From assembly GCA_024690885.1 (NCBI GenBank), contig JAILOI010000009.1, positions 1-48,913 of the forward strand: 48,913 nucleotides of DNA. Reading direction: 5' to 3'. The notes beneath the pieces were generated by a model. That model was not told where the DNA came from and ran no database searches. It worked only from the letters and a program-made list of their open reading frames with translations. The stretch comes from Lachnospiraceae bacterium. GTDB taxonomy: Bacteria > Bacillota > Clostridia > Lachnospirales > Lachnospiraceae. This document shows, piece after piece, positions 1 through 48,913 of this stretch (position 1 is the first letter of the stretch; every line of letters starts with the position of its first letter). The position numbers and the translations under genes were made by a program.

Positions 1-186
1 AAGGGTACCAGCACCACCAGCTATTATCGCAGTGTACCGCCGGTGACCCCGATTCCGGGCTATGGTGATCCAAGTCGCCCAACCCCGCCTCCGATGCCGT
101 CCACACCAGTGGTCGAGGCCGAGCCCCAGCAGCCGGAGGAAAACCAATCGCAAGATGATAATGCCCATATGTTCGAAGAAGAATAG
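1..186 (+). CDS. 3' end of a truncated CDS with Pro/Gln/Glu-rich C-terminus (…PVTPIPGYGDPSRPTPPPMPSTPVVEAEPQQPEENQSQDDNAHMFEEE*)
   Basis: Open frame 1 from the window edge to TAG at 184-186; biased composition; followed by a terminator. Confidence 0.6.
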   Translation, partial: KGTSTTSYYRSVPPVTPIPGYGDPSRPTPPPMPSTPVVEAEPQQPEENQSQDDNAHMFEEE

Positions 187-257
187 GTTTTAGGGCAAGT
201 CTATTTCTTTGATTTGTACAAGCGTTTTAGGGCAAGTCTATTTCTTTGATTTGTACA
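187..257. repeat. Two perfect 34-bp direct repeats (gttttagggcaagtctatttctttgatttgtaca) with 37-bp period, followed by a degenerate partial third copy from about 261
   Basis: Identical sequence at 187-220 and 224-257, separated by 3 bp. Confidence 0.9.
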
Positions 258-322
258 TGAGTTGTAAGGTAAGTCGATGACGTACCTTTTTTGTAGCGAG
301 TCTGTAGAAACGTCGGCACTAG

Positions 323-368
323 AAAAGCTCCCTGCACATTGCTTTGGTCAATGTGTAAGGAGCTTTTT
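323..368. terminator. Intrinsic, probably bidirectional terminator
   Basis: AAAAGCTCCctGCACATTG-loop-CAATGTGTaaGGAGCTTTTT inverted repeat. Confidence 0.8.
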
Positions 369-469
369 GTATGTGTCCGCTACGTTTCTACCGAAAGCGA
401 GAGCGACCTCGCGGAAAAAGGTGCGAAATGGACTTGCCGTCGGAAATCGGAAAACCCAAGCGGAATGGG

Positions 470-2008
470 TTAGATGCGTATGGTCATGGCACCCGGCTGC
501 ATGGCAAGGCCCGCTTCGTTGTGGATGTGGAGTTCGCCGTAGTCGGCGGTTCCTACGTCAACGGTAATAGCAGTGCCGGTTGGAGCAAGCGCCAGGGCAG
601 GAACGGTAAGAATCAGGTCCATCGCAGACAACTGATAGGATTCGACCAGGCCTTGCTGTCCATCCAACTGAACCCGAATGTCGTTGATGCAGCTATCCTG
701 GGTCAGGACGGTGCCACCATCGTAATGCAGGGTTAATTCCGTGCGTCCGGTATGCTCGATGGCAGTGAGGCGTGGCCCTTCACAGAGAAGATCTTCGCCG
801 TAAATCATCTTGCGTGCCAGGAGAGAGAGGCGACGACCTACTTCCTTCTTCTCCTTGGGATGGATGTCGTAGTAACTGCCCAGATCCAGGATGGAGGCCA
901 TGCCCACCCGGTCATCTTCATCGGCTACCTGGCGCTGACGCTGGCGCACGGTGGCGTAGTCTTCGTCGCTGCATTCCAGCCAGACACCAAAGGGTGCCAG
1001 TTGAACGATGAAAAAATAGAGGTCGTAGTTCCATACCTTGCGCCAGTGGGCAATGAGTTTTTTTAATAACTGGTCATAGAACTTGGCGTGCCCCAAACCG
1101 CTGTCGCTTTCGCCCTGATACCAGAGGACACCCAAGCAAGGGAATCCAATGATGCGCTCCAACATGGTGGAGTACAAACCGCCGGGGCGATTGATGTTAT
1201 AAGGACCCATAGGAATCACGGGATTGTGGGCACAACGTTTGATATAGTCCAACTGCCAGTTACGATCACGTCCGTAGAGGAGCGGAGCAAAGGCTTCGCC
1301 GTTTTCTTTGGAATCTTCCCATACCCAGGCTTCTAAGCTGATGCGTTTCATCTCTTCCTCGGAATAGAGAGCGCAGGCATCGGCATATTCCTGTAAGTAA
1401 CAACTTAAATCGCAATCTTCCAATTCCGAAGCCGGAAGCCAGGCTGTGGCAGTGGAACCGCCCCAGTTACAACCGATGATACCAACCGGGACATCTTCCT
1501 TGGCGTTGATTTCCTTGGCAAAATAATAGCCGGGTGCAGAGAAACAAGCCAAATCATCGGTGACATCCGGTGTGAACCAGTGGCCATAGGCATCGTTTTG
1601 GCGGGAGGTATGCCCCTCGAAACAAATCTGCGGCACATTGAACAGATGGATGTTTTGGGACGCCGGATTACAAGCGGCATCGGCCTTGGCATCTGCCCAA
1701 TGGGCTTCGTACTGCAGGAAGAACTCCATGTTGGATTGACCACCGGCGATGTAGATATCACCTATGGAAATATCGTGGAGGGTAACCTCCTGGGTATCAT
1801 CGGATATGGTTAAGGTAAGATGCCGACCGCTTTCCCGTTTTGGAAAAGTTAAAACGAAGGAACCGGATGCATCGGCGGTGGCAGTGGATGTAACATCTTC
1901 CAAGACGCCGGTAATGAGATTTGCAGGGGTGGTAGTTCCAAGAATGCGAATCTCTTGATTGCGTTGTAGTATCATCTGGTCTTGATACAGTAATCCTAAA
2001 GTAAACAT
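470..2008 (-). CDS. Sialate O-acetylesterase-like / SGNH-type carbohydrate esterase
   Basis: IYIAGGQSNMEF motif, LWYQGESD motif, SASA-like architecture; AGGAGG Shine-Dalgarno 7 nt before the ATG at 2008 (shorter than the ORF-track start). Confidence 0.85.
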   Translation of the reverse strand: MFTLGLLYQDQMILQRNQEIRILGTTTPANLITGVLEDVTSTATADASGSFVLTFPKRESGRHLTLTISDDTQEVTLHDISIGDIYIAGGQSNMEFFLQYEAHWADAKADAACNPASQNIHLFNVPQICFEGHTSRQNDAYGHWFTPDVTDDLACFSAPGYYFAKEINAKEDVPVGIIGCNWGGSTATAWLPASELEDCDLSCYLQEYADACALYSEEEMKRISLEAWVWEDSKENGEAFAPLLYGRDRNWQLDYIKRCAHNPVIPMGPYNINRPGGLYSTMLERIIGFPCLGVLWYQGESDSGLGHAKFYDQLLKKLIAHWRKVWNYDLYFFIVQLAPFGVWLECSDEDYATVRQRQRQVADEDDRVGMASILDLGSYYDIHPKEKKEVGRRLSLLARKMIYGEDLLCEGPRLTAIEHTGRTELTLHYDGGTVLTQDSCINDIRVQLDGQQGLVESYQLSAMDLILTVPALALAPTGTAITVDVGTADYGELHIHNEAGLAMQPGAMTIRI

Positions 2009-2019
2009 GTCATTGCCTC

Positions 2020-2880
2020 CTAGCATTCATGCTGCATCTTCCGATATTCGGTGGGAGTGCAGCCTTTTACAATTTTAAACATACGAATAAAGGCGGACAG
2101 GGATGAGAATCCACAGCCGAGGGCTACGTCGGTGATGGAGTTTTTCTCATCAATGAGTAGGTTTTCCGCCATGGCAATTCGTTTTTGGTTTAAGTATTTG
2201 TAGAACGAGATATTGGTAAATTGTTTGAATAACCGGGTGAAGTAGAACTTGCTGAATCCGGCCTGTTCCGCTACCTGTTCCAGGGTTAAATTCTCCGTGC
2301 AGTGATTGGAAATATAGTCACAGATGGAGAGAAATTTGTCGGTGTATTCCTGCTGTCTGGATACATTGGAAGAAAGCTGATCCGCCGTATTGGTGTAGTT
2401 TTGTCCAATGAGTGACAACATCATAAGAAACTTCGAGTAGATATAAGACTCGGAGAAAAAGCTGTCACGGAAATACTCGTCCTGGATTTCTAAGATAATA
2501 TCGTGGATGGTATCGTAGATGCCCGGGTATGCTTCCGGTGTAATAAGAATGGCCGGAGAGAGCAGGGAGAGGATGGTATCCACATCCTTAATTTCCCGCA
2601 GGGAAGAAGCCCCCACCTGGAAGATGATTCGTTCTCCTTCCGTCGGTGCCGTCAAGGAATGGATGGTACCGGGACAGATGAAGAAGATATCTCCCTCGCG
2701 AATATCATAGGTTTGCCCCCCGCATTCGGCTTTGTAACCGTTCTTAATAGGCATAATGATTTCGGCCGGCGTATGCCAGTGGGCCGGATAATTCTCATAT
2801 TCATTATTATGATAGAACTTCAATTTGGTGTTGCCGTGATAATTCACGGTTTCCACCATACCGTTTAATGTTTCGATCAT
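2020..2880 (-). CDS. AraC family transcriptional regulator with N-terminal cupin domain
   Basis: Cupin-like N-terminus (HWHTPAEIIMPIKNG) and C-terminal double HTH (LEQVAEQAGFSKFYFTRLFKQ…ITDVALGCGFSSLSAFIRMFK); GGAGGGG SD before the ATG at 2880. Confidence 0.9.
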   Translation of the reverse strand: MIETLNGMVETVNYHGNTKLKFYHNNEYENYPAHWHTPAEIIMPIKNGYKAECGGQTYDIREGDIFFICPGTIHSLTAPTEGERIIFQVGASSLREIKDVDTILSLLSPAILITPEAYPGIYDTIHDIILEIQDEYFRDSFFSESYIYSKFLMMLSLIGQNYTNTADQLSSNVSRQQEYTDKFLSICDYISNHCTENLTLEQVAEQAGFSKFYFTRLFKQFTNISFYKYLNQKRIAMAENLLIDEKNSITDVALGCGFSSLSAFIRMFKIVKGCTPTEYRKMQHEC

Positions 2881-3214
2881 ATGTGTTCCCCTCCAATCGC
2901 ACGAATAGTACAACGTCTGTGGAATAACAATATACAGAAATTGCTTTCACAAAACCTAAAAAACATCACTGTTAATATCCCTTTTTTTAGAAAAAAAGGC
3001 AATATATTTTCTAAAAATATAAAAATATTAGGCGCAATGCATAATTTTCGTTAAGATAAATCGGTAAGAATTCACAAAGGAAGATAAAATGGGCAAAAAA
3101 ATAGCAACAATTAGGAAGCATTTTCGCAAGAATTTGTAAGCAAGTGTTGTATACTGATGATAGTATGACTTTAGTAACACAAACGCGACAAATCTTAAGA
3201 AGGGGGTATTGTTT

Positions 3215-4528
3215 GTGAAGAAAAAACTTTTATCAATTTTATTGTCTGCAACAATGGCATTAACTGCATTTGCCGGTTGTGGAGCAAGCGGAAGTGACTC
3301 TGGTAGCGCATCTTCCGGTGGAAGCAGCAGCGGTGCAGAAGAAATCACCTGGATGTTCTGGGATGATTTGAATGCAACGGAAGACATGATTTCCTTAGGA
3401 TATAAGGATGTGTTAGAGCGCTTCAACAAGGATTACGAAGGTGTTTACCATGTAACTCCAATCACCACAAACTTGGAAGAGTACTACACCAAGTTAAACG
3501 CATTGGTTGCTTCCGGCGAGACTCCGGACTGCTTCATTGTAAGTCCCGGACCAAACCTGACAACGTATGTTGAGCCGGGTGTTGCAGCAGACTTAACATC
3601 CTATTTGGATGCAGATGGATGGAAGGATACCTTCACCAGCGACAGTGTATTCACACAGCAGACCTATGATGGCAAGATTTATGCCGTACCGTTGAACATC
3701 GCAGCAGCATGCGTATTCTACAACACAGAGATGTTCGATAAGGCAGGCGTAGAAGTTCCGAAGACTTATGATGAGTTGTTGGATGCTTGTAAGAAGTTAA
3801 AAGATGCAGGCTATACACCAATCACCATCAGTGCAGGAACCGCTTGGTGCTTGTCCATGCTTTGCGCATACTTAATGGATCGTGAAGGTGTTGACCTTGC
3901 AGCTATGGAAGCCGGCGATGAGAGCTGGGTAAATGACAAGACCATCGACGCAGCAAACAAGATGTTAGAGCTGTCTCAGTATTTCCAGCCAACCGCTGCC
4001 GGAGATACCAACGACGTTGCAACCGCAGCTTTCTACAATGAGGAAGCAGCAATCTTGATTCAGGGATCTTGGGCAATCGGTCAGATCAACGGATCCAACC
4101 CAGCATTCGAGGAGAAGTGTGGAGTATTCCAGTTCCCGGCATTGGAGGGCGGCAATGATCCGAACCGTTTGATTGCAAAGTCTGATTCTCTTGCAATGAG
4201 TGCAAACACCGAGCATCCGGAAGCAGTTATCGCATTGATGAAGTACTTCACCGATGACACTGCTCAGAAGTACACTGCTGAGAAGGGTGGAAAGATTCCG
4301 GTAACCAAGGTGGAATATGATGCAGCAGCAGCACCTGCACAGCTTGCATATGTAATGGATATCTTCGAGAATGCATCCGGAACCTTCGGTTTCTTGAATG
4401 AGTCCTTGAAGACTACTGAGGCTGGTTCTTTCTTCGATGACCAGATGGTTGCTACTTACCTGGGAAGTGAGACACCGGAAGAGGCATTCAAGACCATTGA
4501 ACAATGGTACGTGGATAATATCCGATAG
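3215..4528 (+). CDS. Extracellular solute-binding lipoprotein of a carbohydrate ABC transporter
   Basis: Signal peptide with lipobox (TAFAGC), Ser/Gly linker, family 1 SBP-like sequence; AAGGGGG SD favours GTG at 3215. Confidence 0.92.
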   Translation: MKKKLLSILLSATMALTAFAGCGASGSDSGSASSGGSSSGAEEITWMFWDDLNATEDMISLGYKDVLERFNKDYEGVYHVTPITTNLEEYYTKLNALVASGETPDCFIVSPGPNLTTYVEPGVAADLTSYLDADGWKDTFTSDSVFTQQTYDGKIYAVPLNIAAACVFYNTEMFDKAGVEVPKTYDELLDACKKLKDAGYTPITISAGTAWCLSMLCAYLMDREGVDLAAMEAGDESWVNDKTIDAANKMLELSQYFQPTAAGDTNDVATAAFYNEEAAILIQGSWAIGQINGSNPAFEEKCGVFQFPALEGGNDPNRLIAKSDSLAMSANTEHPEAVIALMKYFTDDTAQKYTAEKGGKIPVTKVEYDAAAAPAQLAYVMDIFENASGTFGFLNESLKTTEAGSFFDDQMVATYLGSETPEEAFKTIEQWYVDNIR

Positions 4529-4567
4529 GATTGTTACAGAAAGAATTGTTTTAAAAGGGGAACTCTA

Positions 4568-5452
4568 ATGAATAAGTTATTACAGGACAAAAAAGCAATT
4601 TGCATTTTTGTTGTGCCGGGATTACTACTTTTTACATTCGTGCTTTTCATCCCGATTTGTCAGTCAATCTTCTATTCACTCTGTGATTATGATGCATTGA
4701 CACCGCCAAAGTTTATTGGCATCAAAAACTACATAAGTCTTTTACATGATGATACGATGAAAATCGCACTGAAGAATTCTATGTTTTTCTTGGTCTTCTC
4801 CTGTGTAACTCAGTTGATCATGGGCCTGCTTCTTGCAGGCCTGTTGACCAACATTCAGAAGGGAAGAAACTTCTTTAAGAATGTCATTTATTTACCATGT
4901 GTTTTATCATCTGCAGCACTTGGACTTCTGTGGATGTTTATCTTCAGTCCAAAGCTTGGTATCAACCAGTTATTATTGACCAAGGGAATTACCGGCCCGT
5001 TGTGGTTGATGGATACCAAGGGATTTATCACCTTGCCTATGTGGGTGATCGGATTCGTTGCTTTGTGGCAGTACGTGGGACAATCCATGATGCTCTACAT
5101 GGCACAGATTTCCGGAATCAGTAAAAGTTTATATGAAGCCAGCGCGATTGACGGCTGCTCCAAAGCACAGTCTTTCCGCTATATTACCTTGCCATTGATC
5201 AAACCAATGGTAGGTACTGCAATGAGTTTGAATGCCATTGGTTCCTTGAAGTTCTTCGATTTGATCTTCAACATGACCGAAGGCGGCCCGAACCACACGA
5301 CCGAAGTGTTGGCAACGCATCTGTATACCCAGGGATTTAAGTACTTTAAATATGGATATGCAAGTGCCATCGGTGTTGTACTTTTGATTTTGTGCTTGAT
5401 TATGACGGCGTTGATTAACAACGTATTTAAGACCGATCAGTACGAAAGTTAG
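4568..5452 (+). CDS. Carbohydrate ABC transporter permease (MalF/UgpA type)
   Basis: EAA-loop motif EASAIDGCSKAQSFRYITLPLIKP; multiple TM segments; downstream of the SBP. Confidence 0.93.
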   Translation: MNKLLQDKKAICIFVVPGLLLFTFVLFIPICQSIFYSLCDYDALTPPKFIGIKNYISLLHDDTMKIALKNSMFFLVFSCVTQLIMGLLLAGLLTNIQKGRNFFKNVIYLPCVLSSAALGLLWMFIFSPKLGINQLLLTKGITGPLWLMDTKGFITLPMWVIGFVALWQYVGQSMMLYMAQISGISKSLYEASAIDGCSKAQSFRYITLPLIKPMVGTAMSLNAIGSLKFFDLIFNMTEGGPNHTTEVLATHLYTQGFKYFKYGYASAIGVVLLILCLIMTALINNVFKTDQYES

Positions 5453-5463
5453 TGGAGGGTGTT

Positions 5464-6303
5464 ATGAATCAGAAAACAAAACGGATTTCCGTTCCGAAAA
5501 TATTAATTTATGCATTTCTCTGCATCATGGTAGCCATCTATTTGGTTCCACTCTTGTGGGTATTTTCCGTATCCTTCAAGACCAATGCAGAAATCTTTTC
5601 TTCTCCGTTTTCTTTGCCGGAGAGCTTGTTTATCGATAACTATGTGGTTGCTTGGACTGCAGGTAAGCTTGGAATTGCAACCTGGAACTCCTTTTTGGTA
5701 TGCGTGATTACATTGATTTTAAGTATGCTGATTGGTTCCATGATTGCCTTTGCAATCGCTCGTATGCAGTGGAAGTTGTCCGGATTGACCTTGACCTACT
5801 TCATGCTGGGTATGATGATTCCGGTACACTGTGTGTTGATTCCGTTGTTTACCCGATTTGCAAAAATCGGATTATCCAACAATCTATGGGGATTGGTGCT
5901 TCCGTATTTGACCTTTTCCCTACCGGTTACCATCTATATTATGACCGGATTCTTCCGAAGTCTTCCAAACGAATTGTTGGAAGCCGCATGTATTGATGGT
6001 TGCTCGATTTACAAGATTTTCTTCCAGGTTTGCCTGCCGTTGGCAAAAACCGGATTGTTTGTTACCGGTTTGATGACCTTCGTCGCAAACTGGAATGAGT
6101 TGTTGCTGGCCATGGTATTTATTTCCGATGATAACATCAAAACCTTGCCGGTATCCTTGTCCAAGTTCGTTGGACCTTATAACACAAACTACTCACAGAT
6201 GTTCGCGGCAATCATCATTGCCATCGTTCCGACCATCGTTGTATATTGCGCATTCTCCAATCAGATTGTAGATGGTTTGACGGCCGGCGCTGTGAAGGGC
6301 TAA
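5464..6303 (+). CDS. Carbohydrate ABC transporter permease (MalG/UgpE type)
   Basis: EAACIDGCSIYKIFFQVCLPLAKTG motif; GTGGAGGG SD before the ATG at 5464. Confidence 0.93.
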   Translation: MNQKTKRISVPKILIYAFLCIMVAIYLVPLLWVFSVSFKTNAEIFSSPFSLPESLFIDNYVVAWTAGKLGIATWNSFLVCVITLILSMLIGSMIAFAIARMQWKLSGLTLTYFMLGMMIPVHCVLIPLFTRFAKIGLSNNLWGLVLPYLTFSLPVTIYIMTGFFRSLPNELLEAACIDGCSIYKIFFQVCLPLAKTGLFVTGLMTFVANWNELLLAMVFISDDNIKTLPVSLSKFVGPYNTNYSQMFAAIIIAIVPTIVVYCAFSNQIVDGLTAGAVKG

Positions 6304-6321
6304 AGAAAAGGGAAAAAGACT

Positions 6322-8415
6322 ATGAACCGTACAGAAGCTAGAGAGCGAGCAGAAGCATTGGTGTCTCAGATGACGCTGGAAGAGAAGGCATCGCAGCTTA
6401 GATACAATGCACCTGCAATTCCCAGACTTGATATTCCGGAGTACAACTGGTGGAATGAAAGTCTGCATGGCGTGGCACGTGGTGGAACAGCAACCATGTT
6501 CCCACAGGCCATCGGTATGGCAGCATCCTTTGACTGCGACTTGTTGGAACAGATCGGGGAATGTATTTCAACCGAAGGCAGAGCCCGCTACAATGAATTG
6601 TCAAAAAGAGGAGACCGTGATATCTACAAGGGTTTAACCTTCTGGTCTCCCAACGTCAATATATTCCGTGATCCCCGGTGGGGCAGAGGTCATGAGACCT
6701 ATGGTGAAGACCCATACTTGGCCGGAACCCTGGGCGTATCCTTTATTCATGGAATCCAGGGCCATGGGGAGTACATGAAGGCTGCGGCTTGTGCAAAGCA
6801 TTTTGCCGTACATTCCGGACCGGAGGCACTTCGACATTCCTTTGATGCCAAGGCATCCCTAAAGGATATGGAAGAAACCTATCTGCCGGCCTTCGAGACC
6901 TGTGTCAAAGATGGTGAGGTAGAAGCGGTCATGGGCGCGTACAATCGTGTCAACGGAGAGCCTGCCTGTGCCAGCGAAACCCTGTTGAAGCGTACCTTGC
7001 GTGAGAAGTGGGGCTTCCAGGGACATGTGGTGTCGGATTGTTGGGCACTGCGTGATATTCATGAGAACCACAAAGTAACCAAGACGGCAGAGGAATCTGC
7101 CAAGATGGCACTTGAGGCCGGCTGCGATTTAAACTGTGGCTGCACCTATGAGAAATTAATGTCTGCCATTCATCAGGGATTGGTTACGGAAGAGATGGTC
7201 ACCCAGTCCTGCATCCGTTTGTTTACCACGCGTATGCTGCTTGGACTTTTTGATAAAACGGAATACGATGAGCTTGGCTGGATGGATGTTGCGACCGGCG
7301 CTCATGAGGCGCTTGCTCATACGGCCGCGCAAGAGAGCATGGTTCTATTGAAAAACAATGGAATCCTTCCGCTGATGACAGAAAATATCCGAACCCTTGG
7401 TGTCATTGGCCCGAACGCCAACAGCAGAAGCGCTCTCATTGGTAATTATCACGGAACGGCTCAGCGTTATGTGACTGTTTTAGAAGGCTTGCAGGAGAAA
7501 TTGCCTGAGTCGATCCGTGTCATTTATTCCGAAGGCTGCCACTTGTGGAAAAACAACGTGGAGCACCTATCGAAGCCATCCCGTTCCGATCGTCTGGCAG
7601 AAGCGCAGACGGTATGTGATTACTCGGATGTTGTGGTGCTGGTTGTAGGTTTGGATGAAACTTTAGAAGGAGAAGAAGGAGATACCGGTAACTCTGATGC
7701 ATCGGGAGACAAGAAGGATTTACGTTTCCCGGGACCGCAGCGGGAACTGATGCGCACGGTCTTTGATAGTGGAAAGCCGGTCATCCTAATCAATATGACG
7801 GGATCTGCTATGGATTTAGAGGCCGCCGATGAACATGCAGCAGCCATCTTACAGGCATGGTATCCCGGAGCTTTGGGAGGCGAAGACATTGCAGATCTTC
7901 TGTTAGGCAGAATATCACCCTCCGGTAAACTGCCAGTCACATTCTATCAGAACACTGCAGACCTCCCGGACTTTGATGACTATTCCATGAAGAACCGAAC
8001 CTATCGGTACTTCATGGGAACGCCATTGTATCCGTTTGGATTTGGTTTGACCTATGGATCGATGGATGTGACCAATGCCACAGTGGACGAGGAACATAAG
8101 GTGCATGCAACCATTACCAATACCGGTGATGTTGCTTGCTCGGATGTGTTACAGGTATACATCAAGGATGAAGATAGCAGCTTTGCCGTCTTGCATCCGA
8201 CCTTGTGTGGATTCGCTCGTGTCACTTTGGACGTGGGAGAGACCAAGGAAGTGGTGATTCCGTTGCAAGAACGGGCATTTACTTCGGTCAATGAAGGTGG
8301 TATTCGTAACGTGTATGGACAGAATTTCTCGATTTATGTGGGATTTTCACAACCGGATGCGCGTAGTAAGGAACTCACCCAGAAAGACACAATCAAAATC
8401 CCTTATCACTTATAA
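6322..8415 (+). CDS. Glycoside hydrolase family 3 protein (beta-glucosidase/xylosidase type)
   Basis: MTLEEKASQL, NWWNESLHG, KHFAVHSGPE, GHVVSDCWA motifs and C-terminal fibronectin III-like domain. Confidence 0.92.
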   Translation: MNRTEARERAEALVSQMTLEEKASQLRYNAPAIPRLDIPEYNWWNESLHGVARGGTATMFPQAIGMAASFDCDLLEQIGECISTEGRARYNELSKRGDRDIYKGLTFWSPNVNIFRDPRWGRGHETYGEDPYLAGTLGVSFIHGIQGHGEYMKAAACAKHFAVHSGPEALRHSFDAKASLKDMEETYLPAFETCVKDGEVEAVMGAYNRVNGEPACASETLLKRTLREKWGFQGHVVSDCWALRDIHENHKVTKTAEESAKMALEAGCDLNCGCTYEKLMSAIHQGLVTEEMVTQSCIRLFTTRMLLGLFDKTEYDELGWMDVATGAHEALAHTAAQESMVLLKNNGILPLMTENIRTLGVIGPNANSRSALIGNYHGTAQRYVTVLEGLQEKLPESIRVIYSEGCHLWKNNVEHLSKPSRSDRLAEAQTVCDYSDVVVLVVGLDETLEGEEGDTGNSDASGDKKDLRFPGPQRELMRTVFDSGKPVILINMTGSAMDLEAADEHAAAILQAWYPGALGGEDIADLLLGRISPSGKLPVTFYQNTADLPDFDDYSMKNRTYRYFMGTPLYPFGFGLTYGSMDVTNATVDEEHKVHATITNTGDVACSDVLQVYIKDEDSSFAVLHPTLCGFARVTLDVGETKEVVIPLQERAFTSVNEGGIRNVYGQNFSIYVGFSQPDARSKELTQKDTIKIPYHL

Positions 8416-8423
8416 AAACGAAG

Positions 8424-8466
8424 GAAGCGCTTGGATTACTCCAAGCGCTTCTTTCTACTTTTTATT
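8424..8466. terminator. Intrinsic bidirectional terminator between the convergent GH3 gene and argG
   Basis: GAAGCGCTTGGA-TTAC-TCCAAGCGCTTC then TTTCTACTTTTT. Confidence 0.88.
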
Positions 8467-8483
8467 ATTTTAGGATGGATTGA

Positions 8484-9704
8484 CTATTTTAATAATCCCT
8501 GCTCCTGCATCTTCATGGCACGAACTTTCAGTGGAAGTCCGAACAAGGTAATGAAACCTTCTGCATCATGATGATCGTACAAATCTCCGGTGGTAAAGCT
8601 TGCGAGAGATTCGGAGTACAAGGAGTATGGAGATGTAGTGCCGGCCTTGATGATGTTGCCCTTGTAGAGCTTGAACTTTACTTCACCGGTTACATATTCC
8701 TGGGTAGAAGTAACGAAAGCCTGAACTGCCTCACGAAGAGGAGTGAACCACTTGCCTTCGTAAACGATCTGAGCCATCTTGTTGCCCATATCTTTCTTCA
8801 CATCCATGGTTGCACGGTCTAATACCAATTCCTCTAACTGAGCGTGTGCTTCCATAAGAATGGTTCCACCAGGAGTCTCATAAACACCACGGCTCTTCAT
8901 ACCTACAACACGGTTCTCTACGATATCAACGATACCGATACCATGCTTGCCACCTAAGGTGTTTAATTCACGGATAATATCGGAAACCTTCATCTTCTTA
9001 CCATTGACGGAGGTTGGAACACCCTTCTCAAAGGTCATGGTAACGTACTCGCCTTCCTCCGGAGCTTTCTCAGGAGAAACACCAAGTACCAACAGATGAT
9101 CGTAATTTGGCTCGTTGGCCGGATCCTCTAATTCCAATCCCTCATGGGAGATGTGCCATAAGTTACGGTCACGGCTGTAGCTCTGGTCTGCAGAGAATGG
9201 AAGGTCAATGCCGTGTGCCTTACAATACTCGATTTCAGACTCTCTGGAATCCATGTTCCACTTGTCATCACGCCAAGCAGCGATGATCTTAAGGTCCGGA
9301 GCCAAAGCCTTGATGCCAAGCTCGAAACGAATCTGGTCGTTACCCTTGCCGGTAGCACCATGGCAGATTGCAGTAGCGCCTTCCTTACGAGCAACTTCAA
9401 CCAATTTCTTGGCAATACCCGGACGAGCCATGGAAGTTCCTAATAAGTACTTATTCTCGTAAACCGCACCGGCCTGAACACAAGGAACGATGTAATCATC
9501 ACAGAACTCATCGGTGATGTCCTCAATATAAAGCTTGGAAGCACCGGATAACTTGGCACGTTCTTCCAGACCGTCTAATTCCTCTCCCTGTCCGCAGTCG
9601 ATACAGCAGCAGATGACTTCGTAATCGTAGTTCTCCTTCAACCAAGGGATGATGGCTGTGGTATCCAAACCACCGGAGTAAGCTAATACAATCTTTTCAC
9701 TCAT
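8484..9704 (-). CDS. argG: Argininosuccinate synthase
   Basis: [42 protein letters not shown]; full-length. Confidence 0.98.
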
Positions 9705-9880
9705 AATCTATTTCCTTTCCTATATATGATTCTTTTCACCCAGAATCGGGTGCAACCGGTTTTGTTAGCAGTAATACCTTTTTCCTTTTCAGACACCTCT
9801 ATTTGAACTGTCAAATCTTTTTCCTTTTTCGACTTTTCAGTCTTTTCCCTTTTGCTAACGAAACCGCTTGCTGATTCTAT
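9705..9880 (-). promoter_or_regulatory. Putative structured 5' leader of argG
   Basis: About 175 nt between the predicted TSS and ATG; long-range inverted repeat 9758-9770 / 9853-9865, internal hairpins 9801-9816 and 9831-9842, competing hairpins at 9728-9752. Confidence 0.45.
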
Positions 9881-9885
9881 GCAAT

Positions 9886-9914
9886 AATATACAATATGAC
9901 TTTCCGATGTGCAA
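9886..9914 (-). promoter_or_regulatory. Predicted sigma-A promoter of argG (TTGCAC-N17-TATATT)
   Basis: -35 at 9909-9914, -10 at 9886-9891 on the minus strand. Confidence 0.6.
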
Positions 9915-10036
9915 GTAGAAAATATTCACAATAAAACTTTTTAATTACGGGTTAATCATGTGAGATATGCTCTTGCATATGTGTTTTTATGAATGTATAA
10001 TTATGCAATAAAAATGATTATAATATTCACGGACTA

Positions 10037-10065
10037 ATGTCAGGCAACTTGGTGTATATTATAAT
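10037..10065 (+). promoter_or_regulatory. Predicted sigma-A promoter of the argC run (ATGTCA-N17-TATAAT)
   Basis: Perfect -10 with 17-bp spacing, about 75 nt upstream of the argC start. Confidence 0.5.
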
Positions 10066-10142
10066 ATGAATGAATGCAGATTCAGAAATGCCACAATCAT
10101 GGGATTTGTGTGGCCAAGAACTGGATTGGATGGAGGATATGT

Positions 10143-11210
10143 ATGATAAAAGTAGGCATTGTAGGAGCTACCGGCTATGCAGGCGCAGAATTGGTACGGT
10201 TATTATTGGGACATAAGGAGGCCGAGATTGTTTGGTATGGTAGCAAGAGCTACGTGGATCAAAAATTTGCCGATGTTTATCGGAACTTCTTCCAATTAGT
10301 AGAAGATCCTTGTTTGGAGGATCAGTTAGAAGAGATGGCCAAGCAGGTGGATGTGATTTTTACCGCTACGCCACAGGGCTATCTGGCAAGCGTATTGACG
10401 GAGGACATCTTATCGAAGTGTAAGGTGATTGATTTATCTGCAGACTACCGCATCAAGGATGTGGCAACCTATGAGAAGTGGTACAATCTCGAACACAAAA
10501 GCCCGCAGTTTATTGAAGAAGCGGTTTATGGTTTGTGCGAAGTGAACCGGGAAGATATTAAGAAGGCCCGCCTCATTGCAAATCCGGGTTGCTTTACCAC
10601 CTGTTCCATTTTAACGGCTTATCCATTGGTGAAGGATGGCCTTATTGATCCGAATACCTTAATCATTGATGCCAAGAGTGGTACCAGTGGTGCAGGCCGT
10701 GGTGCGAAACAGCAGAACCTCTTCTGCGAAGTGAATGAAAGTATGAAGGCATATGGTGTCACCACCCATCGTCACACGCCGGAAATCGAGGAACAGCTGG
10801 GATATGCCTGCGGGAAGGAGATTCTTGTAAACTTCACTCCGCATTTGGCACCGATGAATCGCGGTATTTTGGCAACGGAGTATGCATCCCTCTGCCAGGT
10901 GACTTTGCCGGATGGTAGCGTGGGTTATCCAACGGAAGAGATGATTCGAGCTTCTTATAAGAAGTATTATGACCAGGAGTTCTTTGTGCGTGTATTGGAT
11001 GGAGATACCCCTCCGGAAACCAAGTGGGTGGAAGGAAGCAACTTCGTGGATATCAATTTCAAGGTGGATGAACGTACCCATCGCGTGGTGATGATGGGCG
11101 CACTGGACAATTTGGTGAAGGGTGCTGCCGGACAGGCATTGCAGAACATGAATCTGTTGTTTGGATTGGATGAAAAAGAGGGATTGGCCATGGCGCCGAT
11201 GTTCCCATAA
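10143..11210 (+). CDS. argC: N-acetyl-gamma-glutamyl-phosphate reductase
   Basis: MIKVGIVGATGYAGAELVRLLLGH; ANPGCFTTCSIL active-site Cys motif; start moved to ATG at 10143. Confidence 0.97.
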   Translation: MIKVGIVGATGYAGAELVRLLLGHKEAEIVWYGSKSYVDQKFADVYRNFFQLVEDPCLEDQLEEMAKQVDVIFTATPQGYLASVLTEDILSKCKVIDLSADYRIKDVATYEKWYNLEHKSPQFIEEAVYGLCEVNREDIKKARLIANPGCFTTCSILTAYPLVKDGLIDPNTLIIDAKSGTSGAGRGAKQQNLFCEVNESMKAYGVTTHRHTPEIEEQLGYACGKEILVNFTPHLAPMNRGILATEYASLCQVTLPDGSVGYPTEEMIRASYKKYYDQEFFVRVLDGDTPPETKWVEGSNFVDINFKVDERTHRVVMMGALDNLVKGAAGQALQNMNLLFGLDEKEGLAMAPMFP

Positions 11211-11224
11211 AGGAAGTAAGGACC

Positions 11225-11686
11225 ATGAATCAAGTGGAATATAGCATACGGACAATGACAATGGCAGATTACGAGGGGGTACGCAAACTCTGGATGACCA
11301 TCCATGGATTTGGTATTCGAAGCATCGATGATTCCAAGGAAGGGGTGGAACGCTTTCTTCGCCGGAATCCAACCACCAGTGTGGTGGCGGTGGTGCAGGA
11401 TGAAATCGTAGGCTCCATTTTGTGCGGCCACGATGGACGTACCGGTTGTTTCTATCATGTATGTGTACGGGAAGATTTACGGCGCAGAGGAATCGGCAAA
11501 GCCATGGCAACTGCGGCGATGCTGGCACTACAGAAGGAATCGGTCAGCAAAGTGTCCTTGTTGGCATTTAAGAGCAATGCAGTGGGAAATCAGTTCTGGC
11601 ATGAGGAAGGCTGGACCATCCGAGATGATGTGTACACCTATGATTTTCCGTTGAATGAAGAAAATATTACAAGATTTAACAGCTAG
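11225..11686 (+). CDS. GNAT family N-acetyltransferase
   Basis: HVCVREDLRRRGIGKAMATAAM acetyl-CoA-binding motif; lies between argC and argJ. Confidence 0.88.
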   Translation: MNQVEYSIRTMTMADYEGVRKLWMTIHGFGIRSIDDSKEGVERFLRRNPTTSVVAVVQDEIVGSILCGHDGRTGCFYHVCVREDLRRRGIGKAMATAAMLALQKESVSKVSLLAFKSNAVGNQFWHEEGWTIRDDVYTYDFPLNEENITRFNS

Positions 11687-11696
11687 AGGTAGAAGG

Positions 11697-12920
11697 ATGA
11701 AGATGATCACAGGCGGTGTAACCGCAGCAGAAGGATTTGCAGCAGCCAGCTGCGAAGCAAATATCAAATACAAGGGCCGGACAGATATGGCCATGGTATA
11801 CAGCAAAACACCATGTGTGTGCGCCGGAACCTTTACCACCAACGTGGTGAAGGCTGCTTGTGTGAAGTGGGATCAACAGGTGGTGGCCTCCAAGGAACCG
11901 ATGCAGGCCATCGTTATCAATTCCGGCATTGCCAATGCGGCAACCGGTGCCGAAGGCTTTGCTGCTTGTGAGGCAACTGCAAAGGCGGTGGAAAAAGCCT
12001 TAGGTGTACCGCATCAGCAGGTGGGTGTTGCGTCTACCGGTGTCATCGGCATGCAGCTTCCGGTGGAGAAGCTGGCTCATGGCGTTGCCGTTATGAGTAC
12101 CCAATTGGAGGAAAGTATCCAGGCTGGTACCGATGCATCCAAGGCAATTATGACAACGGATACGGTAAATAAGGAATTGGCAGTCACCGTGGAATTGGGT
12201 GGAAAGACAGTAACCTTAGGCGGTATGAGCAAGGGCAGTGGTATGATTCATCCCAATATGTGCACCATGCTGGCGTTCTTGACTACAGATGCAGCAATTT
12301 CCAAGGAACTTTTGCAGGAAGCAACCTCTCAGGTGGTTTCTGATACCTTCAATATGATTACGGTGGATGGAGATACCTCTACCAATGATACCTTGTTGAT
12401 TATGGCCAATGGCCTTGCCAAGAATCCGGAGATTACCGAGAAAAATGAGGACTATAACACCTTCGTGGAAGCCCTTCGATTTGTATGCGAAACCTTGGCA
12501 AAGAAGATGGCAGCCGATGGGGAAGGCGCCAGCAAGTTGTTTGAGGCCAAGGTGAAAAACGCCAAAAGCGTGGCGGATGCCAAGGTATTGGCTCGCGCCA
12601 TCGTAGGCTCTAATTTATCCAAGGCAGCCATCTTCGGATGTGATGCCAACTTCGGTCGATTCCTATGTGCCATGGGTTATTCCGGCGTCAGCTTCTGCGA
12701 GGAAGATGTGGAATTATTCTTTGAAAGCAGCGTAGGAAAACTTCAGGTGTTTGACCATGGAACACCGGTGGCGTTTGATGAGGAGATGGCACTTGCCATT
12801 ATGAAAGCAGATGCGGTTACCGTTCTTGTGGATATGCATGAAGGGGATGGAAATGCGACCGCTTGGGGCTGTGACTTAACGTACGATTATGTTAAAATAA
12901 ATGCAGATTATCGTTCATAA
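11697..12920 (+). CDS. argJ: Bifunctional glutamate N-acetyltransferase / ornithine acetyltransferase
   Basis: GGVTAAEGF start, SKGSGMIHPNMCTMLAFLTTDA cleavage-site motif; start moved to ATG at 11697 with AGAAGG SD. Confidence 0.97.
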   Translation: MKMITGGVTAAEGFAAASCEANIKYKGRTDMAMVYSKTPCVCAGTFTTNVVKAACVKWDQQVVASKEPMQAIVINSGIANAATGAEGFAACEATAKAVEKALGVPHQQVGVASTGVIGMQLPVEKLAHGVAVMSTQLEESIQAGTDASKAIMTTDTVNKELAVTVELGGKTVTLGGMSKGSGMIHPNMCTMLAFLTTDAAISKELLQEATSQVVSDTFNMITVDGDTSTNDTLLIMANGLAKNPEITEKNEDYNTFVEALRFVCETLAKKMAADGEGASKLFEAKVKNAKSVADAKVLARAIVGSNLSKAAIFGCDANFGRFLCAMGYSGVSFCEEDVELFFESSVGKLQVFDHGTPVAFDEEMALAIMKADAVTVLVDMHEGDGNATAWGCDLTYDYVKINADYRS

Positions 12921-12970
12921 CAATTGGAAGATATGGGTTTTTAAGTAGTCAGTTTTATAGGAGGGGGCTT

Positions 12971-14908
12971 ATGTTACGGGGTATAGCACAACTACTTGGT
13001 TTTCGGAAGAACTCAGCGTATGTGAATCGTTCCATTCAGGATATGAACATTCGAACATCGGTCTATATGGCAGTAATTACCATTGGATTCGAAGTGTACA
13101 TGTATTACTACATTCTGAAGAAGCGTTATTGGGAAATTGGGGTTCCTTTTGATGCATCGTTGTATTTCCAACAGACCAAAAACTATTTGATTTTATTGTT
13201 AACGGGCTTGATGCTGCTTCTGGTTGCATTGTTTTACCAGAAGAATAATCAGGCATGGCGGCGGATGGGCTATGTTGCAACCATTGCTTTTTCCGTCATC
13301 AGTTTGTATTTTGGATTTGTGGTGTCCTTTGATGATTATATGAATGGCAAGCAGATTCTGGCCTTTTTGACGATGTCCTTGTATGCGGCTTGTCTGCTCA
13401 TCTGGAGACCTTACATATCGATGATTATGTTGGCCGGTGTGTATTACTTCTTTTTCTCCACCATCAATGCGGCGGTGGAAGGTGGTATGCGAACCGGTGA
13501 CAAGGTGAATTTATTTACCTATTGGCTTGGACTTACGGTGGTGGTCATCAGTATTTATCACCAGCGCCGGGAAGTGGCAGAGAAGACGGAACATCTGGAA
13601 GCAGCAAACCGGAGACTTCAGAATATTGCAATTTATGATGAACTCACCCGTATCCACAATGCCTACTACTTCTATGAGGAAGCAGCAAAGATTTTCGCAG
13701 ATGCGGATATGGACTACCGGGATAAGCTCTATCTCTTTGTGAACCTAGAGAATTTTAAATACTACAACGACCGCTTTGGCTTTAAAGCCGGCAATGAATT
13801 TCTGGGGCGTGCGGCCCATATCATTGAGGAGGCCTTCCAAGGATCTCTGGTGGCCAGACAGTCCGACGATCACTTCTTGATTTTGACGGATGTGGTAGGT
13901 GCAGAGGAGCGCATTGAACAGATGCGCCGACAGATTGTGAATATGCAACATGAGGTACGCATCGGTGTGAAGTTTGGCATCTATTTTCCGGAAAGCAAGA
14001 CCATCGATCCTCAATATGCTGTGGACAAGGCGCGTTATGCCTGCTCTCTGACGAGGGATCGTTTTGACAAAGACTTGTGTATCTACGATGACAAGGTGGC
14101 CAATGGCTTCCGTCGTCGTCAATATATTGTAAATAACCTGCAGATGGCCATCGATGCCGGCTATATTCAACCGTTTTATCAGCCGGTGGTTTGGGCCAAG
14201 GACGGCTCCCTCTGCGGTTGTGAGGCGCTGGCACGTTGGATTGATCCAACCTATGGTTTCTTGTCTCCGGGAGATTTCATTCCGGTATTGGAAGACTATC
14301 GTGTGATTCATCAGTTGGATGCTTGCATCTTTGAGTGCGTATGCCGGGATTTGCGAAATGCAATGGATGAAGGACGGCCGGTGGTGCCGGTGTCCATCAA
14401 CTTCTCTCGTCTGGACTTTGAACTGATGGACGATGCGGTGCTTCTTCTGGAGAATCTGGTGGAGAAGTATCAAATCCCAAAGGATATGCTCCATGTGGAG
14501 ATTACGGAGAGTGCGATTTCCGATTGCCTGGATGGTATCCGCCAGGCCATGGATCGGTTGCATGACAGCGGCTATGCGTTGTGGCTGGATGATTTCGGCA
14601 GCGGTTATTCTTCCTTGAATACCCTGAAGGACTTCCAGTTCGATGTGATGAAAATTGATATGGCCTTTTTACATGGATTTGAGAACAACCCGAAGGCCAA
14701 GAGTTTGTTAAACTACGTGGTCAACCTTGCGGACAATATGGAGATGCGTTCCCTTACCGAAGGTGTGGAAACGGAGGAACAAGCAGAGTTCTTACGTGCC
14801 GCCGGTTGCGGCAGATTACAAGGCTATTTCTACGGAAAGCCTATGAGTATCTCGGAACTGCGAGATAGAATCAATGATGGAACCTATCGCGTTGCTGCGG
14901 AAATGTGA
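12971..14908 (+). CDS. Membrane protein with degenerate GGDEF domain and EAL phosphodiesterase domain
   Basis: N-terminal TM segments; GGDEF position reads RQSDDHF; EAL motifs CEALARW, INFSR, VEITES, LDDFGSGYSS, MKIDMAF, TEGVET; AGGAGGGG SD. Confidence 0.93.
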   Translation: MLRGIAQLLGFRKNSAYVNRSIQDMNIRTSVYMAVITIGFEVYMYYYILKKRYWEIGVPFDASLYFQQTKNYLILLLTGLMLLLVALFYQKNNQAWRRMGYVATIAFSVISLYFGFVVSFDDYMNGKQILAFLTMSLYAACLLIWRPYISMIMLAGVYYFFFSTINAAVEGGMRTGDKVNLFTYWLGLTVVVISIYHQRREVAEKTEHLEAANRRLQNIAIYDELTRIHNAYYFYEEAAKIFADADMDYRDKLYLFVNLENFKYYNDRFGFKAGNEFLGRAAHIIEEAFQGSLVARQSDDHFLILTDVVGAEERIEQMRRQIVNMQHEVRIGVKFGIYFPESKTIDPQYAVDKARYACSLTRDRFDKDLCIYDDKVANGFRRRQYIVNNLQMAIDAGYIQPFYQPVVWAKDGSLCGCEALARWIDPTYGFLSPGDFIPVLEDYRVIHQLDACIFECVCRDLRNAMDEGRPVVPVSINFSRLDFELMDDAVLLLENLVEKYQIPKDMLHVEITESAISDCLDGIRQAMDRLHDSGYALWLDDFGSGYSSLNTLKDFQFDVMKIDMAFLHGFENNPKAKSLLNYVVNLADNMEMRSLTEGVETEEQAEFLRAAGCGRLQGYFYGKPMSISELRDRINDGTYRVAAEM

Positions 14909-14941
14909 TGGTTTTAATAAAAGGAAAAGAAGGAAAAAAGA

Positions 14942-15847
14942 ATGGCAACAGAGTCAATTGAACAGGTAATGGCAAAAGCGGAGGTATTGATTGAGGCCCT
15001 GCCTTATATCCAGCGCTTTAACCGCAAGATTATCGTTGTAAAATACGGCGGTAGTGCAATGCTGGATGAGGATTTGAAGAAAAGTGTCATCCAGGATGTC
15101 ACCCTCTTAAAACTGGTTGGTTTCAAACCGATTATCGTCCATGGCGGCGGCAAGGAAATCTCCAAGTGGGTTGGCAAAGTCGGTATGGAAGCACAGTTTG
15201 TCAACGGATTGCGTGTGACGGATGAAGCTACCATGGAAGTGGCTGAGATGGTACTGAACAAGGTGAATAAGTCACTGGTTTCTATGGTACAGGAGTTAGG
15301 TGTTGCTTCTGTCGGTATCAGTGGCAAGGACGGTGGCCTTCTGAAGGTACGTAAGAAATACTCCGATGGCCAGGATATCGGTTTCGTCGGTGAGGTAACC
15401 GAAGTGAATCCGAAGATTCTCCATGATTTGTTGGAGCGGGATTTCTTGCCAATTGTTTGCCCAACCGGTTTGGATGACGAATTCCATACCTATAACATCA
15501 ACGCAGATGATGCGGCTTGTGCAATTGCCAAGGCGGTCGCTGCAGAGAAGTTGGCGTTCCTGACCGATATCGAAGGTGTTTTGAAGGATCCTTCCGACAA
15601 GGGAACCTTGATTTCCGAACTGACCCTCTCTGAGGCCAGATCCCTCATTGAAGAAGGCTTTATCGGTGGTGGTATGTTGCCAAAACTGAACAATTGTATT
15701 GATGCCATTGAAGAGGGCGTTTCCAGAGTTCATATTTTGGACGGACGGATTGCCCACTGCCTCTTGTTGGAAATCTTCACCAATCGCGGAATCGGTACAG
15801 CAATTTTGAAAGACGAAGATACCAAGTTCTACAAGGGGGAGGTATAA
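14942..15847 (+). CDS. argB: Acetylglutamate kinase
   Basis: [29 protein letters not shown] motifs. Confidence 0.97.
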
Positions 15848-15848
15848 G

Positions 15849-17057
15849 ATGACAAAGCAAGACTATATCAATCAGGCGGAAGAACACCTATTCCATGTGT
15901 ACAACCGGTTTCCGGTGGTGTTTGACCACGGCATGGGCACTTATCTGTATGATACAGATGGCAAGGAGTATCTGGACTTCGCATCCGGAATCGGTGTTAT
16001 GGCCTTCGGCTATGGCAACGCAGCCTATGAGCAGGCGTTAAATGCCCAGATTGCAAAGCTGTTACACACCTCCAATCTGTATTATCATCCGGCGCTGGTG
16101 GAAGCCGGCACCAAGTTGTGTCGCGTCGCTCAGATGGACAAGGCATTCTTTACCAACAGTGGTGCGGAAGCCATCGAGGGTGCCATCAAAGTTGCCAAGA
16201 AGTACGCCTTCCTTCGGGATGGATTTGCCGGACATGAAGTGATTGCCATGGAGCATTCCTTCCACGGACGTACGGTGGGTGCGTTATCTGTGACCGGAAC
16301 GGATCACTATCGGGAACCGTTCTATCCATTGATGGATGGCGTAAAGTTTGCCACCTTCAATGATTTGGACAGCGTGAAGCGTCAGGTGACCGACAAGACC
16401 TGTGCCATTATTTTAGAACCATTGCAGGGGGAGGGCGGTATCTATCCTGCCACCAATGAATTCATGGAAGGCTTACGCAGTCTCTGTGATGAGAAGGATA
16501 TCCTGTTGATTTTCGATGAGATCCAGTGTGGTATGGGACGTACCGGTGCCATGTATACCTGGCAGCACTATGGGGTACGACCGGATGTGATGACCACGGC
16601 TAAGGCTTTGGGCGGCGGCGTTCCGGTGGGCGCATTCCTTTTAACTGATCGGGTGGCGAAAGCGTCCTTGGTACCGGGGGATCACGGAACCACCTATGGT
16701 GGAAATCCGTTGGTATGTGCTGCCGTTGCCAAGTCCATTGATTTAATGGAAGAGTTGCAGTTGCCGGCACATGTAACGGAACTTACCGGTTACTTTGAAG
16801 AGAAGTTGGAACACTTTACCCAGAAGTATGACTTCGTTAAGGGGTATCGTGGTATGGGCTTTATGCAGGGCTTGTTGATAGACGAAAGCATCCCGGTGGG
16901 CTCCATCGTATCCAAGGCGTTAGAGGAAGGCTTGGTGGTACTTTCTGCCGGCGGCAATGTACTTCGTATGTTACCTCCGCTGGTGATGGAGAAGGAGGGC
17001 TTCGATGAGATGGAAGCGCGCCTTACACGGGTATTGGATGCCTTTACAACAGAATAA
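15849..17057 (+). CDS. argD: Acetylornithine aminotransferase
   Basis: Class III aminotransferase; FDEIQCGMGRTG, TTAKALGGGVPVGAF PLP-Lys motif. Confidence 0.95.
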   Translation: MTKQDYINQAEEHLFHVYNRFPVVFDHGMGTYLYDTDGKEYLDFASGIGVMAFGYGNAAYEQALNAQIAKLLHTSNLYYHPALVEAGTKLCRVAQMDKAFFTNSGAEAIEGAIKVAKKYAFLRDGFAGHEVIAMEHSFHGRTVGALSVTGTDHYREPFYPLMDGVKFATFNDLDSVKRQVTDKTCAIILEPLQGEGGIYPATNEFMEGLRSLCDEKDILLIFDEIQCGMGRTGAMYTWQHYGVRPDVMTTAKALGGGVPVGAFLLTDRVAKASLVPGDHGTTYGGNPLVCAAVAKSIDLMEELQLPAHVTELTGYFEEKLEHFTQKYDFVKGYRGMGFMQGLLIDESIPVGSIVSKALEEGLVVLSAGGNVLRMLPPLVMEKEGFDEMEARLTRVLDAFTTE

Positions 17058-17108
17058 TTCTCGGGTGCAATCAGAGGTTTCGGAGGCAAGACAAAGTGGG
17101 AAACTATC

Positions 17109-17137
17109 TTGTAATCTTTCGGAAATTTCGATACAAT
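17109..17137 (+). promoter_or_regulatory. Predicted sigma-A promoter (TTGTAA-N17-TACAAT) upstream of comEA
   Basis: -35 at 17109-17114 and -10 at 17132-17137. Confidence 0.6.
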
Positions 17138-17155
17138 AGAGCCGAGGTAGTCAGG

Positions 17156-17189
17156 ACTCCTTTCAAACCTTTTGGAAGGAGTGCTTTTT
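17156..17189 (+). terminator. 12-bp hairpin plus T5 tract containing the comEA Shine-Dalgarno and abutting its start codon
   Basis: ACTCCTTTCAAA-CCT-TTTGGAAGGAGT then GCTTTTT directly before ATG at 17190. Confidence 0.7.
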
Positions 17190-17795
17190 ATGAAAAAAAG
17201 AATACAAAAATCCCTGATTTTTATGGCAATATCCCTGTTTGGATGGAGTGTATCCGCTTGCGGGAATGCCTCCTATTTTGAATCCACCAACCGGTTGGAG
17301 GAGGCGTCTGTGGAGGAAGCTTCGACGGAAGAAGCAAGTGCTTCGGAAGCGGATAACCGAAACACCCAAACGGATGAAATCGTTGTCCAGGTGGCGGGTG
17401 CAGTGGCATCTCCCGGGGTCTTTCACTTGGCACAGGATGCGCGGGTTTACGAGGCGATTGATTGTGCAGGTGGCGTTACCGAGGATGCATACATGGTGGA
17501 ATTAAACCAGGCAGCCAAGGTGGAAGACGGACAGATGATTTACATCTACACGTCGAAGGAACACGAACAGATGGCAGCAGAAGTGGCCGAGGAAGCGGAT
17601 TCCAGAGTGGACTTAAACACTGCGGATGCTGCGACGCTGACCACACTGCCGGGTATCGGAGAAGCCAAGGCAAATCAGATTATTGCTTACCGGGAAGAAC
17701 ACGGAAGATTTGAAAGCCCGGAGGATATTATGAATATCCAAGGCATCAAAGAAGGTGTATATAACCAGATCAAGGATTTGGTAGTAACCAGATAA
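17190..17795 (+). CDS. comEA: ComEA-like helix-hairpin-helix DNA-binding protein with SLBB domain, predicted lipoprotein
   Basis: Lipobox VSAC; VQVAGAVASPGVFHL SLBB; VDLNTADAATLTTLPGIGEAKANQIIAYREEHG HhH. Confidence 0.85.
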   Translation: MKKRIQKSLIFMAISLFGWSVSACGNASYFESTNRLEEASVEEASTEEASASEADNRNTQTDEIVVQVAGAVASPGVFHLAQDARVYEAIDCAGGVTEDAYMVELNQAAKVEDGQMIYIYTSKEHEQMAAEVAEEADSRVDLNTADAATLTTLPGIGEAKANQIIAYREEHGRFESPEDIMNIQGIKEGVYNQIKDLVVTR

Positions 17796-17826
17796 CATAT
17801 AGAATTGTTGTGGGATAAGGATAATT

Positions 17827-18516
17827 ATGGCTAAGAGAGTATTGGTTGTAGACGATGAAAAACTGATTGTGAAGGGCATTCGCTTTAGCTTAGAGCAGGA
17901 CGGCATGGAAGTGGATTGTGCTTACGACGGGGAAGAGGCACTGGATAAGGCCTTGAATGGCTCTTTTGACATGATTCTGTTGGATGTTATGCTTCCGAAG
18001 ATGGATGGGTTTGAAGTTTGTCAGCGCATCCGTGATGTATCCAATGTCCCAATCGTAATGTTGACCGCCAAGGGCGAGGATATGGACAAGATTTTAGGCT
18101 TAGAGTATGGTGCGGATGACTACATCACCAAGCCCTTTAATATTTTGGAGGTGAAGGCTCGTATCAAAGCCATCATGCGTCGTAGCGCACCACAGGTAAA
18201 TCCGGAAACACGCTCCAGTGAAGTATTAAGCGGAGATGTGTACTTGGATACGGAGAGCCGTCGGGTACGCATCAAGGACGTGGAGATGAACTTAACCTCC
18301 AAGGAATTTGATTTGTTGTTGCATTTTGTCAGCAACCCGGGAAAGGTGTACAGCCGTGAACAGTTGTTGGAAACCATCTGGGGTGCAGATTATCCGGGGG
18401 ATGCCAGAACCGTGGATGTTCACGTACGTCGCTTACGTGAGAAGATTGAACCAAACCCGAGTGAACCCCGTTACGTTCATACCAAGTGGGGTATGGGATA
18501 TTACTACCAAAAATAG
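17827..18516 (+). CDS. OmpR/PhoB family response regulator
   Basis: Receiver domain (VLVVDDEKLI…MILLDVMLPKMDGFEVC) plus winged-helix C-terminus. Confidence 0.95.
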   Translation: MAKRVLVVDDEKLIVKGIRFSLEQDGMEVDCAYDGEEALDKALNGSFDMILLDVMLPKMDGFEVCQRIRDVSNVPIVMLTAKGEDMDKILGLEYGADDYITKPFNILEVKARIKAIMRRSAPQVNPETRSSEVLSGDVYLDTESRRVRIKDVEMNLTSKEFDLLLHFVSNPGKVYSREQLLETIWGADYPGDARTVDVHVRRLREKIEPNPSEPRYVHTKWGMGYYYQK

Positions 18517-18527
18517 GTGTATATCAG

Positions 18528-19982
18528 ATGAATGTTTTGAATAAACTCAAACCCAAATTGCAGAGCTTTCGATTCCACATTGCACTGTTAATTCTGTGCA
18601 TGGGAATCATTCCAAGCTTTGTGATTGCACATCTTTTTATATATTATTTTGAACAGCGGTCCCTAAGCAGTGAGGAACTTGCAATTTCCTCCCAGGCACA
18701 GCTGTTAAGCAATCAGATTGTTACCAGCGGTTATCTGCAGGACAATAGCGTGGAGAGCGTTAATACCCAGTTGAAAGCCTTAGGTAATATATATTCCGGC
18801 CGTATCATGGTCATTGACTCCAAGATGAAAGTGGTGAAGGACACGTACAACATGTACGATGGCCGTACCATTGTTTGGCAGAATGTAATCGAAAGCGCTT
18901 CCGGAGCATTTCGGTCTTATTATGATGCACAAAATCACTGTGTGATTGTCACGGTGCCCATCACCGATCCTACGGATACTTCTGTAATTGCCGGTGTGTT
19001 GCTGGTGAATAAAACCACCGGTTCCCTGGAACAGAATATGGAATACTATCGGTCCATCGGTGTGATTATTGGACTGATTTCTGTGATTTTATCTACGATT
19101 TTGGCGCTGGCCTTTTCCAGACGGTATGTCACACCGATTCGGAAGATGGCACAATCCATTGAGCATATGAATCAGGGGCTTACCCATCAGGAACTGGAGG
19201 TTTCCGGTTATACGGAACTTCAGAAGGTGGCGGAGCAGTTCAACGCTTATGCAGACAGTATGTACAAGGTGGATGAATCCCGCCAGGAATTTGTATCCAA
19301 CGTGTCTCACGAATTGAAGACTCCGTTGACCTCCATGAAGGTATTGGCGGATTCTATCAATTCCATGGGAGATGGTGTTCCGGTGGAACTGTATCAGGAA
19401 TTTATGAATGATATTACCAACGAAATTGACCGTGAGACTTCCATCATCAACGATCTGTTGTCCCTGGTACGTATGGATAAATCCGGAGCAAACCTGAATA
19501 TTGCCCCGGTGAATTTAAATGAGTTGATTGAGCTGATTCTCAAGCGCTTAAAGCCGATTGCCGAGAAGCAGGAGGTGGAACTGGTGATGGAAAGTTTCCG
19601 GCCGGTGACGGTGGAAATAGACGAGGTGAAGTTCTCCTTGGCCATCAGTAATTTGATTGAGAATGGTATCAAATACAACAATCCGGGTGGCTTCGTCCAT
19701 GTATCCTTGAATGCGGATCATCGGTATTGCTATATTCGTGTGGAGGACTCCGGTATGGGTATTCCGCAGGAATCCCTGGACTTTATTTTTGATCGTTTCT
19801 ATCGCGTGGATAAGTCCCACTCCAGAGAAATCGGAGGAACGGGTCTTGGCCTTGCGATTACGAAGAACGCCATCAACATGCACCATGGTGAAATCAAGGT
19901 TAGCAGTGTGGTGGGCGAGGGTACGACCTTTGATGTGCGCGTACCGCTTAATTACATCAAACCGGAGGAGAACCCGTCATGA
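18528..19982 (+). CDS. Sensor histidine kinase (TM-HAMP-HisKA-HATPase)
   Basis: FVSNVSHELKTPLTSMKVLADS H-box, NLIENGIKYN N-box, GTGLGLAI G-box; start moved to ATG at 18528. Confidence 0.94.
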   Translation: MNVLNKLKPKLQSFRFHIALLILCMGIIPSFVIAHLFIYYFEQRSLSSEELAISSQAQLLSNQIVTSGYLQDNSVESVNTQLKALGNIYSGRIMVIDSKMKVVKDTYNMYDGRTIVWQNVIESASGAFRSYYDAQNHCVIVTVPITDPTDTSVIAGVLLVNKTTGSLEQNMEYYRSIGVIIGLISVILSTILALAFSRRYVTPIRKMAQSIEHMNQGLTHQELEVSGYTELQKVAEQFNAYADSMYKVDESRQEFVSNVSHELKTPLTSMKVLADSINSMGDGVPVELYQEFMNDITNEIDRETSIINDLLSLVRMDKSGANLNIAPVNLNELIELILKRLKPIAEKQEVELVMESFRPVTVEIDEVKFSLAISNLIENGIKYNNPGGFVHVSLNADHRYCYIRVEDSGMGIPQESLDFIFDRFYRVDKSHSREIGGTGLGLAITKNAINMHHGEIKVSSVVGEGTTFDVRVPLNYIKPEENPS

Positions 19983-20905
19983 GGAAGCAACATCGATGGA
20001 TTGCCATCATCCTAAGTCTTGTGGTATCTGTGGGGCTTCTGCTATGTGCCTGCAAAAACAAGGAGACAGAAGAACAGGGATTTACCATCTATTATTTGAA
20101 CAAGAATGCAACCGCATTGTATCCGGTATCTACCAGTTTTCGAACCACTGATGTGAATGGACAGATCGGAGAGATTATCTCCAACATGACATCCAAGAAA
20201 CAGGAAGTGGAATATACCAATCCCATTCCGGACAATGTCACCATCCGAAGTTATGCCCTGGTGGATGGATCCCTGGAAATCCATTTTTCCAGAGATTATG
20301 AGACCTTGACCAATACCAGAGAAGCACTGCTGCGTGCTGCTGTGGTGAAAACCTTCTGTGGGTTGGAAGATGTGAAGGAAGTGATTTTCTATGTGGTGGA
20401 CGATCCACTGCATGATGAGACCGGCAATGTGATTTCTGCCATGACAGCCAATTCCTTTGTGGACGATTTTGCCAGAGAGCAGGAAGCGGTTGTGACCAAG
20501 CAGATGACTTTCTACTATCCCAGTGCGGATGGAGACACCCTCGTAGAGGAGACCCGCTTGGTGCATTACAATACCAACATTTCCCTGCCGATGATGTTAT
20601 TGCGTTATCTTTCCTACGCTCCGGAGACCAAAGGCTCTCAGGCAGCCTTTGCTTCCCGTAACATGGTTTTAAATGCCACGGTCAGTGATGGTATCTGCTA
20701 TGTGGATTTGGATGCTTCGATTCTAAGCCAGGAGAGCAATATCACCCAGGAAGCGTTGGTTTATTCCATCGTGAATACCTTGACCACCCAGGATTCCATT
20801 ACCAAGGTCAAGATTACGGTGCTTAGCACCACCAGTGCCATTGAAGTGGACAACAACCAGTTGGATGGCACTTATGAACCGAATTTGTCCCTGATTGAGG
20901 ACTAG
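19979..20905 (+). CDS. GerMN domain-containing lipoprotein
   Basis: Lipobox LLCAC; two repeated GerMN-like segments (…YYLNKNATALYPV…; …FYYPSADGDTLVEETRLVHYN…). Confidence 0.8.
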   Translation: MRKQHRWIAIILSLVVSVGLLLCACKNKETEEQGFTIYYLNKNATALYPVSTSFRTTDVNGQIGEIISNMTSKKQEVEYTNPIPDNVTIRSYALVDGSLEIHFSRDYETLTNTREALLRAAVVKTFCGLEDVKEVIFYVVDDPLHDETGNVISAMTANSFVDDFAREQEAVVTKQMTFYYPSADGDTLVEETRLVHYNTNISLPMMLLRYLSYAPETKGSQAAFASRNMVLNATVSDGICYVDLDASILSQESNITQEALVYSIVNTLTTQDSITKVKITVLSTTSAIEVDNNQLDGTYEPNLSLIED

Positions 20906-20916
20906 AAAGAGGTGTA

Positions 20917-23403
20917 TTGTTGAACAGACGATATCTTGCGCAAGGCGCAGTATGGTTTCTGTTTGGCATCTTGTTTGTATTACAACGGAATTTGATTTTT
21001 GCCCTATTGGGCGTTCTCGGTGGCGGCTGGTTGATCTACCATCACAGCCGTCACTATCTGAAAACATCCCATCGCTATCTACATGGCGTTTTTCTACTTC
21101 TTTTATTTGCCATGGGTGTCTTTCGTGGTCTTGTTGCAAACTCTTGCATCACAATTTCCAACCAAATAATGGAACAACATACAAACATCTGCTTTACGGG
21201 AACAATCGTAAAGAAAGAACAGAAACAGGACCAATGGCGTTATACCATAGACCCATTGGAATTCTCCGAGGAACAACCCCTGCCGGAGGATTGGGAGGGT
21301 CTTATTGTTGTGCAATCCAGCACGGATATGGGACGATTGGATACAACGGTTCTGGTGGAAGGCAGTATTCGTCCATTCCGGCGGCCGGAGAATGATGGCG
21401 GTTTTGATGAGGCCAATTACAATCAATCCATGGGCGTGATGGCCGTGGTAAAAGCAACCGACCTACAGGAAATCAAAGCACCCAAGATTTTATTGCGTGA
21501 GGGATTGTTCCAATTAAGACGACGGATGGCGCAGGTATATGACGTGTATCTTCCGGGAGAGGAAAGCGGTATCTTGGCGGCCATGACCCTCGGAGAAAAA
21601 GGGGACTTATTGCCGGAGGCCAAGGACTTGTTTCAGGAGACGGGCATCAGCCATATCCTTGCTATCTCCGGGCTGCACATCTCCATGGTGGGCATGCTTC
21701 TGTTTCGACTCCTGCGAAAAAGGTGGGCACCACTGCCGGCCGCAACGGTGACGGTGGTGGTGGTAATCCTCTATGGGATGTTGACGGGGAGTAGCATTTC
21801 GACCAACCGCGCGGTGGGCATGTTTGTGATTTTGATGATTGCTACGGTTTTCGGATGCAGCTATGATTTGCTATCGGCGTTGTCGGTGATGGCCATCCTC
21901 TTGTTGTGGCAAAATCCCCTGGCCTATCGTCAGGTGGGCTTCGTCTTCTCCTTTGGAGCGATTCTTGGGGTGGCATTGGTGGCCAATCCGTTGAGTCAGA
22001 CTTATGAAATGTTGTGTGATTACCGCTGGCGCACCCACCATCGCATGGACCATGGAAAACAGTTTCATAAGAATGCCAAGGAGGTGGTGGTATCTGCCTT
22101 GATTGGTGGTATAGGAATTCAGCTGGCCAGCTTACCCCTATGTGCCTATTTCTTCTATGGATTTCCCATCTATGTGGTGGGAGTGAATCTGCTGGTGTTA
22201 CCGGTACTGGGGATTGTGATTTCCCTGGGATTATTGGGCGGTTTGCTTGGGGGAATCTGCGGGGCAATCTGGGGATTACATCCTGCCCTAAACATCTTTT
22301 TCTATCCCTGTCATTTGATTCTGTACTTCTATGAGGCTGTCAGCGGATGGAGTCTGGATCTGCCCATGGCACAGATGATTGTGGGGCGACCGACGTGGTG
22401 GCAGATGCTCCTTTACTATGGTCTGTTACTTGGTGTGGTGTGGGGCTGTTATACCTGGACGAAGAAACAATTGGATGGGCGCTGGGAGCGGGCACGTCAC
22501 GGCAACCGGCGGATGGCAACCAACCGGGTGCGATGTTTTGTGGTTGCGTTGGGGGTGATGGTGCTTCCGTTGGTGGGACTTCTGTATCATCCGACCCGTG
22601 GCTTTGAAGTGGATATGTTATCGGTGGGCCAGGGAGACGGCATCTACATTTCTTCTCCGGAAGGGGTGGACTTTTTTCTGGACGGCGGATCGACGTCGAA
22701 GCAACAGGTGGGAGAGTATGTGATTGCACCCTTCCTGAAATACCATGGAGTAGCAAAGATTTCTTACTGGTTTGTCAGTCATACGGATGAAGATCATTAC
22801 AGCGGATTACTGGAAGTTTTGGCCAGCGAAATTCGAATCGAGCATGTTGTAATTCCAACAACAATGGAGCACAATGAAGGATATGAACAGATTGCGTTGG
22901 CATGTCAGGCGGCAGGCACCAAGCTTCTGCACATCCAAGAGGGACAGATCGTCGGAACCGGGAGGATGCGCATAGAGTGTTTCTATCCGACAGATCCCGC
23001 GCCTTATACGGGAACCAACGAAAATTCCATGTGCTTGCTTGTGACCACGGAGGACTTCTGTGGGATTTTTACCGGAGATTTAGGAGAGGAGCAGGAGGCA
23101 TGGATTCTGCGAAACCATCTGTTGCCGCGCTTACAGGGACGCAAGGTGGATTGCTTGAAAGCGGCCCATCATGGTTCGAATGGGTCCAATAGCGAGGCAT
23201 GGTTAGATGCCATTCATCCGGAGTTTGTTATGATTTCCGCCGGCAAGAATAATTCCTATGGGCATCCCGGAGACGCCTTTCTTGGACGATTGAAGGAACG
23301 GGAGATTCCATGGGCACTGACGGCGACCTCCGGTCAAATACAATTACGTAAAGAACACAAGCATCCCTTACAGGTGCGCTGTCCATGGAACATGGATCCT
23401 TAA
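20917..23403 (+). CDS. comEC: DNA internalization-related competence protein ComEC/Rec2
   Basis: Competence domain (HILAISGLHISMVGMLLFRLLRK) plus C-terminal metallo-beta-lactamase domain (DMLSVGQGDGIYI…HTDEDHYSG…AAHHGSNGS); TTG start. Confidence 0.93.
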   Translation: MLNRRYLAQGAVWFLFGILFVLQRNLIFALLGVLGGGWLIYHHSRHYLKTSHRYLHGVFLLLLFAMGVFRGLVANSCITISNQIMEQHTNICFTGTIVKKEQKQDQWRYTIDPLEFSEEQPLPEDWEGLIVVQSSTDMGRLDTTVLVEGSIRPFRRPENDGGFDEANYNQSMGVMAVVKATDLQEIKAPKILLREGLFQLRRRMAQVYDVYLPGEESGILAAMTLGEKGDLLPEAKDLFQETGISHILAISGLHISMVGMLLFRLLRKRWAPLPAATVTVVVVILYGMLTGSSISTNRAVGMFVILMIATVFGCSYDLLSALSVMAILLLWQNPLAYRQVGFVFSFGAILGVALVANPLSQTYEMLCDYRWRTHHRMDHGKQFHKNAKEVVVSALIGGIGIQLASLPLCAYFFYGFPIYVVGVNLLVLPVLGIVISLGLLGGLLGGICGAIWGLHPALNIFFYPCHLILYFYEAVSGWSLDLPMAQMIVGRPTWWQMLLYYGLLLGVVWGCYTWTKKQLDGRWERARHGNRRMATNRVRCFVVALGVMVLPLVGLLYHPTRGFEVDMLSVGQGDGIYISSPEGVDFFLDGGSTSKQQVGEYVIAPFLKYHGVAKISYWFVSHTDEDHYSGLLEVLASEIRIEHVVIPTTMEHNEGYEQIALACQAAGTKLLHIQEGQIVGTGRMRIECFYPTDPAPYTGTNENSMCLLVTTEDFCGIFTGDLGEEQEAWILRNHLLPRLQGRKVDCLKAAHHGSNGSNSEAWLDAIHPEFVMISAGKNNSYGHPGDAFLGRLKEREIPWALTATSGQIQLRKEHKHPLQVRCPWNMDP

Positions 23404-23433
23404 GACGCAGGGGAGCAAGGGAAGGAGCATTAT

Positions 23434-24138
23434 ATGGAACCAAAAATCGAAGGAAGATGTGGTAGTTTCTATGGAGTTGGCGTGGGCCCGGGAGATCCGG
23501 AACTGCTAACCTTAAAGGCATTGCGTATTTTAAATCAATGTACGGTCATTGCCCATCCCGGCAAAACCCATGATTCCGGGGTGGCCCTGGGATGTGTGCG
23601 TCCTCTGTTGGCGGACTTTTATAAGAAACAGATCCTCTCTTTGGAGGTGCCCATGACCAAGGATGTCGCCATCCTGCAGGCAGCCTATGAAGCCCATGTG
23701 GAGGAGATTGTGTCCCATCTGGAAGCAGGGGAGGATGTGGCCTTCTTAAATCTGGGGGACCCTACCATCTACGGAAGCTATATGCAGTTGCATCAGTTGG
23801 TAAAAGCCCAGGGATTTGAAGCTCATATCATTCCGGGAATTCCTTCCTTCTGTGGGGCAGCGGCGGAATTGGAAGAAGCGTTATGCCGGCGGCGGGAACA
23901 GCTGCATATCATTCCGGCGTCCTATGATATGAACAAGGCATTGGAGTTATCCGGGACGAAAGTCTTTCTGAAGTCTGCATCCTCTTATGGTGCACTACGT
24001 GAATTGCTACAATCCTATGATGGCCGTGTGGCGGTGGTTTGCAATGCCACCATGGATTGTCAGGAAATCTATTGGGGAGTGGAGGAAATGCCACAGGACG
24101 TGGGATATCTGACATTAGTTTTTGTATACGATAAATAA
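23434..24138 (+). CDS. Precorrin-2 / cobalt-factor II C20-methyltransferase-like protein
   Basis: YGVGVGPGDPELLTLKALRIL; DPTIYGSYMQL; EAHIIPGIPSFCGAAAEL (CobI/CbiL-like). Confidence 0.85.
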   Translation: MEPKIEGRCGSFYGVGVGPGDPELLTLKALRILNQCTVIAHPGKTHDSGVALGCVRPLLADFYKKQILSLEVPMTKDVAILQAAYEAHVEEIVSHLEAGEDVAFLNLGDPTIYGSYMQLHQLVKAQGFEAHIIPGIPSFCGAAAELEEALCRRREQLHIIPASYDMNKALELSGTKVFLKSASSYGALRELLQSYDGRVAVVCNATMDCQEIYWGVEEMPQDVGYLTLVFVYDK

Positions 24139-24165
24139 TGGGCAAATTTGTGGAATTGTTGTGAA

Positions 24166-24184
24166 AAAGGGGGGACATCCCTTT
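24166..24184 (+). terminator. Possible weak terminator after the cobI-like gene
   Basis: AAAGGG-GGGACAT-CCCTTT inverted repeat. Confidence 0.3.
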
Positions 24185-24216
24185 ATTACGGTGTGAAAAA
24201 GTGATAAAATAATTCC

Positions 24217-24462
24217 ATGAAAGTGCTGGTAAGGGAAGTCTTGGGGGTTCATTATCTGGTGCCAATCGGCGAGGAACATCCGGGACAAAAACCGATGGAA
24301 TTGAATGAAACTGCATATGAGATTTATCAGCTTTTATCGCGGGGGAAGACGGTAGAAGAAGTCAGTGCTTGCTTAGCCGAACAATACCGGGTTTCGCCTT
24401 CGCAGGTACAAGAAGATGTGATGTCTTGTTATAACGAGTTTTGTTCCAGGGGCATAATATAA
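24217..24462 (+). CDS. PqqD-like small protein
   Basis: 81 aa; MELNETAYEIYQLLSRGKTVEEVSACLAEQYRVSPSQVQEDVMSCYNEF matches the PqqD winged-helix pattern. Confidence 0.75.
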   Translation: MKVLVREVLGVHYLVPIGEEHPGQKPMELNETAYEIYQLLSRGKTVEEVSACLAEQYRVSPSQVQEDVMSCYNEFCSRGII

Positions 24463-24478
24463 TTAATTGGAGTAGGGT

Positions 24479-26665
24479 ATGGACATTGTTTTGACAGGAT
24501 CGTACAACTATGTGATGAAGGCTTTGATCCTGAAGCTGAACAAAGAGGGGCATCGTATCTTTGTGATTTCCGGTAGCCGGTTTTCTCAAAAAAAATATCC
24601 CAAAGTTTTTGAACAATATGATTTCGTCTATGAGAGCAGTAGCATGCGTGAGATTTTTGATAGTATTCACCCGGATGCTGTTGTTTTTTTGGGTGCCTAT
24701 GATGACACCTTTAACTGGAAGAAGCAGGACCTAGAACAGGTGCGCTATAACACGGGACTGACCAATATTTTGCAGGCAGCCACGGCGCTACAGAAGCATG
24801 TGCGGTTTATCTATCTGTCCTATCAGGACGTCTTCTCCGGACATTCACCAAGCGATATTTTAGAACATGATAAGTTCTCTGCCGTAGGCTTCCAGGGAAT
24901 GGCGGTACGACAGGGAGAATTGATCTGCGGTAATTTCCAGAAGACCAACCAGTTTGATTCGCTGGTTCTTCGTATGGATCATCTCTATGGCATGCCGCTT
25001 TCCGACAAGGATTTGATGGAGCCCTTTGCCACCATGGTGCGGGAAGGCTTACATGGCAATACCATTCATGCCAATCGGAACAACATCTATTCCATGCTGC
25101 ATATTTCCGATGCGGTGGAATACATTCACAAGGTATTGACGACGGAAGAGTTGAAGTACCATGTTTACAATCTCTCCAGCGGAGAGGCAATGTCAGAATA
25201 TGAGATGGCAGAGTTGGTTGCTTCCGGTATGGGTGGCGGCACCTCCGTAGAGGATCGCAGCGTGGGAAATATGTATCGCCTGGTATTATCCAAGGAGCGG
25301 TTTTCCGATGAGTTTTCCAGCCGGGTATATAATCATGCCAAGGATTGTATCCCGAAGATTGCGGCAGAGATTGCTTCCCAGGAGCAGAAGTTTTTCTTCT
25401 TCGGCGGAGACAAGGTGAGTATCTGGAAACGCATCTGGGACAAGATTGCCTTGGTGCTGAAAATCGTATTGCCGTACTTAGAAACAGCAGCACTGTTTAT
25501 TCCGTTTTTCATGCTGAATAACCGTGCAACCAACAGTGAGTATTTTTCCAATTTGGATTTTTATTTGTTATACGTGTTGACCATGTCCATCATCCATGGA
25601 CAGCAGCAGGCGCTGATTGCAGCATTATTAGCGACGGCCGGCTATCTGTTCCGACAGCAGTATGACCGTTCCGGATTTGATGTATTGTTGGATTACAACA
25701 CCTATGTCTGGATTGCCCAGCTGTTTATCTTAGGACTGGTGGTGGGCCATATGAAAGACCGTCTGCGGAATGTGCGGGAAGAGGACTTGCATGAGATTGA
25801 TTTCTTGAATACCCAGATTTCGGATATTACGGACATTAATGCCACCAACGTTCACATCAAAAACATTATGGAAGAGCAGATTGTCAATCAGAATGACAGC
25901 TTCGGCAAGGTATATGAAATTACCTCCTCCCTGGATCAGTATGAACCGGAGGAAGTCCTCTTCTATGCCGGTGATGTATTAAAACAGTTGATTCACAGTG
26001 AGGATATCGCCATCTACAACGTGGCCAATTCCGATTATGCCCGTCTGTTTGTTTCTACCTCCAAGAAGGCCAGAAGCATGGGAAATTCCATAGAGTATCC
26101 AAAACTGGGAGCACTCTATGACGCGATTTCCAAGGACCAGATTTATATTAACCACGATATGAATCCGGATTATCCGCTGATGGCAGATGCCATCTATTCC
26201 GGTGACCACATTGAGCTGATCATTATGATTTGGGGTATTCCATGGGATCGTATGAACTTGGCCCAGGCCAACATGATTCGTGTGGCCGGCTATCTGATTC
26301 AGAATGCGGTGCTACGTGCAAACCGCTATATGGAGGCTTTGCAGGAGGACCGTTACATCAAGGGTACCAATGTATTGGGCCGGGATGCGTTCCTGATTTT
26401 GATGGGGGCATTCTTACATGCCCGTTCCAAGGACTTGACGGAATGTTGCGTCTTGCATGTACTTCCGGTGGAAGGGGAAGACAAAAACCTTGTGGCCACC
26501 ACCATTGAGAAGCAGCTTCGAAATACGGACTACATCGGATACGGACCGGAGGATGAGTTGTTTGTCCTTCTGTCGAATACCAACGAAGACAATGTCAGCT
26601 TTGTTATGAATCGTATCAAAGCAGCCGGCTATGAGACGGAAATCTGGAAGGAAATGAACGTATGA
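24479..26665 (+). CDS. pelD: PelD-like protein: N-terminal SDR/epimerase-like domain, TM region, GAF-like domain, degenerate GGDEF with RxxD motif
   Basis: SDR-like N-terminus (MDIVLTGSY…NILQAA…), TM segments at about 340-440 aa, C-terminal LRNTDYIGYGPEDELFVLL; followed by PelE/F/G-type genes. Confidence 0.75.
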   Translation: MDIVLTGSYNYVMKALILKLNKEGHRIFVISGSRFSQKKYPKVFEQYDFVYESSSMREIFDSIHPDAVVFLGAYDDTFNWKKQDLEQVRYNTGLTNILQAATALQKHVRFIYLSYQDVFSGHSPSDILEHDKFSAVGFQGMAVRQGELICGNFQKTNQFDSLVLRMDHLYGMPLSDKDLMEPFATMVREGLHGNTIHANRNNIYSMLHISDAVEYIHKVLTTEELKYHVYNLSSGEAMSEYEMAELVASGMGGGTSVEDRSVGNMYRLVLSKERFSDEFSSRVYNHAKDCIPKIAAEIASQEQKFFFFGGDKVSIWKRIWDKIALVLKIVLPYLETAALFIPFFMLNNRATNSEYFSNLDFYLLYVLTMSIIHGQQQALIAALLATAGYLFRQQYDRSGFDVLLDYNTYVWIAQLFILGLVVGHMKDRLRNVREEDLHEIDFLNTQISDITDINATNVHIKNIMEEQIVNQNDSFGKVYEITSSLDQYEPEEVLFYAGDVLKQLIHSEDIAIYNVANSDYARLFVSTSKKARSMGNSIEYPKLGALYDAISKDQIYINHDMNPDYPLMADAIYSGDHIELIIMIWGIPWDRMNLAQANMIRVAGYLIQNAVLRANRYMEALQEDRYIKGTNVLGRDAFLILMGAFLHARSKDLTECCVLHVLPVEGEDKNLVATTIEKQLRNTDYIGYGPEDELFVLLSNTNEDNVSFVMNRIKAAGYETEIWKEMNV

Positions 26666-27603
26666 TGGAACAACACTTAGGGATTGTAATTATCTTGTGG
26701 ACCATCAATGCACTCGTTGCCCTTGCCTATCTGCTCATCACCCTCTATCGCGACAAGCGAAGCGAGGCGAAGGAGGGGGTACATGATCGGCGCAAGACCT
26801 GGATTTTATTTATCATGATGCTTCTGTGTGTGGGCGTAGGCCCCCTGTTTTTGGGCATTGCCTGGTTGCTTCGCCATACCATCTTTCACAATCCGGTGGA
26901 TTTGGAGGATGCAGTATTCTCCAAGGATCGTGTGGATTCACGACATCCGGCAGATACGGAGCGGGAACGGAATATGGCGCCCATGGAAGAAGCCTTGGCA
27001 GTCAGTGACAAAAGCAGTTTACGTACCCTGATGATGAACGTCTTAAAAGGTGACGTTAGTGGATACTTAAGTTCCATTTCCAAGGCATTGAATTCTTCGG
27101 ACAGTGAGACCGCCCATTATGCAGCAACGGTGCTACGTGATGAGTTGAACAACTTTCGAACCAATGTGGCAACCATGGTGAATCGGATGGAAGAGGAATC
27201 CGGGGATGAGATGGTCTTAGACGGGCAGCAGCTGTTGGCCTATATGAATGAATACCTGATGCAGAATATCTTCACCTCCATGGAGCAGTTATCTTATGTC
27301 AATACCATGGAAGCGGTGGCACAACGGATGTATGACTATGAGGCGAACGCCCTGCATGCCGTACATTTTGAATATCTATGTCTGCGCCTATTGGATACAG
27401 ACAAGATGGAGGAGTGTTGCCTATGGTGCAATCGCGGGATGGAAGTATACCCGGAGGAATTAACCAGTTATACCTGCCTCCTTCGGTATTATTTTAAACA
27501 GGGAGATCGGGATGCTTTTATGGCAACCTTGGAATCCTTGAAAAAGTCCAATATCATCATCAACAATGAGGTGTTGGAACTGATACGAATGTTTTCAAAC
27601 TAA
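26662..27603 (+). CDS. PelE-like membrane protein (two TM segments plus helical/TPR-like region)
   Basis: Topology and position between PelD-like and downstream Pel genes. Confidence 0.6.
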   Translation: MMEQHLGIVIILWTINALVALAYLLITLYRDKRSEAKEGVHDRRKTWILFIMMLLCVGVGPLFLGIAWLLRHTIFHNPVDLEDAVFSKDRVDSRHPADTERERNMAPMEEALAVSDKSSLRTLMMNVLKGDVSGYLSSISKALNSSDSETAHYAATVLRDELNNFRTNVATMVNRMEEESGDEMVLDGQQLLAYMNEYLMQNIFTSMEQLSYVNTMEAVAQRMYDYEANALHAVHFEYLCLRLLDTDKMEECCLWCNRGMEVYPEELTSYTCLLRYYFKQGDRDAFMATLESLKKSNIIINNEVLELIRMFSN

Positions 27604-27636
27604 TACGAAAAGAATGTAAGAGAGGAGGATGTGCAT

Positions 27637-30189
27637 ATGTCCATGGCAGATTTAACCGTCATGCAAACCATACAGTTATTTGTAATCTACCTAGGCATGA
27701 TGTTGCTTCTTCCGGCGTTTGCCTTTGGAACGAAGTTAAAAACCTTCTCTTATCCGTTGCGTATGATGGCTTACTATGCCATCGGCAATTTCTTTCTCAT
27801 TAATCTGGTGTTGTATTTACAACTGATGCATCTGTCCTATCGACCGACGTTAATCATTGGTACGGTGTTGTTCTACGGATATTTTGCCCTGCGTTTTCGT
27901 GGGATTCGACCAGCGCGGGTATTCTTTTCGTTTTTGGATTTAATGAATCGACGCTATACCAGATCCATGGGATGGAAGTCCTTCTGGCGAACCCTAAAGG
28001 AGAATTCCAAACCACTGCGTAAAAACCTATGGCAGTGGTGCAAACGTTATGTATTGTGCCGATTGCCGGAGTGGATTGCAGCCATTGGGTTACTGGCATT
28101 CTTATGGTATCTCTTTGGCAACAGTTATCTGGTGAATTTAGGTTACGGAGCATCGGATATTCCGGTGCACAACAACTGGATCAATGAACTATCCAAAGAG
28201 AATCTGTTCTGTGATGGTATTTATCCCTTTGGTATGCATGCCCAGGTGTACTACATCCATCAGGTCTTTGGCATGGATACCTATGTCATTTTGCGGTTAT
28301 GGGGCATCTTAAATACCTACACTGTAACCTTTGGTTTGGTGGGATTTTTGGCATGGGCTTGTGAGTCCCGTACCTTCTTAGCGCTGCTGGGCGGTTTCTG
28401 CTATGTGGCTCCGGCAGTGATTCAGCAGGATTTGTGGTATCGCTTTTTCTCCGCGCTGCCGCAGGAATTTGGAATGTCCTTTATTCTGCCGGCCATCGCC
28501 TTCCTTCTGGAATTCTTCCGTCGAAGAAAAGAGGAACCGGTTGTGGTGGTATCACCGGAAGCGGAAGAATACTGTGCCTGTGGCCGAAAAGACAATTTGG
28601 GCAAGCAGCCGTGGCGAATCGAGCGGGTGAATCAGAAGTGTAAGGCATGGAGTAGCGAACTACGTCAGGCACCGGCATCCACCGCTTGCTTATTCTTTTT
28701 TGCCCTATTACTGGCTTGTTCCATTTCCATTCATTTTTATCCGGCAATTATTACCCTGATCCTATGTCTGGGTGTGGGAATTGGTTTTGTGGGGGTGATT
28801 TTCCGCAAACCCTATTTTGCATCGATTTTACGTTCCGGCATCTTAGCCTTCGTATTAGCAACGGCGCCTATGTTTTTGGCCTTCCTGGGTGGTACGCCCT
28901 TCCAGGGATCCATGAACTGGGCAGTCAGCGTTATGACTCAGGGCGGCAGTGGAGAGGATACGGAATTCAAGGCGCAAGACTTCACCGTCGAAGGATCTTC
29001 CGAAGGTGGTGAGGTGTACTTCTACGACAGCAAGGGAAATCTGGTAGCCGTGGGAGAACCGGGGACCACCATCGATGATTTATCCGGGGATGAGATTGCA
29101 CGGCTGACGGGTGTGGACAATCGAAGTTTCTTTGAGAAGGTGACAGAGCGGGCAAAGCATTTTCGCGAGCATGCCTATGAAATACCGGAGGCCATCAAAG
29201 CCAATACGGATTTGTTTTTGCTGCGAAATGAAAACCGGAACGCACCGGAGGGATACGCCTTCCTATGGCTATGCCCGATTGCTCTTTTGCTTGGTATCCT
29301 ATGTCTGTTGCTTCGCCGGCGGTTTTATGGAAGCGTGCTTTGTTCCTTTGCACTTGGATATGGCATGTTGCTTCTGGTGATGGCGACGGATCGCTTGCAT
29401 CTGCCGGTGATTATGGATATTAACCGGGGACGCCTGTTTATGTATTATCTGGTGCCATTGATGTGCATCTTAATCATCAACACGTTGTTTGTATTCGTGG
29501 AACCCTGGTATAAAAACACTTGGATTTCCGGTGTGATTGCCATGGTGGCAAGTGTGATGTTTGTGGCCTGGGCGGTGGATAACCGGCAGGTACAAACCCC
29601 GATGTATGTAGAAAGCATGGAGTATCCGGGGGCAATTACTTGTTTGACCAATATTGTATCTACGGACGAACCCTTCCATTACACCGTACTATCGGCCAAT
29701 GACGAGTTGCATATGGTGGAAGAATCCGGTTATCACTACGAGGTGATTTCACTGTTAAAACATCTGGCGCTATATGAGGGCGGTGTTTACGACGGAACAG
29801 AGATTTCTGATTTGACGGATGTGGATGAGGGACATCTGTATTTGCCAACGGAAGATATCTACGTCTTTATTGAGACGGTACCACAGGATTACTTTTTGCC
29901 CTATATGAACAGCGGACAGAGGATTTCAGAAGCCGGAGCAAAACGTGCACTTCCGGATATGGAAGGCCTTGGAATCTACCAGGGAGAGAATCGCTGGATT
30001 TGTATGTCGAAACTTTATTACTGGGTGAAGGCATTTGAGAAATTGCATCCGGATGCAGTTAGCGTCTATTATCAGGACGATGTGTTTGTGTGCTATCGCA
30101 TTCATCAGAATGTGTACAGCTTATATGATTTATGTATTGATTACGGGTATAACCATTGCGGAGAGAAGGAAATAACGGTTCATGATTAG
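27637..30189 (+). CDS. Large polytopic membrane protein, GT-C glycosyltransferase-like
   Basis: Many TM helices; extracytoplasmic GASDIPVHNNWINELSKENLFCDGIYPFGMH loop; GGAGG SD 7 nt before the ATG at 27637. Confidence 0.55.
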   Translation: MSMADLTVMQTIQLFVIYLGMMLLLPAFAFGTKLKTFSYPLRMMAYYAIGNFFLINLVLYLQLMHLSYRPTLIIGTVLFYGYFALRFRGIRPARVFFSFLDLMNRRYTRSMGWKSFWRTLKENSKPLRKNLWQWCKRYVLCRLPEWIAAIGLLAFLWYLFGNSYLVNLGYGASDIPVHNNWINELSKENLFCDGIYPFGMHAQVYYIHQVFGMDTYVILRLWGILNTYTVTFGLVGFLAWACESRTFLALLGGFCYVAPAVIQQDLWYRFFSALPQEFGMSFILPAIAFLLEFFRRRKEEPVVVVSPEAEEYCACGRKDNLGKQPWRIERVNQKCKAWSSELRQAPASTACLFFFALLLACSISIHFYPAIITLILCLGVGIGFVGVIFRKPYFASILRSGILAFVLATAPMFLAFLGGTPFQGSMNWAVSVMTQGGSGEDTEFKAQDFTVEGSSEGGEVYFYDSKGNLVAVGEPGTTIDDLSGDEIARLTGVDNRSFFEKVTERAKHFREHAYEIPEAIKANTDLFLLRNENRNAPEGYAFLWLCPIALLLGILCLLLRRRFYGSVLCSFALGYGMLLLVMATDRLHLPVIMDINRGRLFMYYLVPLMCILIINTLFVFVEPWYKNTWISGVIAMVASVMFVAWAVDNRQVQTPMYVESMEYPGAITCLTNIVSTDEPFHYTVLSANDELHMVEESGYHYEVISLLKHLALYEGGVYDGTEISDLTDVDEGHLYLPTEDIYVFIETVPQDYFLPYMNSGQRISEAGAKRALPDMEGLGIYQGENRWICMSKLYYWVKAFEKLHPDAVSVYYQDDVFVCYRIHQNVYSLYDLCIDYGYNHCGEKEITVHD

Positions 30190-31966
30190 TCGCAGAAACT
30201 ATTTATCAATCACAATTATGATGGGCATCATTTTCTTCTTGTTCCTGTTTTCCGGAGCAGCCAAGAGTGCGCTGTCCCACTATGAGGTGAATGAATACGC
30301 CTGGGAAGATGGAACGCCAAAGGGGTGGAAGGCGGATGCCGGGGCAACCACCGAAACCCATGGGGTGTTGTTGTATTTAGGTGCCAATGATTCCATGTTA
30401 AAGCTCTGCCAGCGATACTGCATGTTGCGTCAGTATACCTGCTTAGATTCCATTGAAGCCTCGGTGGGCAAGGAACTGCAGCTGGTGGTGGTGGACGGCG
30501 TCTCCATGTCGGAAGAAACCTGGAAACAGGTGCAGGCTTACCACGAAGCAGGCATTCCCATTGTTTTTGGAAGTTTGCCTTCGAGCCGGCGCATCGGACG
30601 GGATATCGAACTTGCCGGAATGCTTGGCATCACCAATATCCAGGCCTCTGAAGTGGAACTATCCGGTATGACCCTCTATGAGAATTTCCTTGTGGGAGAC
30701 AAGGTCATCTATCAGGCGAAGACCAAGGAAGAACAAAAGCAGCAGGATTTGAATCTGTCCGTTCCCTGGTATGTTTTAAACTCCGGCACCAAGGTGTACA
30801 TGGACGGTTTATTGCCAGATACCTATGATGAATTGGATGCCGCTTATAAGCCACCTGTTGTTTGGCGTTATCGCAATGACAAGGGGTGTGTCTTTGCAGT
30901 GAACAGTGACTTTTTTACCTCGGATATCGGCCTTGGTATGTTGTGTGCCATGGAAAGCGAGTTATCGGAGCAATTCGTATATCCGATTATCAATGCCCAG
31001 AATTTGGTGGCACTGAATTATCCGACCTTCATGGAGGAGAATACCGATACGCTGCGGAAGCTCTATTCCAGAGATGTCACAGCCGTGCTGCGGGATTTGG
31101 TATGGCCGGGTATCGTTGCAGTCTCCGAGCATAATCACGGATATCCCAGTGTCTGTATGTCACCGAAATTGGATTATGGGGTAAACAACTGGGTAGATGG
31201 AGAGCGTGTGGCTTACTACCTGCAACTGTTGCGGGAACAGCACGGAGAAGCAGGTATTAACCTGTGTGCCTGGGCCGGGGCAACCACCGAAGAGAAGTTA
31301 GCGTACGATAAAACCTTTTTCGATACCTATGCCAAGGAGTATGCCTTCCAGTTTGCCTATGCCAAGGATTTAACACCCAAAGAGGCCAAGGAGTCCCTGG
31401 ATACCGCCGGATTTTCCCGGGTGCGGGCATTGCTTTGTGATTACAGTGAGGACTTACCTCTGGTGGATGTGGCAGAGGGAATGCTTCTGATGCAGGTGAC
31501 CAATGAGGGCTCTTCCCATACCTATCGGGAAGATTTGCGCATGCGAAGCATCCAAACGATTTTAGGGTATTCGGTGATTGGACAGGATTTCAGTCAGATT
31601 GTCTATCCATGGGGCAAAAGTGATCAGTGGGAAAAGGTGTTCGATCGGTTCTCCAGCTATACCAATACCTATTGGCGGGATTATCACTTCTATGAGGAGA
31701 CCACCATCAGCCAGGCGGCAGGGCGTACCAATCGCTTTCTGCAGCTGTCTTATGAGGTTACTTATGGAGATAAGGATATTACCATCACCTCAGATGCATC
31801 GGCCGAAGCGCCGGTTTACTTTGTGGTCAAGAGTGATACAGCAATACGAGATGTAGAAGGCGGCAGCTTCCAGCCGATGGACGCAAATCGCTGGTTAATA
31901 ACAGCAACGGATGCTACGGTTAGAATCGCCTGGGATTCGGATGCTGATTTGATGTTTTGGAGGTAA
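30182..31966 (+). CDS. DUF2194-like protein, probable polysaccharide deacetylase-type component (PelA-deacetylase position)
   Basis: N-terminal signal anchor; position directly upstream of pelF; VSEHNHGYPS segment. Confidence 0.6.
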   Translation: MISRRNYLSITIMMGIIFFLFLFSGAAKSALSHYEVNEYAWEDGTPKGWKADAGATTETHGVLLYLGANDSMLKLCQRYCMLRQYTCLDSIEASVGKELQLVVVDGVSMSEETWKQVQAYHEAGIPIVFGSLPSSRRIGRDIELAGMLGITNIQASEVELSGMTLYENFLVGDKVIYQAKTKEEQKQQDLNLSVPWYVLNSGTKVYMDGLLPDTYDELDAAYKPPVVWRYRNDKGCVFAVNSDFFTSDIGLGMLCAMESELSEQFVYPIINAQNLVALNYPTFMEENTDTLRKLYSRDVTAVLRDLVWPGIVAVSEHNHGYPSVCMSPKLDYGVNNWVDGERVAYYLQLLREQHGEAGINLCAWAGATTEEKLAYDKTFFDTYAKEYAFQFAYAKDLTPKEAKESLDTAGFSRVRALLCDYSEDLPLVDVAEGMLLMQVTNEGSSHTYREDLRMRSIQTILGYSVIGQDFSQIVYPWGKSDQWEKVFDRFSSYTNTYWRDYHFYEETTISQAAGRTNRFLQLSYEVTYGDKDITITSDASAEAPVYFVVKSDTAIRDVEGGSFQPMDANRWLITATDATVRIAWDSDADLMFWR

Positions 31967-31975
31967 GGCAATTCC

Positions 31976-33394
31976 ATGAAAATCTGTATGGTGGCAGAGG
32001 GCTGTTACCCCTATGTGGTGGGCGGTGTATCCAGTTGGATTCACAGTATGATTCAGTCCTTTCCGGAATATGAATTTATCATATTGGCCATTGTGGCGGA
32101 TCGCAGTACCCGGGGAAAGTTTAAGTATGAACTGCCGGAGAATGTTTCGGCGGTCTATGAAGTTTACCTAAACGACGAGGACTGGGGTGAGAGCAAGGGT
32201 GCATCCTTTCACCTGAAGGACAAGGATTTGCAAGCCATGGAAAGCTTGCTGCTCAATGAGAATATTCAGTGGGAACAAATCTTTACCCTGATGGAAAATC
32301 CCAAGCTGTCCCTGGATGATCTGCTTATGGGCTATGACTATATGCAAGCAGTGAAGGAGTGCTATCGCCGGTATTATTCCGATGTATCCTTCTCGGACTT
32401 TCTGTGGACCATGCGCTCCATCTATTTGCCCATGCTGCATATTCTGCAGTTTCAGGTGCCGAAGGCCGACCTCTATCATTGCGTTGCCACCGGGTACGCA
32501 GGATTATTGGGCGCCATGGCCAAGCACAAGTATGGCTGTGGATTGCTGGTATCGGAGCACGGCATCTATACCCGTGAGCGCGAAGAGGAAATCATTCGTG
32601 CGGAATGGGTTCAGGGAATTTACAAAAACATCTGGATTGATCAGTTTCGTAAAATGTCGCTGGTGGCCTACCAGCGGGCGGATCTGGTGACCAGTTTGTA
32701 TGAACATGCAAGAGAGTTACAGATTGAATTGGGTTGTCCACCCCAGAAGACCATGGTAACGCCCAACGGAATCAATGCAAAACGCTTTTCCGAAGCTCCG
32801 GGCAAGTTACCGGAGGATGAGGGATTTGTGAATATTGGTGCGGTGGCCCGTGTCACTCCAATCAAGGACATTAAGACCATGATTCGTGCCTTTGGTTATG
32901 CCAAGGAGAAGGTGCCCAATTTAAAACTCTGGATTATGGGACCGACGGATGAGGAAGAAACCTATGCCAAGGAATGCTTTGATTTGGTAAACACCATGCA
33001 CATTCCGGATGTGATTTTTACCGGACGTGTCAACACGGTAGAGTACATTGGACGTATGGATTTCACCATTCTTACCAGTATCAGCGAGGGTCAGCCCCTG
33101 ACCATCCTAGAGGGCTATGCCGCAGGTAAGCCGGCCATCGCAACGGATGTGGGCAACTGCCGGGGCTTGATCTACGGAGAAAAGGACGGCTTAGGAGAAG
33201 CCGGAATTTTGACCCATATTATGAATGTGGAAGAAATCACCATCGCAATGGTGAATTTGGGAAGCAGCCCAAGGTTGGTAGAAAAGATGGGCGAGGTAGG
33301 AAAGCAGCGTGTAATGGAGAAGTATACCATCGAACACATGAAGGAAACCTACCGCAAGATTTATCAGGATTTTGAACAGTCGAAGGAGACGTAA
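31976..33394 (+). CDS. pelF: GT4 family glycosyltransferase PelF
   Basis: MKICMVAEGCYPYVVGGVSSWIHSMIQSFPEYEFIILAI; GNCRGLI; gene order pelF-pelG. Confidence 0.9.
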   Translation: MKICMVAEGCYPYVVGGVSSWIHSMIQSFPEYEFIILAIVADRSTRGKFKYELPENVSAVYEVYLNDEDWGESKGASFHLKDKDLQAMESLLLNENIQWEQIFTLMENPKLSLDDLLMGYDYMQAVKECYRRYYSDVSFSDFLWTMRSIYLPMLHILQFQVPKADLYHCVATGYAGLLGAMAKHKYGCGLLVSEHGIYTREREEEIIRAEWVQGIYKNIWIDQFRKMSLVAYQRADLVTSLYEHARELQIELGCPPQKTMVTPNGINAKRFSEAPGKLPEDEGFVNIGAVARVTPIKDIKTMIRAFGYAKEKVPNLKLWIMGPTDEEETYAKECFDLVNTMHIPDVIFTGRVNTVEYIGRMDFTILTSISEGQPLTILEGYAAGKPAIATDVGNCRGLIYGEKDGLGEAGILTHIMNVEEITIAMVNLGSSPRLVEKMGEVGKQRVMEKYTIEHMKETYRKIYQDFEQSKET

Positions 33395-33400
33395 CAAGGT

Positions 33401-34846
33401 ATGGCGGGTATTGGCGTTAAGCTCAACAGACTTTATGAAAAAAATACGTTGATTACCACCTTAAGTGGAATCAGTTACAGTATGATTATCACCATTGCGC
33501 CGATGATTATCGGAATGCTGATGATCTGGGCAATGAGCTTTGTGCTGGGATTTTCGGATTTGGATTATGCCAGACGTGAGTTGTTCTCTTGTACGGTGTT
33601 GTATATCTTTATCTTTGCATTGGTGGTTACCGCCTCCTTAAATGCAGTGATTTCCCGGTACATGGCAGATGTGATTTTCCAGGAACGCTATGGAGAGATT
33701 ATGGCATGCTTTTATTACTGCCTGCTGTTAATCGTGGTGATTGCCATACTGCCCATGGTGCCCTTTTTCCTGCATGAATATCGGGTGGGCGGCGTGGACG
33801 GCGTGTTTATTTTCCTGTCCTTTTTCAGCTGCATTGCACTGGTGTTGACCTTCTACTGCATGACGTACTTATCCATTTGCAAGGACTACGCCAAGATTTC
33901 CTTGTTCTATTTGATTGGACTGGGCATTGGATTTTTACTGGCCTGGGCCCTGCATGACTGGTTTTCGGTGGATACCATCTATGCCATGTTAAGTGGTTTG
34001 GGTGTGGGATTTCTGTTTACAGCGGCGCTCGAGTATGCCCAGTTGTTAAGCTACTTCCGGGACAACAGCCATAATTACACGGCAGTAAATGCCCACTTTC
34101 GAAAGTATTGGAAGCTGATCATCGCCAATACGGCTTATATCCTGGGACTGTACTGCCACAACTTTGTGTTTTGGACCACGGACCTTCGGATGGAGGTGGT
34201 ACATACCTTCGTCTGTGCCCAGCCTTTTGATATGGCAACCTTCTTGGGTCTGTTGACCAACATTACCGCAACGACGATTTTCATCAGTAGTGTGGAGCGG
34301 CGGTTTACCTTCCGGTATCGAAAGTATTCGGAGATGGTCATCGGTGGTCGTCTATCGGATATTGAAGCGGCTCAGAAGCGATTGTTTCGCCAGCTGTCTG
34401 TGGAACTGATGGGCTTGGTACGGACTCAGTTTATCATTTCCGTTGTGCTGTATTTAGTTTTTGTGGTTGTCCTTCCGCAGCTTGGAATCTCCGGTATGGT
34501 GATGCAGATTTATCCATGTATGGCGGTGGGCTATTACATCCTGTTTTTGATGTATGCCGCATTGAACTTTTTATATTACTTCAATGACTTAAACGGTGCG
34601 TTGATGGTGGCGCTGGGATTTCTGTTTACGGATGTGGCCGTCTCCATTGTTGCCACCGGATGGCAGGAAATCTGGTATGGCATGGGGCTTGTGGCCGGTG
34701 CCTTTGTGGGTTGGACCATCGGTTATCTGCGCCTGCGTTGGGTAGAGAAGAATTTGGAACGACATATCTTCTGTGAGGCACACCTCTTGAATCGGGCCAA
34801 GGGGGCGCGTCCATCAGATATGGTATATGAAAGAAAGAAGGCTTAA
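33401..34846 (+). CDS. pelG: Exopolysaccharide Pel transporter PelG
   Basis: MAGIGVKLNRLYEKNTLITTLSGISYSMIITIAPMIIGMLMIWAMSF; 12-TM type; follows pelF. Confidence 0.9.
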   Translation: MAGIGVKLNRLYEKNTLITTLSGISYSMIITIAPMIIGMLMIWAMSFVLGFSDLDYARRELFSCTVLYIFIFALVVTASLNAVISRYMADVIFQERYGEIMACFYYCLLLIVVIAILPMVPFFLHEYRVGGVDGVFIFLSFFSCIALVLTFYCMTYLSICKDYAKISLFYLIGLGIGFLLAWALHDWFSVDTIYAMLSGLGVGFLFTAALEYAQLLSYFRDNSHNYTAVNAHFRKYWKLIIANTAYILGLYCHNFVFWTTDLRMEVVHTFVCAQPFDMATFLGLLTNITATTIFISSVERRFTFRYRKYSEMVIGGRLSDIEAAQKRLFRQLSVELMGLVRTQFIISVVLYLVFVVVLPQLGISGMVMQIYPCMAVGYYILFLMYAALNFLYYFNDLNGALMVALGFLFTDVAVSIVATGWQEIWYGMGLVAGAFVGWTIGYLRLRWVEKNLERHIFCEAHLLNRAKGARPSDMVYERKKA

Positions 34847-34848
34847 AC

Positions 34849-35019
34849 ATGGTACTTGGAATTGTAGTGTTCGTATTGGCTTGCTTGGTGATCCGACTGT
34901 TGTTTTCCGAACGGGTCTTAAAACGCAAGATACAGGAGCTGGCCATGCAGGTATCCTTATTGAACCAGGAAAATGAACGTATCCGAAAACGATTGGGACA
35001 GGAAAAGAAAGCAGAATGA
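34849..35019 (+). CDS. 56-aa small membrane-anchored coiled-coil-like protein (not in the ORF track)
   Basis: MVLGIVVFVLACLVIRLLFSERVLKRKIQELAMQVSLLNQENERIRKRLGQEKKAE*; fills the pelG-GT4 gap and overlaps the next start by ATGA. Confidence 0.65.
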   Translation: MVLGIVVFVLACLVIRLLFSERVLKRKIQELAMQVSLLNQENERIRKRLGQEKKAE

Positions 35020-36239
35020 AACCATCCATTTTATTTGTCATGAATACAATGGGACAGGCCGGAGCAGAGATGGCATTGATCTCCATGCTCCGCAAAATCG
35101 ATCCTGAGGAATATGATATTTCCTTATACGTGTTGTTGGGCCAGGGAGAGCTCTTTGATCGCATTCCGCCCTATGTGCATATCCTGAATCGTCATTACTC
35201 GACCGATTCGGTGTTATCCACCCGGGGGCTGTTTCGTCTTGGCTTCCATCTGCTGCATCGGGGCTTATGCTATGGGGCATTTGTGCCATGGATTCCTTAT
35301 GCCATCCGAAATTATCGGGCTATGAAGAAGCAGCGGGGACGAATCCAGCTGGATAAGTTGTGCTGGAAGATGCTTTCCGATGGTAGCCGCAGATTCCATA
35401 AGGAGTATGATTTGGCGGTTGCTTTCATTGAGGGAGCATCCACCTATTATGTGGCCAACCACGTACGGGCAAAGCAGAAGGCTGCCTTTGTACATGTGGA
35501 TTACCATCTGGCGGGATATACCACAGATTTGGATGGCAATGCCTATGACAAGATCCATCAGATTTTTGCTATCTCAGATGAAGTGAAGAAGGCCTTCCTG
35601 GGGGTTCATCCGGAATGCCGGGAGAAGACCAAGGTATTCCACAACATCCTAGATCAAAATCGTATCCGTACACTTGCCAAGGAAGGGGATGGGTTTACGG
35701 ATGGATACCGGGGAATTCGATTGTTGACGGTGGGACGATTGAACGTGCAGAAAGCCTACGAGATTGCCATCGAAGCCTTGGCGTTACTTCGGGATTGGGG
35801 ATATGAGGTACGCTGGTATGCCCTGGGGGAGGGCCCCATGCGTGAGGATTTGGAACGTAAGATCATTAAGCGTGGGTTGAAGGAGGATTTTCTGCTCTTA
35901 GGAGCCATGGAGAATCCCTATCCCTATTTTTTGAATTGTGATATCTATGTGCATGCCACCCGTTTTGAAGGCAAAAGCATTGCGGTGCAAGAAGCCCAGA
36001 CCTTAGGTTGCCCCATTATCGTCAGTGATGTAAACGGTAACCGGGAACAGGTGGAGCATGAGGTGGACGGACTGATTTGTGCCTTGCAGCCGAAGGCTGT
36101 GGCAGAGGCCATCGTCTATATGATCAAACATCCGATTGAGCGGGCCAAGATGGCCAAGCTTGCAGGGGAGAAGGAATTAGAACATGCGCAGGAACTGGAA
36201 GCATTATTGGCCTGCGCCAGAGGGGAGTCATCCGTATGA
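35016..36239 (+). CDS. GT4 family glycosyltransferase
   Basis: NTMGQAGAEMALISML; VGRLNVQKAYEIAIEA; ATRFEGKSIAVQEAQTLGCPIIVSDV. Confidence 0.92.
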   Translation: MKPSILFVMNTMGQAGAEMALISMLRKIDPEEYDISLYVLLGQGELFDRIPPYVHILNRHYSTDSVLSTRGLFRLGFHLLHRGLCYGAFVPWIPYAIRNYRAMKKQRGRIQLDKLCWKMLSDGSRRFHKEYDLAVAFIEGASTYYVANHVRAKQKAAFVHVDYHLAGYTTDLDGNAYDKIHQIFAISDEVKKAFLGVHPECREKTKVFHNILDQNRIRTLAKEGDGFTDGYRGIRLLTVGRLNVQKAYEIAIEALALLRDWGYEVRWYALGEGPMREDLERKIIKRGLKEDFLLLGAMENPYPYFLNCDIYVHATRFEGKSIAVQEAQTLGCPIIVSDVNGNREQVEHEVDGLICALQPKAVAEAIVYMIKHPIERAKMAKLAGEKELEHAQELEALLACARGESSV

Positions 36240-37048
36240 AGAAAGACTTATTGATTATCATACCTGCCTACAATGAGGAGGAGTGCATCGAGGATGTGTT
36301 GGACGCACTGGAGTGCCCCGAGATTCGGGAAATCGCTGATGTACTCATTATGAATGATGCCTCCAGCGACAATACCAGTTGGATTGCCAAGAAGCGGAAA
36401 TACAAGGTGATTACCCATGTCTTCAACTTAGGCTATGGAAGCGCCATTCAGTTGGGCTATAAATATGCGGTACGTCGCCGCTATGATTACGTCATCCAGA
36501 TGGATGCAGACGGCCAGCATGATGTCAACAATATTCCACGTATCTATGAGGAACTAAAGAAGGCAGATGCAGATGGTCGCTATCCGGATATTGTGTTAGG
36601 TTCCCGCTTTCTGCCGGGAAGCTCCGAGTTTCACGTGGGTGGATGCAAAAAGTTCGCCATCCGCTTGTTCCGGCACTATATCCGCAGACATACCCATGTT
36701 AGCATTCAGGATCCCACCAGTGGATTGCAGGGTCTTCGGTTTCCGGCCTTTTTGTATTACTCCAAGTATGGACACTTTGATGAACGTTATCCGGATGCCA
36801 ACATGATTCTACAGATGCTGTTGTTGGGCTATCGGATTCGGGAGATTCCGGCTACCATGCATGCCAGAGAAACCGGCAAGAGCATGCACTCCGGCTTACG
36901 TCCCATCGGCTATATGCTGCATATGGCTTGTTCCTTGTTATGGATCACCTATCAGTATCAATTTAAGAAAAAGGATGCCGGAATAGGAGAGAGCGGTGCG
37001 ATTTCTACGAAAAAATATACCGACGAAAAAACGGAAATTTACGGATAG
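36236..37048 (+). CDS. GT2 family glycosyltransferase
   Basis: LLIIIPAYNEEECIEDVLDAL; VIQMDADGQHD; TSGLQG. Confidence 0.93.
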   Translation: MKKDLLIIIPAYNEEECIEDVLDALECPEIREIADVLIMNDASSDNTSWIAKKRKYKVITHVFNLGYGSAIQLGYKYAVRRRYDYVIQMDADGQHDVNNIPRIYEELKKADADGRYPDIVLGSRFLPGSSEFHVGGCKKFAIRLFRHYIRRHTHVSIQDPTSGLQGLRFPAFLYYSKYGHFDERYPDANMILQMLLLGYRIREIPATMHARETGKSMHSGLRPIGYMLHMACSLLWITYQYQFKKKDAGIGESGAISTKKYTDEKTEIYG

Positions 37049-38159
37049 TGGAGCAGTTTTTCAAAATCCTTATCAGGGCTGGTATCGGCCCTATCTGTTT
37101 CCGCTGAATCAAGCGGTGGACTGGGAGGAACTTCCCTGGGTGATGGTGGAAGCGGAACCCCTGTGCCTGTTGGAGTTTGATCTATCCGCCTATGCATCCG
37201 GTAAGATATCGGAGGAGGGGTTGCTTCGGTGCAAGGAGATTTTGGACTTTTTTCAAAGCCATCACAAGCAGATGATCCTCCGTTTTGCCTATGATTATGA
37301 GGGCAAGGCGATGGTCAAGGAGCCAACCGATGTTGAAATCATCTATGAACATATGAAGCAGGTGGCCCGGGTGGTTGTGGACTATGCGCGCAGCCTGGTT
37401 TGTATCCAGGGCTTATTTGTAGGCAACTGGGGAGAGATGCATTCTTCCCGGTATGATACCACCACAAGCTTGGATGGGTTGTATGAGACGTTCCGGGATG
37501 CTTTTGGAGAGCGTGTGATATTAGGCGTACGGCGATTGGAGTTATTCCTTCGCTGGAGCGCACAGGATGCACGCATTAGTTTATTTGATGACGGAATCTG
37601 TGGGTCGGAGAATGACCTGGGGACCTATGAGATGTCCAGGTATGAGGCCTATGAGATTCTGCAGCAGAAGATGGGATGCCTTCCGGTGGGGGGTGAACTG
37701 CTTTCCATGGGCCTGCTGGATGGATGCTTTGATGCGGAGCGGGTGCGAAAGACCTTTCAAGGAATGCAGCTATGTTATCTCAACAGTCAGTATGAGAAGC
37801 GTGCCCTGGAGCTTTTGGATACCTGGGGCCTTCGGGCGGAACTGAATCTTCGGATGGGGTATCGCCTTCTTGTGACAGATGCCAAACTGCAAGATGGCAG
37901 ATGGCAGATTTGTGTGGAGAATGTGGGGTTTGGTGGCCTGGCATTTCCACTGACCCTATTCCTGTTTGGAGATGGGCAGTTGTGTGAACAACAATATTGG
38001 GGGGACGGAATCAAACCGGGGGAGCGGATATCGGTGATGTTTGCCGGAGAATGGAAGGCAGGCACCTATGATATCCAGGGTAGTATCTATGACGCTGCTA
38101 TTACCTTTGCCAATGAAGGTGGTATGGCGGTACGAATCGGTGAGGTGTTACATGCGTAA
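36996..38159 (+). CDS. DUF4832/DUF4874-type protein without signal peptide
   Basis: NPYQGWYRP…GLFVGNWGEMHSSRY…SLFDDGICGSENDLGTY; GTG start with AGGAGAG SD, 53-nt overlap with the GT2 gene. Confidence 0.7.
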   Translation: MRFLRKNIPTKKRKFTDSGAVFQNPYQGWYRPYLFPLNQAVDWEELPWVMVEAEPLCLLEFDLSAYASGKISEEGLLRCKEILDFFQSHHKQMILRFAYDYEGKAMVKEPTDVEIIYEHMKQVARVVVDYARSLVCIQGLFVGNWGEMHSSRYDTTTSLDGLYETFRDAFGERVILGVRRLELFLRWSAQDARISLFDDGICGSENDLGTYEMSRYEAYEILQQKMGCLPVGGELLSMGLLDGCFDAERVRKTFQGMQLCYLNSQYEKRALELLDTWGLRAELNLRMGYRLLVTDAKLQDGRWQICVENVGFGGLAFPLTLFLFGDGQLCEQQYWGDGIKPGERISVMFAGEWKAGTYDIQGSIYDAAITFANEGGMAVRIGEVLHA

Positions 38160-39588
38160 CGTATTCCTTCGACTGTTGTTGATTTTGGGCTTGACCAGTG
38201 CTTTGGGCATGGGAGCCGTAGTGAATGAGCAATGGTTGCAGTCTCTGTATCATATGAAGTTCCAGCCGGCTGATTTGGCGGCCGGTGGAGAGAAACTGGA
38301 GAATCCGGATTGCGGATGGTATGAGATGTTTGGGTATGAGCTTTCCGACAATGGAAGCCTGCTGTCCTTGATTGCATCTCATATTCGTTCGGCGGATACG
38401 TCCAATGCTCTGGTACTGCTACAAGTGAACCTAAAGGCCTATGCTTCCGGTGATATCAGTGCGGCGGCGTTGGGCCAGCTGGATGATATTCTTCGCCTCT
38501 GGGAGGAGGAAGGTTACCATCTAATCTTACGGTTTGTCTATGATTGGGAAGGCCGGGGACTTGCTACAGAACCCGGGGAGCGCTCCATCATTGAGAGACA
38601 CATGCAGCAGGTGGCCGGGGTGGTGAATGCCCACAAAGACAGTGTCTATGTGGTACAAGGCGTCTGTATCGGTAATAATGGGGAGATGAATGCTTCCAAG
38701 TATATGGACCCTGAGGATTTGCGCAGCTTAATGAACACCTATGCCACTGCCTTAGACCCCGAGATATTTCTGGCGGCACGGACCCCGGAACATATTCGAA
38801 TCATACGTAAATCCGAGACACCGCTGTCACAGGAGGACGCCGGTCATGAGACCATGGATGCACGTCTGGGCTTGTTTGATGATGGGATGCTTGGCTCCGA
38901 AACGGATTTGGGTACCTATGGGGATGCGGATTATCCCCTGGATGCGGAGTTTGCCGGGAAGAAAAGCCGGCAGCAGGAGCTGGCTTATATCAATCAGCTG
39001 TGTCGCTATGTCCCCTGTGGTGGGGAATGCGTATACGATACCCCTTATTCCGACGGAGCGGCGGCCATTGAGACACTGAATACCATGCATGTCAGTTATT
39101 TAAACCAGATGTATGATCCGACGGTACTTGCGAAGTGGAAAAGAACTGCTTACAACGGTGGGGAAGCGGGATTTGCCGGGAAAAGTGTCTATGATTACAT
39201 TGGTACCCACCTGGGATATCGCTATGTGGTAACGGATGTGACGGCAGCTCATGAGCTTCTGGGAGCGTCGGATACCACGGTTACGATGCACGTCACCAAC
39301 GTGGGATTTGCTCCTGCGTATCGGAGGTATGATTCCGCTTTGGTTTTGTACAATGAAGCGGGAGATGTGGTGTTAGAGCAGCCGGTGGAGGTTGATAATC
39401 GCAGTTGGCAACCGGGGGAGGAAATCTCTCTGGAAATGCATCTGCAACCGGGAAGTTTGGAACGCGGACGTTATCTGTTGTATTTCCAACAACAAGATGG
39501 AGGAAGCAAGCAATGGATTTCCTATGGCAATGGTACAACGACAGACCATCCCGGCGTATATTTAGGAACGATGGAACTTAAGGATTGA
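38152..39588 (+). CDS. DUF4832/DUF4874-type protein with N-terminal signal anchor
   Basis: MRNVFLRLLLILGLTSALGMGAVV; NPDCGWYEMFG…GVCIGNNGEMNASKY…LFDDGMLGSETDLGTY; paralogue of the preceding CDS; start moved to ATG at 38152. Confidence 0.75.
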   Translation: MRNVFLRLLLILGLTSALGMGAVVNEQWLQSLYHMKFQPADLAAGGEKLENPDCGWYEMFGYELSDNGSLLSLIASHIRSADTSNALVLLQVNLKAYASGDISAAALGQLDDILRLWEEEGYHLILRFVYDWEGRGLATEPGERSIIERHMQQVAGVVNAHKDSVYVVQGVCIGNNGEMNASKYMDPEDLRSLMNTYATALDPEIFLAARTPEHIRIIRKSETPLSQEDAGHETMDARLGLFDDGMLGSETDLGTYGDADYPLDAEFAGKKSRQQELAYINQLCRYVPCGGECVYDTPYSDGAAAIETLNTMHVSYLNQMYDPTVLAKWKRTAYNGGEAGFAGKSVYDYIGTHLGYRYVVTDVTAAHELLGASDTTVTMHVTNVGFAPAYRRYDSALVLYNEAGDVVLEQPVEVDNRSWQPGEEISLEMHLQPGSLERGRYLLYFQQQDGGSKQWISYGNGTTTDHPGVYLGTMELKD

Positions 39589-39605
39589 TACGGAGATTTG
39601 AGACT

Positions 39606-41141
39606 ATGGAGTCACGCTCACGCACGGAAAATTCAGCGAGAAATTCTTCCGTTGCATTGATATCACAACTGTTATCCCTGCTGATGGGATTCTTACTTCG
39701 GATTGTGTTTACCCACACCCTAAGCAAGGATTATGTGGGAGTCAATGGCTTGTTTTTGGATATTATCTTCATTCTCTCCCTATCGGAATTGGGCGTGGGA
39801 AGTGCCATTACCTATGCACTATACGGACCCATTGAACGGCAGGATATCGAAAAACAAAAAAGCCTGATGGCTCTATTCCGGAAGTTTTATCACGGCGTCG
39901 CATTACTGGTACTGGCGCTGGGATTGCTGCTGATTCCTTTTATGGATGTCATCATCAAGGAACCGCCGGAAGTGAATCACCTGACGCTGATTTATCTGTT
40001 TTATCTGGCCAATGCGGTATCCAGTTATTTTATGATCTACAAGCGGACCTTGATGGACGCCCATCAGCTGTCCTATATTGGTACGCTGTATATGACAATA
40101 TCCTGGGTGATTCAGGACGCCATCCAGATTGTGGTACTTCTTACCACCCACAATTTTATTTTGTATTTATCCATCAATCTGGTGACCACCATCACCACCA
40201 ATATCTTAATTTCCAGGAAGGCAGATCGGATGTATCCCTTCCTCAAGGAGAAGCAGGTGGCAGCGGTTCCAAAGGAGGAACTGTGTGAAATCAAGCGCAA
40301 TGTGGGTGCCATGTTTTTACACAAGATGAGTGCTGTTATTGTCAATAATACGGACAATCTGTTAATTTCCGCCTTCGTTGGTATTGTCAGCGTTGGAAAA
40401 TATTCCAATTACCTGCTGATTACCCAGTCCTTGCGCACCATTGTGAAAAACTTCTTTCAGGGGATTATGGCAAGTGTGGGAAATCTGGGAGTATCCAAAG
40501 ACCGGATGCGCCTGGGTGAGATTTTTCACACCACCTTGTTTGTGAATCAGTGGGTGAGCTGCTTTTGCACCATTATGTTGTTTGAGATTTTCAACCGCTT
40601 CATCGCCATCTTTTTCGGTGCGGTGTATGTGTTTGAACTGCCGGTGGTGGCAATGATATGTATTAATTTCTATTTGGGTTCTCTGCGGGAAGGCATCCTG
40701 GTGTTTCGGGATTCCCTGGGGGTTTTCTGGTACGATCGCTACAAGGCCGTGGCTGAAGCTGTGGTGAATCTGGTGGCCTCCATCATTTTGGCAAAACTAT
40801 ACGGAACCGCCGGAGTATTTCTTGGCACCATCATTTCCACCTTAAGTACCTCGGCCTGGGTGGAGCCCTATGTGCTGTATAAGTATCGCCTGCAGCGACC
40901 GGTATGGGAATACTGGAAGCGGATGTTATTATATGTGCCGGTGGGGGGTGTGATTTTTGCCCTGACCCACAGCATCTGTTCCTTGTACCGGGGTAGCCTC
41001 TGGCAGGAACTTCTATACCGTGCGGGAATTTGTTTGATCCTTCCCAATGTGTTGCTGTTGCTGGTGTATATGCGTAGCAGGGAGTTTCAATTTTTGTTGC
41101 AAAAAGGATGGTCCTTATGGAAGAATCGAAAAGAAAGCTAA
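39606..41141 (+). CDS. Oligosaccharide flippase / polysaccharide biosynthesis protein (MOP superfamily, Wzx-like)
   Basis: NSSVALISQLLSLLMGFLLRIVFTHTLSKDYVGVNGLF; multiple TM helices. Confidence 0.85.
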   Translation: MESRSRTENSARNSSVALISQLLSLLMGFLLRIVFTHTLSKDYVGVNGLFLDIIFILSLSELGVGSAITYALYGPIERQDIEKQKSLMALFRKFYHGVALLVLALGLLLIPFMDVIIKEPPEVNHLTLIYLFYLANAVSSYFMIYKRTLMDAHQLSYIGTLYMTISWVIQDAIQIVVLLTTHNFILYLSINLVTTITTNILISRKADRMYPFLKEKQVAAVPKEELCEIKRNVGAMFLHKMSAVIVNNTDNLLISAFVGIVSVGKYSNYLLITQSLRTIVKNFFQGIMASVGNLGVSKDRMRLGEIFHTTLFVNQWVSCFCTIMLFEIFNRFIAIFFGAVYVFELPVVAMICINFYLGSLREGILVFRDSLGVFWYDRYKAVAEAVVNLVASIILAKLYGTAGVFLGTIISTLSTSAWVEPYVLYKYRLQRPVWEYWKRMLLYVPVGGVIFALTHSICSLYRGSLWQELLYRAGICLILPNVLLLLVYMRSREFQFLLQKGWSLWKNRKES

Positions 41142-42385
41142 CAACTGCACAAGTGCGATTCCTCAATCTGATGAAGGCCTGGTTTTTGCAGGAAGAGGAA
41201 GGGGTCTTCTCGGAGTTTAGCGACGCAGAGATTGGTGGCGTGGTGGCCATTGCGCGAGAGCAGGGACTGCTGGGATTTGTTTATGCCTATCTCTATACCT
41301 ACCACCGCAATCGTGTTTCTACCAAGTGGCTGGATGCCTTGCAACGGGAAATTAAGCCACTGATTACCAATAACTACAGTTTATGGCAGCAAACCATCCA
41401 TCTGTTTCGCAAGATTCATGAGGCAAAGCTGCCCTGCCTACTACTCAAGGGACCGGCAATCGCAAATTATTATTCCATTCCGGAGTTGAGAAAATCCGGC
41501 GATGTGGATTTGTGGATGTATCAACCGGATACGCCGGCCGCCCGTGGGGAAGTGTATTACGGGCAGGATTTCATAACCTTGAATGAACTGCTGAAGGCCG
41601 ATGGTTATGTAACCAACCCCAGCCAGCATGCCAATCATCACATCGGTTATCTGAAGGACGGCTGTGGAGAAGTGGAAGCCCATGCCTTGTGGATGGAGGA
41701 TTTTCACAAGCATTGGGTGAATGAAGAAATTGCCTCCTACGCCCAGAGTGCCTATCAGCGGGCTATGGAATTGGAGTTATTCCCGGGAGAACACATCAAA
41801 ACCTTAGCACCCGGGGATTTAGCGCTGCAGATGTTGTTACATATGTTGCAGCATTATCTGACCCAGGGCTTTGGATGGAAGTTTCTCTGTGACTGGACAG
41901 CCATCTGGAATCATCCGGATACCATGGCAGCCATAGAGGAAGTGAAACAGAAGGTGAGGGACTGGCATCTGGAAACCTTTGTCAGTTATTGTTGTTGGAT
42001 TTCCAACAAATATTTGGGCATGAAGGATGCGCCGGCCCAGGCACTTTTGCTGCGGGAGGTGCGCGAGGACATTGCCATGGAATTGATGAGCGAGATGTTT
42101 GCGGCCGGTGAATTCGGTGACGGAGAAGAAGGCCGTATGGTGGCGCCGGAGGGCAAGGGGGTCCTTGGGCTGGTGATGGAATTCCATCATCAGATGCGCC
42201 GAAATCATTATGAAGCATCGAAATCCTATTGGAAGTGGCCCTATTTATGGGTGGTGACTTTGGTGGAATTCATTCGTAACAATCATGCCATACGAAATAC
42301 GTCCACGAGACAGATTATCGCCAATGCAAGACGGCGGGGAAAGCTTCGGAGACAAATGCAACTTTTTAAAGAAGACGGGCAGTAA
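41117..42385 (+). CDS. Nucleotidyltransferase family protein (PF14907-type)
   Basis: LLLKGPAIANYYSIPELRKSGDVDLWM motif; in-frame alternative ATG at 41108. Confidence 0.82.
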   Translation: MEESKRKLTTAQVRFLNLMKAWFLQEEEGVFSEFSDAEIGGVVAIAREQGLLGFVYAYLYTYHRNRVSTKWLDALQREIKPLITNNYSLWQQTIHLFRKIHEAKLPCLLLKGPAIANYYSIPELRKSGDVDLWMYQPDTPAARGEVYYGQDFITLNELLKADGYVTNPSQHANHHIGYLKDGCGEVEAHALWMEDFHKHWVNEEIASYAQSAYQRAMELELFPGEHIKTLAPGDLALQMLLHMLQHYLTQGFGWKFLCDWTAIWNHPDTMAAIEEVKQKVRDWHLETFVSYCCWISNKYLGMKDAPAQALLLREVREDIAMELMSEMFAAGEFGDGEEGRMVAPEGKGVLGLVMEFHHQMRRNHYEASKSYWKWPYLWVVTLVEFIRNNHAIRNTSTRQIIANARRRGKLRRQMQLFKEDGQ

Positions 42386-42397
42386 AGGGAGACAGAT

Positions 42398-42862
42398 ATG
42401 GAGAAGACAGATGTAGTGAAGCTGTTGCAAGAGGGGCAGACGGTGCAGATTATGCCCAAGGGGTTTAGTATGTATCCGCTGATTATTCCGGGACGGGATT
42501 CGGCGATTCTTCGTTCCATCGAAGATACGGAAGGTCATCGGGGCGATGTGGTGTTGTTTCGTCGGGAAGATGGAACCCTGGTGTTACATCGCATCTGGCA
42601 GGTGAGCAGCGCCGGTTACTTTTTCGTGGGGGACAATCAATTGGAAATTGAGGGCCCCATCAATCGTCGGCAGTTGTTGGGAATTGCATCGGGATTTGTG
42701 CGGAAGGGCAAAACCTTTTCCACAAAGCATCCCGCATATCGCATCATAAGTGGATTATGGCTTGTGTTGCGGCCGTTTCGCTATGTGATTGAAACGCCGG
42801 TGGCACTGGTAAGGAGAGCATATGGACATTGCAAAAAACTTTCTTCGGAAAAAATGCGGTGA
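42398..42862 (+). CDS. S24/S26 family (signal-peptidase-like) protein
   Basis: PKGFSMYPLI serine motif; RGDVVLFRREDGTLVLHRI histidine motif; VGDNQ. Confidence 0.82.
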   Translation: MEKTDVVKLLQEGQTVQIMPKGFSMYPLIIPGRDSAILRSIEDTEGHRGDVVLFRREDGTLVLHRIWQVSSAGYFFVGDNQLEIEGPINRRQLLGIASGFVRKGKTFSTKHPAYRIISGLWLVLRPFRYVIETPVALVRRAYGHCKKLSSEKMR

Positions 42863-43955
42863 GTATACGTACTTGCTGCCATATGGACAGGCCGTAGTGG
42901 AACAGGGCCGAAGCGTCAAGCTGGATGCCCATGCAACCCACCTGTTGGATGTGCTCTTAGAGGCAAAGAATGTGGAGGAAGCAACGCAGTCATTGCTGTC
43001 GCAGGGCGAGATGGAAGCGGACTTTCGTCATCTGATTGCGACATTAGAACAGGCCGGTGCACTTTCTGTGGATGAGGAGCCCCAGCTTTCGGTCAGGGAG
43101 GAGACGATGCGCTTTTCCATCGGTGGGCGGAGGATATCCTTCGTTGGGGCACCACGGTACGTGGCTCGGGAACTTTTGGATTTTTGCGTTGAGACTTCGG
43201 AGGATGCCCCGGATGGACGTTTTGTTTTGTGCGGCGGAAATCCGCCCCATCATGGAATGGGCGAAGTGTTGGTACATCACGAGGATTTACTGATTCTAAG
43301 AGAGGATGCATGGTTGTATTATCTCTATCCCAATCATCGGTATTTACGGGAGATGGTGATGGATGTGGATGGACAAGTGGCCAATGCGTATCTGCCCTTT
43401 TTGGATGAGGATACGCCGGCGGTAACAGCAGAGATTTTTCTTGCCATGCGCCAGGCCTTTTTCTATGGGGCCGCTCTTGCCAATCGGTATGCAATTCATT
43501 CTGCGTCCGTATTATATGAGGGGAAGGCCTATTTGTTTTCCGGTCCCTCCGGCATGGGGAAATCCACTCAGGCCAATTTATGGAAGCAGTGCTTCGGCAC
43601 AGAGATATTCAATGGGGATGTTAATCTTGTTTCCATAGAAGCAGACGGTGCCTATGTATGGGGACTGCCCTGGAACGGAACTTCCGGGATTTATCGGGAT
43701 GGCAGAGTGCCACTGGGTGGTATCATATATTTGCGGCAGTCGTTGGAAAATCAGGTGGAAGTGCCGGATGCGGGAGATCTGGTGGTAGCAACGGTACAGC
43801 GGTTGATTTCGCCAACCTACACCGAAGGACTGTATCAGAAGGCGTTTTCCTTTGCCAAGCAGCTGCAAGGGAAGATTCCCATGTGGCGGTTGTATTGCAA
43901 TCCCACGCCGCAGGCGGCAGAAATCATGAAGGAATGCATAGATGAATATCGTTAA
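42822..43955 (+). CDS. PqqD-like N-terminus fused to HPr kinase-like (HprK-like) P-loop domain
   Basis: YLLPYGQ…KLDAHATHLLDVLLEAKNVEEATQSLL; YEGKAYLFSGPSGMGKSTQANLWK; AAGGAG SD. Confidence 0.8.
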   Translation: MDIAKNFLRKKCGEYTYLLPYGQAVVEQGRSVKLDAHATHLLDVLLEAKNVEEATQSLLSQGEMEADFRHLIATLEQAGALSVDEEPQLSVREETMRFSIGGRRISFVGAPRYVARELLDFCVETSEDAPDGRFVLCGGNPPHHGMGEVLVHHEDLLILREDAWLYYLYPNHRYLREMVMDVDGQVANAYLPFLDEDTPAVTAEIFLAMRQAFFYGAALANRYAIHSASVLYEGKAYLFSGPSGMGKSTQANLWKQCFGTEIFNGDVNLVSIEADGAYVWGLPWNGTSGIYRDGRVPLGGIIYLRQSLENQVEVPDAGDLVVATVQRLISPTYTEGLYQKAFSFAKQLQGKIPMWRLYCNPTPQAAEIMKECIDEYR

Positions 43956-45702
43956 GAAATGTTATGAAAAAATGAAAGACGGCACCCTGAAGCGCATGGT
44001 GCAGGAGACCATCTGGATTTATGCCTATGCCAAGCGGTATTTTCCACAGATGGTGTTATATACCGCACTCGGAATGGGCGGTATCCTGTTAAGCTTTGGT
44101 TCGAGCCTGGTGTCCAAGGATATGATTGATATCATTACCGGACAGCGGGTGGGGGAGTTAATGAAGTACTTCCTCGTTACCATCGGACTTGCAGTGGTGA
44201 GTTTGCTTTTTACCCAGATTACCACCTTTTTGAATATGATCATCTCACAGAAGGTGGACAACGAGCTGCGCCAGGAGATGTTTGAAAAAATCATGGTGAC
44301 GGATTGGGAGAGCATTACCAAGTACCACAGTGGTGATTTGCTGGCGCGTTGGGCCGGCGACACCTCGTTGATTGCGTCCGGGTTATTAAACTATATTCCC
44401 AATGCCATTATGGCACTGTTGAAGTTTTTTGGTGCCTTGTTTATTGTGATTCGTTACGACTGGACCTTTGCCGTGTTTGCCCTGCTGGGTGCACCGGTGA
44501 GCTTGTTTATGTCCCGGTTTTTGATGTCACGCATGCGAAACAACAACGATCGTTCGGCCCAGATGCAGGCACGGATGAGCGGGTTTAACCAGGAGGCCTT
44601 CGTCAACATCCAAACCATCAAGGCCTTTGATTTAGTGCCACTGTATATTTCTTACTTAAAGGATATCCAGAAGGATTACTTGGAGATGCGGGTGGACTTC
44701 CAGAAGTTGTCCATGAAGACGTCCATCATTATGTCGGTGGTGGGCATGATTGTGTCCTACAGTTGTTATGGTTGGGGAATTTATCGTGTGTTTAGCGGAG
44801 CCATCACTTATGGAACCATGACCTTGTTTCTGTCCATGTCCGGAAATCTGACGGCGGCGTTGAATACCTTGATTTCCTTGGTCCCATCGGTGATTTCCAT
44901 GACGACTTCTGCAAGGCGACTGATGGATATCGAAGAGATGCCGACGGAGGATTATTCCAAGCGTTCCGAAGCATTGGCGTTTGCCGATGCTCACAAGCAG
45001 GAGGGAATTTCCGTAACGTTGGAACAGATGTCTTATACCTATCACACCGGTACCCATGTGTTTGAGAAGACCGGGTTTGAAGCCCATCCCCATGAGATTG
45101 TAGCTTTGGTTGGCCCCAGCGGAGAAGGGAAGACCACCATGCTTCGTCTGTTGCTTGCTCTGTTAAAGCCCCAGGAAGGACGCTGCATCCTCTCATCGAA
45201 CACCGGGGATGCACTGGAGATTGCGCCCTATTCCAGACAGTTGTTTGCTTATGTGCCCCAGGGCAATACCATGTTTTCCGGAACCATTGCGGAAAACTTA
45301 CGGAAGGTAAAGCCTGAGGCTTCGGAAGAAGAATTGCGTCAGGTGTTACAGATGGCTTGTGCCTGGGAATTTGTGGAGCAGATGCCGGATGGCATGTATT
45401 CCTCCCTGCAGGAGCGGGGCGGCGGTATTTCCGAGGGGCAGGCCCAGCGTTTATCCATTGCCAGAGCCCTGCTTCGGCAGGCCCCCATCCTTCTATTGGA
45501 TGAAGCCACCAGTGCCTTGGATGTGGAGACGGAGCGCCGGGTATTACGCAACATTATGAAGGATACCTATCCGAGAACCTGTATTGTAACTACCCATCGT
45601 CCCACGGTATTATCCATGTGCGACCGGGTATATGGTATTGCCGGAAAGCAATGTGTGGTACTAAGTCAGGAAGAAGTGCAGAAGCGCATTATGGATTTTT
45701 AG
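43942..45702 (+). CDS. ABC transporter with fused permease and ATPase domains (exporter type)
   Basis: Six TM region; Walker A GPSGEGKTT, signature ISEGQAQRLSIARAL, Walker B ILLLDEATSALD. Confidence 0.93.
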   Translation: MNIVKKCYEKMKDGTLKRMVQETIWIYAYAKRYFPQMVLYTALGMGGILLSFGSSLVSKDMIDIITGQRVGELMKYFLVTIGLAVVSLLFTQITTFLNMIISQKVDNELRQEMFEKIMVTDWESITKYHSGDLLARWAGDTSLIASGLLNYIPNAIMALLKFFGALFIVIRYDWTFAVFALLGAPVSLFMSRFLMSRMRNNNDRSAQMQARMSGFNQEAFVNIQTIKAFDLVPLYISYLKDIQKDYLEMRVDFQKLSMKTSIIMSVVGMIVSYSCYGWGIYRVFSGAITYGTMTLFLSMSGNLTAALNTLISLVPSVISMTTSARRLMDIEEMPTEDYSKRSEALAFADAHKQEGISVTLEQMSYTYHTGTHVFEKTGFEAHPHEIVALVGPSGEGKTTMLRLLLALLKPQEGRCILSSNTGDALEIAPYSRQLFAYVPQGNTMFSGTIAENLRKVKPEASEEELRQVLQMACAWEFVEQMPDGMYSSLQERGGGISEGQAQRLSIARALLRQAPILLLDEATSALDVETERRVLRNIMKDTYPRTCIVTTHRPTVLSMCDRVYGIAGKQCVVLSQEEVQKRIMDF

Positions 45703-45709
45703 CAAGAAA

Positions 45710-45737
45710 AAAGACAGAGGAGAAATCCTCTGTCTTT
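45710..45737. terminator. Bidirectional terminator between convergent genes
   Basis: AAAGACAGAGG-AGAAAT-CCTCTGTCTTT flanked by A/T tracts. Confidence 0.88.
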
Positions 45738-45743
45738 GTTTGA

Positions 45744-46202
45744 TTAATCGATGTTTGGATAATTTGGAGTGCCGGTTTTCTCGCAGTTTAAAATCACCGG
45801 AGACGGAGCACCAAGTGCAATGGTGGATGCCTGATCAGCTGCGTTTACAAATACCTTGTAGGTAACGGTATCTCCGGAGTATTCGCCATTGGCATGGTGG
45901 ATACGACGTACGGTTACAATATTACCGGATACGCTGACTTCGTAATTGCCGCTGCCTTCTGCGTAAGCACTCACAACAGGTGCACCGAAGGTGTACTGTA
46001 CGGTACAGGATTCGGAAAAATGGCTGACCGCACTGCTGTGTACCAAATGCATTTCATAGACATGAGAAGCACCGTTCCAATCCTGAACACTCTGTACGGA
46101 AACAGACCAACAGGTGGCTGTAGCGATGGAGCCGCTGGCTGCAAAAATGCTCTCTGACATGTCGTCACTCATAACTACTACTGGTTGTTCATAAGTCTTC
46201 AT
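45744..46202 (-). CDS. 152-aa protein with leader-like N-terminus; candidate substrate/precursor of the neighbouring PqqD/HprK/ABC module
   Basis: MKTYEQPVVVMSDDMSESIFAASGSIATATCWSVSV…; no Sec signal peptide; own strong promoter and terminator. Confidence 0.7.
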   Translation of the reverse strand: MKTYEQPVVVMSDDMSESIFAASGSIATATCWSVSVQSVQDWNGASHVYEMHLVHSSAVSHFSESCTVQYTFGAPVVSAYAEGSGNYEVSVSGNIVTVRRIHHANGEYSGDTVTYKVFVNAADQASTIALGAPSPVILNCEKTGTPNYPNID

Positions 46203-46257
46203 AAGCTAACTCTACCCCCGATTTCTCAAGTAATTTGTTATAAAAACACCCACTTAT

Positions 46258-46286
46258 ATTATATTGTTTCTGGAATTATGCGTCAA
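46258..46286 (-). promoter_or_regulatory. Near-consensus sigma-A promoter (TTGACG-N17-TATAAT) for the 45744-46202 gene
   Basis: -35 at 46281-46286 and -10 at 46258-46263, read on the minus strand. Confidence 0.85.
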
Positions 46287-46411
46287 TTCCCTTTTCCCGG
46301 TTCCTTGGCAAATGTGGATGAGTGGTCCTTTACCCAAACTTCCTAGATGATGAAAAAAATGGTAAAATAAGAAAAAGTGGAGTTTGCATGTTGCATGGTG
46401 AGGGGTCACAT

Positions 46412-47614
46412 ATGAAAATACGCAAAGAATATATGATTAAGTATATTGAAGGAATTCCGTATTTACTTCCGTATGGACAGGGCATTGCCCAGTCCTTCCG
46501 GAGCCTGCGCTTAGATGCAGATGAAGTGTTCCTATGGGAATACATGCTGCGTGGCTATGATGAGGTCGAATGCATGCATCGCCTATGCGCACACTTAGGG
46601 GTTGGAGAAACCCATCGGAGTGCGGTAGAAGCGAAGGTGACGGATTTTTTCTCCATGCTGGAACAATTGCAGATTATTGACCGGAGGTCCCATCAACTCA
46701 TTGGACCGCTGGAGGATTATGACCTGTTTGAAGTAGCCGGGCTTTTGATTTGCTACAGTGGTCCCAAGGAATACATTGCCCGGGAGTTAGAACCGTTTCG
46801 GATGGATTCGGTGATGGTGCCGGCCAATTGGAAAGACGGAGAGTGCCTAGAACGCCCCATACAGCGGGTGGAGATTGTATTATCCGGTCCGCGGATTTTG
46901 GCAGTCGGTGAGATTCTGATGCGTACACCGGAAGTGATTGTGTATGCAGATGAGCGGCACTATTATTATCTGTTTCCACAGAATACCTGCGTTCATGAGA
47001 TGCGGGTACGCAAGAATGGTTCCAAGGCGGTGATTTTTGTCAGCAATCTGGTTGGACGAGAAGATGTCATCACCCGGGAAGTGTACGAGGCGATGTACCA
47101 AAGCTTTTTGGTTTACGGACTGGCACATCACAAATATGCGATTTCTTCCTTATCCCTGCAGTATCAGAAGCGAGGCTTTCTGTTTTTGGAAAGTGACGCA
47201 GAGGATTGGAGTAATTTGATTGAACTGCTTTCCACGATGTCCAACGTACAACGTTGCAATTATCGGACCACCATGGTAGAACTTTCCGGTGAGGAAGCGC
47301 GGATGTGGAACATCCCATGGGGCAGCTGCAACGATGCACCCGGACGGGAGTCCATGCATTTGGGCGGTATTGGCCTTTTGCGTCAATCGAAAACCAATCA
47401 TGCGGTTATCAAAACGCCGAGCGAACGCATCTTACGGACCAGCTTCGGTGTGGTTTCACCACAGTTTTCTGCAGATTTGGTGGAGCACACCATCGATTTT
47501 TGTACCCGCTTATACGATGTGGTTCCAATCTGGCGATTGCACTGTAATCAGTCACCGGAAGCTTTGGCATTCATTCAACGCATTGTGGACGATGAATTAT
47601 CTGATGAAACATAG
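46412..47614 (+). CDS. PqqD/HprK-like paralogue lacking a P-loop
   Basis: YLLPYGQ N-terminus and IGLLRQS…PIWRLHCNQSPEA C-terminus match the 42822-43955 protein, but the P-loop position reads FLFLESDAEDWSNLIEL; GAGGGG SD before the ATG at 46412. Confidence 0.7.
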   Translation: MKIRKEYMIKYIEGIPYLLPYGQGIAQSFRSLRLDADEVFLWEYMLRGYDEVECMHRLCAHLGVGETHRSAVEAKVTDFFSMLEQLQIIDRRSHQLIGPLEDYDLFEVAGLLICYSGPKEYIARELEPFRMDSVMVPANWKDGECLERPIQRVEIVLSGPRILAVGEILMRTPEVIVYADERHYYYLFPQNTCVHEMRVRKNGSKAVIFVSNLVGREDVITREVYEAMYQSFLVYGLAHHKYAISSLSLQYQKRGFLFLESDAEDWSNLIELLSTMSNVQRCNYRTTMVELSGEEARMWNIPWGSCNDAPGRESMHLGGIGLLRQSKTNHAVIKTPSERILRTSFGVVSPQFSADLVEHTIDFCTRLYDVVPIWRLHCNQSPEALAFIQRIVDDELSDET

Positions 47615-47629
47615 AATTGAGACAGTAGA

Positions 47630-48610
47630 ATGAAAACAATTGATGAACAGTTGAAATCCGGCAACTTAAAACCGGCGTATCTTTTATATGGGGATGAGGA
47701 TTATCTGAAGCAGATGTATCGCAAGCGTCTCTTGGCGGCCACCGTCAAGGAGGGGGATACCATGAACTTCATGTCCTACGAAGGTGCCTCCATTAATGTG
47801 CATGAGGTGATTGACTTCGCGGACACCATGCCTTTTTTCGCAGACAGTCGTGTGGTTTTGGTGGAGAACAGCGGATTTTTTAACCGTTCCGTCGATGATT
47901 TGGCGGACTACTTCTCCCACATGTCAGAGACGGCCTTTCTGGTGTTTGTGGAAGAGAAGGTGGACAAGCGCAGTCGCACCTACAAGGAGTTTGCCAAGGT
48001 TGGCGAAGTGGTGGAATTGAAATTTCCGGATGAGAAGGAATTGCAGGCCTGGGTCGGTGGTCGCGTAAAGCGTGCCGGCAAACAGATTACCATGGATGCC
48101 TGGGAGGAGTTTCGGAATCGTTGCTCCACCAATATGGAGAACATGGATCGGGAGTTGGACAAGCTTTTGGATTATTGTGCTGACAAGCCTGCCATCTCCA
48201 AGAAGGACGTGATGGACATCTGCATTGATTCCTCGGAAGAGCGGATGTTTGTTCTTGTGGACGGAATGGGAGAGAAGAACGCCAGGAAGACCATGATGGC
48301 TTACCAGGACATGCTGTCTCGTAAGGTTTCCCCCATGTACATCCTCGGTTCTCTGGAGGGGCAGATTCGTTCCATCCTCCAAACCAAGGTTTATCTGAAT
48401 CAGGGCATGCGTAAACCGGACATTCAGAAAGCACTCGGTTTGAAATATGCCTTCTTCGTAGATAAGTACCAGAAGATGGGCAAGAACTTTTCCGAAGGTC
48501 AGTTGGAGCGGATGCTGATTGAATGTGCGTCCTTCGATGAACAGATGAAGTCCGGCAAGTTGGATCCCCAGGTCGCCGTGGAAATGCTCCTTTTAAAATA
48601 TGCCAAGTAA
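47630..48610 (+). CDS. holA: DNA polymerase III subunit delta
   Basis: LKPAYLLYGDEDYLKQMYRKRLL; typical HolA length and C-terminal QMKSGKLDPQVAVEMLLLKYAK. Confidence 0.93.
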   Translation: MKTIDEQLKSGNLKPAYLLYGDEDYLKQMYRKRLLAATVKEGDTMNFMSYEGASINVHEVIDFADTMPFFADSRVVLVENSGFFNRSVDDLADYFSHMSETAFLVFVEEKVDKRSRTYKEFAKVGEVVELKFPDEKELQAWVGGRVKRAGKQITMDAWEEFRNRCSTNMENMDRELDKLLDYCADKPAISKKDVMDICIDSSEERMFVLVDGMGEKNARKTMMAYQDMLSRKVSPMYILGSLEGQIRSILQTKVYLNQGMRKPDIQKALGLKYAFFVDKYQKMGKNFSEGQLERMLIECASFDEQMKSGKLDPQVAVEMLLLKYAK

Positions 48611-48614
48611 TACA

Positions 48615-48637
48615 GCCCCCAATTCGGGGGCATTTTT
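48615..48637 (+). terminator. Intrinsic terminator after holA
   Basis: GCCCCC-AATTC-GGGGGC then ATTTTT. Confidence 0.85.
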
Positions 48638-48640
48638 CTA

Positions 48641-48913
48641 CCAATTTTTCGCCGTCTGACCCTTAAGGTGTTCGGTGTTTCAAACAATGATTTTCTAACA
48701 TGGTCCGCCAACGCATTCTCTATAATGCGTGTCTTTTCAAGTCTTTACACTTCGCCTCGGCCCGGTGCGTTTGCTCCGCGGACACCGCGATATTTCAATA
48801 TTCTTCCATGTTCATGTCCTGTAATTTTGTGAACCTTAAGCGATGCGCTAGTGCTGCAGAAGCTTGTTGGGAAAACGAATTGGCACGCTGCGCCATGGAC
48901 GGCGCAGCGAACA
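48641..48913. other. Hairpin-rich non-coding tail, truncated by the window edge
   Basis: No credible CDS; perfect inverted repeats at 48712-48729, 48777-48789 and 48886-48909. Confidence 0.45.

Follow-up and report, generated by a model that had tools for sequence, protein, structure and literature searches.

The 152-residue protein encoded at positions 45744–46202 (minus strand) of a 48,913-nucleotide stretch of Lachnospiraceae DNA (the whole stretch analysed, hereafter the window) is, in our assessment, probably the precursor of a maturation and export system resembling that of the linear polyphosphorylated peptides (LPPs), and would most likely act as an accessory of a Pel-type exopolysaccharide. 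That the enzymes encoded in the adjacent cassette process this protein is the firmer part of the proposal, and we consider it very probable. The protein begins with a 24-residue leader that recurs on unrelated proteins across some 20 related genera, and genomes that encode this leader nearly always encode the RRE–kinase fusion of the cassette and encode PelG as well.

A real gene under purifying selection

The substrate gene (P0001) runs from an ATG at 46202 to a stop codon at 45744. The first-pass annotation of this DNA had proposed the same open reading frame; its ends, the quoted N-terminus and the contexts of the three cysteines (C31, C66 and C140) all proved exact, and the frame lies on the minus strand. 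The gene is, as that annotation had it, convergent with an ABC exporter gene (43942–45702, plus strand) and divergent from a second HprK-like gene (46322–47614, plus strand). A bidirectional terminator-like hairpin with T-tracts on both strands separates the two convergent genes (45710–45737). About 55 bases before the ATG lies a promoter-like TTGACG-17-TATAAT (46258–46286, minus strand; 11 of 12 matches), in a region where the number of promoter matches is not above shuffled expectation.

Homologues in other genomes share 69–70% and 55–57% identity with the protein over its full length and retain its start region. Comparison with the homologue at locus L004 gave a pN of 0.19 and a pS of 0.73. 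Such a marked deficit of non-synonymous relative to synonymous change shows that the product is a protein maintained by selection; hence, the 152-residue frame is a real gene under strong purifying selection. Four weak tblastn matches to the body of the protein alone (L021, L023, L024 and L025) were discarded as unrelated frames. Pfam and NCBIfam scans of the substrate and of the other precursors returned sub-threshold matches only. The N-terminal part holds no hydrophobic signal segment (highest 11-residue Kyte-Doolittle mean, 1.48), in line with the earlier annotation, and Sec export of the substrate was rejected on this ground.

A leader module common to unrelated proteins

The leader, MKTYEQPVVVMSDDMSESIFAASG (residues 1–24; 46131–46202, minus strand), was delimited from column counts in 43 sequences, from identity across body types and from its disorder in the AF2 model. 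In total, 43 distinct leader-bearing proteins were gathered from genomes of the Lachnospiraceae family, and they follow the pattern Y-x-x-P-x-V ... E-G-V/I-Y/F-A-A-S-G. E17, S23 and G24 are invariant, so that SG closes the leader in 43/43 proteins. Y4 is found in 41/43, P7 in 42/43, and V, I or L at position 9 in 41/43; in the substrate this first half reads Y4-x-x-P7-x-V9, a putative RRE-binding motif. Only V or I occurs at position 19 and only Y or F at position 20; a small residue (A/G/S/N) occupies position 22 in 42/43, and M, L or T occupies position 21 in 9/43. The likeness to small Lachnospiraceae proteins starting MK.YEKP...EGVYAASG, noted in the first-pass annotation, is genuine: the protein at L005 reads MKKYERPDAVVIDEVSEGVYAASG, and many others match.

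A 24-position profile of 26 leaders (A2; E ≤ 0.001) retrieved 39 leader frames from 23 of the 397 family genomes. In the window's own assembly (81% complete), a 15-leader profile found a single copy. At the level of the order, additional leaders came solely from further genomes of the Lachnospiraceae family, and at the level of the class just two weak matches lay outside it. One 49-residue frame from another family of the class (L139, 1501–1647) has a leader-like start (MKNYIKPTANVNSFVSENVIAASG). A literature search for the motif string EGVYAASG, or for the gene combination in Lachnospiraceae, returned nothing.

Leaders from different body types share an identity of 0.53, and those of the large group 0.54 among themselves; for the mature parts of different types the value is 0.23, which is the shuffled baseline. 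Since the leader is equally conserved within and across types, and mature identity is at the shuffled level, the leader is a module common to unrelated bodies. The N-terminus is thus better conserved than the body, as a leader-dependent substrate, the role suggested by the first-pass annotation, should have it; the association with PqqD-, HprK- and ABC-type genes that was part of that suggestion is likewise supported, by this modularity and by the co-occurrence described below. The system offers a short modular leader already borne by unrelated domains.

Mature parts of several types

Clustering of the 43 mature parts, most of which are domain-sized (80–140 residues), gave groups of 30 (loosely linked by phmmer), 8, 3, 1 and 1. 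The group of eight shows the pattern CDSxYM...FGCLGCPA...CGL...KRKPSWE and the group of three VCRYGR...DTCQACSA...KGCPD. Judged by their sequences, the leader proteins comprise at least three mutually unrelated body types. The group of three consists of Cys-rich precursors of 77–82 residues with the same leader (L087, 7893–8153; L089, 7949–8227; L093, 9936–10184); with their pattern VCRYGRKQ...DTCQACSATDG...GCPD, they come closest to peptides among the products of the system. Two leader proteins of one type (L047, 9765–10145; L094, 9834–10352) belong to one genome, G146, and lie away from any detected cluster. The former has a weak ubiquitin-like match (PF00240, E 1.5e-3), below the cut-off.

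In the window's protein, residues 32–143 (45774–46109, minus strand) are predicted to form a beta-sandwich with weak resemblance to CBM2 modules. The AF2 model was built from a three-sequence alignment (mean pLDDT 67.9, pTM 0.65), and the leader is disordered in it. CBM2 modules were the best PDB matches in Foldseek, at a weak level (E 1.8e-4, TM 0.4–0.6, TMt up to 0.59). Searches of the mature domain against Pfam and PDB sequences and with sequence profiles, CBM2 included, gave no match.

A conserved enzyme cassette beside the leader genes

Next to the substrate gene, four genes form a tight run on the plus strand (41108–45702). The first encodes a PF14907 nucleotidyltransferase containing SGDVDLW (41108–42385; E 7.3e-31). 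It is followed by an S26 protein resembling SipW/archaeal-type signal peptidases (42398–42862; TIGR02228 E 3.3e-7, SipW NF046067 2.2e-4) with S24, H64 and D79, then by a fusion of a PqqD-like RRE (approximately residues 1–80) to an HprK-like kinase with the P-loop GPSGMGKST (42822–43955), and by the MsbA-like ABC exporter (43942–45702), in which domain scans found no C39 peptidase domain. In Foldseek, PDB structures of the PEPCK/HprK fold match the AF2 model of the fusion; PDB sequence searches with the kinase and with the S26 protein found no relative. Upstream, a Wzx/MATE-like polysaccharide flippase (39585–41141, plus strand), a GT2 gene and two DUF4874/DUF4832 genes (together 36236–39588, plus strand) are conserved neighbours of the system. 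The longest frames called for the DUF4874/DUF4832 pair (36996–38159 and 38041–39588) overlap.

The ABC, RRE-HprK, S26 and PF14907 genes recur beside leader genes in most loci, and some leader genes lie apart from the cassette in genomes that carry it elsewhere (G034, G304, G022 and G029). Across the system, the kinase P-loop is intact in all copies, and the Ser/His/Asp residues of the S26 protein are conserved in 24/25 aligned frames; the remaining one is an artefact read out of frame. RRE-HprK was found in 21/23 leader-positive genomes versus 1/374 others (Fisher p about 1e-31, with the genomes, mutually related, treated as independent). Of the two leader-positive exceptions, G213 has an RRE-HprK homologue in its leader locus by tblastn, and in G146, which is 68% complete, none was found. 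The sole genome scored as having the kinase and no leader (G096) has a degenerate leader gene adjoining the ABC gene.

The second gene taken for HprK-like in the first-pass annotation (46322–47614, plus strand) is indeed of the RRE-HprK-like kind, but its P-loop is destroyed, which makes it a pseudokinase. In 3/3 genomes examined from the genus, G049 among them, it adjoins holA; other copies are found at L004 (5518–6768) and L131 (9348–10556).

Relation to LPP biosynthesis

LPPs are RiPPs described for the lppAKBSDN cluster of Paenibacillus alginolyticus, made with an RRE protein (LppB), a kinase (LppK), a SipW-like SpI peptidase (LppS), an MsbA-like exporter (LppD) and an NTP transferase (LppN) (PMC13381572, Nat Commun 2026). 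Their precursors, one to three per cluster, have 35–200 residues, a conserved leader YxxPxVLxHQxIxFETxxS and variable C-termini (PMC13381572). Cleavage by LppS is RRE-dependent and occurs after T-1, F-3, E-2 and T-1 being important for it; Ser3 of LppA is multiply phosphorylated, and the biological role of LPPs was left open (PMC13381572).

The Lachnospiraceae system shares this constant gene set (RRE, HprK-like kinase, SipW-like peptidase, NTP transferase and MsbA-like exporter), the YxxPxV leader motif, the combination of a conserved N-terminus with a variable C-terminus, a number of one to three precursors per cluster, and the setting in a polysaccharide locus. Columns of the RRE that we matched by motif to LppB N33, D70 and F74 hold N or D in 29/33, D in 25/33 and F in 27/33 copies, and the window's RRE has Asp at the column so matched to N33. 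The differences are equally clear. The RRE is discrete in LPP clusters, whereas in the copies of the present system it forms the N-terminal part of the kinase protein. When the LPP leader consensus is compared with the 43 leaders, the first half, YxxPxV, is present, while the second half is E-G-[VI]-[YF]-x-x-S-G, so that xFETxxS is replaced by EGVYAASG with its invariant E17, S23 and G24. The products are mutually unrelated and mostly domain-sized, the hosts are a family of Clostridia rather than Bacilli, precursor genes are also found off-cluster, and the link to Pel is near-obligate. Because the RRE is not discrete, we call the system LPP-like rather than LPP; it is most likely a phospho-RiPP-like relative with a fused RRE and mostly protein-sized products.

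Proposed leader recognition, cleavage and export

Overall, we infer a pathway in which the RRE at the N-terminus of the kinase would bind the Y4-x-x-P7-x-V9 motif of the leader. The kinase domain would then phosphorylate the invariant Ser23 (codon 46134–46136, minus strand; 43/43), possibly repeatedly, as in LPPs; the proposal is made by analogy with LppA Ser3 (PMC13381572). In LPPs the modified serine lies 18 residues past the motif tyrosine, and in the Lachnospiraceae leader the invariant serine lies 19 past it. The PF14907 nucleotidyltransferase may elaborate the phosphate. The SipW-like peptidase would cut off the leader, with the cut most likely directly ahead of Ser23, and the ABC protein would export the mature domain of approximately 130 residues.

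By analogy with LPPs, the cut most likely falls between residues 22 and 23, since position 20 (-3) is aromatic and position 22 (-1) small, as they are there. Cleavage after residue 21 (V-Y-A) is the less favoured runner-up because 9/43 leaders have M, L or T there. The mature start SIATATC, after Gly24, envisaged in the first-pass annotation, is not favoured: the ABC protein has no C39 domain and a SipW-like peptidase is present, which together fit a cut before Ser23 better. Hence, the leader is probably removed by this peptidase and not by a GG-type exporter.

SipW-type peptidases process secreted biofilm matrix proteins, as in the SipW/TasA pair. The present system has in common with it the type of peptidase and the putative export of matrix proteins, but SipW substrates have Sec signal peptides, unlike the hydrophilic, RRE-type leader of Lachnospiraceae. 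The system suggests a route, independent of Sec and addressed through the RRE, by which bacteria of the gut and rumen could deliver proteins of the biofilm matrix.

Association with Pel-type exopolysaccharide

The link to Pel was no part of the first-pass annotation. A block of Pel-type genes occupies 24479–34846 on the plus strand of the window and encodes an SDR-domain protein, a PelE-like protein, a DUF2194 protein, a PelF-like glycosyltransferase (DUF3492) and PelG (E 3.4e-133); the PelE- and PelD-like assignments are presumptive, made from gene order. PelG (PF16933) was detected in 23/23 leader-positive versus 6/57 leader-negative genomes (p 7e-15, related genomes again counted as independent). 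By coordinates, in 18/23 leader-positive genomes it lies on the contig of the leader, 4–28 kb away. Within the window's genus, neither a leader gene nor PelG was found in G049.

Roseburia is a genus of Lachnospiraceae. According to Whitfield et al. (PMC7112168), its Pel loci sit in larger clusters with nucleotidyltransferase genes, the product of which is left open, and streptococci and clostridia, too, have DUF4832 among their Pel accessory genes. As in those Gram-positive loci (Roseburia, GT1/GT2/PTase/NTase), the window combines PelG, a PelF-like protein, DUF4832 and a nucleotidyltransferase in one large locus; unlike in the window, leader proteins, RRE-HprK and an S26 peptidase are not named in the passages of that paper considered here.

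We regard a secreted accessory of the Pel matrix, for instance a matrix or polysaccharide-binding protein, as the most likely role of the mature protein, at about an even chance; Pel co-occurrence alone is no proof that the protein binds or modifies Pel. The almost perfect tie between LPP-like machinery and a defined exopolysaccharide operon, together with its putative action on folded domains instead of small peptides, makes the role directly testable. More speculatively, a phosphoserine at the new N-terminus could be the covalent attachment point of a glycan, linked through a phosphodiester bond by the joint action of the kinase and the PF14907 nucleotidyltransferase, with a Stealth-type sugar-phosphate transferase taking part at some loci. 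Exported carriers would then yield protein–polysaccharide conjugates for the Pel-type matrix, an idea that we consider improbable.

Alternative explanations

Two alternatives concern the machinery. In double-glycine (class II bacteriocin-like) secretion, the leader is cleaved behind its small terminal residues by the C39-type ABC exporter itself; the adjacent ABC gene and a leader that has such residues and no hydrophobic stretch would suit this. Such a mode is highly improbable here, as the ABC protein lacks a C39 domain, the leader ends in SG and not in GG/GA, the leaders carry the YxxPxV RRE motif, and the cluster has an S26 peptidase of its own. Still less credible is a lasso peptide precursor, with leader removal by a B2 transglutaminase-like protease and a cyclised core. 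Paeninodin-type lasso clusters share with the system the YxxPx[LVI] motif, the PqqD-like RRE, the HprK kinase and the NTP transferase (PMC13381572; PMC7533575); their RRE recognizes [Y/W]xxPx[L/V], and they have an ABC exporter as well. In the window system, by contrast, the motif has Tyr rather than Trp and the products are protein-sized, with mature parts mostly of 80–140 residues. In addition, the B2 protease (PF13471, E ≤ 0.001) is missing in the genome of the window itself and in 20/24 system genomes, and its matches in the other 4/24 never lie on a leader contig. No macrolactam cyclase (Asn synthetase-like) was seen among those window genes to which Pfam scans were applied.

The two others accept the cassette and dispute the role of the product. 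If the leader were a cytoplasmic tag, the substrates would stay inside and the phosphorylated protein would regulate the Pel or polysaccharide machinery. A phosphorylation-based control of Pel has been suggested for another accessory kinase, which is CotH-like (PMC7112168). We find this reading unlikely, as a dedicated exporter and a leader peptidase belong to the constant gene set, and the Ser/Thr/Val beta-rich mature part, with its cysteines, models as a beta-sandwich resembling extracellular modules. Alternatively, secreted conflict proteins (bacteriocin-like antagonists) could share a common export system, with Pel as a genomic hitch-hiker. The diversity of mature parts, the small Cys-rich type-C products and the patchy distribution speak for such proteins, whereas the presence of PelG in 23/23 carriers, the joint absence of Pel and leader from G049 and the lack of any toxin family match speak against them. 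Of the four, this is the one to which we give most weight, although it remains doubtful.

Related loci

At L136 (8254–11779; genome G221, same family), where a search for YxxP near the N-terminus gave no plausible precursor, a discrete RRE (the sole one seen), a separate HprK-like kinase, an S26 protein and an ABC protein are encoded in the canonical LPP layout. A gene of the Stealth family (sugar-phosphate transferase) lies near the system in eight loci, for example at L089 (14694–15767) and L004 (6773–7864).
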